This document shows positions 1 to 64,000 of a stretch of DNA of 64,000 nucleotides, piece by piece. Each line of letters begins with the position of its first letter. Within the stretch, counting starts at the first letter, position 1. Under the pieces are notes generated by a model. It was not told the origin of the DNA, searched no databases, and saw only the letters and a list, made by a program, of their open reading frames with translations. A program made the position numbers and the translations under genes. Source of the stretch: Marinobacter sp. F4218 (GTDB taxonomy: Bacteria; Pseudomonadota; Gammaproteobacteria; Pseudomonadales; Oleiphilaceae); the NCBI RefSeq assembly GCF_019443085.1, contig NZ_JAHZIL010000004.1:496001-560000 (forward strand), given 5' to 3'.

Positions 1-1
1 G

Positions 2-337
2 CACATCATCGGTGACGTGAAAGACAAGACCTGCATCCTGGTCGACGACATCATTGATACCGCCGGCACCCTGTGTAAGGCAGCCAAAGCTCTGAAGGAG
101 CATGGTGCGGCACGCGTAGTGGCCTATATCACCCACCCGGTTCTTTCTGGTCCGGCGATCGACAACATCAACGCCTCCGAGCTTGATGAGCTGGTAGTCT
201 GCGATACCATTCCGGTGAGTGACAAAGCGAAGAATTGTGATAGAATCCGCGTCCTCGGAATGGCCGGTCTGCTCGCGGAGTCCATTCGCCGCGTCAGCAA
301 CGAAGAATCGATCAGCGCCATGTTCGACAATGCCTGA
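2..337 (+). CDS. prs: Ribose-phosphate pyrophosphokinase, C-terminal part (cut by window start)
   Basis: Partial CDS in frame 2, open at the left edge; about 111 C-terminal residues remain. Prs makes PRPP from ribose 5-phosphate and ATP for nucleotide, His, Trp and NAD synthesis. The remaining part starts at HIIGDVKDK and contains the PRPP-binding loop [12 protein letters not shown], the family signature, followed by the C-terminal segment with the SAMFDN ending usual in gammaproteobacterial Prs. A strong intrinsic terminator follows 45 bases after the stop, so rplY is probably transcribed from its own promoter. Identification is firm; the start lies outside the window. Confidence 0.96.
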
Positions 338-382
338 GCGAATTTAACGCTTTAGTTTTCAGGCAAAACAAGCAGTTATCGG

Positions 383-414
383 GTCGGGAGCCTAATCAGG
401 CTCCCGACTCTTTT
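383..414 (+). terminator. Intrinsic terminator after prs
   Basis: Perfect 11-bp inverted repeat, arms 383-393 and 398-408 with a 4-base loop, followed by TCTTTT. Classic rho-independent geometry directly downstream of prs. Confidence 0.9.
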
Positions 415-503
415 AGTCAGTCGGAAAAATCCGGCTTTTCAGAAACATCACCTGATCCAACGCCTGGTCGCGGGCAGTTCAGGTGACGATTGAGGTTATT
501 ACC

Positions 504-1154
504 ATGTCTCAGGAATTTGTTATCGAAGCATTTCCTCGTGACGATCAGGGGAGAGGTGCGAGCCGCCGCCTGCGTCGTGAGGAACGGAAAATCCCGGCCA
601 TCATCTACGGTGGCAAAAAGGATGCGACTCCGGTTGCCATCTGGCACAACGAGCTGAAGAAGGCTCTGGAGAACGAAGCATTCTTCTCTCACGTTCTGAC
701 CATTGAGCTGAACGGCAAGAAAGAAAGCGTGATCCTGAAGGATCTGCAGCGTCACCCGTACAAGCCTATCCTGACCCACGCTGACTTCCTGCGCGTAGAC
801 AAGGATCACGAGATCCACGTCAACGTACCGCTGCACTTCATCAACGAAGAAACAGCACCGGCCATCAAGCTTCAGGGCGGCGTTGCCAACCACCAGATCA
901 ACGAAGTGGAAGTGATCTGTCTGCCGCAGAACCTGCCCGAGTTCATCGAAGTCGACATGAGTTCCGTTGACATGGACCAGGTAGTTCACCTGAGCGACCT
1001 GAAACTGCCGGAAGGCGTTCGTGTTGCAGCCCTGCTGCAGGGCGAAGATCACGACCTGCCGGTTGTCGCCATTCACAAGCCGCGCGGCGCCAAAGCTGAC
1101 GAAGAAGCGGAAGAAGGTGAAGAAGGCGAAGAAGGCGGCGAAGAGAAGGAGTAA
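504..1154 (+). CDS. rplY: 50S ribosomal protein L25/general stress protein Ctc
   Basis: 216 aa from the ATG at 504 (start MSQEFVIEAF); GAGG at 492-495 is a suitable ribosome binding site, so the in-frame GTG at 483 was not used. It is the long two-domain Ctc form of bL25, which binds 5S rRNA: an N-terminal L25 domain (about residues 1-95, with GRGASRRLR and VPAIIYGG-like motifs) and a C-terminal TL5-type beta domain (about 95-190). It ends in a very acidic Glu/Gly-rich tail (last ~20 residues). The gene is followed after 21 bases by pth, the usual rplY-pth operon order. Confidence 0.96.
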   Translation: MSQEFVIEAFPRDDQGRGASRRLRREERKIPAIIYGGKKDATPVAIWHNELKKALENEAFFSHVLTIELNGKKESVILKDLQRHPYKPILTHADFLRVDKDHEIHVNVPLHFINEETAPAIKLQGGVANHQINEVEVICLPQNLPEFIEVDMSSVDMDQVVHLSDLKLPEGVRVAALLQGEDHDLPVVAIHKPRGAKADEEAEEGEEGEEGGEEKE

Positions 1155-1175
1155 ACACTCCGGGGGCAACGGCGA

Positions 1176-1766
1176 ATGGCACAGGATATTGTCATGGTGG
1201 TCGGTCTGGGAAACCCCGGCCCTGACTACGAGAATACCCGCCACAATGCCGGCGCCCTGTTCGTCGAAGCGCTGGCCCGCCATGCGGGCCAGACGCTCCG
1301 CCCCGAAAAGAAATACCACGGGCTCTACGCCCGCATCCAGTTGCAAGGTCTTGACCTGCACCTGCTTAATCCCTCGACGTTTATGAACCGCAGCGGCCTG
1401 TCCATCAAGGCACTGGCGGACTTCTTCAAGATTGCTCCCGAACAGATCCTGGTTGCCCACGACGAACTCGACCTGCCTCCCGGTACCGCCAAGCTCAAGA
1501 AAGGCGGCGGCCACGGTGGCCACAACGGTCTGCGGGATACCATTGCCCATCTCGGCACCAGGGATTTCCAGCGTCTGCGCCTGGGTATCGGCCATCCCGG
1601 CGACAGCCGCAAGGTGACCGGCTTTGTACTGGGCCGGCTCGGCAAACGGGAAACCGAAGAGCTCAACGCGGTGTTCGACGAAGTCATGCGGGTGCTGCCG
1701 GATGCCGCCAGCGGCAAACTGGCCGCGGCCATGAACCGGCTGCACAGCTTCAAGCCCGCGCCCTGA
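1176..1766 (+). CDS. pth: Peptidyl-tRNA hydrolase
   Basis: 196 aa, usual length for bacterial Pth. It recycles peptidyl-tRNAs released early from ribosomes by cleaving the ester bond between peptide and tRNA. Visible signatures: [19 protein letters not shown] near the N terminus, containing the catalytic His (H in TRHNAG), the FMNRSG segment, and the second signature [14 protein letters not shown] around residues 108-121. A purine-rich GGGGG at 1162-1166 precedes the ATG. Lies between rplY and ychF, a conserved order; probably co-transcribed with rplY. Confidence 0.97.
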
Positions 1767-1807
1767 GGGGGCATTTCCCCTTACTCGCACCCACCGGCAG
1801 ACACCGG

Positions 1808-1813
1808 TATAAT
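1808..1813 (+). promoter_or_regulatory. Candidate -10 element for ychF
   Basis: Perfect TATAAT at 1808-1813 in the 81-base gap between pth and ychF. The -35 at the matching distance (TCGCAC, 1785-1790) is poor, so this is a possible, not certain, sigma-70 promoter giving a leader of about 30 bases. Confidence 0.4.
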
Positions 1814-1847
1814 CCGCCCAAATTTTCCGTACCAGCAGAGGCATTCC

Positions 1848-2939
1848 ATGGGATTTAACTGCGGCATCGTCGGCCTTCCCAACGTCGGCAAATCCACCCT
1901 GTTCAACGCACTGACCAAATCCGGCATCGGCGCGGAAAACTTCCCGTTCTGCACCATCGAGCCGAACGCCGGTGTGGTGGCCATGCCCGACCCTCGCCTG
2001 ACCAAGCTGGCCGAGATCGTGAAGCCCGAGCGCGTGGTGCCCACCACCATGGAATTCGTCGACATCGCCGGTCTGGTGGCGGGCGCTTCCAAGGGCGAAG
2101 GCCTGGGCAACCAGTTCCTCGCCAACATCCGCCAGACCGACGCCATCGCCCACGTCGTGCGCTGCTTTGAAGACGGCAATGTAATCCATGTGGCCAACAA
2201 GGTGGATCCCGCCTCCGATATCGACGTCATTAACACCGAGCTGGCCCTGGCCGATCTCGACACCGTGGAAAAGGCGATCAAGCGTGTCCAGCGGGTTGCC
2301 AAGAGTGGTGACAAGGAAGCCAAGGCCCAGCTGGAAATGTTCGAGAAGCTGCTGCCGGTTCTGAACGAAGGCAAGCCGGTGCGCAGCATGAACCTGGATA
2401 AAGACCAGATGGCCCTGGTGCGGGAACTGTGCCTGCTGACCGTCAAGCCGACCATGTACATCGCGAACGTGAACGAGGACGGTTTCGAGAATAACCCGCA
2501 CCTGGACACCGTGCGAAAAATCGCCGAATCCGAAAACGCCGTGGTGGTGCCGATCTGCAACAAGCTGGAAGCAGAGATCTCGGAACTGGAAGACGACGAG
2601 AAGGCCATGTTCCTGGATGAAATGGGCATGGAAGAGCCCGGCCTGGACCGGGTCATTCGCGCCGGCTACGGCCTCCTGGGCCTTCAGACCTACTTTACCG
2701 CCGGGGTGAAGGAAGTACGCGCCTGGACCGTAAAAATCGGCGCCACGGCGCCTCAGGCGGCAGGTGTGATCCACACCGACTTCGAGCGCGGCTTCATTCG
2801 GGCGGAAGTGGTCAGCTACGACGACTACGTCCAGTACAACGGCGAAGCCGGCGCCAAGGATGCGGGGAAATGGCGCCTGGAAGGCAAGGACTACATCGTC
2901 AAGGACGGCGACGTTATCCACTTCCGCTTCAACGTCTAA
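1848..2939 (+). CDS. ychF: Redox-regulated ATPase YchF (Obg-like P-loop protein)
   Basis: 363 aa, full length for YchF/OLA1. It belongs to the Obg-HflX GTPase superfamily but hydrolyses ATP; it is associated with ribosomes and the oxidative stress response. Walker [10 protein letters not shown] at residues 8-16, DIAGLVAGA (G3-type DxxG), the altered NKxD-like element, and a C-terminal TGS domain (about 278-361) with the conserved ending [18 protein letters not shown] and [11 protein letters not shown]. Next to pth, as in many Gammaproteobacteria. Confidence 0.97.
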
Positions 2940-2967
2940 CTTTTCAGGAAAAAATGGGCCCGAAGCC

Positions 2968-2996
2968 TTGACAGCATGGGCCCAAATACTGAAAAT
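2968..2996 (+). promoter_or_regulatory. Probable promoter of tRNA-Met
   Basis: TTGACA (2968-2973), a 17-base spacer, then GAAAAT (2991-2996), followed by a GC-rich discriminator (GCGCC). A consensus -35 at exact spacing 36 bases before the tRNA supports independent transcription. Confidence 0.55.
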
Positions 2997-3031
2997 ACGC
3001 GCCTCGTTTGGGGCGAAGCCCAAAGCGAAAT

Positions 3032-3108
3032 GGCAAGGTAGCTCAGTTGGTTAGAGCACAGCACTCATAATGCTGGGGTCGGCGGTTCGACTCCGCCCCT
3101 TGCTACCA
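3032..3108 (+). tRNA. tRNA-Met (CAT), elongator type
   Basis: 77 nt with encoded CCA. Acceptor GGCAAGG pairs with CCTTGCT (terminal G-U), D arm GCTCAGTTGGTTAGAGC, anticodon stem CAGCA/TGCTG with loop CTCATAA (anticodon CAT), T stem GGCGG/CCGCC with TTCGACT loop. The paired first base and the overall pattern exclude initiator tRNA; the body resembles elongator Met more than tRNA-Ile2, though a lysidine-modified CAT cannot be fully excluded by eye. Confidence 0.93.
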
Positions 3109-3119
3109 GTATTCGAGAA

Positions 3120-3149
3120 GGGTCACGATTCACGTCGTGGCCCTTTTTT
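3120..3149 (+). terminator. Intrinsic terminator after tRNA-Met
   Basis: Stem arms 3120-3128 and 3135-3143 (9 bp, one G-U) with a 6-base loop, followed by TTTTTT. Located 11 bases after the tRNA CCA end. Confidence 0.88.
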
Positions 3150-3617
3150 GTTGATTCTGCCACTTTCCCCGGCCGGTCCCTGGCACGCCACAACTTCGCT
3201 ATTTAGCCAGACTGCATTCTTTTACAGCCTTCTTTAGCTTATCGGTGAGACCGGTCTTTTCATGCTTCTTAGCAATGTAAAAAGACACCCCGAACCGACC
3301 GGCGTATTGCTGGTAATAAGTGCCTTCATAATCCTTCATTTATCCGGCGACAAGCAATTTGGGGATCAGGACAGCGCCTGCCCTGCCCCTCTTGAGCACC
3401 TCCGGAGCCTGTTCCCAAGTCCTCCGCCTGAACGTGTTGCGCACAGAACATAGCGCCGAGAAAGCAATATCTGATCACGACATTAAAGCTTCTCATCTTC
3501 CGATGGAGTCCTAATAATCACTGTCCGTTGATTCTATACTAGCTATGGTGGACCTACTCCGGGTTTATTCCCGGTGTCACTTCGGCGAAAACTGCGACAA
3601 CCGGGGAAAGCCTGGAG
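3150..3617. other. Gene-poor variable stretch downstream of tRNA-Met
   Basis: About 470 bases between the tRNA terminator and the Anr box hold no recognisable full-length gene. The one coding-like element is a 46-codon minus-strand ORF (3199-3339). A plus-strand ORF of 63 codons (3262-3453) overlaps it and has no RBS or recognisable features. Position next to a tRNA 3' end and the low information content fit a site of past insertion and loss, but no flanking repeat was found. Confidence 0.4.
3199..3339 (-). CDS. Orphan 46-aa ORF, unknown
   Basis: Unrecognised. It starts at an ATG immediately after an in-frame TAA and reads MKDYEGTYYQQYAG at the N terminus, then a short hydrophobic-aromatic patch (GVSFYIA) and a Lys-rich helix-like C terminus ending ECSLAK. 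Composition is protein-like, with balanced charges, unlike the surrounding non-coding frames. No convincing Shine-Dalgarno sequence is seen. It may be a small gene, or the tail of a larger decayed gene. Confidence 0.3.
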   Translation of the reverse strand: MKDYEGTYYQQYAGRFGVSFYIAKKHEKTGLTDKLKKAVKECSLAK

Positions 3618-3631
3618 TTGATGTGTATCAA
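3618..3631 (+). promoter_or_regulatory. Perfect Fnr/Anr box before the membrane protein at 3691
   Basis: TTGAT-GTGT-ATCAA matches the Fnr/Anr consensus TTGAT-N4-ATCAA in all ten defined positions. Its centre (3624.5) is about 42 bases before a possible start site near 3666, with CAGAAT (3654-3659) as a -10-like hexamer, the geometry of a class II Fnr-activated promoter. It lies 60 bases before the ATG at 3691. Confidence 0.75.
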
Positions 3632-3690
3632 GACTGATACCGAGCGAACGGCCCAGAATTCTCTGACGGTAGTTTGGGGTGGGCAGTGAA

Positions 3691-4095
3691 ATGTTCCGGG
3701 ACACTGAAGATATCATTGTTACTCTCCCACTGGACCTGGCCGCCATTCTCCTCATAGGCATCGCCATGATCGCCTTCCATGACACCAGTGCCAACCAGGC
3801 GTTTCTGTTCGCGGTTTCGGTTGTCCCACTTTCCAGGGTCTGGACTATGGTGTACGAACGGCGATGGGGAGATGAGCAGCCCGCCCAGGAGGAACATGGC
3901 AGCCGCAACAGGGGGCTGCTCCAGAAAACAATGAGTTACGTCGGCTTTGAACTCGTCCTGTTTTTTGCCTTCACGTCTTGCAGCATCTGGATTCTCAATA
4001 TCGACACTATCAACGCCATTCTGACGGGCATCGTTCTCGTGCCTGCACATACCACCTATTGGGCCATGGCAAAGTCAATTACCGAAGAGCGCTGA
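3691..4095 (+). CDS. Four-helix inner-membrane protein, distantly PACE/BTP-like
   Basis: 134 aa from ATG 3691, preceded by GGGGTGGG; a GTG at 3679 is an alternative start. Four predicted membrane helices in two pairs (about residues 9-27, 33-52, 79-98, 103-122) separated by a charged loop. The pairwise layout, the ERRWGDEQ cytoplasmic segment after helix 2 and GFELVLFF at the start of helix 3 resemble the bacterial transmembrane pair (PACE efflux) family, in which each half carries a conserved (H/G)xxxFE-type motif; the first copy is not clear here, so the assignment is tentative. Convergent with the SMR gene, 12 bases apart. A perfect Anr box upstream suggests induction at low oxygen. Confidence 0.6.
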   Translation: MFRDTEDIIVTLPLDLAAILLIGIAMIAFHDTSANQAFLFAVSVVPLSRVWTMVYERRWGDEQPAQEEHGSRNRGLLQKTMSYVGFELVLFFAFTSCSIWILNIDTINAILTGIVLVPAHTTYWAMAKSITEER

Positions 4096-4107
4096 CGTTG
4101 ACTGTGT

Positions 4108-4440
4108 TCAGTGGGCACCGGCCTTGGACAGTACATTCAGCACGAAAACGCCGGACACGATCAGTGCCATGCCAGCGACTCCCCACGCGTCCAGCTTCTG
4201 GCCAAACACCAGCCAGCCGGCAGCGGCGACCAGCACGATTCCAAGGCCAGCCCAGATTGCGTACGCGGTGCCCACCGGGATGGTTCGCAATGCCAGTCCA
4301 AGAAGGTAGAACGCGACCCCGTAGCCCAGGATCACGATCACCGACGGCATCAGACGGGTGAAACCCTCACTCGCCTTCAGTGAGGACGTCGCGACCACTT
4401 CCGCGATAATAGCCAAGGCCAGAAAAACCCAGTTCGTCAT
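4108..4440 (-). CDS. SMR-family multidrug efflux protein (EmrE/QacE-like)
   Basis: 110 aa, the exact length of EmrE, with four membrane helices. SMR proteins form antiparallel dimers that exchange protons for cationic drugs. The essential membrane glutamate of helix 1 is present ([16 protein letters not shown]), as are the helix 3 motif [13 protein letters not shown] and the C-terminal dimer helix ([16 protein letters not shown]). The close match in these motifs suggests EmrE/QacE rather than SugE/Gdx type. The ATG at 4440 has AGGAGG at good spacing; the longer reading to 4470 is not needed. Faces the PACE-like gene. Confidence 0.9.
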
Positions 4441-4589
4441 AGCACAACCTCCTGAATCAAGGCGGGCCATTGTGCTTGGGGCCGGCCGGAAAATGAACCG
4501 TAAAAACCGATAGCACTCCAGTCGAAGTCTGCCCCTTCACCCGATTGAAAGAATGGCATAAGCTCCTGTTTTACCCGGAGGACCTGTTC

Positions 4590-5804
4590 ATGCCCCAAAC
4601 CACCACCGTCGCCGGCCTGTCGCTCGACCGACTGGAGCGCATTTCCCGCCACCTTGACGAAAACTACATCCAGCCCGGCAAGCTTCCCGGAGCCGTGACA
4701 CTGGTGGCCCGGCACGGTGAAGTGGCCTGGACGCGGGCCCAGGGACTCATGGACATTGAACGCAACAAACCGGCCCGGCGGGATACCATCTTCCGGATTT
4801 ATTCCATGACCAAACCGGTCACTTCCATTGCCATGATGCAGTTGTACGAACAGGGCCGTTTCCTGCTGGACGATCCGGTCCACAAGTACATACCCGCGTG
4901 GAAAAACCTGTCCGTGTACAAGGCGGGTTCCTGGCCGGACTTCCAGACCGAACCGGCCGCGGCCACCATGACCATTCGTGACCTGCTCACCCATATGTCG
5001 GGCCTGACCTACGGGTTTCTGGAGCGAACCAATGTCGATGCCGCGTATCGACACCTGAAGCTTGACGGCAGCGGCAGCCTTACTCTGGACAAACTGATCG
5101 ACCGGCTGACAGAACTGCCCCTTGAATTTTCGCCGGGAACGGCCTGGAATTACTCGGTGTCTACCGATGTGGTCGGCTACCTGGTGCAACTGCTTTCCGG
5201 CCAGCCCCTGGATGACTATTTCCGCGAGCACATCTTCTCGCCCCTGGGCATGACGGACACGGGTTTTCAGGTACCCGAGGAAAAACGGGAGCGCTTCGCG
5301 GCCTGCTACCTGCACCAGCCAGGCGACACCATGAGACTGCAGGATGACCCGGAGCGTTCCCGCTACCTTCGGACCCCGGCATTCCTGTCAGGCGGTGGTG
5401 GTCTGGTGTCCACGGTGGACGACTACCACCGTTTCGCGCAGGCACTGTGCCAGGGCGGTGAATACCGGGGCCAGCGCATCATCGGGCGAAAAACCCTCGA
5501 GTTCATGCGCAGCAATCATCTGCCCGGCAACCAGGACCTGCCGACTCTCTCCATCGGGGCATTCAGCGAAACCCCTTACGAGGGTAATGGATTCGGGCTG
5601 GGCTTCTCGGTCAAAACCGACGTTGCCAAATCCCATACCAACGGTTCGGTGGGAGAGTATGGCTGGGGTGGTCTGGCCAGCACCAATTTCTTTATCGATC
5701 CGGAGGAGGACATGGTCGTCATTTTCATGACCCAGCTGATACCCTCGTCCTCGTACCCGGTGCGACAGGAATTGCGGGCCATGGTGCACGGCGCGCTGGT
5801 CTGA
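4590..5804 (+). CDS. Serine hydrolase, class C beta-lactamase fold (EstB-like esterase)
   Basis: 404 aa from ATG 4590, with GGAGGA 7 bases upstream (4577-4582). No signal peptide, so probably cytoplasmic. Motifs of the beta-lactamase/esterase family VIII group: S72-M-T-K75 (nucleophile and general base), Y188-S-V in [10 protein letters not shown], and a WGG element near the C terminus (GWGGLAST). Family members hydrolyse esters or beta-lactam-like amides; substrate cannot be read from sequence. Single gene, with a small inverted repeat (5803-5818) right at its stop. Confidence 0.88.
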
Positions 5805-5893
5805 TCCGGGCACGGATCCTACCTTATCGAACTCTGTGGCATACTGATTTTCGACACCAACAACACCAATGATTACACAGCAAGGAAGTTGCG

Positions 5894-7171
5894 ATGAAAC
5901 TCGAGACACTGGCTTTACACGCGGGCTTCAGCGGAGACCCGACCACCCATGCGGCGACTACGCCCATCTACCAGACCACCTCCTATACCTTCGATGACAC
6001 GCAGCACGGTGCGGATCTGTTTGATTTGAAGGTGCAGGGCAACATCTATACGCGCATCATGAACCCGACCAACGGGGTGCTTGAGGAGCGCATGGCGCAA
6101 CTCGAAGGTGGTGTTGGGGCACTGGCGCTGGCCTCGGGAATGGCCGCCATCACCTATGCCCTGCAAACCATCTGCAAGGTCGGCAACAATATCGTCAGCA
6201 CCAGCCAGCTTTATGGCGGCACTTATAACCTGTTCGCCCATTCGCTGCCGAACCAGGGTATCGACTGCCGGATGGTGCCCCACGATGATTTCGATGCGGT
6301 CGAAAAAGCCATTGATGACAACACCCGCGCCCTGTTTTGCGAATCCATCGGCAACCCGGCGGGCAATGTGGTGGATATCGAGCGCTGGGCCGACATTGCC
6401 CACAAGCATGGCATACCGCTGATCGTCGACAATACGGTGGCAACACCCTTCCTGTGTCGACCGTTCGAGCATGGGGCCGACATCGTCGTCCACTCCCTCA
6501 CCAAGTACATCGGCGGCCACGGCACCACCGTGGCGGGCATCGTGGTGGATTCAGGCAAATTCGACTGGAAAGCCAGTGCCGACAAGTTCCCCATGCTGAA
6601 CGAGCCAGACCCGTCCTATCACGGCGTGGTGTATACCGAGGCTCTCGGGCCCGCGGCCTTTATCGGTCGCTGCAGGGTGGTTCCCCTGCGAAACACCGGA
6701 GCCGCCCTGGCCCCCTTCAATGCTTTCCTGATCATGCAGGGACTGGAGACCCTCGCCCTTCGCATGGAACGTCACTGCGAGAACGCGGAAAAAGTTGCCA
6801 ACTTCCTGCAGGACCATCCCTCCGTCGAATGGGTGAACTACGCCACCCTCGATGGCAGCCCCTACAAGGCGACCTGTGAGAAAATCTGTGGCGGCAAGGC
6901 GTCGGGCATCCTGAGTTTCGGGATCAAGGGCGGCCTTGAGGCCGGAGCACGGTTCATCGATGCCCTGCAACTGATCTACCGGTTGGTCAATATTGGTGAC
7001 GCCAAGTCCCTGGCCTGCCACCCGGCTTCTACCACCCACCGGCAACTGAATCCGGAGGAGCTGAAAAGCGCCGGTGTGAGTGCGGATCTGGTGCGCTTGT
7101 CCATCGGCATCGAGCATGTGGACGACCTGATCGCCGACATCACCCAGGCGCTGGACGCTGCAACCGCCTGA
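5894..7171 (+). CDS. metY: O-acetylhomoserine sulfhydrylase
   Basis: 425 aa PLP enzyme of the Cys/Met metabolism gamma-type family. It makes homocysteine directly from O-acetylhomoserine and sulfide. Evidence: N terminus LETLALHAGFSGDPTTHAATTPIYQTTSY-like, the PLP lysine in SLTKYIGGHGTT, and the length (about 425-430), longer than MetB/MetC/MetZ (about 390-400), with the insertion typical of MetY. GGAAG precedes the ATG. No SAM or cobalamin riboswitch was recognisable in the 89-base upstream gap. Confidence 0.95.
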   Translation: MKLETLALHAGFSGDPTTHAATTPIYQTTSYTFDDTQHGADLFDLKVQGNIYTRIMNPTNGVLEERMAQLEGGVGALALASGMAAITYALQTICKVGNNIVSTSQLYGGTYNLFAHSLPNQGIDCRMVPHDDFDAVEKAIDDNTRALFCESIGNPAGNVVDIERWADIAHKHGIPLIVDNTVATPFLCRPFEHGADIVVHSLTKYIGGHGTTVAGIVVDSGKFDWKASADKFPMLNEPDPSYHGVVYTEALGPAAFIGRCRVVPLRNTGAALAPFNAFLIMQGLETLALRMERHCENAEKVANFLQDHPSVEWVNYATLDGSPYKATCEKICGGKASGILSFGIKGGLEAGARFIDALQLIYRLVNIGDAKSLACHPASTTHRQLNPEELKSAGVSADLVRLSIGIEHVDDLIADITQALDAATA

Positions 7172-7179
7172 TTGCTCCC

Positions 7180-7209
7180 TGCCGGGTACGACCAATGTCG
7201 TGCCCGGCA
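7180..7209 (+). terminator. Long stem after metY, possible terminator
   Basis: 13-bp stem (arms 7180-7192 and 7197-7209, one G-U pair, loop CAAT) starting 8 bases after the metY stop. No U tract follows, so it may be a weak terminator or a 3' end-stabilising hairpin. Confidence 0.45.
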
Positions 7210-7301
7210 CATCCCCGTGATTGCCCGTACCTGCCTTGTATCTCCGAGTCCCGGCCATTACTCTTGAAGGCTGACCAAGCCTTCATGAGAGTCCCGTTGC
7301 A

Positions 7302-8351
7302 ATGAGCGACAGCGCAAAACCCCGCATTACCAGTGGTTCCAAATTCCGTAATGAGCACGGCTTTTCCGCCATCAAGGATGGTATCAAGCGCAGCTCGGGC
7401 GAGAATCGGGATTCCAGGCCGGTGGAGCGCAAGCCAAAATGGCTGAGGGCTCGCATGCCAGGGGGCGAGCGCTACGAAGCAGTGCGTAAGAATGTCAGCG
7501 AACACCGCCTGAGTACGGTCTGCCAGGAGTCCCATTGCCCCAATATTGGTGAGTGCTGGACGGCCGGCACGGCCACCATCATGGTGATGGGTTCAGTCTG
7601 CACCCGGGCCTGCAAATTCTGCGCGGTAGATACCGGCAACCCCAAAGGCTGGCTGGATCACGAGGAACCCGAGAACACCGCCAAGTCCGTCGAGCTGATG
7701 GGCCTGCGTTACATCGTTCTGACCTCAGTAGACCGCGACGATCTGGACGATGGCGGCGCCGCCCACTACGCCGCCTGCGTATCGGCGATCAAACAGCGCA
7801 CGCCGGAAGTGGCCGTCGAGGCCCTGACACCGGATTTCGATGCCGTCATGCCGCATGTGGAGAAAGTAGTGGATTCCGGGCTGGACGTGTTCGCCCAGAA
7901 CGTTGAAACCGTGAAACGCCTCACCAGCCGGGTGCGGGATCCCCGCGCCGGATACGAGAAGACCCTGAGCGTTCTGGCACACGCCAAGCAATACCGCCCC
8001 GACGTGCTCACCAAAACCAGCCTGATGCTGGGACTGGGTGAAACCGAAGAGGAAATCCTCCAGACCATGGACGACCTGCGCGCCATCGGTGTGGATATCC
8101 TGACCCTGGGCCAATACCTGCGGCCCACGCCGAACCACCTGCCGGTGGAACGGTACGTCACCCCGGAAGAGTTCAATCGCTACCGGGAAATTGGTCTGGA
8201 GAAGGGTTTCATGGAGGTGCCCTCCGGGCCGATGGTTCGCTCCAGCTACCGTGCGGACAAGGTGTTCGACCAGAACAACCTCGGTCTTGCCGTACCGGAA
8301 GTACCCCAGGCCACCAACGCCATGCAGATTCCGGTCAAAGCGGTCGACTGA
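7302..8351 (+). CDS. lipA: Lipoyl synthase
   Basis: 349 aa radical-SAM enzyme that inserts two sulfurs into octanoyl groups on E2/H proteins. The auxiliary cluster cysteines are in [12 protein letters not shown] and the radical-SAM CxxxCxxC is CTRACKFC. The C-terminal RSSYRAD serine motif is also present. Its partner lipB is far away in this window (52049-52687), unlike genomes where the two are adjacent. The N terminus is about 25 residues longer than in E. coli; the SD before ATG 7302 is weak (GAGAG), so a later start is possible. Confidence 0.96.
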
Positions 8352-8450
8352 CGCGGCAAGCCGCTTTTCCCCGGCGACATCGCCAAAGGTCACAGTCACC
8401 GAAAGTTTGTGGCACACTCTGCACTCGTTTTCCAGCAGAGTTGTTGCTTC

Positions 8451-10946
8451 ATGAACCGGTTACGCGCCCTGTACGATCGCCTGATCCTTCCCCACCCCGT
8501 TGTTGTCCTAACCGTTTTCGGCCTGTTACTGGGTCTGGCCGCAGTGAAATTTGGCGAGTTCCGGCTGGACGCCTCGGCCGAATCCCTGGTCCTGGAAGAC
8601 GACCGGTCGCTGGAACAGTATCGGAAGGTCCATCGCCGGTTCACCACCTCCGACGACTTTCTCATTGTTACCTACACCCCGAAACGCGAACTGTTCTCCG
8701 AACAGGGGCTCGACCACCTTCGCGCGCTGAGGGATGAGCTGCAGGCGCTCGACGCGGTCGGTTCCACCAACAGCATTCTGAACGTACCTCTGCTGCACAG
8801 CCCCGACCTGACCCTGGATACCGTCGACAGCGAGATCAAAACGATCGATGCCGACAATGTCCCCCCGGAAACAGCCCGGGAAGCGCTCCTGAACAACCCG
8901 CTCTACCCCAACCTGCTGATCAGCGAGGATGCGAAAACGACGGCCATCCAGGTTAATCTGCCTACGCCGGAGCGCTACTTCGAGCTGCTTCAGCAGCGTA
9001 ACGAGCTGCGCGACAAGGTTGCAGGCGGCAAGGCGTCTGATGCTGAACGGGCCCAGCTGGAAACGGTCCGGCAGACATTCATAGACTACACCGGAAAGCT
9101 CGGCCAGGAGCGTGACGCCACCATTGCCACCGTGCGCACCATTCTGGACAGGTACCGGGACCAGGCGGAGATTCATCTTGGTGGCGTGCCTATGATCGTC
9201 TCGGACATGATTCGCTTTATCCAGAACGACCTTTCGACCTTCGGGTTCGGGGTACTGGCCTTTCTGTTGCTCACCCTGGCGATCATCTTCCGCCAGTGGC
9301 GCTGGGTGCTGATACCCACTCTGTGCTGTGGCTTTACGGTGTGGTTGATGGTTGGCTTCCTGGGCTGGGCTCAGTGGCCGGTAACGGTGATCTCCGCGAA
9401 CTTCATTGCGCTGTTGCTGATCATGACTTTGTCTCTCACCATTCACCTGATTGTCCGCTACCGGGAATTTCAGCACGACGAACCGGAGGCCGACCCGAAA
9501 GACTCGCTACGCAAGACCGTAATGGCCATGATCAAACCCTGTTTCTACATGGCCGTTACCACCATCGTCGCGTTTGGCTCGCTCACGTTCAGTGGCATCC
9601 GCCCGGTAATCGACTTTGGCTGGATGATGACACTCGGACTGACCGTGGCTTTTCTGATCACCTTTATTATCTTCCCGGCCCTGCTCCGGATCCTGCCACC
9701 GCCACTGGACAAAAGTGTGCTGTCCAACCGGATTCCGTTCACCGACGTCTTTGCGAGCTTCACAGAGCGCTTTGGAAAGACCGTTCTGGTGGGGTCAGCG
9801 GCAATCGCCATACTGTGTGCAGTCGGCGTGAGCAAGCTAACCGTGGAAAACAGCTTTATTGACTACTTCAAGTCATCGACCGAAATTCACCAGGGCATGA
9901 TCACCATCGACAACCGCCTGGGTGGAACCACACCACTGGACATCGTCATTACCGATGAAAAACCGCCGGAAAATGCCACAACCGACAGCGATCCGTTTGC
10001 CAGTGGCTGCGATCCCTTCGCCGAGGATTGCGGCGGTGAGGAGGAATACCGGGACACCTGGTATACCTACCAAAAAATGCAGAAACTGGAGAAGGTGCAC
10101 AACTACCTCGACAGCCTGCCGGAAACCGGCAAGGTCCTGTCCATCACCTCCACCCTCGACATCCTGGCACTGATCAACCAGGGCGAGCGACTGGATGCCC
10201 TGGAGCTGGCGTTTGTGCCGGCGGCAGTTCCGGATGATTTGCAGGACGTTCTGCTGACCCCCTATATCTCCGAGGAACACGACCAGGCCCGTTTCAGTGT
10301 CCGGATTCTGGAGACCATGCCCGAACTCCGGCGCCAGGCCCTGCTTGACCGCATCCACTCACACCTGACTAACGAACTCGACTACGACGAGGACCAGGTC
10401 CTGTTCGCGGGCATGACCGTCATGTACAACAACATGCTCCAGAGCCTGTTCGATTCCCAGATCAAGACCATCGGCGCGGTGTTCCTGGCCATCATGGCCA
10501 TGTTCCTGTTGCTGTTCCGCTCGTTCAAAATGGCCCTGATCGGCATTGCACCTAACCTGATTGCCGCGGGCTCCGTTCTGGGCCTGATGGGGTGGCTTGG
10601 CATCCCACTGGACATGATGACCATCACCGTGGCGGCGATTACGGTCGGCATCGCCGTGGATGACACCATTCACTACCTGCACAGGTTCAAAACCGAGTTC
10701 GCAAAAGATGGCGACTACCTGGCGACAATGCACCGGTGCCACCGGAGCATTGGCCGGGCGATGTTCTACACCTCTCTGACCATCATTGCCGGCTTCTCGA
10801 TTCTTGTGCTCTCCAACTTCATCCCGACCATCTACTTCGGCCTGTTTACCGGGTTTGCCATGTTCATGGCCTTGCTCGGAGCTCTGACCCTGCTGCCCCG
10901 GTTGATTGTCATGGTCAAACCCTTTGGCCCGGGCGCCAGCGCCTGA
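8451..10946 (+). CDS. RND-superfamily (MMPL-type) exporter
   Basis: 831 aa from ATG 8451 (MNRLRALYDRL). Architecture: one helix near residues 17-35, a large periplasmic domain, a five-helix bundle around 265-430, a second periplasmic domain around 450-660, and a second bundle around 665-825. This is the COG1033 predicted-exporter (HAE3/MMPL) type, which works without a classical MFP/TolC partner. Second-half TM motifs (TVGIAVDDTIHYLHRF) carry the paired Asp residues typical of RND proton relay. The second periplasmic loop contains an unusual acidic, Cys-containing insert (GCDPFAEDCGG, about residues 520-530). Substrate unknown; possibly lipids or hydrophobic compounds. Confidence 0.88.
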   Translation: MNRLRALYDRLILPHPVVVLTVFGLLLGLAAVKFGEFRLDASAESLVLEDDRSLEQYRKVHRRFTTSDDFLIVTYTPKRELFSEQGLDHLRALRDELQALDAVGSTNSILNVPLLHSPDLTLDTVDSEIKTIDADNVPPETAREALLNNPLYPNLLISEDAKTTAIQVNLPTPERYFELLQQRNELRDKVAGGKASDAERAQLETVRQTFIDYTGKLGQERDATIATVRTILDRYRDQAEIHLGGVPMIVSDMIRFIQNDLSTFGFGVLAFLLLTLAIIFRQWRWVLIPTLCCGFTVWLMVGFLGWAQWPVTVISANFIALLLIMTLSLTIHLIVRYREFQHDEPEADPKDSLRKTVMAMIKPCFYMAVTTIVAFGSLTFSGIRPVIDFGWMMTLGLTVAFLITFIIFPALLRILPPPLDKSVLSNRIPFTDVFASFTERFGKTVLVGSAAIAILCAVGVSKLTVENSFIDYFKSSTEIHQGMITIDNRLGGTTPLDIVITDEKPPENATTDSDPFASGCDPFAEDCGGEEEYRDTWYTYQKMQKLEKVHNYLDSLPETGKVLSITSTLDILALINQGERLDALELAFVPAAVPDDLQDVLLTPYISEEHDQARFSVRILETMPELRRQALLDRIHSHLTNELDYDEDQVLFAGMTVMYNNMLQSLFDSQIKTIGAVFLAIMAMFLLLFRSFKMALIGIAPNLIAAGSVLGLMGWLGIPLDMMTITVAAITVGIAVDDTIHYLHRFKTEFAKDGDYLATMHRCHRSIGRAMFYTSLTIIAGFSILVLSNFIPTIYFGLFTGFAMFMALLGALTLLPRLIVMVKPFGPGASA

Positions 10947-10954
10947 ACCAAAAA

Positions 10955-10985
10955 AAGGGCCGCATCCGAAGAAGCGGCCCTTATT
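10955..10985. terminator. Bidirectional terminator between exporter and Spy-like gene
   Basis: Arms 10955-10963 and 10974-10982 (AAGGGCCGC/GCGGCCCTT), preceded by an A run and followed by a T-rich stretch, so it can serve both the plus-strand exporter and the minus-strand gene ending at 11012. Confidence 0.8.
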
Positions 10986-11011
10986 CCAAGGCAGTGGGAC
11001 CGGGTGCGAGG

Positions 11012-11470
11012 TTACTGACCCTGGCCCTGGCCTTGCTGCTGCATCATCTGGCGCTGTTGCTGCATTTGCTGCTGCATCTGCTGCATGCGCTTGTCGAGAG
11101 TCTCACGCTGCTCTTCGGTAAACACGCTGTCGACTTTCGCCTGCATGAGGGTCGAGAGCGCAGCGATCTCACCAGTCAGGTCGCCCAGTTCCTCGGCATT
11201 TTCGCGGATGGAGTCTTCGTCGTATTCCGGCTTGATCTCGGCCTGCATCTGCTGCTGAAGCGCGCGCGCCTCCTGACGGAGTTCAGCGATCTTGCCCTGC
11301 ATCTCGTCGATGATGCCCCGGATCTCGGTTTGTTGGTCGTCAGAAAGACCCACCATCTGCGCCAATTGATCAACCTGATCCGGCTGACCGCCAGCGGCCT
11401 GTTGGGCCAGCGCCGGAGCGGAAAGGCTCACGGCGACAAGGGCAGTACCAAACAATTTTGCGAGCTTCAT
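11012..11470 (-). CDS. Spy/CpxP-like periplasmic protein with Gln-rich tail
   Basis: 152 aa. A clear signal peptide (cleavage after ALA at residue 22) leads to an all-helical mature protein. One LTxxQ-like motif appears as FTEEQRETLDKRM and a related element is GLSDDQQTEIRGI; this is the pattern of the Spy/CpxP periplasmic chaperone family that protects against envelope stress. The last 30 residues are almost entirely Gln and Met (QQMQQQ repeats, ending GQGQGQ), which is unusual. The ATG has GGAGAA at good spacing. Single gene with its own terminator. Confidence 0.75.
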   Translation of the reverse strand: MKLAKLFGTALVAVSLSAPALAQQAAGGQPDQVDQLAQMVGLSDDQQTEIRGIIDEMQGKIAELRQEARALQQQMQAEIKPEYDEDSIRENAEELGDLTGEIAALSTLMQAKVDSVFTEEQRETLDKRMQQMQQQMQQQRQMMQQQGQGQGQ

Positions 11471-11712
11471 AAGGTTCTCCGTTTACAGGGTGGCCACGTC
11501 TGAAATACCACCGATTTGCGTTGGTTTCGTCATTCAGGTTGTACACCCTAAAACATCATGGCGACGTTTTTCACCCCGATGCCCCTCCTTTTTGTACACA
11601 CTTCTCACCCGGTTCCCCCTCAACCCGCCACACAGGCGGCTCCAAACAAATGTGAAAATTTGGTCATTCCCCTTCATAATGGCGCCGTTCACCGACCGGC
11701 GGAGTATACGAG

Positions 11713-12645
11713 ATGGCGATTAACTGGTTTCCAGGGCACATGCACAAGGCCCGCAAGGAGATCAAACAGGTAATGCCCCAGATGGACCTCATTATCGAGG
11801 TACTGGATGCGCGCATCCCGTTCAGCAGCGAAAATCCGCTGGTGCCCGCCCTGCGTGGCGACAAGCCTCTGATCAAGGTGCTCAATAAACGCGACCTCGC
11901 CGATCCGGAGATTACCGGGCAATGGCAGGCGTGGCTTGAACAGGAACGCGGCGTGCGCACCATAACGCTGACCCACAACCAGCGCAGCGAAGCGCTGGGC
12001 ATCCTGAAGCTGGCCGAGGAAATGACCCCGGACCATGACCGCCAGAAAAGCGCCCTGCGGGTGATGATCCTTGGCATTCCGAACGTCGGAAAATCCACCA
12101 TCATCAATACCCTGGCCGGACGGCCGGCCGCGAAAACCGGTAACGAGCCGGCGGTGACCCGTGCCCAGCAGGCCATCAAACTGCCCGACAACATCCTGTT
12201 GTACGACACGCCCGGCTTCTTATGGCCCAAACTGTCACCGGAAGCCTGCGGCTATCGTCTGGCAGTCACCGGAGCCATTCGCAGCTCTGTCCTCGATTTC
12301 GAGGATGTCGCCCTGTTCGAGGCGGATTACCTGAGACAGGCTTACCCGGAGCTGGTTAAGGCCCGCTACGGCCTGGAGCAGCTACCCGCCGATGGCCTCG
12401 GTCTGATGGATACAATCGCCGCGAAACGCCGGTTCTTTGGCCGTGGTGGTATCCCGGATCTGCACAAAGTGTCCGAGGTCCTGCTCAACGAATTCCGTGC
12501 CGGCACCTTGGGACGCATATCCCTGGAAACCCCGGAAATGGTGGAAAGGGAAGCAGAGGAAGCCGCTCAGGCCGCCGCCGACAAGGCCGCCCGGGAAGAG
12601 GTCAAGGCGAAGGGGAAGAAGAAAGGCCGCACCGGCAAACCCTGA
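11713..12645 (+). CDS. ylqF: Ribosome biogenesis GTPase YlqF/RbgA-type
   Basis: 310 aa circularly permuted GTPase. The order of G motifs is the hallmark: G4 LNKRDL (about 56-61) comes before G1 GIPNVGKST (about 119-127) and G3 DTPGFL (about 165-170). The N terminus INWFPGHMHKARKEI is the signature of this family, which acts in 50S maturation. The C terminus ends in a Lys/Arg-rich stretch suited to rRNA binding. GGAG at 11699 precedes the ATG. Its 3' end overlaps the opposing AraC gene by 44 bases. Confidence 0.93.
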   Translation: MAINWFPGHMHKARKEIKQVMPQMDLIIEVLDARIPFSSENPLVPALRGDKPLIKVLNKRDLADPEITGQWQAWLEQERGVRTITLTHNQRSEALGILKLAEEMTPDHDRQKSALRVMILGIPNVGKSTIINTLAGRPAAKTGNEPAVTRAQQAIKLPDNILLYDTPGFLWPKLSPEACGYRLAVTGAIRSSVLDFEDVALFEADYLRQAYPELVKARYGLEQLPADGLGLMDTIAAKRRFFGRGGIPDLHKVSEVLLNEFRAGTLGRISLETPEMVEREAEEAAQAAADKAAREEVKAKGKKKGRTGKP

Positions 12646-13477
12646 ACCACCCGGTGGTGACATACTCTGACGGCAGGGCGTCAAACATCCCCCGTGCGGT
12701 GCGAACAAAATGCGGCTGATCGTAGAACCCGGCTTCCATTGCCAATACGGACATGGACTTGCCCTGCTCCCAATGGGCCAGGACACGGTTCATCTTCAGG
12801 TGCAGCAGAAACCGTCGCAGCGGTACCCCAATCTCCTGCCGGAACAGGTGGCTGAGTCGCGACGACGATAGCCCCACCGATTCTCCCAGCCACGGCACGT
12901 CCACTTTTTCGGGCAACTCAGCACGAAGGAAGTCACAGACCTTCCGAACGCGGGGGTCCAGCGGCTCCGGCGAGTCGCCAAGGCATTCAACCGCTGTCGA
13001 CAGAGCCTGCCAGACCGCGTCACAGCCTCCGGTCTCCAGGGCTGGAATACTGTCGTGCGGCAGCACCACATCCACCGATTGCCCGCCCTTCAGGATCGGC
13101 TGGAGAGCCCGCCAAAAGGCGCTGTCTGGGTCCAGTTGCGCGCACCACATGCGGGTGTCGCCGGGTTCCAGCGCCTGCACGGCGTCGGGAGCCACCAGCG
13201 CTGCCGATGTCGAACGCCACTGGCCCGCCACCTGAAGTCGAAACGGCCCATCAAGGCCAACGAGCCACGAAGCGCTGATGTGACGGTGAGGACGGTTGGG
13301 CATGAGATGCCCGACCACATGCCAGTGGTCGGGCCAGAGGAACAGGGTGCCATTCGGCGGATGCTGCATAGTCGGGCCGGTCAGTGAGTTTTCCTGTGGC
13401 CAAAGCATACCCCAGGTCAGCGGTTTCGCCAGCGCATCACCGGCCTGCGTGACATCATTGGCCCTGGATTGACCCAC
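12602..13477 (-). CDS. AraC-family transcriptional regulator
   Basis: 291 aa from GTG 13477, chosen because AAGGA lies 8 bases upstream and the start overlaps the stop of the preceding gene; internal ATGs at 13408 and 13369 are alternatives without a good SD. An N-terminal cupin-like sensing domain (WPDHWHVVGHLMPNRPHRHISA, His-rich) is followed by a C-terminal double helix-turn-helix (LSSSRLSHLFRQEIGVPL and SVLAMEAGFYDQPHFVRTAR). Effector and targets unknown. The last residues are encoded opposite the 3' end of ylqF. Confidence 0.85.
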   Translation of the reverse strand: MGQSRANDVTQAGDALAKPLTWGMLWPQENSLTGPTMQHPPNGTLFLWPDHWHVVGHLMPNRPHRHISASWLVGLDGPFRLQVAGQWRSTSAALVAPDAVQALEPGDTRMWCAQLDPDSAFWRALQPILKGGQSVDVVLPHDSIPALETGGCDAVWQALSTAVECLGDSPEPLDPRVRKVCDFLRAELPEKVDVPWLGESVGLSSSRLSHLFRQEIGVPLRRFLLHLKMNRVLAHWEQGKSMSVLAMEAGFYDQPHFVRTARGMFDALPSEYVTTGWFRVCRCGLSSSPSP

Positions 13478-13988
13478 CGTGCTGGTCCTTGCCGTGGCTG
13501 CTCAGGGCAGAAGGCACAGGAATTCCAATCTTGGCGGCAAACTCGATGCTGACAAAAATGGGCCCGATCAACAGAAACACCAGATCTTCCACAAACGATG
13601 GCTTTTTCCCTTCGACCTTGTGGCCATAGACCTGCAAGGCCCAGGCCGCGACCCAGACCACGAGACTGCTCCAGAACAGTGACCAGCCGGCAGCGATAAC
13701 ACTCTGGATGAGCCAGGCCGAGACGGCAAACCACCCTGCCATCAACACGAATACCCACAGCGACAGACGCAGGTATACAACACCTGACAGCACCGCCAGC
13801 ACGGTGGCACCATTGACCCACTCACCCGCCATGCCCGTCAGGCCCAGCCAGCTTCCAACCGGTATTAGCCAGAGCAGGCCGAGAGTGGAAAACACAATGG
13901 CCGGCACGCACACAATGTGGACCCACTGGTTGAAGGAATTCTGGTGGCTCTCACCGTAGTCGCTCAAAAACTGCGGCAACGATCGCAT
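13455..13988 (-). CDS. Mpo1-like/DUF962 membrane protein
   Basis: 177 aa from ATG 13988 (GGGAG 6 bases upstream; the ATG at 13994 sits directly on the SD). N terminus RSLPQFLSDYGESHQNSFNQWVHIVCVP contains the conserved Tyr-x-x-x-H and NxxxH histidines of the DUF962/YGL010w (Mpo1) family; yeast Mpo1 is an Fe(II) dioxygenase of 2-hydroxy fatty acids. Four or five membrane helices follow, with HKVEGKKPSFVEDLVFLLIGP as the conserved C-terminal motif. The bacterial substrate is unknown. Overlaps the AraC start, suggesting co-transcription. Confidence 0.85.
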   Translation of the reverse strand: MRSLPQFLSDYGESHQNSFNQWVHIVCVPAIVFSTLGLLWLIPVGSWLGLTGMAGEWVNGATVLAVLSGVVYLRLSLWVFVLMAGWFAVSAWLIQSVIAAGWSLFWSSLVVWVAAWALQVYGHKVEGKKPSFVEDLVFLLIGPIFVSIEFAAKIGIPVPSALSSHGKDQHGGSIQGQ

Positions 13989-14205
13989 GGACATCTCCCA
14001 TTGTTGTTGTCTTTGATAATTGTCACTATATCAAGCTCCCTTTCCCGGTCCTTGTACGTAACAGCTATTGCCCGGTCATTGCCGATCGACTCAATCGCCC
14101 CTTACCAAGGTCAAATATCACCGCCACGGCAAAAAGCCTAAACTGTTCATAACGTCACTGATCACATGATTTCGCCATGCCTGGCGGGTCGTAAAGGAGG
14201 AAAGT

Positions 14206-15414
14206 ATGAGACGCGTTGTCGTCACCGGTATGGGCATTGTTTCCTGCCTCGGTAACTCACTGGACGAGGTAACGGAAAGCCTGAAAAACGGAAAATCCGG
14301 CATTCGATTCAATGAAACCTACAAGGAGATGGGGTTTCGCAGCCAGGTTTCCGGTTCACCGGACGTGGACACCTCGGTCATTGATCGCAAGATCCGTCGG
14401 TTTATGGGCCCCTCGGCCATGTACAGCTACCTGTCCATGGAACAGGCCATCGCCCAGGCCGGCCTGACCGAAGACCTGATCTCCAATGACCGCACCGGCC
14501 TGATTGCCGGCTCCGGCGGGGCCTCCTGCTCCAGCCAGGTGGAGGCAACCGACATCATGCGGGAGAAAGGCGTCAAACGTATCGGGCCGTACATGGTGCC
14601 ACGCATCATGACCAGCACGGTGTCGGCGTGCCTGGCCACCGCCTACAAGATCCGGGGCGTGAACTATTCCATGTCCTCGGCCTGTGCCACCAGTGCGCAT
14701 TGCATCGGTCACGCCATGGAGCAGATCCAGGCCGGCAAGCAGGACATTGTCTTCGCCGGCGGCGGTGAAGAAGAGGACTGGAGCCTGACCATGATGTTTG
14801 ATGCCATGGGCGCCCTCTCCACCAAGTACAACAATGCACCTGAGACCGCATCGCGCCCGTTCGACAGTGGCCGCGACGGATTTGTCATTGCCGGCGGCGG
14901 CGGCATGGTCGTACTGGAGGAACTGGAGCACGCCAGGAAACGCGGTGCCAACATCATTGCGGAACTGACCGGCTACGGCGCAACCTCGGACGGTTATGAC
15001 ATGGTCGCGCCCTCCGGCGAAGGCGCACAGCGATGCATGAACCAGGCCATGGCGACTATTCGCGGCAAGGTTCAATACATCAACGCGCACGGCACCAGCA
15101 CGCCTGTGGGCGATGTGGCGGAAATGGGGGCTGTACGGAATACCTTTGGCGATAACATTCCCGCCATTTCCTCAACCAAATCCCTGTCCGGCCACTCTCT
15201 CGGGGCAGCCGGCGTGCACGAGGCGATCTACTCACTCCTGATGCTGCAAAACGGTTTCATCGCCGGCACTGCGAACCTCAAGGATCTGGATGAGAAAATC
15301 AGCAACATGCCACTGGTTGGCCCGGCATCGCAGGAGGCCGACCTGTCTACGGTGATGTCCAACAGTTTTGGCTTTGGTGGCACCAACGCATCGCTGGTGT
15401 TCGAGAAGCTATAA
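14206..15414 (+). CDS. fabB: 3-oxoacyl-ACP synthase I
   Basis: 402 aa, usual KAS I length. It elongates acyl-ACP in fatty acid synthesis and is needed for the unsaturated branch. The active-site Cys is C160 in [10 protein letters not shown], with the catalytic histidines in [11 protein letters not shown] and [12 protein letters not shown]; the [12 protein letters not shown] ending is typical of FabB. AAAGGAGG precedes the ATG. fabA, the normal operon partner, is absent upstream, where the divergent Mpo1-like gene lies instead. Confidence 0.95.
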
Positions 15415-15427
15415 GTTGCACGGATTT

Positions 15428-15452
15428 GCGGGTCCCTCGGGCCCGCTCTTTA
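15428..15452 (+). terminator. Intrinsic terminator after fabB
   Basis: 8-bp stem, arms 15428-15435 and 15439-15446 (one G-U), loop CTC, followed by TCTTTAT. It begins 14 bases after the fabB stop. Confidence 0.7.
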
Positions 15453-15521
15453 TTGGCGGTATATACTCTTAGTTCTGAACTTGCTCATTGGCAACATCGT
15501 TGTTCCGTATTAAAGTACGCG

Positions 15522-15535
15522 TTGACATGAATCAA
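15522..15535 (+). promoter_or_regulatory. Fnr/Anr box in front of the fnr gene
   Basis: TTGAC-ATGA-ATCAA, nine of ten consensus positions. It ends 20 bases before the fnr start codon, so it overlaps or lies downstream of a likely start site. This position fits negative autoregulation by occlusion, as known for E. coli fnr, better than activation. Confidence 0.65.
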
Positions 15536-15554
15536 TTCGGACGGTTCACCTAAT

Positions 15555-16307
15555 ATGGCACAAGCAATCCGACTCCGTCAGGCTTCTTCTCCTCTCAAAG
15601 CCTCATGCCACCAGTGCAGCCTGAGCAATCTGTGCCTGCCTCTTGCGATCGAAGAAAATGATCTCGACAGTCTGGAGGATATCGTCCAGCAGGGTCGTAT
15701 TTTCAATCGTGGCGAGCACATTTTTGATCAGAGCACGCCCTTTCGCTCCTGCTTTGCAGTGCGGAGCGGCTCGGTAAAAACCTCGATTATTACCGAGGGC
15801 GGAGAAGAACAGGTCACCGGCTTTTTCATGCCCGGAGAACTGATCGGCCTCGACAGCATGAGCAGTGACAGCTACGCCTGCACCGCCAAGGCTCTGGAGC
15901 GAACCAGCGTATGTGAATTCCCGGTTGAGAAACTGGAGGAACTGACTGGAAAGCTGCCGGACCTGCAGCATCACATGTACCATCTCATGAGCCAGGAGAT
16001 CCAGAACAGCCACCAGCTCGCAATGCTGTTGAGCAAGAATACCGCCGAGGAACGCATTGCAGCGCTGCTACTGTCACTTTCCAGCCGGTTCCAGCGCAGG
16101 CGTATGTCCGGCACCAACTTCAGCCTGCCAATGGCGCGTAACGATATCGCCAACTTTCTGGGCCTGGCTGTGGAGACCGTCAGTCGGGTCTTCACCCGGT
16201 TCCAGAATCAGGGCATTATCAAGGCCCGTGGGCGCGAGGTTGAGCTTCTGGATGTGGAAGCATTGCAGATGGTCACCCGGGAATTCTCCCGCCAGGGCAG
16301 CCAATAA
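15555..16307 (+). CDS. fnr: Fnr/Anr oxygen-sensing transcription factor
   Basis: 250 aa, Crp/Fnr family. It carries all four cysteines for the oxygen-labile [4Fe-4S] cluster: C18, C21 and C27 in CHQCSLSNLC and C109 in SYACTAK. A cyclic-nucleotide-binding-like barrel (about 35-150) and a dimer helix (about 150-180) follow. The C-terminal winged HTH has recognition helix ETVSRVFTRF; the E-xx-SR pattern is that of Fnr, which reads TTGAT half sites. Such sites occur three times in this window (3618, 15522, 34925). The SD is weak. Flanked by fabB, not by the frequently linked hemN. Confidence 0.95.
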   Translation: MAQAIRLRQASSPLKASCHQCSLSNLCLPLAIEENDLDSLEDIVQQGRIFNRGEHIFDQSTPFRSCFAVRSGSVKTSIITEGGEEQVTGFFMPGELIGLDSMSSDSYACTAKALERTSVCEFPVEKLEELTGKLPDLQHHMYHLMSQEIQNSHQLAMLLSKNTAEERIAALLLSLSSRFQRRRMSGTNFSLPMARNDIANFLGLAVETVSRVFTRFQNQGIIKARGREVELLDVEALQMVTREFSRQGSQ

Positions 16308-16318
16308 GACATCCGATC

Positions 16319-16338
16319 CGCCGGCTATTCAGCCGGCG
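16319..16338. terminator. Hairpin between convergent fnr and RmlD-like gene
   Basis: Perfect 8-bp stem (arms 16319-16326 and 16331-16338, loop ATTC) lying 12 bases after the fnr stop. It includes the stop codon of the opposing gene. Short pyrimidine-rich tail on the plus side; probably terminates fnr. Confidence 0.55.
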
Positions 16339-17200
16339 CTTTCACCTCTTGCGGACTGGAAGTCTTCAGCATAGCCAGCTCATCCATCAGCCCTGAGCGC
16401 CACGGAAGCTGTTTGATACCAAAGGTATTGCGGATCTTGGTGCAGATAAGCGTGGTATTGAGAGGCTCCAGGTGGCCCCAGTTGGGCACCTCGTCCACCA
16501 CGCGAATCCCTTCAGGAATGCCCGGAAGACCGGCGATCGCCAGACCGAGTTCGTACAGATTGATTTCTTCTGCGCCCGCATATTGATAGGTGCCCCAGAC
16601 CTCGGCACCACAATCAATCTGCTGGATCACGGCAGTCATCACCCTCGCCAGATCACGGGCCGCCACAGGCTGACCGCGGCACCGTCCCGGCAATGAGAGC
16701 GTCTCCCCTGCCGCAGTGCTCGCCTGAACTTTTCGTATGAACCGTGAGAGACTCCAGCCGGTGCGCAGAATGATGTGCCGGGGCAGGAGTGTTCGCAGCG
16801 CCTGTTCACACTCCCACTGCCAGTTGCCGAGCTCATTGAACGGCTGACCGGGATTCGAGGTTATGTACCCGCTTTGTTTGCGGCCATCGAAAACGTAACA
16901 GGACGACAGCTGCAGCAACGCCATGCCACGCTCCGAGGCATATTCCGCCATGGCCAGTGGCAGGGAGAAAGCCGCCTTGTGAGTATCTTCCGGGTCATTC
17001 TGGGCAACTTCCGGATCCGAAAGCCAGAGGGCATTGACGATCAGGTCGGTATCTTCCGGAATCCAGTTCTCAAGGGCGTTGAGATCAGCACTGGCGGGAT
17101 CACTGACCAGCAACGGACTAACCTGCAGCGACGTTTCACGCAAGCGCTCCAGCAACAGTTTTCCCAGCGGGCCATAATCATGAACAACGAGCACGTGCAC
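16325..17200 (-). CDS. RmlD-like NAD(P)-dependent sugar reductase/epimerase homologue
   Basis: 291 aa Rossmann protein of the extended SDR class, resembling dTDP-4-dehydrorhamnose reductase (RmlD). N-terminal nucleotide-binding pattern VVHDYGPLGKLLLERL is a degenerate GxxGxxG. The conserved LSSCYVFDG (usually STDYVFDG) and ILRTGWSLS (usually ILRTSWVY) elements are visible. The catalytic YxxxK is replaced by WQWEC in GNWQWECEQAL, so classical reductase chemistry is doubtful. It stands alone, not in a rhamnose cluster. May be a non-catalytic or altered-function paralogue. Confidence 0.75.
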   Translation of the reverse strand: MHVLVVHDYGPLGKLLLERLRETSLQVSPLLVSDPASADLNALENWIPEDTDLIVNALWLSDPEVAQNDPEDTHKAAFSLPLAMAEYASERGMALLQLSSCYVFDGRKQSGYITSNPGQPFNELGNWQWECEQALRTLLPRHIILRTGWSLSRFIRKVQASTAAGETLSLPGRCRGQPVAARDLARVMTAVIQQIDCGAEVWGTYQYAGAEEINLYELGLAIAGLPGIPEGIRVVDEVPNWGHLEPLNTTLICTKIRNTFGIKQLPWRSGLMDELAMLKTSSPQEVKAPAE

Positions 17201-17360
17201 GGGGGCTCAATACCTCCAGAATATCACTGATATGACGGGCCTCACGGACCGGTCAGGCCAATGGCTTAGAATCATCGGCCCCTACAATAACAGCCAATAT
17301 TAAACGCAAACAGTTTAAAGTTTGCCTTCTCTTTACGGCATAAAAACAAGAGGAACCGAC

Positions 17361-17717
17361 ATGCTGAAACAACAGAGCCACATCGTGGCGCCGATTCCGG
17401 ACGAACTTCGCACCAGGGCACTTTACACAGTAAACGAGCTCCGGGAGCGCGGCAAAGCCGATAAGGAGGCCATAGACAAGCTGTTTGAACTTATTGTGGA
17501 GCTCACCGAGTCGGGGCTGGACTTCTTTTTCCTCGAGCCTCTACGTCGCCTTAACGCCAGCAGCATGATGTTGGGAATGGCCCGGATGGGCATCAGCAGC
17601 ATGCTCAAAGGCAGCAAAATGGTGGTTCACAAAGTCCTGAAAAAACTGGACGACAAGAGCCTGGCAGCCATTCTCGACTTCATAGACGAAATCATACACG
17701 AGCCGGAACAGGGCTGA
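17361..17717 (+). CDS. Conserved-looking hypothetical protein
   Basis: 118 aa from ATG 17361, with AAGAGGAA at good spacing; a longer reading from 17322 lacks an SD. Unrecognised. It appears all-helical: an amphipathic N-terminal half (RTRALYTVNELRERGKADKEAID), a short hydrophobic patch (GLDFFFLEPL), a Met-rich segment (SSMMLGMARMGISSML) and an acidic C terminus (DFIDEIIHEPEQG). No signal peptide or catalytic motif. It converges with alr, 23 bases away. Confidence 0.7.
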   Translation: MLKQQSHIVAPIPDELRTRALYTVNELRERGKADKEAIDKLFELIVELTESGLDFFFLEPLRRLNASSMMLGMARMGISSMLKGSKMVVHKVLKKLDDKSLAAILDFIDEIIHEPEQG

Positions 17718-17740
17718 ACCGTCTTCGCACCCTGACCAGC

Positions 17741-18817
17741 TTACCGGTACTCTCTTGGCACCCGTGCGGTGATGCCGGTAAGCAGCTCGTAGGAAATCGT
17801 TCCGGCACATGTCGCCACTTCGTCAACGCCCACCGTTGGCCCCCAAAGCTCCACCGGATCACCTTCCCTCGCATCCGGCGCGTTACTCAGATCGACTGCG
17901 AGCATGTCCATTGAGACCCGGCCGATCAACCGGATCCGCTGGCCATTCACGGCGGCAGGCGTGCCAGTGCCTGCATGACGGGGGTACCCGTCACCGTAAC
18001 CGATAGCAACCATGCCCATGCGGGTATCCCGGTCCGCCACGAAACCGCCGCCATACCCCACCGTCTCGCCGGCCCGCACGGTTCGGGTGGTGATCAGTGG
18101 AGCTTCAAGTGACATCACGGGCTTCAGCCCCAACTCGGGGCCAATCTTGGCCAGCATGGGCGACCCGCCGTACAGCATGATGCCCGGACGGCTCCAGTCA
18201 AACATAGGCTGACCGGGAATAAAGTGGGCGGCGGAATTACCGACACTTCGCATCAGCTCCGGCCAGTGCGCTGTCGCTTCCTCAAAACGCGCGGTCTGCT
18301 CGGCGGTCATCGAGCTGTCGAGGTCATCGGCGCAGGCAAAGTGGGTTACAAAACCCAGCAGGCCTGGACGGGCACCGATTGCATCCAACTTCCTCATCAC
18401 CTCGGCCAGTTCGGCGGGCAGGAACCCAAGACGGTTCATCCCGGTGTTTACCTTGACCCAGAACGTTGGCCGCGCCGCCATTTGGTCCAGCCAGGCAAGC
18501 TGGTGATGACTGTGCAGAACCGGCTCAAAACCTTGCCGTACACACAGCCCGAGATCCCCGGGAGCATGAACACCCTGAAGCATCACCACCGGCTGCCGCA
18601 GCCCGGCGTCGCGAATGGCGAGCGCCTCTTCCAGGCAGGCGACCGCGTATTTCGGAGCATCGTTCGCGAGGGCCTGCGCCACGGGCACAATGCCATGACC
18701 GTAACCATCGGCCTTGACCACCGCCATAGCCTGCGCCGGGCCAGCATGCTCGCAGGCCAACCGGTAATTCTGGCGCAACGCCCCCAGATCAATACGGGCA
18801 ACAGTGCTTCGGGGCAT
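17741..18817 (-). CDS. alr: Alanine racemase
   Basis: 358 aa fold-type III PLP enzyme converting L-Ala to D-Ala for peptidoglycan. The PLP lysine is in AVVKADGYGHG near the N terminus; the second catalytic base Tyr is in RLIGRVSMDML-region context, and the C terminus has the VGYGDGYPRH-type motif. Its ATG shares one base with the dnaB stop (TGATG), indicating translational coupling in the dnaB-alr order common in Gammaproteobacteria. Confidence 0.96.
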   Translation of the reverse strand: MPRSTVARIDLGALRQNYRLACEHAGPAQAMAVVKADGYGHGIVPVAQALANDAPKYAVACLEEALAIRDAGLRQPVVMLQGVHAPGDLGLCVRQGFEPVLHSHHQLAWLDQMAARPTFWVKVNTGMNRLGFLPAELAEVMRKLDAIGARPGLLGFVTHFACADDLDSSMTAEQTARFEEATAHWPELMRSVGNSAAHFIPGQPMFDWSRPGIMLYGGSPMLAKIGPELGLKPVMSLEAPLITTRTVRAGETVGYGGGFVADRDTRMGMVAIGYGDGYPRHAGTGTPAAVNGQRIRLIGRVSMDMLAVDLSNAPDAREGDPVELWGPTVGVDEVATCAGTISYELLTGITARVPREYR

Positions 18818-20223
18818 CAGTAATCACCACCGTAATCGCCATAATCACCGTGCGCCAGATCTTCAAACTTGGTGTATTTCCCGATAAAGGCCAGACGGAT
18901 CGTGCCGATGGGGCCGTTCCGCTGTTTGCCGATGATGATTTCGGCAATGCCCTTATCCGAAGTGTCCTCGTTATAAACCTCGTCGCGGTAGACGAACATG
19001 ATGACGTCGGCGTCCTGCTCGATCGCACCGGATTCCCGCAAATCCGAGTTCACCGGGCGCTTGTTGGGCCGCTGCTCCAGGCTCCGGTTCAGCTGCGACA
19101 GGGCCACCACCGGACAGCTCAATTCCTTGGCGATCCCCTTCAGGGAGCGGGAGATTTCGGAGATCTCCGCGGTCCGGCCCTCGGTGTTGCCCGGCACGCG
19201 CATCAACTGAAGGTAATCGACCATGATCAGGCCGATCTTGCCGTCGTTCTCCCGGGCGATTCGCCGGGCCCGCGACCGCATTTCCGTGGGACTCAGGCCC
19301 GGCGTGTCATCGATGTAGAGCGGCTTGTCCTTGAGCAGACTGACAGCCGAGGTCAGGCGCGGCCAGTCGTCTTCCTCAAGCTTGCCGCCGCGGACCTTGG
19401 TCTGATCAATACGACCCAGGGAGGACAGCATCCTCATGGCCAGGGCATCCGCCGGCATTTCCATGCTGAAAACCAGGACCGGCGTGCCGGTGCTGATCAG
19501 CGCGTTCTCAACAATGTTCATGGCGAAGGTGGTCTTACCCATGGAAGGCCGCCCCGCGACGATGATCAGGTCGGCCGGCTGCATACCGGAGGTCCGGTCA
19601 TCCAGGTCCCGGAACCCGGTGGTCAGGCCCGTGGTCTGCTCGCCCGATTCGAACAGCTCTTCAATACGGCTTAGCGTCTTGGTCAGTATTGGATTGATGG
19701 CCTGGGGGCCGGAACCTTCCTTGACGCGAGACTCCGCAATCTGGAACACATTGCGTTCGGCTTCATCGAGGATCTCGTTACTGTTTCGCCCCTGGGGATT
19801 GAACGCAGAATCCGAAATCTTGCCGGAGACCTCCACCAGTTGGCGCAGGACCGAACGCTCGCGAACGATATCGGCATAGGCCCGGATATTCGCGGCACCT
19901 GGAGTTTTCTCGGCCAGCTCGGCAAGGTAGGCCAATCCGCCGGCATCTTCGATGTCGCCGGCGCGTTCGAGAAATTCCGCCAGGGTGACAACATCCAGAG
20001 GCTCACTTTCACTGGCCAGTCGCTCGACAGCACCGAAAATGAGACGGTGATCCTGCCGGTAGAAATCGACAGCAGAAATGATCTCTGAAATCTCGTCAAA
20101 CCGGCGATTGTCCAGCATCAGGCCACCGAGTACCGCCTGCTCCGCCTCGACGGAATGCGGGGGGACCTTGATGCGACTGGTTTCTAGATCAGAGTTGGCG
20201 GATTTCAGGTTGGGCTTGGCCAT
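18817..20223 (-). CDS. dnaB: Replicative DNA helicase
   Basis: 468 aa, normal length. Unwinds DNA ahead of the replication fork as a hexamer. An N-terminal DnaG-interaction domain (about 20-125, starting PPHSVEAEQAVLGGLM), a linker, and a RecA-like core with Walker A GRPSMGKTT (about 228-236), Walker B-like IMVDYLQLM and the arginine-finger region. It ends GDYGDYGGDY. No intein. Upstream is a terminator-like stem after rplI, so dnaB-alr probably has its own promoter in 20224-20320. Confidence 0.97.
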   Translation of the reverse strand: MAKPNLKSANSDLETSRIKVPPHSVEAEQAVLGGLMLDNRRFDEISEIISAVDFYRQDHRLIFGAVERLASESEPLDVVTLAEFLERAGDIEDAGGLAYLAELAEKTPGAANIRAYADIVRERSVLRQLVEVSGKISDSAFNPQGRNSNEILDEAERNVFQIAESRVKEGSGPQAINPILTKTLSRIEELFESGEQTTGLTTGFRDLDDRTSGMQPADLIIVAGRPSMGKTTFAMNIVENALISTGTPVLVFSMEMPADALAMRMLSSLGRIDQTKVRGGKLEEDDWPRLTSAVSLLKDKPLYIDDTPGLSPTEMRSRARRIARENDGKIGLIMVDYLQLMRVPGNTEGRTAEISEISRSLKGIAKELSCPVVALSQLNRSLEQRPNKRPVNSDLRESGAIEQDADVIMFVYRDEVYNEDTSDKGIAEIIIGKQRNGPIGTIRLAFIGKYTKFEDLAHGDYGDYGGDY

Positions 20224-20320
20224 AACAACGTCTTCAGCTGGATACCACGAAGCCCACAGTTTACGGGGAACGCTTCGGGAATGGGAGAGGCTTACAGAAA
20301 GCTAAGAATACCAGAAAGCA

Positions 20321-20353
20321 ACGGGCCCGAAACCGTCTCCGGCTCGGGCCCGT
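20321..20353 (-). terminator. Terminator-like stem after rplI
   Basis: Perfect 10-bp inverted repeat (arms 20321-20330 and 20344-20353) with a 13-base loop, 49 bases after the rplI stop. On the minus strand it is followed by TTGCTTTCT, a weak U tract. Confidence 0.6.
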
Positions 20354-20402
20354 TCAATCAAGCGCGGCCGGGTTGCCCCGGCCTGGCCAATGTTGTTGCA
20401 GA

Positions 20403-20849
20403 TTACTCTGCAACAACCGCCAGCTTGACAGTTACTTCAACGTCAGAGTGCAGCTGCAGCTCGATATCATACTCGCCGGTCACGCGGATCGGACCTTCAG
20501 GCAGACGAACTTCGCTCTTCTCGACTTCAGTGCCACCGGTGGTGATCGCGTCTGCGATATCACGAACACCGATAGAACCGAACAGCTTGCCTTCCTCGCC
20601 AGCCTTGGAGCTGATGGTGAAAGACGCACCTTCCAGAGCTTCGGCGCGAGTCTTGGCAGCAGCCAGCTTCTCGGCAGCCGCTTTTTCAAGCTCTGCACGA
20701 CGCTCTTCGAACGCCTTCAGGTTCGCTTCAGTGGCAGGTACGGCCTTGCCATACGGAAGCAGGAAATTACGACCGTAACCGGCCTTGACCTTTACCTTGT
20801 CACCCAGGGATCCAAGGTTTGCTACTTTCTCGAGCAGAATAACTTCCAT
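20403..20849 (-). CDS. rplI: 50S ribosomal protein L9
   Basis: 148 aa, standard length for bL9, which binds 23S rRNA domain V. N-terminal domain [30 protein letters not shown] is the family signature; a long central helix (Ala/Glu/Lys-rich, about 45-75) connects to the C-terminal domain. Last gene of the rpsF-rpsR-DUF2232-rplI operon. Confidence 0.98.
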
Positions 20850-20869
20850 CTCGTTAACCTCTTCGTGCT

Positions 20870-21736
20870 TTATTCAGCCGGCCCGGCAGGGCTTATACGC
20901 CTCCGGATATCCAGCCAGCTATCCACAAAAGCCAGAACCACTAACAGAATCATCAGACTTGGGCCCAAAAGGATCAGCGCCACATAGAACATCGCCAACC
21001 AGTTCCCACTGAGCTTTTTCAAACCAACAACGCCGTGAACCAGGGCCAGGCTGGCCAGGAACAGCGGTGTTCCCGCAGCCCAGGCAAGCAGCATGGAGTT
21101 CAGCCCGAGAAGCGGGCCACCCACCATGGTCACCGCACACAATACCGCAATGGGCGCCGACAGCCGCAGGCCATGGAATTCCTTCCGGAATCCGCCGGGG
21201 TTATAGAGCCCCGCCTGCCAGGACCGCGCCAGCATGGTCATGCCCACACCCGTTGCCAGGTAGGTGCCTGCCATGCTCGCGTTCATGGTGTCCCGGATAA
21301 CCTTATCGAGGTCATCGCCGAGACTCTGCGCAATTTCGGCATTGTACTGTTGGTAAAAGCTCACCCCGGCCTGGACCAGATCGTCCAGCAGACCCGGGTA
21401 GATCACAGGCAACATCAGACCTGTGACGATTGCGAGAAAGCTTCCCGCAAGCAGGGCTTTTTCCCAGGACTGCGTGGTTCTGATCAGCGACGCCATGAGC
21501 ATAACCTGAAGCAGTACAGCCAGAGCGGTCGGGTCCTGCCCGAAAATGCTCCAGCCAAGTGCCGGAAGTAATGCCCAGAGCCCGATGTTGAGCCCCTGGC
21601 TGATGCCAAGCCTGAGAATAACCAGGCCAACAACGGCTGCGCCAATCCAGAACAACAAAGGTACCGCAGTCGTAACTGCTGCTACCCCGCCGGCCTGGAA
21701 GGGACCGCGCATTACATACTGTGCAAGTGCACGCAT
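20870..21736 (-). CDS. DUF2232 (YybS-like) membrane protein in the rpsF operon
   Basis: 288 aa polytopic membrane protein with about seven to eight helices and a cytoplasmic or periplasmic loop around residues 125-160. Its place between rpsR and rplI, its length and the segment [30 protein letters not shown] agree with the DUF2232/YybS-like proteins found at this position in Pseudomonas and relatives. Biochemical role unknown; the family resembles membrane subunits of energy-coupling transporters in topology, but no ATPase partner is nearby. Confidence 0.8.
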
Positions 21737-21762
21737 GGTCCCAAGTCCTGTGTTTCTGTTAC

Positions 21763-21993
21763 TTAGTTATCGTGGCTGTCCGAGTACGGCAGCAGTGCCA
21801 GGTAGCGGGCACGCTTGATAGCGGTAGCCAGCTGACGCTGATAACGTGCTTTGGTGCCGGTAATGCGGCTGGGCACGATTTTGCCGGTTTCAGTGATGTA
21901 GCCTTTCAGGGTGTCCAGATCTTTGTAATCGATCTCCTTGACACCCTCTGCCGTGAAGCGGCAGAACTTACGACGTCTGAAAAAACGAGCCAT
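21763..21993 (-). CDS. rpsR: 30S ribosomal protein S18
   Basis: 76 aa, usual length. [25 protein letters not shown] is the family N terminus, with the basic rRNA-binding C-terminal stretch [25 protein letters not shown]. The single Cys (FCRF) is the position often involved in zinc-binding variants, but the other zinc ligands are absent. S18 pairs with S6 on the 30S platform, consistent with the neighbouring rpsF. Confidence 0.98.
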
Positions 21994-22018
21994 AACTTAA
22001 CTCCTCAACTCCGGTTAA

Positions 22019-22435
22019 TTACTCTTCTTCGTCCTGGGTTTCAGCACGCTGACGTGACTCGTCAGATTCGGCTGAACGACGCGGGCGATCATCTCCGCCA
22101 CGACGGTCTTCACGGGACTCGGAAGCTTTCATCGGGGACAGGTCTGTATCCGCACCATCGCGGCGCAGGATCATGTCGCGGATGATTGCATCGTTGAAAC
22201 GGAAGTTGTGAGTCAGCTCGTCCATCGCGGCCTGTGAACATTCAACGTTCATCAGTACGTAGTGAGCCTTGTGAATCTTGTTGATCGGGTATGCCAGGTG
22301 ACGACGGCCCCAATCTTCAAGGCGATGTACCTGACCGCCATCTTCAGTGATGACGCCGGTATAACGCTCGATCATCGCGGGCACCTGCTCGCTCTGATCC
22401 GGATGTACCATAAAAACGATTTCGTAGTGACGCAT
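22019..22435 (-). CDS. rpsF: 30S ribosomal protein S6
   Basis: 138 aa. [25 protein letters not shown] is the S6 signature. After the ferredoxin-like core (about 1-97) comes a 40-residue charged tail rich in Arg, Asp and Glu that ends RAETQDEEE; in E. coli the S6 tail is the target of RimK glutamylation, and the EE ending here would suit it. First gene of the operon; its mRNA leader is described separately. GGGAG lies 6 bases before the ATG. Confidence 0.98.
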
Positions 22436-22560
22436 GAGTTCTCCCTACGGTTTAAACAGCTTTCTTTTCAACCTTCGGACGCCTGGCCCAACCGGTTAAA
22501 CGTGAAAGCAAGGAGGTGACAGCCTGGGCTGCCGTTTTTTTTGCTTTATCAATAAGGCTT
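22436..22560 (-). promoter_or_regulatory. rpsF mRNA leader with anti-SD-like element
   Basis: The minus-strand leader contains TCACCTCCTT (22510-22519), identical to the 3' end of 16S rRNA, and ends with ACCGTAGGGAG just before the rpsF ATG. The first could pair with the GGGAG ribosome binding site. The CCG next to the RBS recalls the CCG of the S6:S18-binding leader motif known for rpsF operons. Both regulatory roles are inference. Confidence 0.4.
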
Positions 22561-22614
22561 TACAAGAAAGGCTTGATCAAAAGCGAGATTTTGGAGGCCT
22601 GACAAGCAGGCAAT

Positions 22615-22640
22615 ACAAAACCACCCCTTGGAAAAGGGGT
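22615..22640 (-). terminator. Intrinsic terminator after rlmB
   Basis: 7-bp stem (arms 22623-22629 and 22634-22640, loop of four) followed on the minus strand by GGTTTTG. It lies 38 bases after the rlmB stop. Confidence 0.65.
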
Positions 22641-22677
22641 CACGTATTCTAGGCGGCCGGGGGCTTCTGTGCAAGGG

Positions 22678-23415
22678 TTAACCAAGTCGCTGGCGCAGGG
22701 CTTCGTATAGGCAAACACCCGTAGCCACGGATACGTTGAGGCTATCCACGTGACCCAGCATCGGAATATTGATGAGCTGGTCGCAGTGCTCCCGGGTCAG
22801 ACGACGCATGCCTTTGCCCTCGGCGCCCATGACCAGGGCCACTGCTCCCTTGAAGTCAGCCTGAAACAGCGTGGCACTGGCCTCACCCGCGGTACCAATT
22901 AACCAGACCCCCTGATCCTTAAGGGTTCGCAGAAACCGCGCCAGATTGGTCACCCGAACAAACGGCACAGTTTCCGCCGCTCCGCACGCCACCTTTCGGG
23001 CCACCGGGGTCAGTGACGCGGATTTGTCCTTCGGGACCACGACGGCCTGAACGCCGACCGCATCAGCCGTGCGCATGCACGCCCCGAGGTTGTGAGGATC
23101 AGTTACGCCGTCCAGTACCAGCAGAAACGGCGGCTTGTCACTGCCAGCGAGTTGGGCCAGCAGATCATCTTCCGTCCATTCACGGCTTTCACTGACCGCC
23201 GCCACAATGCCCTGATGGACACCGGACACCCGCTCATCCAGTTCCCTGCGATGCACCACCTTCCAGCGAACGCCAAGGCTATCAAGGGCGTCGGTGACAC
23301 TTTTTACCCGCTTATCCTGACGACCGGTCTGGATCCAGACCTGCTGCAACCGCTCAGGCTCACGCTTGAGAACCGCCTCAACCGCATGCCAACCAAATAC
23401 AAACTCTCCGGACAC
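22678..23415 (-). CDS. rlmB: 23S rRNA (guanosine-2251-2'-O)-methyltransferase
   Basis: 245 aa SPOUT enzyme that methylates G2251 in the peptidyl-transferase P loop. N-terminal substrate-binding domain (1-75) and a C-terminal trefoil-knot domain with the conserved motifs LVLDGVTDPHNLGACMRTAD (motif 1), VMGAEGKGMRRL (motif 2) and IPMLGHVDSLNVSVA (motif 3). It starts 15 bases after the rnr stop, the classic rnr-rlmB operon. Confidence 0.97.
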   Translation of the reverse strand: MSGEFVFGWHAVEAVLKREPERLQQVWIQTGRQDKRVKSVTDALDSLGVRWKVVHRRELDERVSGVHQGIVAAVSESREWTEDDLLAQLAGSDKPPFLLVLDGVTDPHNLGACMRTADAVGVQAVVVPKDKSASLTPVARKVACGAAETVPFVRVTNLARFLRTLKDQGVWLIGTAGEASATLFQADFKGAVALVMGAEGKGMRRLTREHCDQLINIPMLGHVDSLNVSVATGVCLYEALRQRLG

Positions 23416-23430
23416 TGGCTTTGTTTCCTG

Positions 23431-26001
23431 TTACTTGCGGGATTTCCGTTTTTTATCGCCCTGACCGGACTTCTTGCCTTTCTCCAATGCGAGCTTGGCA
23501 GCCTGAGCAACCAGCTCATCCCTGGCCGATGGCGGCTCATTATCTGCACTGGAAGGCTTGGCGGGCGTAGCGGGTTTAGCGGGCGGCTTGCCACCGGATT
23601 TTTTGCGCGGACGCTTCAGCTCACCTTCAGCCGGCGCACGCCCTTTCGGACCCGATTTTTCCCGGGCTCCCGCCTTGCCTTTTCCACCGGTACGCTTGCC
23701 CTTCCCCTTGCCACGCTCATCGCCCTTGGGAACAGCCAGAGCGTCACGATCCGCCTGACGGTGCACTGGGTCGCTGATCAGTTCCAGGTCGATCTTGCGA
23801 TCCTCCATGCCGACTCGAACGACCTTGACCCGGACCTCATCGCCAAGCCTGAAGCTCATCGCGGTGTGCTCCCCGATCAGCCGATGCTTGGCGGCGTCGT
23901 GGTGGAAGTAATCCCCGCTCAGGGTCGACACATGGACCAGGCCCTCGATGTAAACACCGGACAGCTCCACGAAGAATCCGAAAGGCACCACAGCCGCAAT
24001 AACGCCGTCGTATTCCTCCCCGACGTGGTCACGGAGGTACTCGCACTTGAGCCAGGCCATGACGTCCCGGGTAGCGTCATCCGCCCTCCGCTCGGCCATC
24101 GAAGTATGCTCGCCCAGGCGTTCCATCTGGGGGAAATCGTAGGGATATTCGGCCAGCGCCGGGTCAGATTTCGGCGGCTTGACCACGTCTTTTGACGCGT
24201 TTTCGCCGTGAACAACGGACTTGACTGCCCGGTGGGCGATCAAATCCGGGTAACGCCGGATTGGCGAGGTGAAATGCGCGTAGCCCGCAAAGCCAAGGCC
24301 GAAGTGGCCCCCTTCCTCAGGGCTGTATACCGCCTGACTGAGGGAGCGCAGCATGACCGTCTGAATAACATTCGCGTCCGACCGTTCGGCAATTTCGGAG
24401 AGCAACGCCTGATAATCGGCGGACGTGGGATTGTCTCCGCCACCAAGCTGCAGCCCCAACTCGCCCAGGAACAGTCTGACCGCATTCAGGCGCTCTTCGG
24501 AGGGCCCATCGTGGACCCGATAAAGCGCAGGAATCTTATGTTTCTTGAGGAATCGAGCTGTGGCAACGTTCGCACACAACATGCACTCCTCGATGATCTT
24601 ATGGGCGTCGTTACGGGTAACCGGCACAATCTCTTCGATTTTCCGATTCGCATCGAAGACGATCTTGGTTTCCGTGGTTTCGAAATCGATCGCACCGCGT
24701 TCGGTCCGCGCCTCGCGCAGCAGCTGATAAAGCCCGTACAGATTATGCAGCTGCGGGAGGACGTGGGCGTACTGCTCCGACAGACGATAGCCCGACTCGG
24801 AGTCGGGGTGCTCCAGCATGTCGCTTACCTTGTTGTAGGTAAGGCGCGCATGGCTGTACATCACCGCCTGATAAAAGCTGTAGCCACTGATGTTGCCAGC
24901 AGCACTGATGGTCATGTCGGCCACCATACACAGGCGATCGACGCCCGGATTCAGCGAGCAGAGGCCGTTCGAGAGTTTCTCCGGCAGCATCGGAACCACA
25001 TGATCCGGAAAGTACACCGAGGTACTGCGATTCACTGCCTCTTCATCGAGTGGCGTACCGGGACGGACGTAGTGGGAAACGTCGGCTATTGCGACAATCA
25101 GGCGGTATCCGCCCCGCGGCCGGGGCTCACAGTAGACCGCGTCATCGAAATCCCGAGCGGTTTCGTCATCAATGGTCACCAACCGGAGATTGCGGATATC
25201 AACACGATTTTCCTTGTCTTTTTCGGTGACTTCTTCCGGAATCTTTGCCACCTGCTCGCCCACCGACGGCGGCCAGCTGTGGGGGATATCGTATGAGCGA
25301 ATGGCGACATCGATTTCCATGCCGGGCGCCATGTGCTCGCCCAACACCTCGACCACTTTCCCCAGGGGCTGGGTACGAACACTTGGCTGACGGATGATAT
25401 CCACCACCACGTACTGCCCGTGACGGGCTTCCCCGGCATGTTCCTGGGGAATCAGAACCTCGTGGTTGATGCGGGCATTCTCCGGCACCACGAAACTGAT
25501 CCCGCTTTCCAGGAAGAAACGCCCGACCGTCTGACTGGTCCGATACTCGAGAACCTCGACAATCGCGCCTTCCCGGCGCCCACGATCGTCAACCCGATCA
25601 ACCCTGGCAGCCACCCGGTCGCCATGAAACACCTGCCGCATCTGACGCGCGGTCAGAAACAGGTCAGAGCCACCATCATCCGGAACCAGAAAACCGAAAC
25701 CATCTTTGTGACCAATCACCCGGCCGGTGACAAGATCGGCCTCTTCGATCGGGAGGTAGGCACCGCGACGATTGCAAATGAGCTGGCCATCCCGACACAT
25801 TGCGATCAGGCGCCGGCGCAGGGCCTCAATGCCCTCGGGCGAGGTTTGCCCCAGCTCCTCACAAAGTGTTTCGTGAGTTGCCGGCGCACCCCGGTCTTTC
25901 AGGTGTTCGAGAATGAATTCCCGGCTCTGTATGGGGTTCTCGTAGTTCTGGGCCTCACGGCTGGCGTGAGGATCCCGGTCAGTTTTCTTCCTGGCAACCA
26001 T
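23431..26001 (-). CDS. rnr: Ribonuclease R
   Basis: 856 aa from ATG 26001, chosen over 26019 because AAGGAT lies at good spacing before it. 3'-5' exoribonuclease that degrades structured RNA. Domains: winged-helix (about 25-90), two cold-shock domains (about 90-240), the RNB catalytic domain (about 260-590) with the metal-binding TIDDETARDFDDAVY, an S1 domain (about 640-720), and a long basic tail (about 735-856) rich in Lys, Gly and Pro. Partner gene rlmB follows directly. Confidence 0.97.
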   Translation of the reverse strand: MVARKKTDRDPHASREAQNYENPIQSREFILEHLKDRGAPATHETLCEELGQTSPEGIEALRRRLIAMCRDGQLICNRRGAYLPIEEADLVTGRVIGHKDGFGFLVPDDGGSDLFLTARQMRQVFHGDRVAARVDRVDDRGRREGAIVEVLEYRTSQTVGRFFLESGISFVVPENARINHEVLIPQEHAGEARHGQYVVVDIIRQPSVRTQPLGKVVEVLGEHMAPGMEIDVAIRSYDIPHSWPPSVGEQVAKIPEEVTEKDKENRVDIRNLRLVTIDDETARDFDDAVYCEPRPRGGYRLIVAIADVSHYVRPGTPLDEEAVNRSTSVYFPDHVVPMLPEKLSNGLCSLNPGVDRLCMVADMTISAAGNISGYSFYQAVMYSHARLTYNKVSDMLEHPDSESGYRLSEQYAHVLPQLHNLYGLYQLLREARTERGAIDFETTETKIVFDANRKIEEIVPVTRNDAHKIIEECMLCANVATARFLKKHKIPALYRVHDGPSEERLNAVRLFLGELGLQLGGGDNPTSADYQALLSEIAERSDANVIQTVMLRSLSQAVYSPEEGGHFGLGFAGYAHFTSPIRRYPDLIAHRAVKSVVHGENASKDVVKPPKSDPALAEYPYDFPQMERLGEHTSMAERRADDATRDVMAWLKCEYLRDHVGEEYDGVIAAVVPFGFFVELSGVYIEGLVHVSTLSGDYFHHDAAKHRLIGEHTAMSFRLGDEVRVKVVRVGMEDRKIDLELISDPVHRQADRDALAVPKGDERGKGKGKRTGGKGKAGAREKSGPKGRAPAEGELKRPRKKSGGKPPAKPATPAKPSSADNEPPSARDELVAQAAKLALEKGKKSGQGDKKRKSRK

Positions 26002-26142
26002 TCGGATCCTTGCTGTCATACTGCACCGGATCGGCGCAGGTTCATTCGTTTGCCATGCAGTATAACGTTGGGATGGCGCACCTGCCTAACATGGAGACAA
26101 GAATAGGCATAATTACCTGCCAACCTTTTTTGCAAAAAGTGT

Positions 26143-26171
26143 TTGACAGGTTTTCCGGGAATTATTAAAGT
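26143..26171 (+). promoter_or_regulatory. Probable promoter of tRNA-Leu
   Basis: TTGACA (26143-26148), 17-base spacer, TAAAGT (26166-26171). Consensus -35 with a moderate -10, about 80 bases upstream of the tRNA on the same strand. Confidence 0.6.
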
Positions 26172-26256
26172 ACGCGCCATCGGTTGGGGGACACACTCTG
26201 GCCTTGGCAGAAAGGCCCAGTTTTCAATAAACTAACGGCTAATCTGCAAATCACCT

Positions 26257-26343
26257 GCCGAGGTGGTGAAATTGGTAGACACGCTAGCTTCAGGTGCTAG
26301 TGGGGGCAACCCCGTGGAGGTTCAAGTCCTCTCCTCGGCACCA
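26257..26343 (+). tRNA. tRNA-Leu (CAG)
   Basis: 87 nt class II tRNA with encoded CCA. Acceptor GCCGAGG/CCTCGGC is perfect; anticodon stem CTAGC/GCTAG with loop TTCAGGT (anticodon CAG); long variable arm TGGGGGCAACCCCGT; T loop TTCAAGT. The long variable arm and the anticodon confirm leucine. Confidence 0.97.
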
Positions 26344-26359
26344 TTCTTCCCTGAATGGT
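26340..26359 (+). terminator. Hairpin overlapping the tRNA-Leu 3' end
   Basis: 7-bp stem ACCATTC/GAATGGT (26340-26346, 26353-26359) directly at the CCA end. There is no U run after it; it may be a weak terminator or a processing structure. Confidence 0.35.
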
Positions 26360-26821
26360 CTCCCAGATATAATCCTTCTCTATCCATAAGCGCAATTGCC
26401 TTTCTGATTACGAAACGGCTAATCGCTATATGAAGCGCCTTTGTGGCCGCAGAGTTGATCTCAAAAACCCTCTCAGTCGAATCGAGCTCAATGGTTTTGA
26501 GTCCCGGCATTCCGCAGGATCAAGCAACCTCTGCCTTCGGTTGCCCGTTTCCAAGCCCCCCGATATCCATGTTTTGCAAACAAATACCCTCTGAATATCC
26601 ACTTTCTGCAAAAATAACCGGGCGTTTGCAAGCCATAGCGCCCAACCAAAATTTTTTTTACTTTCAATACATAGAGTTAACGTTCACTCCACGCCTGATT
26701 TGATTCATTCAGAGTGAATCTTTAAAAAAACAAAACAAGACAGCACAAGTTGATTTGCAGCATAGTTGGGCAGGCATGGATGCCTAAAATTCACCTATGA
26801 CTCTGCTGAAGAGGTGCGTCC
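26360..26821. other. AT-rich intergenic stretch between tRNA-Leu and Aer-type receptor
   Basis: About 460 bases with no supportable gene and clearly more A and T than the flanks. A 19-base near-perfect palindrome (GATTCATTC-A-GAGTGAATC, 26702-26720, one mismatch) followed by TTTAAAAAAA lies 100 bases before the receptor start and could be an operator. A 62-codon minus ORF (26322-26510) runs into the tRNA and is not credible. Confidence 0.45.
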
Positions 26822-28420
26822 GTGCGAGCCAATCACCCTGTCACCAACCGCAGCGTGCCTGTCAGTCGAAGCGCCAATATTCTCTCAACAACCAATCCGA
26901 AGGGCCAGATCACCCACATTAACGATGAATTTGTTGAGATCAGCGGGTTTTCACGGGAAGAACTGATTGGCCAGGCTCACAACATTATTCGCCATCCGGA
27001 TATGCCCAGGGCCGCATACGAAGAAATGTGGCGCAGACTAAAGTCAGGCGAGACCTGGCTGGGAGCGGTCAAAAACCGGTGCAAAAATGGCGATCATTAC
27101 TGGGTCAAGGCCTATGCCATTCCGGTGACCGGGAAGAACGGGGAGGTCCTTGAGCTTCAGTCAATCCGCTCACAGCTTGATCCAGCGGCCGAGGCCCGGG
27201 CAGACAAACTGTATGCCAAGCTTCGCGAGACCCAACCGACCAAAGGTCCGGTAGAACCAGTGAGCCTTCGCCGCGGGTTTTCACTGCATCTGAAGCTAAT
27301 CATCGCAATAGCGCTGATACTGGCCGCGGTCAGCGCAGCTCAGTTCTTTGCCACCTCCGTCTACGCCGATCTCGCAATCCTGGCGGGTGCCTTTCTAGTA
27401 ACCTCTGCGGCAGTTATCACCCTCACCCGCCCGCTGCGGCAATCTGTCCAACGAGCCCGGGATGTCATCAATGACAGCGTCGCTGAGAAGATCTTTGTCG
27501 GGCGCACCGACGATATCGGCAGCCTGGATCTCGCTATCCTTCAACAGGCCGCAGAACTGGACGCACTCGTCAAACGCATGGACGACGTTATCGGGAAACT
27601 GCAAAGCGGCGCCGAGCAAACAATTTCCCGAAGCAATGACGCTCATTCCGCCGTGCAGGAGCAGTCTACTGCCACAGACACCATCGCCGCTGCCAGTGAA
27701 GAAATGTCCTCCACTTCGCGGGAAGTGGCCAACAACGCGTCCGGCATGCTTGACCAGGTTCGTTTGGCCAACGACAGGGTTTCCAGCGGACAGTCCCTCA
27801 CCCAGGAAACCCGCCACAGCATGGATGCGCTATCGAATGAGCTTTCAGAAGCTTCGCGAACTGTCGGCCAGCTAACCGAAGCAAGCAAGGGCGTTGCCCA
27901 GGCACTCAACGTTATTGGCGAAATCACCGAACAAACCAACCTGCTCGCTCTGAATGCCTCTATTGAGGCCGCAAGAGCGGGTGATGCCGGTCGCGGCTTT
28001 GCCGTAGTGGCGGATGAAGTCCGCAGTCTTGCGTTGCGGACAAAAACGACAACAGAACAGATTAACCAGACCCTTGGCCACTTTCATGAAACCGTTGCGA
28101 GTGCCACCGACTCAATGCAGCGCTGTGGCAGCTACGCACACAAAACCGTTGAAAACGCCAACAACTCGGAAGAGACCCTTGCAGAGCTGGTGACATTCAT
28201 AGAACGAATTTCAGAGGCCTGCGATGGAACTGCCGCAGCGGCAGAACAACAGCACAACGCATCCGCTGAAATATCAGGGAAAATCGTCAGCATCAATGAA
28301 CTTGGCGATACTGCCATGGGGGTGGTCAAGGAAGCCCAGGAGTCCATGCATGAGCTGAAAAGCCAGATCGGCGAGGTGGCCGGATTGGTTGACAGACTGC
28401 GCCAGCGGAACAGCCCCTGA
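26822..28420 (+). CDS. Aer-type PAS methyl-accepting chemotaxis protein (aerotaxis receptor)
   Basis: 532 aa from a GTG start with GAAGAGG upstream. An N-terminal PAS domain (about 20-120) carries the Aer signature: R57, H58 and D60 in IIRHPDMP, at the same numbers as the FAD-binding residues of E. coli Aer, and [16 protein letters not shown]. Two adjacent membrane helices (about 158-200), then a short HAMP-like linker and a signalling domain whose hairpin tip is [20 protein letters not shown]. No periplasmic sensor domain, as expected for Aer. It probably senses redox state through FAD. Followed by two signalling genes on the same strand. Confidence 0.92.
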
Positions 28421-28458
28421 TTCAGTAACGTCCAATAAATCACCGATGGTTGTTCTAA

Positions 28459-31400
28459 GTGATTGAAATCCAGGTTTTGGGTAACAAAGAAACCGCTGAC
28501 TGGCTGGCGCGGAAGGAGAAAAGCCTCTCCGCTTCCGGATTCCGCTGTCAATTCAGTGGCATAGATGACGAGCCAAGACCGGCAGAGGCCCCTGATGCCT
28601 GGCTTGTTGACTTTGATGCATGCGGAAAACCCTCTCTTGCTGACGTCCTCGAAGGAATAGGCAGCAGCGCCAGCGGGGCGGTACCGGTGGTGATTGCCGG
28701 AAAAGCAATCAGCATCGGGTCTGCCAGGCAGGCAGCGCTTGGCGGTGCTAGGCGCTTTCTGGAAAAACCCCTCACACCACGAGCACTTGTCAACGCGTGT
28801 AGGGGGCTCGGGATATTCAACACCCTGAGCTCCAGAACTGCTGTCGTTCTTGAGAACCGGCAGGCAATCCTTGAAAAAATCTGCAGGCCACTGGCCGAGC
28901 AGTCAGTTAATGCATTGCCCGCCAGCTCCGTTGAAGAGGCTCTCAACCTGGCGCGACATAACGATTCGGACGTCATCGTTATCAGCCATGACAAGGAGTC
29001 TCAGAGCTATCACGAACTCGCGGCATTGTTTGGCTTTTTCCCGGAGACCTCAGACATCCCGGTTATTTTCATCAATGAGGATATTGCCGATGCCGCTGCA
29101 AAGGACTTCCTGAATCGCCTCGGAACCGGGACCTTCTGCCCCTCATACCGAATGCTGGGACAGTTTCTGAGGGAGCAGACAGGCCGACAAAGTCGCCGCA
29201 CACTCTCAGGTGGACGGGTCTATGACATCCTGCACGAACGGGAACAGGAACACTTTGCGCTGAATCATCACGCCATCGTCAGCACGACAGACAGCAGAGG
29301 GATAATCACCGAGGTAAACAGGCGGTTCTGTGACGTCAGCCAGTACTCCAAGACCGAGCTGATCGGCCAGAACCACCGCATTCTGAAATCCGGCTACCAC
29401 TCCGCCGACTTTTACCGGGATCTCTGGAAAACCGTATCCGGAGGTGACGTATGGCAGGGCGAGATATGCAACCAGGCCAAGGACGGCAGCCACTACTGGG
29501 TATCGTCCACGGTCGTACCGTTTCTCGACAGCAAAAAGCGGCCCTACAAATACATAGCAATCCGGAAAGACATCACCCATGTCAAAGCATCGGAGCGTCA
29601 GGTGGAGCTCCAGGGTGAGCTTGCAAAGCTCGTCAGTGAAGCCAGCGCGCACGTTCTGTCGGGACACTGGTCCAACGCACCGGAAACCCTCCGATCAGCG
29701 CTGCACCCCCTGTGTCGGTTTCTTGATGTCCGCCACGTTTCCATCAAACTGCACCGGGCCGTCGGACTTTTATCCAACTGGCAAAACTACACCAGCGGTC
29801 CAGACCAGGATGTCTCACTTACCATAACCAGTTTTGAAACCGCCGGAACAGAAAGGCAAGAAAACAATAGCCACGTGATTGAATCCCGACTAGGAACAGG
29901 CGAGGAGGAGCTGGGCTCACTGACCATGCATGCAGGTCAGAACAGGATGATCGAGGTTATTTGCGCCCAGGGACTGATCGACGTGATGGGAAATGTCATC
30001 TCCCATTCCCTGGTCCGCTGGATATCGGAATACCACAAGGAGCGAGACCGGGAACGATTGCAGACAGCACAGTCGTTCGCGAGGATTGGCACATGGGAGT
30101 GGAATCTGGAAACCGACGAACTTCTCTGGACCGACATCATCCCCGCACTATTTGGTCAGCCCGAGGACAATGTGGAAACCTCCTATGACAACTTCATGTC
30201 AGCCATTCACCCCGAGGACCGGGAAAAGGTGGAATCAGGGGTAACCGCAGCAATTGAGCGCAATAAGCCCTACCGTGTTGAACATCGGGTGGTCTGGCCG
30301 GATGGCACTGTCAGATGGCTCCGGGAAACCGGGGCGGTCAACCGAAGCGAAGATGGAACCCCTCGGCAGATGCTGGGTGTTGTCGAGGATATTACCGCCG
30401 CCCATGAAGCGGAGGTTCAGCTGGCGCGCCAGGCTCAAATGCTGAACATGCTTCACGACTCCCTGACTGCGTTCATCCTCGACGGGAAGTTCGAGGCCAC
30501 AATAGAGGCCATGCTGGAAAGCCTGCTTGAGCTGACCGATAGCGAGTCCGGTTTCATGGCCGAAGTGCTTTTTGACAGCACAGAAGAGCCCCACCTCAGG
30601 ATTCAGTCCATGACCGACATTGGCTGGGACGAAGCTTCCAAGGACATATATAAGCAGGCCCGTACCGACAGGATCGAATTAAATCAACTGGACAAAATGC
30701 TGGGTGCTTCGATCAGGGAAAGGAGGATTATTCATAGTAATGAAGCCGAGTCAGAAGGCATCTTCAACCATCTTCCACAAGGCCATTCGCCGATAAAAAC
30801 CTTTCTGAGTGTTCCCATAATGGTGGGTCCCGACCTGGTCGGAGTGTTTGCGCTTGCCAACCGTAAATCGGGTTACGATGACGCTCTAATCAATTTCCTA
30901 CGTCCTTTTTCAGCAACCTATGGCGTGATCATCAATTCCCAACGAATGGTGGATATGGAGCAGACCCATCGGAAGAACCTGATCAGGGCCAAGCTGCGGG
31001 CTGATAAGGCGAACCGGGCTAAATCCGAATTTCTTTCCAGCATGAGTCATGAATTACGCACACCGCTTAATGCCATTCTCGGCTTTGCCCAGCTGCTGGA
31101 AAGCGATGACGAATTGAATGACGACCAGCAGGACAGTGTCCGGGAAATCTTCTCTGCGAGCGAACATCTCCTGGCCCTGATCAACGAGGTACTGGACCTT
31201 GCCCGGATCGAATCCGGCAAACTGGACCTCTTTCTGGAAACGGTCCCGGTTAGAGATGTAGTCGAGGAAGCGCTCACGCTTGTCCGTCTGTCCGCCAAGA
31301 AACGCGGTATCCGCATCAACCTTGACGGACTGCATAACTTCTGGGTGACCGCGGACTGGACCCGGCTCAAGCAGGCACTGCTAAACCTGCTTTCCAATGC

Positions 31401-32136
31401 GGTAAAGTATAACCACACGAATGGCACCATCTTCCTGGAGACCCTCCCCCAGGGGGACGCCTGGCTAGAGATCCGGGTAACCGATACCGGCGTTGGCATC
31501 CCCGAATCCCGGATCCCGGAACTGTTTCAGCCCTTTAATCGCTTGGGTGCGGAGCTCAGTCACATTGAAGGCACCGGTATTGGATTATCACTCACCCAGA
31601 GGGTGGTGGATCTCATGGGGGGGAGCATCGGTGTGCGTAGCACGGTAGATGAGGGCTCGACCTTCTGGATCCGCCTGCCTGTCCAGCCCCGGGATAACAA
31701 TACGAACGAGGAACCATCCCTCTCCAGCGATGCCGTATGGGAGGCACCGAAAGACCAGTCTCTGGCCGAAAAACCGACGATTCTTTATATCGAAGATAAT
31801 CCAGCCAACCTGAAACTGGTCAAACGTATCATTCAGTGTGATGCCAGGTTTTCACTGTTATCGGCATCCAGCGGAGAAGAAGGATTGCGAGTGGCCGACA
31901 ACTGCAAGCCGGATCTGATTCTTCTCGACATCAATCTGCCGGACAGGGATGGCTATCAGGTCCTGCACGCGCTAAAGAGCCGGCCCGGAAACCGGAGCTT
32001 GCCCATAGTGGCCCTGACGGCTAGCGCGATGCCGAGTGAAGTCTGGCGAGGCAATAATGCGGGCTTTGACGACTACCTGACCAAGCCGTTCAACGTTCAG
32101 GAATTGATGAGCACACTGGAAAAACACCTCGGGTAA
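28459..32136 (+). CDS. Large hybrid sensor histidine kinase (REC-like/REC-like/PAS/GAF-like/PAS/GAF/HisKA/HATPase/REC)
   Basis: 1225 aa from GTG 28459; the SD is poor. No membrane segments, so cytoplasmic. Order: a degenerate receiver-like domain (about 1-115, with EKPLTPRALVNA), a second receiver-like region (about 120-245), PAS (about 262-372), a GAF-like region (about 385-525), PAS (about 535-650, GTWEWNLETDEL), GAF (about 665-825), HisKA with phospho-acceptor H864 in SHELRTPLNAI, HATPase (about 970-1085, DTGVGIPESRIPELFQPF) and a C-terminal receiver with D1157 in LLDINLPD. The N-terminal receiver-like domains lack the phospho-Asp signature. The HD-GYP response regulator 8 bases downstream is the likely partner. 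Confidence 0.9.
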   Translation: MIEIQVLGNKETADWLARKEKSLSASGFRCQFSGIDDEPRPAEAPDAWLVDFDACGKPSLADVLEGIGSSASGAVPVVIAGKAISIGSARQAALGGARRFLEKPLTPRALVNACRGLGIFNTLSSRTAVVLENRQAILEKICRPLAEQSVNALPASSVEEALNLARHNDSDVIVISHDKESQSYHELAALFGFFPETSDIPVIFINEDIADAAAKDFLNRLGTGTFCPSYRMLGQFLREQTGRQSRRTLSGGRVYDILHEREQEHFALNHHAIVSTTDSRGIITEVNRRFCDVSQYSKTELIGQNHRILKSGYHSADFYRDLWKTVSGGDVWQGEICNQAKDGSHYWVSSTVVPFLDSKKRPYKYIAIRKDITHVKASERQVELQGELAKLVSEASAHVLSGHWSNAPETLRSALHPLCRFLDVRHVSIKLHRAVGLLSNWQNYTSGPDQDVSLTITSFETAGTERQENNSHVIESRLGTGEEELGSLTMHAGQNRMIEVICAQGLIDVMGNVISHSLVRWISEYHKERDRERLQTAQSFARIGTWEWNLETDELLWTDIIPALFGQPEDNVETSYDNFMSAIHPEDREKVESGVTAAIERNKPYRVEHRVVWPDGTVRWLRETGAVNRSEDGTPRQMLGVVEDITAAHEAEVQLARQAQMLNMLHDSLTAFILDGKFEATIEAMLESLLELTDSESGFMAEVLFDSTEEPHLRIQSMTDIGWDEASKDIYKQARTDRIELNQLDKMLGASIRERRIIHSNEAESEGIFNHLPQGHSPIKTFLSVPIMVGPDLVGVFALANRKSGYDDALINFLRPFSATYGVIINSQRMVDMEQTHRKNLIRAKLRADKANRAKSEFLSSMSHELRTPLNAILGFAQLLESDDELNDDQQDSVREIFSASEHLLALINEVLDLARIESGKLDLFLETVPVRDVVEEALTLVRLSAKKRGIRINLDGLHNFWVTADWTRLKQALLNLLSNAVKYNHTNGTIFLETLPQGDAWLEIRVTDTGVGIPESRIPELFQPFNRLGAELSHIEGTGIGLSLTQRVVDLMGGSIGVRSTVDEGSTFWIRLPVQPRDNNTNEEPSLSSDAVWEAPKDQSLAEKPTILYIEDNPANLKLVKRIIQCDARFSLLSASSGEEGLRVADNCKPDLILLDINLPDRDGYQVLHALKSRPGNRSLPIVALTASAMPSEVWRGNNAGFDDYLTKPFNVQELMSTLEKHLG

Positions 32137-32144
32137 AAAGATTC

Positions 32145-33218
32145 ATGCATGTAATCCCTGAAGAAAACCTTTTTGAACAGACGATCTTTGTCATCGATGA
32201 TGAGCCGGTTAACCTCAAACTGCTCAACAAGATCCTTAAAAACGCAGGCTATCTCAACCTGGTTCTGATCAGCGACCCCCGGGATGTTATCGCTTCATAC
32301 CGGGAACACCGCCCGTCATTGATACTGCTTGATCTCAACATGCCGAATATTGACGGCTATCAGATCATGGAGCAACTGAAAGACCTCGACGATCCGCTGC
32401 TGCCCCCCATCATCGTCCTGACAGCCCAGAATCAGCAGGACTACCTACTGCGGGCACTGGAGACCGGGGCCAGGGATTTTGTCAACAAACCATTTGACCG
32501 GCGCGAATTACTGATGCGGGTCCGAAATTTCCTGGACGCCCATGTTGCCCATAAGCTGGTTCGCGACCAGAAAAACCATCTGGAGCTTTTGGTGGAAGAG
32601 CGGACCCGGGAGTTACAGGCAACCCGACTCGGGATAATTCGCCGGTTGGGCCATGCAGCAGAATACCGGGACGAAGAAACAGGCAACCATATCTTGAGGA
32701 TGAGCAAGATGTGCGCCCTGCTTGCCAGCAAGGCCGGCTATAACAAACAACAATGCGACCTGATCCTGGCTGCCAGTCCGATGCATGATATCGGTAAAAT
32801 CGGCATCCCTGATTCAGTCTTGCTGAAACCGGGCAAGCTGGATCCAGAGGAGTGGCGGATCATGAAATCACACTCCGAGATCGGCGCTCGCCTCCTGGAA
32901 GGAGATGACAGCGAACTCCTTGCAATGGCCCGCGAGATTGCCCTTACTCATCATGAAAAATGGGACGGGACGGGCTATCCAAACGGGCTACAGGGGAAAG
33001 CCATACCGCTACCGGGAAGAATTGCAGCCCTGGCTGACGTCTTTGATGCATTGACCTCTCCCCGCCCCTACAAGGAAGCCTGGCCAATGGAGAAGGCGGT
33101 AGAACTGATCCGCGAGAACCGCGGAAACCATTTTGATCCGGACCTCGTCGACCTATTTCTGGGCAACCTTGATGACTTTCTTGAAATCAAGCTCGCTCAC
33201 CAGGACGGCACTGACTGA
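32145..33218 (+). CDS. Response regulator with HD-GYP cyclic-di-GMP phosphodiesterase domain
   Basis: 357 aa, RpfG-like layout. Receiver domain (about 10-130) with phospho-acceptor D63 in LLDLNMP and the conserved Lys in NKPF; a helical linker; HD-GYP domain (about 170-345) with H214-D215 in MHDIGKIGIPD, H269-H270 in HHEKWDGTGYP (G277-Y278-P279). All metal-binding and GYP residues are intact, so it should degrade c-di-GMP. Directly downstream of the hybrid kinase (8-base gap), which probably controls it by phosphorelay. Confidence 0.94.
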   Translation: MHVIPEENLFEQTIFVIDDEPVNLKLLNKILKNAGYLNLVLISDPRDVIASYREHRPSLILLDLNMPNIDGYQIMEQLKDLDDPLLPPIIVLTAQNQQDYLLRALETGARDFVNKPFDRRELLMRVRNFLDAHVAHKLVRDQKNHLELLVEERTRELQATRLGIIRRLGHAAEYRDEETGNHILRMSKMCALLASKAGYNKQQCDLILAASPMHDIGKIGIPDSVLLKPGKLDPEEWRIMKSHSEIGARLLEGDDSELLAMAREIALTHHEKWDGTGYPNGLQGKAIPLPGRIAALADVFDALTSPRPYKEAWPMEKAVELIRENRGNHFDPDLVDLFLGNLDDFLEIKLAHQDGTD

Positions 33219-33225
33219 AAAGCCA

Positions 33226-33511
33226 ATGAATCCTGAAAACCTGAAGTGAATACTGAATGCCATACCGGATGCCGCTATCCTGATAGATCCCGGGCACTTT
33301 ATCGTTACTGCCAACTCCCGAGCCGCAGATATCTTCGGCACCACCGTTGAAAGCATGACAGGTGCGCCACTGGACATCCTGATTCCGGAACACGCGGCTG
33401 GAGGCCGCCAACCTTCGGCTGACAAGAGCCCAGGATGCTGGCGGACTGCGAGCAGGCACTCAAGCGTGCAGATGAGGCACTTTACCAAAGCAAAACCGAT
33501 TCCAGCCGCGC
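33226..33511 (+). pseudogene. Decayed PAS-GGDEF (diguanylate cyclase) remnant
   Basis: Frame 1 from ATG 33226 reads MNPENLK, an in-frame TGA (33247), then a clear PAS domain start (LNAIPDAAILIDPGHFIVTA and ADIFGTTVESMTG) up to about 33410. Frame 2 then briefly reads EAANLRLTRAQ. Frame 3 from 33435 reads the C-terminal end of a GGDEF domain (CEQALKRADEALYQSKTDSSR) that continues into the opposing AraC gene. So the gene has a nonsense mutation, a large internal deletion removing the catalytic GGDEF core, and frameshifts. It once followed the HD-GYP gene in the same operon. Confidence 0.8.
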
Positions 33512-34441
33512 CTATGGGCTGATCTCAACGGAACGAGGAATTGCAGAGCCATGGCGCACACCCTGCCGACTGCGCGCCCCCTCAACGGCCCCCACGTTTT
33601 CTGAAAATTTTGTCAGGGATTCAAGGCATTCGAGCGTCTCGCTTGGATACTCACCAAAATGCTCACGGTAATAAGAGGAAAAGCGGCCGAGATGGTTAAA
33701 TCCCCAGCGGAGTGCGTGATTGGCAATCTGGGGGTCTTCCTCATAATTGCGGATCAGGGACTCCCGGGCCTTTATCAGACGGCGGGACAGACAATAGTTA
33801 TATGGGCTCATGCCCGTATATTTTTTCATCAGATAGTAGAGGTTCCGGATACTTAACCCGGACTCACTCGCAACCATTTCCAAATCAACACCATGTTCAA
33901 GCCGCTCATTTATCAGCTTCACTGCCTGACAAATCCGGCGTTCATCACGGACATGAACCTCAGGCAGTGAGGTAACTGAACCGTCGCCGCAATGCTGCAC
34001 CAATGCTCGCTCAAACCATTGGACACGCTCCAGGGCATGCTCATGCCCCTTAAGGAATGCCATTTGGATCACAAAACTTTCAAGTAGCCTCGCGATGTTC
34101 GGGTCACCGCTCCTGGGGAATGCTTGCGGTTTTCTGGCACCGGGCGATCCCATCTGAACAATGAAGAGATGGGTTTCCGCCGACACATGGGCGCAATACT
34201 CGGCATTCGGTTCAAGAACGAAGGGAACTCCGGGTGCACTCAAGAAACTCTGACCATCAAGCTCAAACTCCGCGGCGCCCTCAAGAGGCAAAACAATCAC
34301 CGGAGATTCGGTATTTGAGCCAGATATTCTATAGGCCTGATTCAGATAGATACCGCAAAGATTGACACGTTTACCCGGCAGGAAAGCCAGGTGGGCATAG
34401 AAATCCATCCGCTCACTGAGACCAGTGATTTCCTGCGACAT
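33512..34441 (-). CDS. AraC-family transcriptional regulator
   Basis: 310 aa from ATG 34441; a longer reading to 34576 adds 45 residues of unlikely composition. The N-terminal half (about 15-180) resembles the AraC-binding-like domain of XylS/FeaR-type regulators, with ESPVIVLPLEGAAEFELDGQ. The C-terminal DNA-binding domain (about 195-300) has two HTH motifs: VDLEMVASESGLSIRNLYYLMKKYTGMSP and the RWGFNHLGRFSSYYREHFGEYPSE ending typical of the XylS subgroup. It may control nearby genes; no operator was identified. The 3' end overlaps the pseudogene remnant. Confidence 0.88.
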   Translation of the reverse strand: MSQEITGLSERMDFYAHLAFLPGKRVNLCGIYLNQAYRISGSNTESPVIVLPLEGAAEFELDGQSFLSAPGVPFVLEPNAEYCAHVSAETHLFIVQMGSPGARKPQAFPRSGDPNIARLLESFVIQMAFLKGHEHALERVQWFERALVQHCGDGSVTSLPEVHVRDERRICQAVKLINERLEHGVDLEMVASESGLSIRNLYYLMKKYTGMSPYNYCLSRRLIKARESLIRNYEEDPQIANHALRWGFNHLGRFSSYYREHFGEYPSETLECLESLTKFSENVGAVEGARSRQGVRHGSAIPRSVEISP

Positions 34442-34924
34442 CTTGAGGTTGCCACTCAAGGTCTGAAGCGAGGACAGACAATAGCTCGGACTTCTCGTGG
34501 CAAAGCGAAGGTAGTGCTCAAGAATGAAGCATTGGCTGCTACAGGCTCGCAAGACAAACTCCTCTGTTGTACGCACAAGGCTCGCGTATCAACATATCTA
34601 CATAAGCTGAATGAACCAATATTTCGCTATGCAACTCTTTGTTTCATAAGGGCAAGCTTTATTTTTGCAGTATGCGGACATTGAGAAATATGTTCTGCGC
34701 GTATACTCAAGCAGTTGAAATGAGTTGTTTACCTGAAGAAGCCGCTCTTCCTCCAAGTCCAATTCCAAAAATAAAGCGCGCCCTTCACAGAGCATTACAA
34801 AAAAAATACGAACTATTTCATTCAGCAATATTAGGTTTCATTTTTATCTTTAAAACATACATTTATGTATTACATTGCGACATATGTTCCACTGAATACT
34901 CTACAGGCCGGCCTTAGACTTTTA
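34442..34924. other. AT-rich gene-free stretch upstream of the Roadblock/GTPase operon
   Basis: About 480 bases, distinctly AT-rich from 34600 onward, with poly-A and TTTATT tracts. Short ORFs on both strands (34598-34828 minus, 34639-34917 plus) have no SD or recognisable content. The stretch ends at the perfect Anr box at 34925. Composition suggests regulatory DNA or recently acquired sequence. Confidence 0.45.
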
Positions 34925-34938
34925 TTGATCAGAATCAA
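34925..34938 (+). promoter_or_regulatory. Perfect Fnr/Anr box upstream of the six-gene operon
   Basis: TTGAT-CAGA-ATCAA, all ten defined positions. Centre 34931.5. A -10 hexamer TATAAG at 34964-34969 would place the start near 34975, about 43 bases from the box centre, close to the -41.5 position of class II Fnr-activated promoters. The first gene starts at 35019. Confidence 0.82.
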
Positions 34939-35018
34939 TTTTTATAAAGACCTTCAATTCAGATATAAGCCGAAATTCATCAATTGCCGGTAACGCATTT
35001 GTCGCTTTGGGAAATCGC

Positions 35019-35657
35019 ATGAACAGCAGAATAGAGTCTTCCAACACCACGAACGCTGGGAAAGCGGAGTTTTTCAGCCCCGACGATTGTCTGATCACAA
35101 GTTTCCGGCGAGCGTCAGCGAACAAGCAGGACATTCGCATCTCAACAGACGCTTATGGGGACTTGGTGCTCCTCAGTACCCGGGGAGAATATTTTGCAGA
35201 CAGCCCGGATTTGCCGGGGCTCCTTCAACACTCTGTGGGGAAATTTCGTGTAAAGGTTCTCTCCGCAGAAGACAGTGACGCCTATGAAAACAAGGTGGGC
35301 AGAAACATAGACGAACTGATGTGGAAGACCGCGTTTTATGTTTCGAAAGGACGCCTGATGGAAGGCTGTCACTGGAACGATGTGGTTCAGCTTGATTACT
35401 GGCCTAATCTCACCCGCCTCCCCTTAACACCGGATACATTCAGGATCTTGGCCCTGTTTTTCAAACATCCGACATCCATCTTCTTTGCGTCCCGGCTGTT
35501 AAAGGTCCCGGCCAGTGAAATGTGTCAGATATACAGCGCAGCCCGCGCAGCCGGTTTCGCTCGCGCCATCAACCGGAAGCCAGAGGAACCCCGACTTGAG
35601 CCTCACCGCAGCCAGACCCTCTTGTCCTCGCTTCTCAGCAAACTCGCCGGGCGCTAG
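35019..35657 (+). CDS. Unknown protein, first gene of the Roadblock/GTPase operon
   Basis: 212 aa from ATG 35019 with GGGA upstream (an in-frame TTG at 35007 is an alternative). Unrecognised. Two parts can be seen: a mixed N-terminal region (about 20-125, with ADSPDLPGLLQHSVGKFRV) and a helical C-terminal region (about 130-190, LPLTPDTFRILALFFKHPTSI and FFASRLLKVPASEMCQIYSA) that has the look of a winged-helix-like domain. No signal peptide or membrane helix. Nine bases separate it from the GTPase gene. A role as regulator or effector adaptor of the GTPase is inferred from context only. Confidence 0.75.
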   Translation: MNSRIESSNTTNAGKAEFFSPDDCLITSFRRASANKQDIRISTDAYGDLVLLSTRGEYFADSPDLPGLLQHSVGKFRVKVLSAEDSDAYENKVGRNIDELMWKTAFYVSKGRLMEGCHWNDVVQLDYWPNLTRLPLTPDTFRILALFFKHPTSIFFASRLLKVPASEMCQIYSAARAAGFARAINRKPEEPRLEPHRSQTLLSSLLSKLAGR

Positions 35658-35666
35658 GAGCTCTTT

Positions 35667-36200
35667 ATGGAACATAAAATCATCTTCGCCGGGCCTGTCG
35701 GTGCGGGTAAAACGACGGCAATAGGGGCCATCAGTGATATCGAGGTAGTCAGCACTGAAAGCAAGGCAACCGATAGCGTTTCACAACGCAAGGAAACCAC
35801 GACCGTTGCGATGGATTACGGCACTCTGAATGTCGGAGACGGGCAAAAAGTTCACCTGTACGGGACCCCTGGACAGGAGCGCTTCAGCTTTATGTGGGAC
35901 ATTGTCACGATTGGGGGGCTGGGCCTGGTCGTGTTAATCGACAATAACCGGGAGGATCCACTTGCCGACCTGGAATTCTATATTCAAGCCTTCCGCCCTT
36001 TCATTAGAAAAAGCTCTCTGGTCATTGGGGTAACCAGTATGGACAAGAAGGCCCGGCCCGGCCTTTATTCCTACCACACAAAGCTCAGTGAACTCGGAAT
36101 AAAAGCCCCGGTTTTTGAAGTCGATGCCCGCGAACGAAATGATATTTCTGTTTTGCTACAGGCGCTGTTGGCCATGCTGGACCCGGGAGTGAAGCGTTGA
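35667..36200 (+). CDS. Small Ras-like GTPase (COG2229/MglA-related)
   Basis: 177 aa; AGGAG precedes the ATG. Motifs: G1 GPVGAGKTT (residues 9-17), a Thr-rich switch I (KETTTVAMDYG), G3 replaced by LYGTPGQERF where most Ras proteins have DxAGQE, G4-like TSMDKK, and a weak G5 (EVDARE). The missing Asp in G3 is typical of the COG2229/MglA group of prokaryotic small GTPases. Such GTPases usually work with Roadblock/LC7 proteins, and two are encoded in this operon. Its last codons overlap the TTG start of the next gene. Cytoplasmic; probably a nucleotide-dependent switch. Confidence 0.88.
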   Translation: MEHKIIFAGPVGAGKTTAIGAISDIEVVSTESKATDSVSQRKETTTVAMDYGTLNVGDGQKVHLYGTPGQERFSFMWDIVTIGGLGLVVLIDNNREDPLADLEFYIQAFRPFIRKSSLVIGVTSMDKKARPGLYSYHTKLSELGIKAPVFEVDARERNDISVLLQALLAMLDPGVKR

Positions 36201-37534
36201 ATAGCTTTGAACAGGATGGGCTAACCCCATCGGTTCTTTCACTTAATGGCTTCGGTGTGGCTTTCCGAGAGAAAACCGTGCTTGCGAGTGTCGACCTCGA
36301 GGTTGCGGACCGGGAAATCACAATTCTTCTCGGACCCAGCGGAACCGGAAAGTCGACATTGCTCCGGACACTAGCCGGTTTTAACGACCCAAACCCCAAT
36401 CTCCGTACCTGGGGCAATGTAAGCTACATTGGCGACTCCCTGGGCGAGGGGGAACGGCCCGTACTTGCCGCACAGAACGCCAGAATGGTCATGGCGAGTA
36501 TCCTCGAAAACATTATTCAGGATCTCCCGGAGAGAAGGTCCCTGTCACCTATACAGCAACGTCGGCTGGCACAAAGACTTCTGAAAACCGCCGGGCTGCA
36601 GGAACTCGTTGACAGAATTGATGAGCCCGTTATCCATTTGAGCCTGGCACAACAAAGACACCTCACCACCATGCGGCTTGCAGCAACGGGAGCTCGCCTG
36701 ATGTTGCTCGACGAGCCAACTACCGGCCTGAATGATCAGGAAGCAGAGCGCCTGCTGCATTATATTGCTTCCGAGGGGCAGCGCCGCTCAATCCTCATCG
36801 CATTGCACAACCTCTCTCATGCTTCACTTATTGGCGGGCGCATGGTTCTGATTGCAGGAGGCACCGTTCATGAGTCTGCAAAAACGAGCGACTTTCTCAG
36901 GCATCCATCCAGTGAGGCAGGAAAAAGCTTTGTGAGAACCGGCTCCTGTGCCGTTGCTGCTCCCGACGCAGATCCTGAGACTCTGGCTCCTGAAACGCCA
37001 CCTCCGCCACCTCTCCCGGAGGAAGCGCGTTCCTATGTCAGCGACAGCTTCGGCCCGAGAGGTTTTCTCTGGCTCAAGAAAGGACAACTGGCAGGCACAC
37101 CCAGGCCGGGAATTGTTCAGGATCTTGAGTATGACCTCAAAGCACTGAAACGTGTTGGCATTACAACTTTAATCACACTCACCGAGACCCAACCTGACAC
37201 CGAAGCTCTGGCCGAGTACGGGATCGAAAATATCTGGTCGCCATTCCAGGATATGGCGGCCCCTTCAATTACCCAGGCTGCAGGCCTCTGCAAAATGATA
37301 CAGAAACTCTGCGATGAGGGCGGCGTCGTTGCTGTCCATTGCAGGGCCGGCCTCGGTCGCACCGGAACCATACTTGCCTGCTGCCTGATCTGGGAAGGCA
37401 AGGCGGCACTCGATTCTCTGGAAACAGTCCGCCGTATCGAGCCCCGCTGGGTTCAGTCCGAAGCACAAGTGGAATTCCTGGAGAAATTTGCCCTGTTTTT
37501 GAACGAACGGGTAAGAAACACGCAGGCATCCTGA
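36197..37534 (+). CDS. Fusion of ABC-type ATPase and dual-specificity/tyrosine phosphatase
   Basis: 445 aa from TTG 36197, overlapping the GTPase stop by 3 bases, with GGGAG upstream. Residues 1-240 are an ABC-transporter-type ATPase: Walker A GPSGTGKST (46-54), a signature degenerate at LSLAQ (148-152) instead of LSGGQ, Walker B LMLLDEP (168-174), H-loop H204. A Pro-rich linker (about 255-280, PPPPPLP) follows. Residues 285-445 are a cysteine phosphatase with HCRAGLGRTG (381-390, nucleophile C382) and a candidate general acid D352. No permease gene is nearby, so transport is not evident. The phosphatase could act on a Ser/Thr/Tyr phosphoprotein or phosphoinositide-like substrate. An ABC-DSP fusion is unusual. 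Confidence 0.85.
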   Translation: MNSFEQDGLTPSVLSLNGFGVAFREKTVLASVDLEVADREITILLGPSGTGKSTLLRTLAGFNDPNPNLRTWGNVSYIGDSLGEGERPVLAAQNARMVMASILENIIQDLPERRSLSPIQQRRLAQRLLKTAGLQELVDRIDEPVIHLSLAQQRHLTTMRLAATGARLMLLDEPTTGLNDQEAERLLHYIASEGQRRSILIALHNLSHASLIGGRMVLIAGGTVHESAKTSDFLRHPSSEAGKSFVRTGSCAVAAPDADPETLAPETPPPPPLPEEARSYVSDSFGPRGFLWLKKGQLAGTPRPGIVQDLEYDLKALKRVGITTLITLTETQPDTEALAEYGIENIWSPFQDMAAPSITQAAGLCKMIQKLCDEGGVVAVHCRAGLGRTGTILACCLIWEGKAALDSLETVRRIEPRWVQSEAQVEFLEKFALFLNERVRNTQAS

Positions 37535-37572
37535 CAGATCCTGTGAAAACTAAAAGATGAGGAGAACAACGA

Positions 37573-37980
37573 ATGTCCGACCTTGATAACGCTATTCAGC
37601 AAGCTATATCAACCATTCCGGAGTGCCTTGCCGGTGGCTACGTAGATCTGTCCAGCGGGATGCTTCTCGGTATTAAAACCGTGGACTCACACCCTGAGGA
37701 AGTACTTGAAATGCTCGCGGCAGCAACTGCCGACCTGTTCCAGGGTCCTAACGTCGTCAGCATCGAAAATATGTTCAAGAAAGCCCGAGGCTTGCCACTT
37801 GACGACTTCCATTACTTCCAGGAAATCATTGTTAACAGCGAAAACCTGATTCACGTGTTCATGCGAACCAAAGAAAACCAGGACCACGTTGTGACCTTTG
37901 TCTGTCGCAAAACAGCCAACCTGGGCATGGTAATTACAAAAGCCCGCAGCGCTCTACCAAAAGTTGAAGCAGCACTGTAA
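37573..37980 (+). CDS. Roadblock/LC7-like protein (first copy)
   Basis: 135 aa; GGAG precedes the ATG. The pattern fits the Roadblock/LC7 (MglB-like) fold: N-terminal helix (DLDNAIQQAISTIPE), a beta hairpin (AGGYVDLSSGMLLGIK), a central helix (EVLEMLAAATADLF), then strands (FHYFQEIIVNSENLIHVFMR) and a final helix. Prokaryotic Roadblock proteins bind small GTPases and act as GAPs or platforms. Divergent, so identification rests on layout and context. It is 39 bases after the ABC-phosphatase gene. Confidence 0.7.
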   Translation: MSDLDNAIQQAISTIPECLAGGYVDLSSGMLLGIKTVDSHPEEVLEMLAAATADLFQGPNVVSIENMFKKARGLPLDDFHYFQEIIVNSENLIHVFMRTKENQDHVVTFVCRKTANLGMVITKARSALPKVEAAL

Positions 37981-37984
37981 CTCA

Positions 37985-38013
37985 TCTGCCGGCCGGGCTT
38001 ACGCTCGGCCAGG
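37985..38013 (+). repeat. Hairpin between the two Roadblock genes
   Basis: Imperfect inverted repeat with arms TGCCGGCCG and CGGCC-A-GGCA around a short loop, in the 69-base gap between the two Roadblock-like genes. No U run, so it is likely an mRNA-stabilising or processing structure rather than a terminator. Confidence 0.4.
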
Positions 38014-38049
38014 CAACTCCTCCAGTGAGCTATTAAACAGGAATAACGG

Positions 38050-38457
38050 ATGACCGCCGAGATTAATTCCGGGCAAAATCACCCGAAAGCGAGTGCTGCA
38101 AGGTCGATTTTGAGAGAGTTAAACGCTTCCTCAGATGACATAGAAGCCTCAGCCACAATGACAACCGACGGTTACATCATTGGTGCTGTACTGAGTAAAG
38201 ATACTGATCAAGACCGGTTTGCGGCAATGTGTGCATCTCTACTCGCATTGGCTGAAAAGGCTGCGGACGAGATCGCCCGAGGCCAGATGAAGCAACTTTT
38301 AATAGAAGGATCTCAGGGACTGATGCTTTTGGTAAGGGCCGGCGGAGACAAGGTTCTCGCGGTGGCTGCAAAACCAACCGTCAATCTCGGACGCATCTTT
38401 CTTGAGGCACGCAAATCTGCCACAAAAATTGACCAACTCATCGGTAACGAATACTGA
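38050..38457 (+). CDS. Roadblock/LC7 domain protein (second copy)
   Basis: 135 aa; AGGAATAA upstream of the ATG. Clearer Roadblock/LC7 pattern than the first copy: helix (ARSILRELNASSDDIEAS), strand pair (ATMTTDGYIIGAVL), central helix (AMCASLLALAEKAADEI), then GQMKQLLIEGSQGLMLLVRAG and KVLAVAAKPTVNLGRIFLEARK, the last matching the end of MglB-type domains. It probably forms homodimers or a heterodimer with the first copy and engages the GTPase of the operon. Confidence 0.85.
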   Translation: MTAEINSGQNHPKASAARSILRELNASSDDIEASATMTTDGYIIGAVLSKDTDQDRFAAMCASLLALAEKAADEIARGQMKQLLIEGSQGLMLLVRAGGDKVLAVAAKPTVNLGRIFLEARKSATKIDQLIGNEY

Positions 38458-38473
38458 AGCATGAGCAATAGCA

Positions 38474-39337
38474 ATGTTTAAAGTTGAATATCTGGGAAGC
38501 CATTATAACTGTGGGTCAGAGGAGACAATACTTGAGGCTATGCTCCGGCAAGGTGTGAAATTTCCATTTTCATGCCGCAAAGGCTCCTGTCACGCCTGCA
38601 TCCATATTGCCGAAAAGGGGTCGCTTCCCCCTGACTCTCAGAAAGGATTAAGTAGCGAGCAGGTCGATGAGGGGTTCTTTCTTCCCTGTGTCTGCAAACC
38701 GACAGACTCGCTCTCGATTATTCCAGGAAACAAAAGAACCCTGAATAAAAAGCTGCCCGCTGGTGCCTCTGAGGGTGGCACATTTTTATCGCCTGACCCT
38801 GAAATGTGGGAAGCATTGGACGATGGTCGCGTGCTGGCTGAGATTCTGGAAGATTTCTACACAGAGGCTTTTTCAGATGAAAGGCTTTCTCCCTTTTTTC
38901 ACGGCGTAACCCAGCAACGCGCTCAAGAAAAACAGTACCTCTTCCTCCGACAAAAATTTACCGGAGAAAAAGTCTATTTCGGAGACAGGCCAAAAAATGC
39001 CCACCATTGGATGGTCATATCCAACGATCTTTTCGATTACCGAGAGTCGTTGATGATGGAATGCCTGAAACGCCATAACTTGCCTGAACACTTGATAGAG
39101 CGTTGGCGCAGTCTGGAAAACAGCTTTCGTGGGGATATTGTCAAGGATGAGCCCTGGAATCGAAAAATAGGCGATATCGAAATGCCCGTATCGGGTTACG
39201 GAGAAGTCACGCTGGAAATCGGGTCACTCTGCGATAGCTGCAATGCTGAGATACAAGAGGGCACAACCGTGCGATATCATCTTCGCTTGGGGACTCTTTA
39301 CTGCCCCAACTGCATGAATTCGCCTGTGGAGGGCTGA
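38474..39337 (+). CDS. [2Fe-2S] ferredoxin-truncated globin-CxxC/CxxC fusion
   Basis: 287 aa. Residues 1-90 are a plant-type ferredoxin with C34, C39, C42 (SCRKGSCHAC) and C72 or C74 as the cluster ligands. Residues about 108-225 resemble a truncated haemoglobin: the helix B/C-like segment EILEDFYTEAFSDERLSPFF, the FGDRPKNAHHWMVIS stretch with H177/H178 (candidate proximal haem ligand), and a final helix. Residues 250-283 hold two CxxC pairs (CDSC 253-256, CPNC 277-280), likely a zinc or iron knuckle. The combination predicts an electron-fed O2- or NO-binding protein. Last gene of the operon; the SD is weak. Confidence 0.83.
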   Translation: MFKVEYLGSHYNCGSEETILEAMLRQGVKFPFSCRKGSCHACIHIAEKGSLPPDSQKGLSSEQVDEGFFLPCVCKPTDSLSIIPGNKRTLNKKLPAGASEGGTFLSPDPEMWEALDDGRVLAEILEDFYTEAFSDERLSPFFHGVTQQRAQEKQYLFLRQKFTGEKVYFGDRPKNAHHWMVISNDLFDYRESLMMECLKRHNLPEHLIERWRSLENSFRGDIVKDEPWNRKIGDIEMPVSGYGEVTLEIGSLCDSCNAEIQEGTTVRYHLRLGTLYCPNCMNSPVEG

Positions 39338-39383
39338 CCTGACCATTGAGTGCCGTAATAAGCTCCCAAGCCCATCTTCTTAG

Positions 39384-41285
39384 TCATTCGAGTAAACCCA
39401 GCAAATAATCGGATAACCTCTGGTAGCCATACTCCACGCGAGCATAGACTCCCGAAGGTGCTTCCTCAAATTCCCGCCCGCAGGCCCGGGCACCGCTGTA
39501 TTTCTTCAGATAAGCTTCTTCGATTAGGTTGGGCTGCCCGGCCTCGAAGGTGCCTTCGCCCACCGGCGGATAATACATCACCCATTCGAAACTTCCGTCG
39601 GCGTCGACGTTGGTCAGGCTGGCCGATGCCGGGTCCAGGAAACCATACCGGAGCGGACGTTTGAGCGTGAGGCGGTCTTCAGGCCCCGGATATGCAAATT
39701 CCCTCGCATCAAATTCCAGCGCGAGATCCACAAAACTAGCGGGCTGGGGCGAATACCCCGAAAAGTCATAACCCTGAGCCGCACTGACGACCAGATCCAT
39801 GCCAACGGCCTCCTGCGCCACCGTGCAGTCAGTCAGGGCTTCACTGAAGGTCAGCGCTTCGAGCTCTGAGCCGCTTTCGCTCAACCGGTAACCGGGAAAG
39901 CCGGCCGTGGCGTTTGCCTCTTGCGGCTCCAGCGTTCGGGTAAGCATGGAGCCACCGGGCTGGGGGATTTGAGCAACCAGCTCGGCCAGACTGCCATCCT
40001 GCATCGTCCAGCTATAAGTGACTTCCGGATTGCCACCCAGCTCGCTGGACCCCGCAAAAATACCCTCCTGATCGTGACAGGTGGTCGTTGTCTCGAAATA
40101 GATGCGGTTATTCACCCAATCAAACTCAAGACGCTCATCAACGCCGGCGTTGGCGAAGTTAATCCGGCTCTGGGCCGACAAAGCAGCAGACGGCAGCCAC
40201 TGGGTACCGAGATTGGCGACATAACCACCCGCCGAAATCAGCCGCGCCAGCTCGGGCATCGAAGGGGACAGGCAGCCCTCGGCAGAGACGGACTTGATGC
40301 GCCCATCTTCGCTGTAGTCAAAGGCCAGTTCGGCCGATATCTGCAGGTCCGAGAGGTTGGCTGGCAAGGTATCAGATCGCTCCGGCTGCGCGAAAACCCG
40401 CTGCAGGGTGAGCAACGTCGGATCACTCAGCGCCAGTGGAACCTCCGGCAGAACCAGCGAATCGATATCAACGTTGGCGAAATCACCATTCGCGGCGTCG
40501 TTCACGATACCGATCACCTGATTTGCATTCTGGACCAGGGAAATACCAAGAAGGAAAGCCGCCTGAGGGCTCAGGTACCGTTCGGTACCGTCGCTGCCGG
40601 GCGCAGCCAGAAGGTGGTTGTACTCCTGGGGCACCTGACTGGCCATGAATCGCGCCAGGGCACGGGCATAGGCGTGTGCCTGATCGTCACCGGCGAGGAC
40701 GTAATCCCGAACCAGATTGAGGTCGACCAAACTGGCATCCAGGTCCTCCCCTGCCCCTTCCGGCAGGCCAGCCAATCCCCGGAACCTTGCCAGCGTGGTC
40801 AGCGGAGTGATATTGCGGAGCCCCGGCGATGCCGACATCATGAAGGCATCGGTAACGACCAAGTCACCGGCCCGGGTCTCCTCCAGTGTCTGCCCCGGGA
40901 TCGCCAAGGCGATCAAGGGGTAGTCCCGGGGATCCAGATCAGGTCCGACAACGGGGTCAACCGACAGCTCGGATACGTCCAGGGAAAACGCACCACCCGC
41001 CCCGCTCATGGCCGTTGGTTCGCCCGACTCCAGAACCACATCAGCGCCATTTTCCAGGGTGATAATCAGCGGCCCGGCGGTGTACTGGCCATCCCGATCC
41101 ATATCCAGCCAGACCCGTGCATTTTTCAGGTAGCCATCGATAACCTTGCCCGTATAGGCCGCAGATTCGCTGTATTCAGCACCATCAAAATCTCTGCCAT
41201 CCACGGGCAGCTGATCGGATTCCTCACCGCAACCGGTCAGGGTGAGCGTGAGAGCGAAGACGGAGAGACTCGGGAGGCGTTTCAT
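39384..41285 (-). CDS. Large putative lipoprotein, unknown
   Basis: 633 aa. Lipoprotein signal peptide with lipobox LTGC (C19); no Asp at +2, so outer-membrane sorting is expected. Mature part: KVIDGYLKNARVWLDMDRDGQY, a motif common in bacterial secreted proteins with a carboxypeptidase-regulatory-like beta fold, then helical and beta-rich regions without a recognised catalytic site. Four or more Cys residues (for example CLSPS, TTTCHDQ, TDCTV, RACGRE) could form disulfides in the periplasm. Low-Lys, acidic composition. Function not known. Confidence 0.75.
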   Translation of the reverse strand: MKRLPSLSVFALTLTLTGCGEESDQLPVDGRDFDGAEYSESAAYTGKVIDGYLKNARVWLDMDRDGQYTAGPLIITLENGADVVLESGEPTAMSGAGGAFSLDVSELSVDPVVGPDLDPRDYPLIALAIPGQTLEETRAGDLVVTDAFMMSASPGLRNITPLTTLARFRGLAGLPEGAGEDLDASLVDLNLVRDYVLAGDDQAHAYARALARFMASQVPQEYNHLLAAPGSDGTERYLSPQAAFLLGISLVQNANQVIGIVNDAANGDFANVDIDSLVLPEVPLALSDPTLLTLQRVFAQPERSDTLPANLSDLQISAELAFDYSEDGRIKSVSAEGCLSPSMPELARLISAGGYVANLGTQWLPSAALSAQSRINFANAGVDERLEFDWVNNRIYFETTTTCHDQEGIFAGSSELGGNPEVTYSWTMQDGSLAELVAQIPQPGGSMLTRTLEPQEANATAGFPGYRLSESGSELEALTFSEALTDCTVAQEAVGMDLVVSAAQGYDFSGYSPQPASFVDLALEFDAREFAYPGPEDRLTLKRPLRYGFLDPASASLTNVDADGSFEWVMYYPPVGEGTFEAGQPNLIEEAYLKKYSGARACGREFEEAPSGVYARVEYGYQRLSDYLLGLLE

Positions 41286-41402
41286 CGCGGCAACCGTTTA
41301 TCCTTGTTAGAGGTTGTGCCGCTACTTTAGGGGATGTGGAGATCGGAGACCTTGATAGGTTTGGCAATTTGTAAACTTTGGTAACGCATTCGCAGCGACG
41401 GC

Positions 41403-41433
41403 GGGTCCCGGCGGCTTGACACCGCCGGGACCC
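41403..41433. terminator. Strong GC-rich stem after acyl-CoA dehydrogenase
   Basis: Perfect 12-bp inverted repeat (41403-41414 and 41422-41433) with loop CTTGACA, ending 8 bases from the acyl-CoA dehydrogenase stop. No U tract on either strand, so either a factor-assisted terminator or a 3'-protecting stem. Confidence 0.5.
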
Positions 41434-41440
41434 AGGCGCT

Positions 41441-42580
41441 TCAGAAGGAGCGGGCCACGATTTCTTTCATGATCTCGTTGGTGCCGGCATAGATGCGCTG
41501 GACACGGGAATCGGCCCAGGCCCGAGCGATCGGGTATTCCCACATGTAACCGTAGCCACCGTGAAGCTGAACGCACTCATCCATGACCTTGCACTGCAAA
41601 TCCGTGGTGAGCTGCTTGAGCATGGCCGCCGTCGGAATATCCAGTTTCCTCTCGAGATGAAGTTCCAGGCAGCGGTCGGTGAAAACGCGGGCCGCGGTAA
41701 TCTCAGCCTTCATTTCCGCCATCTTGAACCGGGTATTCTGGAACTTGATGACCGGCTTGCCGAATGCCTTACGCTCTTTCACGTAATCCAGCGTCCATTG
41801 CCACGCCGCTTCAGCGGCAGCCACGGCCGAGAGTGCAACCTGGAGGCGCTCAGCCGGCAGCTCCTGCATGAGCTGGAAGAAACCCTGGCCTTCCATGGAC
41901 CCCAACAGGTGGGTAACCGGCACCTTCACATCCTGGAAGAACAGCTCGGAGGTATCCTGAGCTTTCATACCAACCTTGTTCAGGTTCTGGCCTTTTTCAA
42001 ATCCTTCCCAGGCGGCCTCAACCAGCAGCAGGCTGGTGCCCTTGGCCCCCTCTTTCGGGTCGGTCTTGGCAACCACAATAACCAGGTCGGCCAGCTGGCC
42101 GTTGGTGATAAAGGTCTTGGAGCCATTCAACACATAGTGATCACCGTTTTTGACCGCTGTGGTTTTCACACCCTGAAGGTCGGTCCCGGCACCGGGTTCG
42201 GTCATGGCAATGGCGGTGATCATTTCGCCGGATACCAGCTTCGGCAGATAGTGCTGCTTCTGCTCTTCCGAGCCGTAATTGAGGATATAGGGCGCTACGA
42301 TGTCCGAATGCAGGCCCCAGCCGATACCCGACAGACCCGCCCGAGACACCTCTTCCATTACCACGGCACTGTAGCGAAAGTCCGCGCCGGCGCCGCCGTA
42401 CTCCTCGGGCGTAGTGGGGCACAGGAAACCGAGCTCCCCTGCTTTCTGCCAGAGTTCACGGCTGACCTGGCCGTCCTTCTCCCATTGCTCATGGTATGGC
42501 ACCGCTTCCTGCTCAAGAAACTTGCGGACGGAATCGCGAAAGCCTTCTAGATCGGCATCGAAGAGCGTACGTGGAATCAT
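41441..42580 (-). CDS. Acyl-CoA dehydrogenase
   Basis: 379 aa from ATG 42580 (GAGG 6 bases upstream; a longer reading to 42625 is not preferred). FAD flavoprotein of beta-oxidation or amino-acid catabolism. N-terminal helical domain, the MTEPGAGTDLQG signature (about 125-136), and the C-terminal helical domain with QLHGGYGYMWEYPIARAWADSRVQRIYAGTNEIMKEI. The catalytic base is probably the Glu in the AGTNEI segment, as in medium/long-chain enzymes (E in GTNEI). No electron-transfer or thiolase genes adjacent; substrate not determined. Confidence 0.93.
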   Translation of the reverse strand: MIPRTLFDADLEGFRDSVRKFLEQEAVPYHEQWEKDGQVSRELWQKAGELGFLCPTTPEEYGGAGADFRYSAVVMEEVSRAGLSGIGWGLHSDIVAPYILNYGSEEQKQHYLPKLVSGEMITAIAMTEPGAGTDLQGVKTTAVKNGDHYVLNGSKTFITNGQLADLVIVVAKTDPKEGAKGTSLLLVEAAWEGFEKGQNLNKVGMKAQDTSELFFQDVKVPVTHLLGSMEGQGFFQLMQELPAERLQVALSAVAAAEAAWQWTLDYVKERKAFGKPVIKFQNTRFKMAEMKAEITAARVFTDRCLELHLERKLDIPTAAMLKQLTTDLQCKVMDECVQLHGGYGYMWEYPIARAWADSRVQRIYAGTNEIMKEIVARSF

Positions 42581-42702
42581 CGTGAACCTCGGTGGATAAC
42601 CTGTGTTGTGTTTGTCGTCCACCAAGTCTCGGCCGGGAGGCCCGTTCGCTCAATGATGAAAACCATCAATCGCGCTGACCAAAACCATCGCCGGGGGCAG
42701 GA

Positions 42703-43356
42703 TCAGGTTGATGCGTTGCGCTTGGCTTGCGCTCGTTCCTCGCCCCAGCGAGGCATCAGATCCTGGGAAATTTCGAGATGATCCAGCACACGGGCTACCA
42801 CAAAATCCACCAGATCCTGCACCGATGCCGGCTTGTGGTAGAAACCGGGGCTGGCCGGCATGATCACGGCACCCATCCGGTTCAGCTTCAGCATGTTTTC
42901 CAGATGAACCTCGGAAAACGGTGCTTCCCTCGGCACCAGGATCAACTGCCGACGCTCTTTCAGAGCCACATCACCGGCCCGCTCGATGAGGTTGTTGCTG
43001 GCGCCTGTGGCAAGAGCGGAGAGGGTGCCGGTGCTGCAGGGGCAGATCACCAGGGGCGCTTTTTCACCTGAGCCCGACGCCGGAGGTGCAAACCAGTCTT
43101 CCCGGCCGAACACCAGCACCTGCCCCGGATCCGCCTGCGCCCACTCGGTCAGGGTTGCCTGCATCCCGGGCGGCGTGCCCGGCAGTTTCAGATCGGTTTC
43201 TGTGGCAATAACCACCTGCGCCGCCCGGCTGATCATGACATGAACCCGACAGCCGGCCGCAACCAGACATTGCAGGAGACGCAACCCATACTGGGCACCG
43301 GACGCGCCGGTGAACGCCAGATTGATGGTTCGCGCCTGCGGGGAATGCTCGGTCAT
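42703..43356 (-). CDS. ubiX: Flavin prenyltransferase UbiX
   Basis: 217 aa. It makes prenylated FMN, the cofactor for the UbiD decarboxylase of ubiquinone synthesis. Signatures: [16 protein letters not shown] (FMN-binding GASG), [32 protein letters not shown] and [17 protein letters not shown], and the C-terminal [21 protein letters not shown]. Placed next to mpl, the order mpl-ubiX seen in Pseudomonas; transcription proceeds from mpl into ubiX. Confidence 0.96.
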
Positions 43357-43393
43357 GGCTCAGCCCTGGGTAGAGGAAAGGAACACTGGAATA

Positions 43394-44788
43394 TCAGTTC
43401 TGGATACGTTCAAGCTCGGCAACGAGTTTGCCGTGAATCCCCCCGAATCCGCCGTTGCTCATGATGACAATGTGGCAGGGACTCGGCAGATCGTCCAACG
43501 CCCGGCCAATCAGGCTGTCAACCGACGCTTCAACGCTGTGCTGACCGGCATCGTCGTGACCGGACTGCCAGTCGGCAACCAGCTCTGGCAACCACGCCAT
43601 CCCGTTGAGGTTGGCCCAAAGCACCCGATCAGCGGCTGCTGCGCTTGGCAGCAATGTTTTCTGGTGCACACCCTGCTTCATGGTGTTGGAACGGGGTTCA
43701 ATCAGCGCGACGATCGGTTCGTCCCCCACCTGCGCCCGCAGCCCTTCGAGCGTGGTCGCGATGGCTGTCGGGTGATGGGCGAAGTCATCGTATACCCGGA
43801 CCCCGCCCACATCGGCCAACAGTTCCATTCTGCGCTTCACGCCGGAGAACCGGCACAAGGCCGCCACAGCGTGGTCCGGCGTCACCCCCACGTGACGGGC
43901 GGCGGCGATCGCAGCCAGGGCATTGCGCACGTTGTGCATGCCAGTCTGGGACCACTTCAGTGTCGCCACAGGCTGTTCATGGTGGATCACCATGAATCGG
44001 CTACCGTCCTCCGATAGCAGCTCGGCCCGCCAGTCCGAAGTGCGGGGTGTTTCGCTACCGATCGACGTGTCCTGGACCGGGCTCCAGCAACCCAGCTCCA
44101 GGGCATTGTCCAGATGTGCGTCCACCGCCGGCCGGATGATCAGCCCCCGGGAAGGCACGGTCCGGACGAGATGATGGAACTGCCGCTCGATAGCCTCGAC
44201 ATTGTCGAAGATATCGGCATGATCGAATTCCAGGTTGTTGAGGATCAGGGTGTGGGGCCGGTAGTGAATGAACTTTGAGCGCTTGTCGAAGAACGCGCTG
44301 TCGTATTCGTCGGCCTCGATGACAAAGAAATCGCTGTTGCCAAGCCGCGCTGACACCGGGAAGTCGTTGGGCACACCACCCACGAGGTAACCCGGCTCAA
44401 ACCCGGCCTGCTCCAGAATCCACAACAGCATGGACGTGGTCGTGGTTTTGCCGTGGGTTCCCGCCACGGCAAGCACCCAGCGATGCCTCAGTACTTCCCG
44501 GGCCAACCACTCGGGCCCTGACATGTAATCGATGTTCTGGTTGAGGACCGCTTCCACCTCCTCATTGCCCCGTGACATGGCGTTGCCAATCAGCACCAGA
44601 TCCGGTACCGGCTCGAGGTGGTCAGCGCTGTAGCCTTCCATGAGCTGGATGCCCTGAGCTTCCAGCTGGGTACTCATGGGTGGATAGACGCCCTGGTCGG
44701 AACCGGTGACGGTATGGCCCAGTTCCCGCGCCAAAACCGCAAGGCTGCCCATAAAGGTGCCACAGATCCCCAGGATATGAATATGCAT
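43394..44788 (-). CDS. mpl: UDP-N-acetylmuramate:L-alanyl-gamma-D-glutamyl-meso-DAP ligase
   Basis: 464 aa from ATG 44788 (MHIHILGICGTFMGSLAVL). Mur ligase family, acting in peptidoglycan recycling: it attaches recycled tripeptide to UDP-MurNAc. N-terminal Rossmann domain, ATP loop AGTHGKTTTTSM (about 115-126), central ADEYDSAFFDKRSKF, and the C-terminal domain with YDDFAHHPTAI and IEPRSNTMKQGVH. The open frame continues upstream to 45643, but that part is antisense to pfp and lacks Mpl homology. GGGAGAGGG precedes the ATG. Confidence 0.95.
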   Translation of the reverse strand: MHIHILGICGTFMGSLAVLARELGHTVTGSDQGVYPPMSTQLEAQGIQLMEGYSADHLEPVPDLVLIGNAMSRGNEEVEAVLNQNIDYMSGPEWLAREVLRHRWVLAVAGTHGKTTTTSMLLWILEQAGFEPGYLVGGVPNDFPVSARLGNSDFFVIEADEYDSAFFDKRSKFIHYRPHTLILNNLEFDHADIFDNVEAIERQFHHLVRTVPSRGLIIRPAVDAHLDNALELGCWSPVQDTSIGSETPRTSDWRAELLSEDGSRFMVIHHEQPVATLKWSQTGMHNVRNALAAIAAARHVGVTPDHAVAALCRFSGVKRRMELLADVGGVRVYDDFAHHPTAIATTLEGLRAQVGDEPIVALIEPRSNTMKQGVHQKTLLPSAAAADRVLWANLNGMAWLPELVADWQSGHDDAGQHSVEASVDSLIGRALDDLPSPCHIVIMSNGGFGGIHGKLVAELERIQN

Positions 44789-44944
44789 TCCGCTACTGCC
44801 CTCTCCCATTGAAACCCGACAAGCCTCCCGTATCCGTCCGGGCCCGTCAAGAGGCTTGCCATCAGCAATCCTGCTCATGAAAATCCGCGTCGATTGGCGT
44901 ATCATCGGCGCCATTGTCGAACCAGCAGGAGGCTCCAGCCCAAG

Positions 44945-46207
44945 ATGGCCATCAAGAACGCATTCTACGCTCAATCCGGCGGCGTTACCGCCGTTATCAA
45001 TGCCAGTGCCTGCGGGGTCATCCAGACCGCGCGCAAGCATCCGGACAAGATAGGCAAAGTCTTCGCCGGCCGTAACGGCATCATCGGGGCATTGAGGGAA
45101 GAACTGATTGATACCAGCCTTGAAAGCGACGACGCCATCCAGGCCCTGATCCACACTCCCGGTGGCGCATTCGGCTCCTGCCGTCACAAGCTCAAGAACA
45201 TCTCCGAGAACCGCCGCGAGTACGAACGCCTGATTGAAGTTTTCCGCGCCCACGACATCGGATACTTCTTCTACAATGGTGGCGGTGACTCTCAGGATAC
45301 CGCCTACAAGGTATCTCAGATTGCCGACAAGATGGGCTACCCCATTACCTGCATCGGTGTCCCCAAAACCGTCGACAACGACCTGCCTTTTACAGACTGC
45401 TGCCCCGGCTTCGGCTCCGTTGCCAAGTACATTGCCACCTCCACACTGGAAGCCAGCCTGGACATCAAGTCCATGTGCGAAACCTCCACCAAGGTCTTTA
45501 TTCTTGAAGTGATGGGGCGTCATGCGGGCTGGATCGCCGCCTCGGGAGGCCTGGCGGGCCAGGGCGAAGGCGAGCCACCGCACATTATCCTGTTCCCGGA
45601 GATCCCGTTCGATCGCGAAGCCTTCCTGGCACGGGTCGATCACTGTGTAAAGGAATATGGTTACTGCGTGGTGGTTGCCTCAGAAGGGGCCCAATACGAA
45701 GACGGTCGATTCCTGGCGGACGCCGGTGCCAAGGATGCCTTTGGCCACACCCAGCTCGGCGGTGTCGCCCCGGCACTGGCCAATATGGTGAAGCAGGCCC
45801 TTGGCCACAAATACCACTGGGCAGTTGCCGATTACCTGCAGCGCAGTGCCCGGCACATCGCGTCAGCTACCGACGTACAGCAGGCCTATGCAGTGGGCGA
45901 GGCGGCCGTGGAAATGGCGATCAGTGGCAAGCAGGCCCTGATGCCGACTATTGTCAGGGAGCAGGCCAAGCCTTACCGCTGGAAAATTGGTGAGGCTCCC
46001 CTGAGTGAAGTGGCCAACCAGGAAAAGAAAATGCCGATCCACTACATCACCGACGATGGGTTCGGAATTACCCAGGATTGCCGAGACTACCTCGAGCCGC
46101 TGATCGCCGGGGAAAGCTTTCCTCCGTTCGATAACGGCCTGCCCAGGGTGGCAAAACTGAAAAACCAGCTGGTCGAGAAGAAACTCAAAACCCCTTTCGA
46201 TCTTTGA
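44945..46207 (+). CDS. pfp: Pyrophosphate-dependent 6-phosphofructokinase
   Basis: 420 aa from ATG 44945, with GGAGG further upstream at 44928. The PFK fold is shown by GGGDSQDTAYKVS, PKTVDNDLPFTDCCPGFGS and EVMGRHAGW. In PPi enzymes the first motif is GGDD or GGGDS-type and the Lys in PKTVDND region is conserved, whereas ATP enzymes have GGDGS. So PPi is the likely phosphoryl donor; the reaction is reversible and can serve glycolysis or gluconeogenesis. Divergent from mpl. Confidence 0.92.
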   Translation: MAIKNAFYAQSGGVTAVINASACGVIQTARKHPDKIGKVFAGRNGIIGALREELIDTSLESDDAIQALIHTPGGAFGSCRHKLKNISENRREYERLIEVFRAHDIGYFFYNGGGDSQDTAYKVSQIADKMGYPITCIGVPKTVDNDLPFTDCCPGFGSVAKYIATSTLEASLDIKSMCETSTKVFILEVMGRHAGWIAASGGLAGQGEGEPPHIILFPEIPFDREAFLARVDHCVKEYGYCVVVASEGAQYEDGRFLADAGAKDAFGHTQLGGVAPALANMVKQALGHKYHWAVADYLQRSARHIASATDVQQAYAVGEAAVEMAISGKQALMPTIVREQAKPYRWKIGEAPLSEVANQEKKMPIHYITDDGFGITQDCRDYLEPLIAGESFPPFDNGLPRVAKLKNQLVEKKLKTPFDL

Positions 46208-46231
46208 ACCGCGCAGATATCCGCCCAATAA

Positions 46232-46267
46232 AAAACGCCCGGAAGCTCAAACTTCCGGGCGTTTTTA
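46232..46267. terminator. Bidirectional terminator between pfp and glutaredoxin
   Basis: Near-perfect 14-bp stem, arms 46232-46245 and 46252-46265, with A-tract before and T-tract after (GTTTTTA). Serves both convergent genes. Confidence 0.9.
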
Positions 46268-46287
46268 ATCCCGTCGGGCGAAGCCGG

Positions 46288-46542
46288 TCAGTCGGCTGTC
46301 GCCGCCTCCTGCTGACGCACGAACATGAAAAACTCGTCGCAACCACCAATGTATCGGTCACCCACCAGAATCTGAGGCACCGTATGCACGGGCCTGCCAA
46401 TGCGATTGGCGATGTCAGTCTTGCTCAGCCCCTCCGCCATCATATCGACCCACTTGTACGGCAGCCCTTTCGCTTCGCAAAGGCTCTTGGCCCGCACGCA
46501 AAAACCGCAGCTCGAGCGGCCATAAATAATCACCTGATCCAT
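46288..46542 (-). CDS. Glutaredoxin (CGFC active site)
   Basis: 84 aa, size of class I Grx3 (GrxC). Thioredoxin fold; active site CGFC at residues 12-15 (VIIYGRSSCGFCVRAK), where most class I glutaredoxins have CPYC. The cis-Pro loop TVPQILVGD and the GSH-binding GGCDEF are present. Gly in place of Pro is seen in some iron-sulfur-binding or altered-redox glutaredoxins. Probably a dithiol disulfide reductase in the cytoplasm. GGAGG precedes the ATG. Confidence 0.92.
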   Translation of the reverse strand: MDQVIIYGRSSCGFCVRAKSLCEAKGLPYKWVDMMAEGLSKTDIANRIGRPVHTVPQILVGDRYIGGCDEFFMFVRQQEAATAD

Positions 46543-46702
46543 AACGACCTCCTGAACACCGGCGCTATTTTACGTTCTACCCATTAAATCTTGGGCCCAA
46601 TGATCGCACGGTGGCCAGCAATTGAAAATTGATGCTTTGAATCACCGCCATAGTACGGGACGATGTCGCGACTTCTAACCGGGCCCGCGCCCGGATCTCC
46701 GG

Positions 46703-48829
46703 TCAGGTTATCAGTCGCCCAAGCTCCCGCTCGAGTACCTGAACCTGTTCATCCAACGCCGTGCCGCTGCTCTTGACCCGGGTAGCCAATTCCCTCAGAT
46801 CGTTCGCCGCATCACCAATCTGGGTCAGGTTTCGATTGATCTCCTCACTGACAGAACTCTGCTCTTCGGCCGCCGTGGCGACGTGCGTCACGTGCTCGAC
46901 AATGGTGCCAATGCGCTCGACCACCGTTGCCAGCGAATGGGCCGCTTCCTGGGTACCGTCGACTGCGTTGGAGGCGCGCTCCACGCCACTCTCGATGACC
47001 GAGACCGCACCGCTTACATCGGCCTTCAGGCCGTCAATCATTTCGCTGATTTCGTCGGTCGACTGCCGGGTGCGTGAGGCCAGCGTCCGAACCTCGTCCG
47101 CGACCACCGCGAATCCGCGCCCCTGCTCACCGGCCCGGGCGGCTTCAATGGCGGCGTTGAGCGCCAGAAGGTTTGTCTGCTCGGCGACCCCCCGAATAAC
47201 ATCCAGAATGCGATTGATATCCTCGCTGCGGCTGGCAACGTGGCCAATCGCCGTGCTCGCCTCGCTCATGTCTACGGACACTTCGTTGACACCATTGACC
47301 GCCGACAGCAGGGTATCCTGGGTAAACCGGATGCCGTCCTGAGCCATTCGCGCGTTATCCGCCGCATCCACGGCAAAGCCGGCGACCTCGCCGGCCGCCG
47401 CCGACATCTCGTTCATGGCGGTCACCACACTGTCAATATCCTGATGCTGACGGGAAGTCTGCTCGTCGGTTTCCATGGCAATGGCACCGACGCCTCTGGC
47501 CTGTTCGCTCACGCTCGCGTTCACGTCCTTGAGGTCATTGATCATGCCCCGAAGCCGGCTCAGGAAGGTATTGAAACCCGCCGCCAGGTCGATCAGCTCG
47601 GCGTGCGTATCGATATCCAGTTCCCGGGTCAGGTCGCCTTCGGCGCTGGCCAGGTTCTGCATCCGGTCCCGGATTTCGTTCAACGGCCGGGTCACCGACC
47701 GTACCAGCAGCACCAGTGCCAGCGTAGCCACCACGACCACCACCACGCCAACCAAAGTCTGGCCCGTTGCCGTTGCAGCGACTTCGTCCGACAGCATGGT
47801 CGTTATCTCGTGCACACCGGCAAGCGCGGTATCCCGGGGCAACTCGATCAGCAGGGACCACTGGGTATTGGCGAGGCCGATCTCAACCGGATAGGACACA
47901 GCGAGTGTGTCGCCGGTATCAAAACTGCCGTCCTCCCGATGCAACTGGACAAACGGATCCGCCAGCTCAGGCAGGGCCTCGCGCAGTGGCCGGCCAAGGT
48001 GTTCCTGATAATGGCTGGACGCGGCGATCAGACCTTTTGCGCTCAACAGCGTTACCCGGGACTCGCCGCTGAACAGGTTCTGGCTGACGCCCGCGATGGT
48101 TTTCTGCAGTTGGGACAAGTTAATGTCGGTGCCGGTAACCCCGGCGAATTCACCGTCGTTGAGGATCGGCATGACCAGGCTGGTCATCAGTTCGCTGTAA
48201 CCCCCTTCGATCTCGTATTCGTAGGGCTCCATGATGCAGGGTGACCTGGTGTCACGGGAACAGAGATACCACTCCGCTTCCCGGATGCCGAACTCGTTAC
48301 GCTGTTCCAGGTATTTGGTAGCAGGGTCCTCGGTCCGGCTGAACACCACGTTGTCGTCCGGGTCCCGATAGTAGTAGATTTCCAGGGTTCCTTCGTCGCT
48401 GCTGTGTTCTTCGACGCCCCCGGTAAAATAGCGGTCCTGGCCATCGTAGGCATCCGGCTCGAACTGGGCATAGATGGAACTGAGACTCTCCTGCTCCTCC
48501 AGAACCGCGCCAATGGTTTCCTGGAGCGCAAGACGACTGATTCGCCCGGAGCTGTCCGCCTGAATGTTGCGGGTTATCACGTTCCGAACCACCTCCGGCG
48601 TCCGGTAGGCGGTGGCAAACTGACCACTCACCAGTTCGCCATACTTCCCTGCCGTTGCGCTCAACTGGTCCATGACAATACCCTGAACCGTATCCCTGGT
48701 TTCGGTGGTCAACCGCTGCTCCATGCTGCCGAGTGACATCTGGGCAGTGATGACAATGCTGATTCCCATGACCAACAAAAGCGATATCACCAGGGCATAG
48801 AGTTTGAACTGAAGGGAAAGCTGTTTCAT
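46703..48829 (-). CDS. Methyl-accepting chemotaxis protein with dCache-type periplasmic domain
   Basis: 708 aa from ATG 48829 ([19 protein letters not shown]). Membrane helix about 10-32, a large periplasmic sensor (about 33-345) with two-lobed Cache features ([44 protein letters not shown], a ligand-binding motif of Cache domains), a second membrane helix (about 352-372), HAMP, and a signalling domain with tip [36 protein letters not shown]. Ligand unknown; the D in GTDINL suggests an amino-acid or organic-acid sensor. Encoded alone; the start has a weak SD. Confidence 0.9.
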
Positions 48830-48889
48830 GGTGGAGCGACCTGTTTGACGAGAAGGCAACGTTCTGATTCTTGATGGAAGGAGATCCGG

Positions 48890-49318
48890 TTGGCGTACCT
48901 GACACTGTTCCTGACGGCTTTTGCAGCCGCGACACTGTTGCCCGCGTATTCAGAAATACTGCTGGGAACCCTTGTGGCGCAGGGACTGTCGTACTGGTGG
49001 TTGTGGTTCTGGGCCACCCTGGGCAATACGCTTGGCTCCGTCGTTAATGGTCTTATCGGCCGGCAGGTGGATCGCTTTAAGGATAAAAAGTGGTTTCCGA
49101 TCAGCGAATATCAGTTGCATCGTGCACGGAACCGTTTCAACCGGTACGGTCAGTGGTCGCTGCTTCTGGGCTGGCTGCCTCTCGGCGGTGATGCACTGAC
49201 TCTGGTAGGCGGCATCATGCGGGTGCCCTGGTTCAACTTCGTGATCCTTGTAGGCATTGGCAAGGGGCTTCGCTACGCCTTCGTGCTCTGGCTGGTGGCT
49301 GAAGCGTCTTCCCCGTAG
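48890..49318 (+). CDS. yqaA: YqaA-family inner-membrane protein (VTT/DedA-related)
   Basis: 142 aa from a TTG start with AAGGAG 6 bases upstream, the only credible start. Small relative of the SNARE-associated/VTT fold: [22 protein letters not shown], a re-entrant-type [14 protein letters not shown] and [20 protein letters not shown], the conserved YqaA motifs. Membrane located; the related DedA/VTT proteins move lipids. Its last 46 bases overlap the opposing ABC1 gene (ending 49273). Confidence 0.88.
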
Positions 49319-50703
49319 AGATACTTGCGCAACAGGGGCTCACCGTTGAACTCAGAGTGCAGCACCGCGATAAAGGTGTACACGCCGATCAGTTTACGGT
49401 TGAGAAAAACAAATTCCTTGGGCGGTACCCGGAAATACCGGCTGATGGCGGATCGGGCCGCCTGGCGGGCCACCCTGGAGGGCAGGTCGCTTTGCTTCCA
49501 GCGGTACTGGCCATGGACGTTCACCGCATAATCCGGCCACTGGTCCTGATTCCGGGACAACGGCTCCAGCACTGACATGCAGACCGAACCAAAGGTCTCC
49601 AGCACATCCCCGGGCCAGTCCCGGCTCATGAAGCGCAGTTTTACACCGCCCTCTATCACCGCTTCCAGATCATTTTCGTAGGAGGCGCGGATCATCTGCC
49701 GTACCGGATCAAGAAACTCGTCGCTGTAGGCCTGAACGGCACCGAAATCCAGCAGTACGATGCGATCATAGCCGGGGTCTTCTCCCTCCTCGCCGGCAAT
49801 CCGGATCCGGTAATTGCCGAAATTGGGGTCGGTCTGGATCTCGCCCCAGACAAACAGCTCACGGAAGAACAGTTCCAGCGCTGCCTCGCCGAGGGCCGTG
49901 CGCCGTGCGAGCGGGAGTTCACGGACGGGCCCGGAGCTGACCGCATGACCGTGCTCGTAGGTTGAGGCAATAACGTGGGCAGTGGAAAATTCCTGCAGCA
50001 CCCGCGGTACGATAAATCGCGGATCGGAAGCCAGCATGCCACGGAATTTTTCAGTCGTTCGGGCTTCGAGACGGTAATCCACCTCTCGGTGCATCATATC
50101 CCGCACTTCTTCCAGCCAGTCATTGAATTCCGGACCAAAACTGACCAGACGGGCAATTTTCAGGAGTTGCGCAACCGCATTCAGGTCGCTGTCGACCGCA
50201 TCTGCCACCCCCGGATACTGGACTTTAAGCACCAGCTCCAGACCGTCGCTGCGCCGCACCGCACGGTGAACCTGACCCAGGGACGCAGCACCGATGGGCT
50301 CGGGGTCGACGTCCAGCTCCGCCAGGCGCCCGGCCCCCAGCTCTTCTTTCAGGACTCGCTCTATCGCCGGCCATTCCAGCGACGTGGTCTGATCCTCCAG
50401 CGTATGCAATGCCTCGGTCACTTCCTCCGGCAGGAAGTGCTCACCGTAAAGCGCCATGACCTGACCAATCTTGACGACACTGCCCTTCAACTGACCCAGC
50501 TCGTCAACGAGGAAGCGAGCCTGACTGGACAGCATGGCCCGGTGCTTCTTCTCTCGCTTTTCCTTGTTGCTGAACCAGTTGGTGGCCATGTGGGAAGCCA
50601 TGCGGCCGCTCGCGTAAAGACCGGCGCGGGTGAGGCTCAATCGGCGCTCGAAGCTGCCGGTTTTGATGCGGGAGACCGATTTACCTGGACGTCTGGCTGA
50701 CAT
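49273..50703 (-). CDS. ABC1/ADCK (UbiB-like) atypical kinase
   Basis: 476 aa from ATG 50703 (AGGT upstream). The ABC1/UbiB family is shown by the KxGQ motif (KGSVVKIGQ), the Ala-rich nucleotide loop GAASLGQVHRA (instead of Gly-rich), Lys in LVLKVQYPGV, the catalytic-type TDPNFGN and the metal-binding LLDFGAVQ. No C-terminal membrane helices, which differs from UbiB itself. Likely an ATPase or lipid-related kinase; a role in ubiquinone synthesis is possible but not shown. Confidence 0.9.
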   Translation of the reverse strand: MSARRPGKSVSRIKTGSFERRLSLTRAGLYASGRMASHMATNWFSNKEKREKKHRAMLSSQARFLVDELGQLKGSVVKIGQVMALYGEHFLPEEVTEALHTLEDQTTSLEWPAIERVLKEELGAGRLAELDVDPEPIGAASLGQVHRAVRRSDGLELVLKVQYPGVADAVDSDLNAVAQLLKIARLVSFGPEFNDWLEEVRDMMHREVDYRLEARTTEKFRGMLASDPRFIVPRVLQEFSTAHVIASTYEHGHAVSSGPVRELPLARRTALGEAALELFFRELFVWGEIQTDPNFGNYRIRIAGEEGEDPGYDRIVLLDFGAVQAYSDEFLDPVRQMIRASYENDLEAVIEGGVKLRFMSRDWPGDVLETFGSVCMSVLEPLSRNQDQWPDYAVNVHGQYRWKQSDLPSRVARQAARSAISRYFRVPPKEFVFLNRKLIGVYTFIAVLHSEFNGEPLLRKYLYGEDASATSQSTKA

Positions 50704-50953
50704 GAATGACCTGTCGCGATCCGAAAATTTCACCGTCACCGGCGGCTGTCTTCATTATACGGATACTGTGGCAGCGTAACCTAACCGTATCGACCCTTAC
50801 TCCTCGGCCGCCGAGCCAATGCACCGGCCTGGCTGCAAGGTTAAAGGTGTCTGTATTACCTGTTTACGTTTTTATACAGTTTTCGGCCCAAAACCGATCT
50901 AGTATTGGCTTGCACAGGATCCATGAACCGCATCACAACAACAAGACTCGGAC

Positions 50954-52045
50954 ATGACAACTGGTTCACTGAAAACTCCGGACCCGAAACTGTCTCAGTT
51001 TCGGGTCAAAGGGGAAATACCGGTCCCTTTACTGATCAACTGGCTGACCGCCGTTGCTATCCCTCTGCTGCTGTTTTTCGCCTGGCGCTCCAGCCTGCGG
51101 GACGATCCAGTCACCTCGCCCCTACTCGTTACGATCGCTGTGCTGCTCGCTATCAACGCCGCCGTGTTCTGGTTCAGCGGCAGCAAGGTCGCACAGCGAC
51201 GGGGTTTCATCGCCCTGATAACCGTGCTGTTTACCTACCTGGCCGTCCATGCGGTGGAAGATGGTTCCGCCATTATCTGGCTGTTCGCCTACCCGCCCAT
51301 CATCTTTTACATCAGCGATGCCCGCGTTGGGGTGCTGGCCTGCGCGGGGGGCTTTATCGCCCTCTTGCTGCTCTTCAGTCCGCTGGGCGATCTGATCTTC
51401 AGCGCGCCATACAGTCCCGGCTTCCGACTCACCATGCTTGCGGCTCTCGGGTTCGAGATGGTCACCTGTTACATCCTTGATCAAAGCCGCAGGCGCAGCA
51501 AGCTGGGCCTGCTCAAACTGGCGGCGGATTTCGAATACGCGGCCAAACACGATTCCCTGACCGGGCTTGCCAACCGCCGGGAAGCATTGGCGCAACTGGA
51601 TGCAGAGTACCAGCGCTACCTGCGCAGCGCGCGCTCCTTCTCAGTTCTGTTGATGGACATTGATCTGTTCAAGTCGGTGAATGACACCCATGGCCACCAT
51701 GTTGGTGATGAGCTGATCATCCTGGTCGCCCGAACGTTGCGGGGTGAGTGCCGAAAGATCGACACGCTTGCACGCTGGGGAGGGGAGGAGTTTCTGGCCC
51801 TGTTACCGGAAACCGAAACCGACGAGGCCCTGAAAATGGCCAATCGAATCCGGGAAGCTATTGCCCGATCCGCCGTGCCCGTGGATGAACATGCGGTAAA
51901 GGCAACCATCAGCATTGGCGCAGCCGGAATGCGCGCCTCCGAATCCATCGACCGCCTGCTGCAACGTGCGGATGAGGCCCTGTACCGAGCCAAAACCCTG
52001 GGTAGGGATCAAGCCTGCGCCGCCGAAGGGGAAAATGCAGCCTGA
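50954..52045 (+). CDS. Membrane diguanylate cyclase
   Basis: 363 aa. Six membrane helices (about 22-185) form an integral membrane sensor; then a GGDEF domain (about 200-355) with the substrate motif DSLTGLANRREAL, active site GGEEF and the inhibitory I-site RKID five residues ahead of it. All catalytic residues are intact, so it should make c-di-GMP. Signal unknown. It lies in a 250-base gap from the ABC1 gene with no other feature. Confidence 0.94.
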   Translation: MTTGSLKTPDPKLSQFRVKGEIPVPLLINWLTAVAIPLLLFFAWRSSLRDDPVTSPLLVTIAVLLAINAAVFWFSGSKVAQRRGFIALITVLFTYLAVHAVEDGSAIIWLFAYPPIIFYISDARVGVLACAGGFIALLLLFSPLGDLIFSAPYSPGFRLTMLAALGFEMVTCYILDQSRRRSKLGLLKLAADFEYAAKHDSLTGLANRREALAQLDAEYQRYLRSARSFSVLLMDIDLFKSVNDTHGHHVGDELIILVARTLRGECRKIDTLARWGGEEFLALLPETETDEALKMANRIREAIARSAVPVDEHAVKATISIGAAGMRASESIDRLLQRADEALYRAKTLGRDQACAAEGENAA

Positions 52046-52048
52046 GCT

Positions 52049-52687
52049 TTACCAGCCCTGGCGGTAGTCGACGGCAGCGGCTCCGAGACCGGCAACCAAC
52101 TGCGCAACCAGGCGCGCTTCGAGGTCACTGACTGTCGCACCCGGGACGAAGTCTGCCACCTGGCTCATGGGCATACCGGCATAGCCACAGGGATTGATTC
52201 GACGGAAGGGCTCCATGTCCATGGCAACGTTCAGAGCAAGTCCGTGGAAGGAACAGCCCCGCCGGACCCGAAGGCCCAATGAGGCGATCTTGGACTCGCC
52301 AACGTAGACACCCGGGGCATCCGGCCTTGGAGCGGCCTCGACTTCCAGCTCGGCCAGGGTGCGAACAATACCCTGCTCGATTTCATCCACCAGGGTTCGC
52401 ACCCCAAGCTTGCGTCGGCTCAGGTCAATCAACAGATAGACAACGAGCTGTCCGGGCCCGTGATAGGTAACCTGACCGCCTCGATCCACCTGAATGACCG
52501 GGATGTCTCCCGGGGCCAGGATGTGTTCGGCCTTGCCGGCCTGTCCCTGGGTATAGACCCGGGGGTGCTCCAGACACCAGAGCTCGTCGGTAACCGTCTC
52601 GTCCCGCTCAGCGGTGAAGGACTTCATCGCTTCCCAGGTTTCCGTGTACGGCTGCTGGCCCAATGAACGGACAATAAGATCGGTCAT
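52049..52687 (-). CDS. lipB: Octanoyl-ACP:protein octanoyltransferase
   Basis: 212 aa. It transfers octanoyl from ACP to lipoyl domains, the step before LipA. The catalytic Lys is in ESKIASLGL and the catalytic Cys in INPCGYAGM; the [13 protein letters not shown] signature is present. Starts 5 bases after ybeD stop. Convergent with the diguanylate cyclase, 3 bases apart. Confidence 0.97.
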
Positions 52688-52692
52688 GCTGG

Positions 52693-52962
52693 TTACAACA
52701 CCATGTGAACCCGACCGCTGGCCTTCAGTTCCTCAAACAGCGCCTTGAGCTGGGCCTCACCGGTCGCCACGATGGTAAGCTGAACCGATGAGAACCTGCC
52801 CTTGCTGCTCTCGTTAACCGAGATGTCGGCTTCAGTGATGCCCGGCGCATGTTGTTCCACAACTTCAACCACAAAATCCGTGAAGTCGGGCGCCGAGTTG
52901 CCGATGACCTTGATGACGTAGTCACAGGGGAATTCGATTTTTGGTGCTTTCGGCTCACTCAT
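52693..52962 (-). CDS. ybeD: YbeD/DUF493 family protein
   Basis: 89 aa, standard length. [22 protein letters not shown] is the family N terminus; the protein has a ferredoxin-like, ACT-like alpha/beta fold. Located between dacA and lipB as in most Gammaproteobacteria, hinting at a link to lipoylation or its control. Biochemical role not established. Confidence 0.95.
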
Positions 52963-53001
52963 ACCGTCAATACTCCCGGGGCCTCACTCAGTCACCCCTG
53001 C

Positions 53002-54177
53002 TCAGAACAATTGGAAGAAAAAGAGCTTGATGGCATCCCAGATACGTTTGAAGAAACCGCCCTCAGGTACCTCAGTCAGCGCGAGTACCGGCTGATCCAC
53101 CAGCACGTCGCCATTCAGGGTCACTTTGACCCGACCCAGCTCATCCCCAACTTTAATGGGCGCTTTTATCACGGAATCAAGGTCCACCGTGGATTCCAGG
53201 TCGTTGCGGGAACCCCGGGGGATGGTGACGTAGACATCCTCGGTCAGGCCGACCGATAGCTGATCGGACTGCCCTGCCCAGACCCGGGCTTCCATCAGCT
53301 CCTGGCCGGCCCTGAACAGGCGCTCACTCTCGTAGTAGCGGAAGCCATAGTTCAACATCTTCTGAATTTCCTGGGAGCGCGATTCCGAGCTACTGGTCCC
53401 CATGACCACGGCAATGAATCGGGTGTCGTTGCGTTTTGCCGATGCCACCAGGCAGTAGCCCGCCTCCTCGGTATGTCCCGTCTTCAGGCCGTCCACACTG
53501 TCATCACGCCACAACAGGCTGTTCCGGTTCGGCTGCCGAATGTTGTTGTAGGTGAAATGCTTTTCCGCGTAAATCGGGTAGTTTTCCGGGTAATCGTTGA
53601 TGATCGCCCGAGCCAGAATCGCGAGGTCATACGCGGTGGATCGGTGTTCGGGCGAGGGCAGGCCGGTGGCGTTCTCGAAGTTGGTATCCTTCATGCCCAG
53701 TATCTGGGCCTGCTGGTTCATGATGTCGACAAACGCGCCCTCGCTACCGGCCACAAACTCTGCCAGCGCGACCGAGGCATCATTTCCCGATTGGATGATC
53801 ACACCTTTCAACAAGGTCTCGACGGGCACACTGGTGCCCTCCCGAATGAAGGTTCGTGAGCCCTCGGTTTTCCAGGCGCGAACACTGATCGGCACCATGT
53901 CGGACATGGAGATGCGCCCCTCATCAAGCTCCCGCTCGACGATATAGGCCGTCATCATCTTGGTAAGGCTCGCCGGCGGCAGGCGCTCATGGCTGTTTTC
54001 TTCCATGATGATCCGCCCGCTCTTCGGATCCATCAGCACGTAGGACGTGCCGGCGATCTGCGGCGGAGAGGGTATCAGAACTGACTGCGCGGTCGTTTTT
54101 CCCACCAGCATCAGGGTCAGGACAAAAATGATCGAAAAGGAGCGGAACAAGGATTTTAAGGCCATGGGTTCATTCAT
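53002..54177 (-). CDS. dacA: D-alanyl-D-alanine carboxypeptidase (PBP5-type)
   Basis: 391 aa. Signal peptide (cut after TTA, about residue 30), then the penicillin-binding domain with S70-L-T-K73 (nucleophile and base), SGN in IQSGNDAS and KTG in GLKTGHTEEAGY, followed by the beta-rich C-terminal domain and an amphipathic membrane anchor (KRIWDAIKLFFFQLF). Removes the terminal D-Ala of peptidoglycan pentapeptides. Possible internal start at 54165. Confidence 0.96.
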   Translation of the reverse strand: MNEPMALKSLFRSFSIIFVLTLMLVGKTTAQSVLIPSPPQIAGTSYVLMDPKSGRIIMEENSHERLPPASLTKMMTAYIVERELDEGRISMSDMVPISVRAWKTEGSRTFIREGTSVPVETLLKGVIIQSGNDASVALAEFVAGSEGAFVDIMNQQAQILGMKDTNFENATGLPSPEHRSTAYDLAILARAIINDYPENYPIYAEKHFTYNNIRQPNRNSLLWRDDSVDGLKTGHTEEAGYCLVASAKRNDTRFIAVVMGTSSSESRSQEIQKMLNYGFRYYESERLFRAGQELMEARVWAGQSDQLSVGLTEDVYVTIPRGSRNDLESTVDLDSVIKAPIKVGDELGRVKVTLNGDVLVDQPVLALTEVPEGGFFKRIWDAIKLFFFQLF

Positions 54178-54209
54178 TCGTCGTTAGGTGTGTGTCTTTT
54201 TAATTGGTA

Positions 54210-55103
54210 TCAATGTGAATCGGTCAACAGTATCGACTGGGAAAATCCCCGCGACTCAAGCAGGCTCTGGGTTCTTCGGGCACTGCCCTCATCGGCAAAC
54301 GGACCAACCTGGACCCGGTGGAAGCGCCCGGACGCGGTGTCGATGGCCCGAACGCGCATGGGGTTCTCAAGCACCGCCCGGGCCCTGCCCAGCAATTCTT
54401 CTGCTGGATGCCGGCTGCTGAAGGAACCAAGCTGGACGAACAGGGCCTCATTACCGGGCGCTATCTGCCCACTGGCTACCACCCTGCTCTCAGGGTAGCT
54501 CACTGATGAGCCCGGCACGAACGGCTGGCCGGCCAAAAACATGGATCCGTCCGGTTTGACCGTTATGGCTGCCACCTCGACCCGGGCAGTCCCCCGCGAC
54601 TGGTAGCCAAGCTTTTTCGCCGCCGCGTAGGACAAATCAATCAGACGATCGCCGTGGAAAGGTCCGCGATCGTTGACTCTCACGATGACCGACCGGCCAT
54701 TGTCCAGGTTGGTCACCCTCGCGTAGCCGGGAATCCGCAGGGATTTGTGCGCCGCGGACATCGTGTACATATCGAAGGTCTCGCCGTTGGATGTCTTGTG
54801 GCCGTGGAATTTTTCGCCGTACCAGCTGGCCGTGCCACGCGCCACGTAGCCGTCGTTAGTCCCCATCACCTGATACTGTTTGCCCCAGACTGTGTAGGGG
54901 GACTTGTTACCGGCCCGCCTCGGCTTCTCGTACACGGGCCGGGCATCGGATAACCCGGACGCATCAAAATCCCCCGAGGGCGCGCGATCCTGGGATATTG
55001 TGTAACGGGAGGAATGGTCTGGTTCAGGTGCAGACGCACAGCCACCTAACACCAGGGCAGACATCACCGCCAATATCCATGAGAGCGAGGGCTTGAAGTT
55101 CAC
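54210..55103 (-). CDS. rlpA: RlpA septal/lateral-wall lytic transglycosylase lipoprotein
   Basis: 297 aa from GTG 55103, chosen because GAGGA lies 10 bases upstream and it gives a proper signal peptide (MNFKPSLSWILAVMSALVLGGC, lipobox LGGC); a GTG at 55148 has no SD. The double-psi beta-barrel (about 85-170) contains GTASWYGEKFHGHKTSNGE and the acidic NDRGPF site; a C-terminal SPOR domain (about 215-290) binds denuded peptidoglycan. RlpA acts on naked glycan strands. Between rodA and dacA, as in Pseudomonas. Confidence 0.95.
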   Translation of the reverse strand: MNFKPSLSWILAVMSALVLGGCASAPEPDHSSRYTISQDRAPSGDFDASGLSDARPVYEKPRRAGNKSPYTVWGKQYQVMGTNDGYVARGTASWYGEKFHGHKTSNGETFDMYTMSAAHKSLRIPGYARVTNLDNGRSVIVRVNDRGPFHGDRLIDLSYAAAKKLGYQSRGTARVEVAAITVKPDGSMFLAGQPFVPGSSVSYPESRVVASGQIAPGNEALFVQLGSFSSRHPAEELLGRARAVLENPMRVRAIDTASGRFHRVQVGPFADEGSARRTQSLLESRGFSQSILLTDSH

Positions 55104-55229
55104 AGTCCGGAATTCCTCTTTCAAGACGGCCGCCGGATTCACTTTCACGCTTTGACGACCATGTCTTTATTGTAACGGGTTATAACCGGTATTCACCATT
55201 ACCCACTTTCCACCTTTTGCAGGCCGCCG

Positions 55230-56372
55230 TCAGGCGCTGATCATTCGTCGATGGGTGTGGATGGACATCAATACACCAAAGGCGGCCATCAGCGTCACAC
55301 CCGAGGTGCCACCATAACTGATCAACGGCAACGGCACACCAACCACCGGGAGCAATCCGCTGACCATTCCCACATTCACGAAGATGTAGATAAAGAACGT
55401 CATGGTCAGGGCACCGGCGAGCAGGCGACTGAACGAATCCTGGGCCGTCACCGCAATGTAGAGGCAGCGCAGGATGATGAGAAAATACACGGCCATCAGA
55501 GCCATCATGCCGATAAAACCAAACTCTTCCGCCAGCACCGCAACGATGAAATCCGTGTGGCTTTCAGGCAAAAATTCCAGATGGGACTGGGTCCCCTGCA
55601 GCCAGCCTTTCCCCTCGATGCCACCGGAACCTATGGCGGTCTTGGACTGAATAATATTCCAGCCTGCACCGAGCGGATCGCTCTGGGGATCGAGCAGGGT
55701 CAGGACCCGCTGTTTCTGATAGTCGCGCATGACAAAAAACCACATCATGGGCGCCGAGACCGACACCAGCGCCACGAAGGCGGTGATGAGCTTCCAGCTG
55801 ATGCCGGCGAAGAACACCACGAAGATCCCGGCCATGCCCACCAGCAATGAGGTCCCCAGATCCGGCTGCTGAATAATCATCATCATTGGCACCAGCACAA
55901 TGGCCAACCCGATGATGACATGCCGGAAACGGGGCGGCAGGTAATGTCGCGACAGATACCACGCCGCCATCATCGGAACCACCAGTTTCATCAACTCCGA
56001 AGGCTGGAACCGGGGCAGCCCGGGAATCGACAGCCAGCGTTGGGCGCCCTTGGCCCCCACACCGACCAGCAGGACCGCCAGCAAGGCGGCAATGCCCGCC
56101 CCGTAGAGCCACGGAGCCCAGCGCCTGAATACGGAAGGATCCAGCTGGGCAAACACCAGCATCACGACGAAGGCGACCCCAAGCCGAATCCCCTGGGCCT
56201 TGACCACCTCAATGTTTCGATCCGCCCCGCTGTACAGGACAAACAGACCGCCGGAGACCAGGATCAGAAGAAGAAACAGCAGGATCGGATCCAGGTGCAA
56301 GGCCGACCAGATTCCCCTTGGGCGACCGAGGGGGTTGGCGGCCGTCGAATCCACGAAATCGTTCAGCGCCAT
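55230..56372 (-). CDS. rodA: Peptidoglycan glycosyltransferase RodA
   Basis: 380 aa SEDS protein with about ten membrane helices, partner of PBP2 in the elongasome. Signature FQPSELMKLVVPMM near residue 130 and QPDLGTSLL (about 195), both conserved in SEDS proteins, plus the C-terminal GVPLPLISYGGTSG. Its ATG overlaps the mrdA stop by one base (TAATG). Confidence 0.97.
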   Translation of the reverse strand: MALNDFVDSTAANPLGRPRGIWSALHLDPILLFLLLILVSGGLFVLYSGADRNIEVVKAQGIRLGVAFVVMLVFAQLDPSVFRRWAPWLYGAGIAALLAVLLVGVGAKGAQRWLSIPGLPRFQPSELMKLVVPMMAAWYLSRHYLPPRFRHVIIGLAIVLVPMMMIIQQPDLGTSLLVGMAGIFVVFFAGISWKLITAFVALVSVSAPMMWFFVMRDYQKQRVLTLLDPQSDPLGAGWNIIQSKTAIGSGGIEGKGWLQGTQSHLEFLPESHTDFIVAVLAEEFGFIGMMALMAVYFLIILRCLYIAVTAQDSFSRLLAGALTMTFFIYIFVNVGMVSGLLPVVGVPLPLISYGGTSGVTLMAAFGVLMSIHTHRRMISA

Positions 56373-58267
56373 TACCCATCCCCTCCGGCTTTCACGCTGC
56401 CCACCAGGGCGCCGTCGTCGTTGGCGGGAAATTCGAGCAGCCAGGCATCGAACAGAGCCCGGGCAACAGGTGCCGCGGTGCTGCTGCCGCCGCCGCCATT
56501 CTCGACGATGACGGAGACGGCAATTTTTGGATTTTCAACCGGCGCAAAACCGACAAACAGGGCATGATCCCGCAGCCGTTCCCGGATTTCCTCGGCATCG
56601 TACTCCTCATCTTCCGCGAGACTGAAAACCTGGGCAGTGCCGGTTTTGCCTGCCATTCGATAGGGGGCATCGCTGCCGACCCGACGCGCCGTCCCCCGAC
56701 GACCGTGCATAACCTCGGCCATGGTTTCGACGACGAATTCCCAGTCCCCCGGATTCTTGAGCTTGAGGGGTTCGTGGGTGCCGTCGGGCAGGTAATCCGT
56801 CACCGGAGTATCGCCCTCGATTTCCTTTAACAGCCGGGGTTCCGCCCAGGTGCCGCGATTGGCAATCAGCGACGTGGCCGTCGCCAGTTGCAGCGGCGTT
56901 GCCAGCATGAACCCCTGGCCAATACCCAGATTCACTGAATCGCCGGGGTACCAGGATTCGCTGCGCATGGCGCGCTTCCATTCCCTGGACGGTAGCAAAC
57001 CACTCAGGGCGCCGGACACGTCGAGGGCTGCGTCCTCGCCGAATCCGAAGCGGGAGAGATAGCTGTACATGGTGTCCACGCCCATCTTCACGGCAATCTC
57101 GTAGAAGTAGACATCACAGGATTCGGCCATGGCGTCCATGAGATCAACCCAACCATGACCGCCCCGCTTCCAGTCCCGGTAGCGACGGCCGGAGTCGTTG
57201 AGCCGGAAGTAACCCGGATCCCAGATGGTGTAATCGCGCGTTGTCGCGCCACTGTCCAGGGCTGCGATGGCCAACATCGGTTTCATTGTAGAGCCCGGCG
57301 GATACTGGCCCCGGAGTGCGCGGTTGAACAGGGGCTTGTCGCGGCTCTCGCTGAGCTCGCGGTAATCATTGACGCTGATGCCGGTAACAAACTTGTTGGC
57401 ATCGAACCCGGGCACGCTCGCCAGCGCGAGTATCCCGCCGGTGGCGGGCTCAATAGCGACAATTGCCCCGCGCCGGCCATCCAGCAGCTCGTGGGCCCGT
57501 TTCTGAAGTCTAAGATCGAGGTGCAGCTGGAGGTCCTCACCCGGAACCGGATTTTCCCGCTCCAGGACCCGCAGTGTCCGGCCCCGGGCGTTGGTCTCCA
57601 CGTGCTGATAACCCACCTGGCCGTGCAACAGATCCTCGTAGAAGCGCTCGATGCCGGACTTGCCGATGTAATTGGTACCTGCATAGTTGACGGGATCAAT
57701 GCGCTGAAGCTCATCCCGGTTAATGCGACTGACAAAACCAAGCGCGTGTGCGGTCAGCTCACTGTGGGGATAATAGCGGACCAGCTCGGCCGTCACTTCC
57801 ACACCGGGTAATTCATGCCGGTGGACCGCAAGCCGCGCCATCTCCTGTTCATTGAGGTCGTAGCGAAGCGGAATCTCCTGGAAGGGGCGCCGGGGTTCCT
57901 GCAGACGGCGCTGGAACCGTTCCAGGTCCTCCTCGGAAACATCGAGAATTCCGCCAAGCTGAGACAGGGTCTGCGCCATTTCGTCCACCCGCTCAGGCAC
58001 CAGCGTCACGCTGAACACCGGACGGTTTTCGGCCAACAAAGTGTGATTGCGATCGTAGACGAGACCTCGGGGAGGCGGAACTGACTGGACCTGAACGCGG
58101 TTTTTATCCGACAGGGTTGTGTAAACGTCGTGCTCAATCACCTGGAGCTGGTACATCCGGGCCAGCAACCCACCGATCAACAACACGACGAAGGTCAGCA
58201 TCACCATGGCCCGACTCTGGAACAGTCGGCGCTCGGCAGCAGTGTCCTTGAATTCACCCCACGGCAT
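56372..58267 (-). CDS. mrdA: Penicillin-binding protein 2
   Basis: 631 aa. One N-terminal membrane helix (about 23-42), a pedestal domain, then the transpeptidase with SxxK GSTMKPM, SxN in AESCDVYFYE (SCD, as usual for PBP2) and KTG in AGKTGTAQV. It cross-links peptidoglycan for cell elongation with RodA. The upstream neighbour rlmH is 9 bases away; the rsfS-rlmH-mrdA-rodA-rlpA-dacA order is the standard gammaproteobacterial one. Confidence 0.97.
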   Translation of the reverse strand: MPWGEFKDTAAERRLFQSRAMVMLTFVVLLIGGLLARMYQLQVIEHDVYTTLSDKNRVQVQSVPPPRGLVYDRNHTLLAENRPVFSVTLVPERVDEMAQTLSQLGGILDVSEEDLERFQRRLQEPRRPFQEIPLRYDLNEQEMARLAVHRHELPGVEVTAELVRYYPHSELTAHALGFVSRINRDELQRIDPVNYAGTNYIGKSGIERFYEDLLHGQVGYQHVETNARGRTLRVLERENPVPGEDLQLHLDLRLQKRAHELLDGRRGAIVAIEPATGGILALASVPGFDANKFVTGISVNDYRELSESRDKPLFNRALRGQYPPGSTMKPMLAIAALDSGATTRDYTIWDPGYFRLNDSGRRYRDWKRGGHGWVDLMDAMAESCDVYFYEIAVKMGVDTMYSYLSRFGFGEDAALDVSGALSGLLPSREWKRAMRSESWYPGDSVNLGIGQGFMLATPLQLATATSLIANRGTWAEPRLLKEIEGDTPVTDYLPDGTHEPLKLKNPGDWEFVVETMAEVMHGRRGTARRVGSDAPYRMAGKTGTAQVFSLAEDEEYDAEEIRERLRDHALFVGFAPVENPKIAVSVIVENGGGGSSTAAPVARALFDAWLLEFPANDDGALVGSVKAGGDG

Positions 58268-58276
58268 GACGTTTTC

Positions 58277-58747
58277 CTAAGCCCGGTGGTACGGGTGGTT
58301 GCGGGTGATCGACCAGGCCCGATAAAGCTGCTCGGCCAGCACAATACGAACCAGGGGATGAGGCAGTGTCAGGGGCGACAAGGACCACTGCTGGTCCGCC
58401 CGCTGGCGGCAGCCCTCGGCCAGCCCATCCGGGCCACCCACGAAGAAACTGACGTCGCGGCCATCCTGCTGCCAGTTCTCCAATTGGCTCGCGAGTTTCT
58501 CGGTTGACCATGGCCGACCGCCCACTTCAAGAGCTATGACCCGGTCTTTCGGGCCGGCAGCAGCAAGAAGTGCCTCACTTTCGCGTTGCATCAATCTGGT
58601 GATATCCGGGTTCTTGCCTCTATGTGCCAGGGGAATTTCGACCAGCTCCAGGGGCAGTTCCGGCGGCATCCGGCGGGCGTAATCGTTATACCCGGCACTG
58701 ACCCAGTCGGGCATTTTCTGCCCCACGCAGATCAGACGTAACCGCAT
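58277..58747 (-). CDS. rlmH: 23S rRNA (pseudouridine-1915-N3)-methyltransferase
   Basis: 156 aa from ATG 58747, standard length; the longer frame upstream overlaps rsfS. SPOUT methyltransferase: [24 protein letters not shown] terminus, the knot motif [17 protein letters not shown], and the conserved C terminus [21 protein letters not shown]. It starts 2 bases after the rsfS stop. Confidence 0.97.
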
Positions 58748-58749
58748 GA

Positions 58750-59100
58750 TTATTCGCTGCCCGCAACACCAAGATCCGGGGCATCCCGCCAAAAGCGCTC
58801 CAGATCATAGAACTCACGGGTGGCGGGCATCATGACGTGAACAACCACGTCGCCGAGGTCTACCAGTATCCAGTCACTGGCGGTTCCGCCCTCAACATTA
58901 CCGGCACGGACGCCCTCTTCCTTGGCTTCGGAAACTACGGAGTCGGCAAGTGACTTTACGTGACGGTTGGACGTTCCGGATGCCAGAACCATGAAGTCTG
59001 TGACACTGGTACGGTCACGGACATCAATGACACTGATGTCCTGTGCTTTCACATCTTCAAGCGCGTTAACTACCAGATCTTTCAGTTGTTCTGCCTGCAT
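58750..59100 (-). CDS. rsfS: Ribosome silencing factor
   Basis: 116 aa from ATG 59100 ([19 protein letters not shown]), with AGGGTG at good spacing; the longer frame to 59271 is not translated-like. RsfS (Iojap) binds L14 and blocks subunit joining in slow growth. Motifs [33 protein letters not shown] and [29 protein letters not shown] are the family signature. Confidence 0.97.
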
Positions 59101-59170
59101 AATCACCCTGTTAGACGGGCGTCGGCCGAAATGGCCGCCCGAAAAGTCATATTCAGACGCGATTGTAGCA

Positions 59171-59827
59171 CTAAAAGTTCCCGCCGGGGCAGGCACCATA
59201 GAGCCCCAGACGACGAATCTCCCGCCACACAGAATCCGGAACCAGGTAACGCGGGGACCGACCGTCGCCAATCCGTTCCCGGATGCCGGTAGCGGAGATA
59301 TCCAGAAGCGGAGGGTCCAGCTCGAGCATCAGACCGCCGGGCTGATTGTGCAGCAGCCTGACGTCCCGGACAGCACGTTTCGCCAGCATCCGCGATGGCT
59401 CACCGTCCGGATCAAGCCCCGCGCCGGGCCGGCGGACGACAATGATGTGGGCGAGATCGGGAATCTGCTGCCACTCCTGCCAGCGATCGAAACCGGCAAA
59501 GGCATCCGTCCCCACCACCATGGCCAGCGGAGCGTCAGGTCCGAGCTCGTGGCGCAGCTGTCGCAGGGTATCGGCGGTGTAGGACGCCCCGGCCCGCCGG
59601 AGTTCCCGATCATCTACCCGTAATTGGGGCTCATCGGCCACAGCCAACTCCAGCAGCTTCCAGCGCTGCTCGGAGGTGGCGCCGGTGTCGCCCCGATGGG
59701 GCGGTATATGACAAGGCACCAGACTGACCTGATTGACACTCAGTCGGTCACTGATCTCCAGCGCAAGACGAAGATGGCCGTGATGGATCGGATCGAAAGT
59801 TCCGCCGTAGATCACATGCATCGACAT
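59171..59827 (-). CDS. nadD: Nicotinate-nucleotide adenylyltransferase
   Basis: 218 aa. It makes deamido-NAD from NaMN and ATP. Nucleotidyltransferase HxGH-type motif [15 protein letters not shown] and the C-terminal [10 protein letters not shown] (usually ISSTxxR). The start codon overlaps the proA stop (TGATG), so translation is coupled. A 70-base gap separates it from rsfS. Confidence 0.97.
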
Positions 59828-61080
59828 CAGGTCCGGATGTGACCGTCGCCGAATACCACGTATTTCTGGGACGTAAGCCCCTCTAACCCGACCGGTCCAC
59901 GGGCGTGGATCTTATCGGTGGAGATGCCGATTTCAGCCCCCAGGCCGTACTCGAAGCCGTCCGCGAAGCGGGTCGAGGCATTCACCATTACCGAACTGGA
60001 GTCCACTTCGGTAATGAACCGACGGGCCCGGGTGAAATTTTCAGTGATGATGCTGTCGGTATGCTGGGAACTGTAGCGATTTATGTGCTCTATGGCACCG
60101 TCGAGACCATCAACCACACGAATCGCCAGGATCGGCCCCAGATACTCCGCCTCCCAGTCGGCTTCGACCGCTTCATCGGCATCGATGATCGCGCGGGTCT
60201 GGTCACACCCCCGCAACTCCACCCCTTTTTCCGAGAAGGCGGAAGCCAGCAGCGGCAACATATCCTCGGCGATCTCACAATCCACCAGCAGGGTTTCCAT
60301 GGTGTTGCAGGTGCCATAGCGCTGGGTCTTCGCATTCACCGACACATTCAAGGCCTTTTCCGGATCGGCATGACTGTCGAGGTAGACATGACAAACCCCA
60401 TCAAGGTGCTTGATGACAGGCACACGGGCATCCCGGCTGATGCGTTCGATCAGCCCCTTGCCACCGCGTGGCACAATCACATCCACATACCTGGGCATGG
60501 TAATCAATTCACCCACCGCGGCTCGATCGGTGGTTTTGATAACCTGCACGGCGGTTTCAGGAAGACCGGCCTCGGCCAGTCCGCGGGCCAGGCACTGCGC
60601 AATGGCCTGGTTGGAGTGAATGGATTCAGAACCACCCCGAAGGATGGTTGCATTACCCGATTTCAGGCAGAGGCTGGCGGCTTCGACCGTCACATTCGGA
60701 CGGGATTCGTAGATGATGCCGATCACGCCCAGCGGCACCCGCATTTTGCCAACCTGGATGCCCGACGGGCGGTAGGTCATGTCGGTTATTTCTCCGATCG
60801 GATCCGGCAGCGATGCCACCTGGCGAAGGCCCTCGATCATCGCATCAATGCGCTGCGGTGTGAGCTCCAGTCGGTCGAGCATGGCAACGTCCAGCCCGTT
60901 GTCACGGCCACTCTCGAGATCCCTGCTGTTGGCCACGGCCAGTTCGTCGCGGGCCTCATCCAGCGCGCGGGCCGTCGCCAACAGGGCCTGATTGCGCACG
61001 GCTGTGGTAGAGCGCGCCACTTGCGTTGCCGCTGCGCGGGCCTGTTCTCCGACGTCAGCCATGTAAGCTGCAATATCCAT
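59827..61080 (-). CDS. proA: Gamma-glutamyl phosphate reductase
   Basis: 417 aa from ATG 61080 (AAGG 8 bases upstream; the ATG at 61113 is less likely). NADPH-dependent second enzyme of proline synthesis. Aldehyde dehydrogenase-like fold with the catalytic Cys in [12 protein letters not shown], the [17 protein letters not shown] signature and [37 protein letters not shown]. First gene of the proA-nadD-rsfS-rlmH-mrdA-rodA series. Confidence 0.97.
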
Positions 61081-61141
61081 CCGTTTACCTTCGTGTTTTC
61101 GAGCAGAATTCATTAATACCCGCTAACTTTACCTTTCCCGT

Positions 61142-61170
61142 TTCAAGTACGCACCCCAAACAGATATTAT
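61142..61170 (+). promoter_or_regulatory. Weak candidate promoter for the degenerate GGDEF pair
   Basis: TTCAAG (61142-61147), 17 bases, TATTAT (61165-61170). A reasonable -10 with a poor -35, 52 bases before the start at 61222. Confidence 0.35.
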
Positions 61171-61221
61171 AGCGCTGCGGTATGCCACATACTTAGGGAG
61201 TTTCAGAAAAGGAAGGACACC

Positions 61222-62238
61222 ATGGCCCAACTGGCCGAGAAATTTCTATTGAGCAGACTGTCGCGGGCCGGATTCGTCGCCCTGATTGCCATAGCCGCAC
61301 TTTGCGCCGTGTTGGGGGAGCCACTGACGTCCGCCACGGCAGCCGCAGCCGCCGGAATCGTCATCTGCGGGCGCACTTTTCACGCCAGTCGCCAGCACCG
61401 TCCCTGGCCACAGCTCCAACAACTGTTTTTCGTGGTCCTATTGCTGCTTCTGCTGACCAGCTTCTGGACCGGACCCTGGGCTCTCAGCCACTGGTTTTAT
61501 GCGATCCCCCTGCTTGCCTTTGCCCTGGTCAGGCCGGGCCTGGCAATCGCGATCACCCTGGCATTCATGGCCCTGGCCGGCCTGGCCATTCCTACGGCAA
61601 CCGGCCTGGCCGATCGCCACCAGATGATCAGCGCGTTCATGCTTACCACCCTGCTTTCGGGCCTGCTGGTGTTCCTGCGCGAGTATAAAACCCGCCAGCT
61701 CGCCCCCTTGCGCCGCACTGACGAGCTGACCCAGGCCGCCAGCAGGGAGTACCTCTCGGCTGACCTGCACAAGGAAATCCAGCGCAGCGAGCGCGAAGGA
61801 ACCGACATGTCGATTATCATGATCGGCCTCGACACCCACTTGAGCGACCATGATCCGGACGAGGACATCCGATCCATCCTGCCCCGGATTGGCCGTTACC
61901 TGCACAGCCAGATCCGGGATTTTGATACCTATTATCGGGTCGCGGACCTGCAATTTCTGGTGATTCTCCCCGGCATTGCCACCAGCGACGCCATCAACCG
62001 GTCTGAAATCATCCGAAAGGGTCTGTGCACCCTGCTGGAATCCCACGGCATGGCGCTAACCGTGAGCACGGGCATCGCCGGGCTCAACATCGGCGATGAC
62101 GCCGACAGTTTGCAGCAGAGCGCCGCCAACGCCCTGCGCCGGGCCCAGCAACAAGGTGGCAACCGGACCCAGGCCTACAGCGCCTGGACGCAATCCGGAA
62201 CCTCAGGCTCAACTTCGGCTGAAGGACCTGCATCATGA
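61222..62238 (+). CDS. Membrane protein with degenerate GGDEF domain (first of pair)
   Basis: 338 aa; AAGGAAGGA precedes the ATG. Six or so membrane helices (about 13-155) followed by a GGDEF-like domain (about 170-320). The usual DxLTGLxNR is reduced to DELTQAASR, and the active-site loop reads RVADLQF instead of RxGGDEF, so it cannot be a working cyclase. It may bind c-di-GMP or GTP, or only scaffold. Its stop overlaps the next start (ATGA), so the pair is translationally coupled. Confidence 0.85.
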   Translation: MAQLAEKFLLSRLSRAGFVALIAIAALCAVLGEPLTSATAAAAAGIVICGRTFHASRQHRPWPQLQQLFFVVLLLLLLTSFWTGPWALSHWFYAIPLLAFALVRPGLAIAITLAFMALAGLAIPTATGLADRHQMISAFMLTTLLSGLLVFLREYKTRQLAPLRRTDELTQAASREYLSADLHKEIQRSEREGTDMSIIMIGLDTHLSDHDPDEDIRSILPRIGRYLHSQIRDFDTYYRVADLQFLVILPGIATSDAINRSEIIRKGLCTLLESHGMALTVSTGIAGLNIGDDADSLQQSAANALRRAQQQGGNRTQAYSAWTQSGTSGSTSAEGPAS

Positions 62239-63233
62239 CCGAAACGCGTCTGCGCACCCTGACCCACAGCATCGGTTACATCCTGGCGACTCTGTTCATC
62301 TTCACCCTGGCAATGCAGAACCTTCGCTATGGTTTTTACGAGTTGTTCTACCTTGCCACCGGCATGGCCATGCTGACCCTCGGCGGTGTTGCCTATACCT
62401 TCATTTGTCGCCGGCACCAGTTGTCGGCGCCGGGGCACCTGATCATCCTGGCGGGGCTGAACAGCGGCCTGCTGGCCGCCCTGCTCACCCTGGACAGCCC
62501 CGGCATCGCCCACTGGGCCATGCCCATGCTGATCCTTAACCTGCTGATCCTGCCGCTCAGACAGGGCGTGGCACTGTCTGTCCTGCTGCTGCTGCCGACC
62601 TCTGCAGCGGTCCTGTTCCGGCAGGCACCCGCAGACGCCCTGACCGTGATTGCAGGACTTTTCATTCTGCTCACGGCGGCCTCCCTCTACATCTGGCATT
62701 ATGACCACATGGCCCAGTCCGCGGAGGATCTGGCAATCACGGATTCGGTCACCGGAGCCCACAATGCCCGCTTTCTGGACGAAACCCTGCAGAAGGAAAT
62801 CAGCCGGGCCATCGCCACCGGCCACCCGTTGTCTGTGATTGATCTGAGTATCGACTACGCAGATGAGGCCGAGGACCTTTACGGCAAGGGCGGCGTACAG
62901 AATCTGTTTCGCGACATGACGGAGCACCTGTTCGGCGTGATCCGCGCCGGTGACACGCTCTATACCTTGAATGAGTCGGAATTTTTCCTGATTCTGCCCT
63001 TCACTCCGGAAGAAGGCGTGAGAGTGATCGCTGAGCGCATTCGTCGCACCATCGCTGAACACCAGTGGCCAGTTGTTGGCAAGGTTACGGTCAGCCTCGG
63101 CTGCACCACCCGTGGCAGCGGTGACACGCGCACCGACGGGCTCCGTAAGCGCGCCCACGAGGCCATGGAGGAAGCCCGTCGGCGCGGCGCCGATTCGGTC
63201 TGGTTCAGTGCTGGAGAGACCATCACGGCATGA
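62235..63233 (+). CDS. Membrane protein with degenerate GGDEF domain (second of pair)
   Basis: 332 aa with the same design as its upstream neighbour: several membrane helices (about 12-160) and a C-terminal GGDEF-like domain (about 165-325). DSVTGAHNARFLDE keeps the start motif better, but the active-site loop is TLNESEF instead of GGDEF, and no I-site RxxD is clear. Catalytically inactive by sequence. Overlaps the DedA gene by four bases (ATGA). The two genes look like an old duplication. Confidence 0.85.
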   Translation: MTETRLRTLTHSIGYILATLFIFTLAMQNLRYGFYELFYLATGMAMLTLGGVAYTFICRRHQLSAPGHLIILAGLNSGLLAALLTLDSPGIAHWAMPMLILNLLILPLRQGVALSVLLLLPTSAAVLFRQAPADALTVIAGLFILLTAASLYIWHYDHMAQSAEDLAITDSVTGAHNARFLDETLQKEISRAIATGHPLSVIDLSIDYADEAEDLYGKGGVQNLFRDMTEHLFGVIRAGDTLYTLNESEFFLILPFTPEEGVRVIAERIRRTIAEHQWPVVGKVTVSLGCTTRGSGDTRTDGLRKRAHEAMEEARRRGADSVWFSAGETITA

Positions 63234-64000
63234 GCGCGGACTGGCTGCAGAATCTGTCGGCCTGGCTCAGCGTGCACCCCGGCTGGCTGGCTATCGCCCT
63301 GTTCAGCACCGCCTTCGTTGAATCCCTGGCCCTTGCGGGTATCGTTGTGCCCGGGGTCGCCATTCTATTTGCGTTCGCGGCACTGGCCGGAAAAACCGGC
63401 ATGCCCCTGACGGAAACACTCATCTGGGCCGGCCTGGGCGCGATTGCCGGCGATACGCTCAGCTTTGCCCTGGGACGGAAACTCCAGGGTCGGCTGGATT
63501 CGGTCTGGCCGCTCAGCCGCTACCCAAAGCTCATTCGCAAGGGGAAGTCCTTCTTTCGTCAACACGGCGGCAAGAGTGTCGTCATAGGTCGCTTCGTTGG
63601 GCCCGTTCGCCCTGTCATCCCGCTCATTGCCGGCGCCCTGTGGATGCCCTGGCAACGGTTTCTCGCCTTCAATATCGCTTCGGCAATTGGCTGGGCGCCG
63701 GTATATATTCTGCCGGGCTTTCTGGTCGGAAGTGCACTGGCCAGCGAGATTCAGCCGCCCGCGCATTTTTACGCCGTGGTGGGGGTCAGTCTGGCGGTCA
63801 TGGTCGTGGTTTACCTGGTGCTGATACAGTTCCAGCTCGGACTCGGTCAAGGCAGCCGGTTTTACTCCTGGCTGGAACGACGGATGGCGACCTACGACGC
63901 TACCCACCGCTTCTGGCGACTGTATACCAATCACCGGCCGGACCGGGGTGGTGAGTTTCCCCTTCCCTCGCTAATGATGGCATTGGGGGCTTCCGGCTTA
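63230..64000 (+). CDS. DedA-family membrane protein, N-terminal part (runs off the window)
   Basis: 257 codons visible, open at the right edge. The DedA/VTT domain spans about residues 1-205: FVESLALAGIVVPGVAILF, GAIAGDTLSFALGRKL and the signature GRFVGPVRPVIPLIAGALWMPWQRFLAFNIASAIGWAPVYILPGFL. After the last DedA helix comes a hydrophilic stretch (ERRMATYDATHRFWRLYTNHRPD) and a new hydrophobic segment at the edge, which suggests the bifunctional DedA-plus-PAP2/LssY form. DedA proteins flip lipid carriers. Translationally coupled to the degenerate GGDEF pair. Confidence 0.88.
   Translation, partial: MSADWLQNLSAWLSVHPGWLAIALFSTAFVESLALAGIVVPGVAILFAFAALAGKTGMPLTETLIWAGLGAIAGDTLSFALGRKLQGRLDSVWPLSRYPKLIRKGKSFFRQHGGKSVVIGRFVGPVRPVIPLIAGALWMPWQRFLAFNIASAIGWAPVYILPGFLVGSALASEIQPPAHFYAVVGVSLAVMVVVYLVLIQFQLGLGQGSRFYSWLERRMATYDATHRFWRLYTNHRPDRGGEFPLPSLMMALGASGL

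Follow-up and report, generated by a model that had tools for sequence, protein, structure and literature searches.

ABC ATPases usually serve as transporter motors or as nucleic-acid machines, working as head-to-tail dimers in which the LSGGQ signature acts in trans. What would such an ATPase do when its signature is replaced, a cysteine phosphatase is joined to its C-terminus, and the genes scanned around it include no permease? The question is raised by one open reading frame in the window, the 64,000-nucleotide stretch of Marinobacter sp. F4218 analyzed here (contig NZ_JAHZIL010000004.1, positions 496,001 to 560,000, forward strand).

Results

The fusion gene and its family

Pfam searches placed both domains in one 445-aa chain, as the first-pass annotation had read it: ABC_tran at residues 30–176 (E 1.9e-17), and Tc-R-P (residues 299–402, E 4e-22), PTP-SAK (residues 287–405, E 8.4e-20) and DSPc (residues 315–421, E 1.3e-9) in the phosphatase half, where PF22785, PF22784 and PF00782 all exceed the Pfam cut-off. 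The same annotation had described Walker A, Walker B, the H-loop and the phosphatase P-loop as intact and the linker between the halves as Pro-rich; all of these were recovered at the positions in Table 1, and the Q-loop Gln is Q93. Within the linker, G249 was present in 59/59 and C251 in 57/59 aligned fusions.

Table 1. Positions of the fusion gene, its motifs and the neighboring genes in the window.
Feature	Position	Strand	Remarks
Companion protein	35007..35657	+	Conserved; candidate Group 3 receiver/wHTH-type protein
Small Ras-like GTPase, Group 3 MglA-like	35667..36200	+	GTPGQ G3, no NKxD Lys in G4, DAR in G5
ABC-ATPase–DSP phosphatase fusion	36197..37534	+	445 aa, TTG start; Pfam, AlphaFold2 model
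ABC half (residues 1–248), PstB-like	36197..36940	+	Pfam, NCBIfam, fold match
Walker A GPSGTGKST (residues 46–54)	36332..36358	+	GxxxxGK[ST] in 77/80 fusions
Signature position LSLAQQR (residues 148–154)	36638..36658	+	LSGGQ replaced; R154 at position 7
Walker B LMLLDEPT (residues 168–175), Glu173	36698..36721	+	Asp-Glu in 80/80
H-loop His204	36806..36808	+	80/80
Linker (residues 249–285), Pro-rich, starts GSC	36941..37051	+	Near-invariant Cys251
DSP-type cysteine phosphatase half (residues 286–445)	37052..37531	+	Pfam, closest solved chain 25xa_A
Phosphatase P-loop HCRAGLGRTG (residues 381–390), Cys382/Arg388	37337..37366	+	79/80
RB1, roadblock/MglB-fold protein, 135 aa	37573..37980	+	Predicted structure; accompanies fusion
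RB2, second roadblock protein	38050..38457	+	Robl_LC7 PF03259, E 2.9e-13
2Fe-2S ferredoxin and truncated-globin fusion	38474..39337	+	Fer2 2.1e-14, Bac_globin 6.6e-8

The closest solved chain to the phosphatase half by sequence was a DSP-family phosphatase (25xa_A, fusion residues 291–435, E 3.5e-22). In the 80 sequences used for the motif counts of the two active sites (the window fusion and 79 homologues), the P-loop pattern HCxxGxGR[TS]G occurred in 79, and a candidate general acid upstream of the P-loop, Asp352, was kept in all 80. The half thus shares an HCxAGxGRTG-type P-loop and an upstream Asp with small DSP-type phosphatases (Tc-R-P, PTP-SAK, DSPc; PDB 25xa, DUSP23, PTP4A), but unlike them it lies C-terminal to an ABC ATPase and has an N-terminal motif of its own, GPRGFLWL.

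For the ABC half, the closest solved chain by sequence was PstB (9k3x_C, residues 11–246, E 2.6e-16). The AlphaFold2 model of the fusion, built on a 59-sequence alignment (mean pLDDT 90, pTM 0.65), is taken to show reliable domains whose placement relative to each other is uncertain; the best fold match of its ABC half was again PstB (9k3s_C, Z 27.1, 2.0 A, 235 residues), tied with 9k3x_C. Because matches to the ABC half filled a fold search with the whole fusion, the assessment of the phosphatase half relied on sequence. PstB (TIGR00972) also ranked first among the NCBIfam models for the window fusion; its 112.7 bits, followed by 85.8 (also a phosphate model) and 78.7, did not reach the family cut-off of 343.2 bits. 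The PstB model had the best E-value of the models matching 59/59 fusions, and the other 24 listed models also match all 59.

When named genomes were searched with the phosphatase half, 161 relatives emerged; the analysis covers the best 80 loci and leaves out 81 lower-scoring ones. Among the 81 phosphatase-half homologues in these best 80 loci, 79 were joined to the same ABC half. Several of the loci come from similar MAGs, and L057/L039, L058/L042, L078/L041 and L090/L043 are apparently the same contigs, so that these counts do not represent independent events. The kept loci belong mainly to gamma- and betaproteobacteria; among those named are Marinobacter, Halospina, Microbulbifer, Thiobacillus, Gallionella, Derxia, Polaromonas, Comamonas, Acidocella and several Myxococcota MAGs. 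The two unfused cases were a 177-aa phosphatase ORF (L096), at which tblastn found no ABC half, and an ORF that is unfused as read and cut by a contig end (L113); at L061, the ABC half is broken by a frame change.

The distribution was also analyzed in genome samples whose class and phylum labels were inferred from Marinobacter relatives. In a 58-genome set including the window genome itself, full-length matches among those listed were confined to the window genome and G021, one of 36 same-genus genomes, with 54% identity over fusion residues 11–432; in the other genomes, the best listed match was 8.2e-25 or weaker and covered essentially the ABC half only. Among 369 genomes of the window's class, some of which recur among the named loci, 7 contained fusion matches at E 1e-30 or better, and an eighth fusion genome, G423, was detected via its RB1 gene (see below). 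With a phosphatase-half profile, 8 of the 369 genomes scored at least 119 bits; the matching frames all measure 427 aa or longer, and all 8 of these close matches carry the ABC half. The 21 weaker matches (81.6 bits or less), in 20 further genomes, lie in frames of 165–233 aa in 18 cases and in longer frames (540, 510 and 286 aa) in three; no ABC match was found at 12 of the weaker loci (L205–L216), the 286-aa one (G150) being outside these 12. Because the architecture recurs in 79/81 homologues, and given these frame lengths, the gene represents a fusion family. A chance join or mis-joined ORFs are ruled out by this recurrence and by the 8 class genomes, and the case considered in the first-pass annotation, that homologues always keep the halves as separate genes, does not hold.

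Neighboring genes and the constant partner

The fusion is followed in the window by RB1, a gene without a Pfam match: no Robl_LC7 match was obtained in Pfam for any of 23 RB1 members, and no significant match was found among solved structures (best E 0.2). Since these searches gave no roadblock match, the structure was predicted. The model (pLDDT 89, pTM 0.81) was closest to Myxococcus MglB (6hjm_D, Z 16.4, 2.0 A, 118 residues), with other MglB and roadblock chains tied, and RB1 is thus a protein of roadblock/MglB fold as judged from its predicted structure. A profile comparison between RB1 and RB2 gave a short match (34 columns, probability 82).

Analysis of the loci revealed RB1 within 1 kb of 79/81 phosphatase ORFs. 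When RB1 was required to score more than 150 bits, it still accompanied 77 of the 79 fusions on the same strand, 72 with RB1 downstream and 5 with RB1 upstream, and the association therefore survives a change of gene order. The two fusions lacking RB1 are located at the ends of short contigs, which stop 70 bases downstream of the ORF in L091 and 211 bases upstream in L123; the latter has 7 kb downstream free of RB1, and its similar-length relatives L111, L118, L122 and L124 carry RB1 upstream. In the 369 class genomes, strong RB1 matches (59% identity or more) were present in exactly the 8 fusion genomes, with the two genes adjoining in all 8, and 14 other genomes contained weak matches only (26–34% identity). 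Likewise, in 398 phylum genomes, which overlap with the 369, all 5 RB1 matches above 200 bits occurred together with the fusion, and 29 further matches lay at 78–108 bits. No ABC or phosphatase match was found in the fetched stretch at 15 weak RB1-like loci (6 of the 14 class genomes and 9 of the 29 phylum genomes).

At the residue level, 28 RB1 positions were fixed to at least 88% in 43 aligned RB1s and the same in at most 20% of 20 non-fusion roadblocks; C18 and C111 are among the 28, each found in 42/43 aligned RB1s and in 0/20 non-fusion roadblocks. RB1-specific positions lie, for example, at 35–44, 80–82, 96–100, 111–112 and 121–123. RB1 was the most conserved of the six genes, since its mean pairwise identity across 41 six-gene loci was the highest (RB1 0.68, phosphatase 0.57, GTPase 0.55, ABC 0.51, RB2 0.49, companion 0.29). 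Mirror-distance correlations did not single out RB1, as the values for ABC-RB1 (0.34) and DSP-RB1 (0.26) were lower than those for ABC-GTPase (0.55) and ABC-RB2 (0.57). RB1 varies least of the genes in this comparison.

By its GTPase motifs and gene content, the operon resembles published Group 3 MglA systems. In most loci the RB1-fusion pair is joined by a small GTPase, a companion protein and a second roadblock, and often by a ferredoxin-globin protein. In the account of Wuichet & Sogaard-Andersen (2014, PMC4316618), Group 3 MglA is almost exclusive to beta- and gammaproteobacteria, and its gene occurs together with one or two MglB genes and with a gene for a functionally uncharacterized protein that has receiver-like and winged-helix regions; GTPGQ, a G4 lacking Lys and D-A-R in G5 are given as Group 3 features that are common to Group 2. 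The window operon matches this description in its GTPase motifs and its MglB-type roadblocks, of which RB2 is recognized by Pfam and RB1 by fold; it also has a conserved companion protein, a candidate for the one with receiver-like and winged-helix regions. Among 21 sequences of the GTPase family, none with NKxD, G66, P68, G69 and Q70 were invariant, as were D153 and R155 of G5; the residue between the latter was A in 13/21 and otherwise P, G or T. Pfam gave no consistent hit for the companion family, and none of its PDB matches (best E 0.17) was confident enough for an assignment. Neither RB1 nor the likeness to this small-GTPase system was part of the first-pass annotation.

This context allows the GTPase to be considered as the real partner, with the fusion as an effector of MglA-GTP and RB1 as one of two MglB-type regulators, an arrangement for which the published Group 3 systems with one or two MglB would provide a model (PMC4316618). 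A GTPase gene lies upstream (within 1.5 kb) of 52/79 fusions and elsewhere in the locus in 4 more, with none in view in 23; in 19 of the 52 it has exactly the 4-base overlap seen in the window between its stop and the start of the fusion, gap values other than this overlap being rough because ORF calls use the earliest start. The ABC-GTPase distance correlation, higher than that of ABC-RB1, points in the same direction. However, 13 of the 23 loci with no GTPase in view extend for 4.5 kb or more to either side, and RB1 was kept in those 13; in addition, L155–L157 are Group 3-like operons without the fusion. We therefore regard a primary partnership with the GTPase as unlikely, although it deserves some weight. 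The constant partner of the fusion is RB1, not the GTPase. The first-pass annotation had taken the overlap of the TTG start with the GTPase stop as a sign of tight stoichiometric coupling; the overlap is real, but the coupling does not agree with the GTPase-less loci or with the presence of RB1 beside 77/79 fusions.

By eye, the neighbors in 12 GTPase-less loci look mutually unrelated. A ferredoxin-globin gene is located next to or near the RB1-fusion pair in the GTPase-less loci L111, L117, L118, L122 and L124, and a globin-family match was in view for 49/81 phosphatase homologues. The ferredoxin-globin protein of the window carries a C-terminal CxxC...CxxC arrangement, also seen by eye. A role in anti-phage defence was considered and rejected: PADLOC gave only short P-loop-region matches to the fusion (best mad3, E 2.4e-9, residues 24–58) and nothing for its five neighbors. 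Plasmid carriage was rejected as well, since a plasmid search at E 1e-30 gave no hit.

The ABC half and its missing signature

Walker A was intact in 77/80 fusions, and the other three are contig-end cuts (L087, L102) or the frame-broken L061. The Q-loop Gln was present in 79/80, with one sequence gapped, and the Asp-Glu of Walker B and the His of the H-loop were each present in 80/80. By contrast, LSGGQ and Gly at signature position 3 were each found in 0/80, and position 7 was occupied by Arg in 79/80 and by Lys in one, whereas 28/28 control ABC ATPases, which are the best-matching ones of related genomes (18 of them sharing one signature string), kept the signature (SGGQ) with Gln at position 7. 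The degenerate signature that the first-pass annotation had noticed in one protein, LSLAQ, is accordingly a family-wide feature.

ABC dimers normally hold ATP between the Walker A motif of one subunit and the LSGGQ motif of its partner. The loss of LSGGQ therefore makes a symmetric sandwich dimer of the ABC half unlikely, as far as can be judged from sequence. No permease was detected by Pfam among the window genes 26822–41285, consistent with the earlier remark that none is encoded nearby, and no permease or Pst family was recognized by eye in the gene clusters of at least 6 loci, one representative of each being viewed. One cluster, present in 6 loci, resembles by eye a membrane-fusion protein of the HlyD type. 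The ABC half thus shares with PstB, the ATPase of the phosphate importer, its fold and its best profile match, but unlike PstB, the fusion has no LSGGQ and no nearby permease, falls far below the family cut-off and carries a C-terminal phosphatase.

The resemblance to PstB might mean that the ABC half serves a genuine transporter in trans, with Pst as the likeliest candidate, and that the fusion regulates phosphate uptake or signaling, either as a heterodimer in which its Walker A and B face the LSGGQ of PstB or by docking on the permease. PstB is both the top NCBIfam model and the best fold match of this half. By analogy with asymmetric ABC dimers, a site that combines an intact Walker A/B with a signature supplied by the partner is chemically possible. 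Nevertheless, the absence of permease and Pst families from the clusters of at least 6 loci, a constant partner of roadblock type and a PstB score of 112.7 against 343.2 bits make this route improbable. Still less probability remains for the ABC half being a decaying domain retained only as a scaffold: the signature and D-loop have diverged, but Walker A, the Walker B Asp-Glu, the Q-loop and the H-loop His are kept wherever they can be read, and the motif that takes the place of the signature is under constraint too, position 7 being R or K in every sequence. That the protein is simply a transporter ATPase to which a phosphatase became joined by accident is, despite the clear ABC_tran domain, highly improbable in view of the signature lost in 80/80, the lack of a permease nearby in the window and the retention of the fusion across several classes. 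The transporter reading of the fusion is disfavored by the loss of the signature together with the lack of a permease among the scanned window neighbors.

Discussion

We propose that the fusion, a non-transport, PstB-like ABC ATPase joined to a DSP phosphatase, works as an ATP-responsive phosphatase in a roadblock-centered signaling unit, a reading that we consider probable, if only modestly so. As a signaling device rather than a pump is suggested by the roadblock neighbor and by the loss of the motif usually used for pairing in transporters, a regulatory and not a transport role of the ATPase half fits the sequences best. From the kept residues, we infer that the fusion would bind and hydrolyze ATP and would have phosphatase activity. 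A contact between RB1 and the ABC half is proposed, to which the adjacency of the genes speaks only indirectly. The ABC half may bind ATP without the usual symmetric sandwich and so act as a nucleotide switch rather than as a pump motor. An RB1 dimer would bind this half and either read or set the switch, and the state of RB1 might itself be set by the GTPase and/or by a heme or redox signal, where those genes exist. The nucleotide state of the ABC half would then decide the exposure or placement of the phosphatase, which would be the output of the unit and could act on a phosphoprotein or a small phosphorylated molecule as candidate substrates.

A more specific version of the proposed signaling unit is speculative and, taken as a whole, doubtful. 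Here RB1 would be a roadblock protein switched from a small GTPase client to an ABC ATPase, and its dimer would control the signature-less ABC domain, possibly via R154, and thereby gate the phosphatase; C18 and C111 of RB1, Cys251 of the linker and the frequent ferredoxin-globin neighbor might make the unit redox- or gas-responsive.

Comparison with known systems places the operon close to several of them. No ABC ATPase or phosphatase component is named where PMC4316618 describes the Group 3 MglA system; the word phosphatase is absent from its main text, and its passage on ABC proteins concerns sequences excluded as noise; moreover, in contrast to that system, RB1 and the fusion also occur without a GTPase. 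In Snodgrassella, which has a Group 3 mglA, an orphan mglB allele affected gut colonization, and type IV pili were proposed as the route in the part of the study that deals with it (PMC11112851). The actinobacterial conservons or AGPS (cvnA–D, with an optional P450 or GAF protein), as outlined in PMC13343842, likewise combine a roadblock, a GTPase, a companion cassette and optional heme or sensor genes. Unlike conservons, the window operon has no adjoining CvnA-type kinase; the nearest kinase gene in the window (28459–32136) is separated from the operon by two genes, one of them on the opposite strand. Conservons are described there from Actinomycetota, and that outline contains no ABC-phosphatase fusion. 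A precedent for the coupling of a heme globin to a roadblock protein is HGbRL of Methylacidiphilum, a globin-Roadblock/LC7 protein that, according to the description in PMC4476040, is one chain, whereas the ferredoxin-globin of the window operon is a separate protein. A literature search, mainly of open-access papers, found neither the fusion nor a roadblock-ABC pairing described.

Most copies of the fusion reside in operons like the published small-GTPase system, and the GTPase-less RB1-fusion unit is the most unusual form. The kept ATP site, the uniform absence of LSGGQ, the fusion to a phosphatase and the pairing with an MglB-like protein would, if the proposed reading is true, amount to a new use of the ABC fold. 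Roadblock proteins would gain a candidate client outside the GTPases, and the little-studied Group 3 MglA systems a candidate enzymatic output.

Copies and relatives of the fusion and its roadblock neighbour

On a single contig of a Marinobacter metagenome-assembled genome (L050), the ABC-ATPase–phosphatase fusion together with RB1, its constant roadblock/MglB-fold neighbour, was found twice (2535-3902 and 9254-10591), with about 5 kb between the copies, and a tandem duplication of RB1 adjoined the fusion in L061, L088 and L112. In genomes of family f226, a sister group of RB1-like roadblocks (78–108 bits) was common, and a small GTPase or a second roadblock often lay within the same stretch; these loci (e.g. 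L188-L191, L193, L194) lacked the ABC-phosphatase fusion. Phosphatases of the same broad dual-specificity type occurred in L205 (1492-3114) and L215 (526-2001), where no ABC match was present and the domain fused to the phosphatase, read by eye, resembles an ADP-ribosylglycohydrolase.

Genes accompanying the operon

Chemoreceptor, histidine kinase and receiver-HD genes lie upstream of the operon, which includes a ferredoxin-globin gene.

Features of the window upstream of and within the operon
Feature	Window position	Location
MCP-PAS chemoreceptor	26822-28420	upstream of operon
Hybrid PAS/GAF histidine kinase	28459-32136	upstream of operon
Receiver-HD protein	32145-33218	upstream of operon
2Fe-2S ferredoxin and truncated globin in one chain, C-terminal CxxC...CxxC	38474-39337	in operon

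Among the best 80 of the 161 loci with phosphatase-half relatives, 10 (L062, 11791-12165, and nine others) encode a small protein family whose sole scanned member matched the CxxCxxCC family (PF03692, putative zinc- or iron-chelating domain). A 530-aa relative of the ferredoxin-globin protein in L041 (4665-6257) appears by eye to contain ferredoxin, FAD/NAD reductase and globin domains in that order, an apparent arrangement that differs from the domain order of flavohemoglobin.
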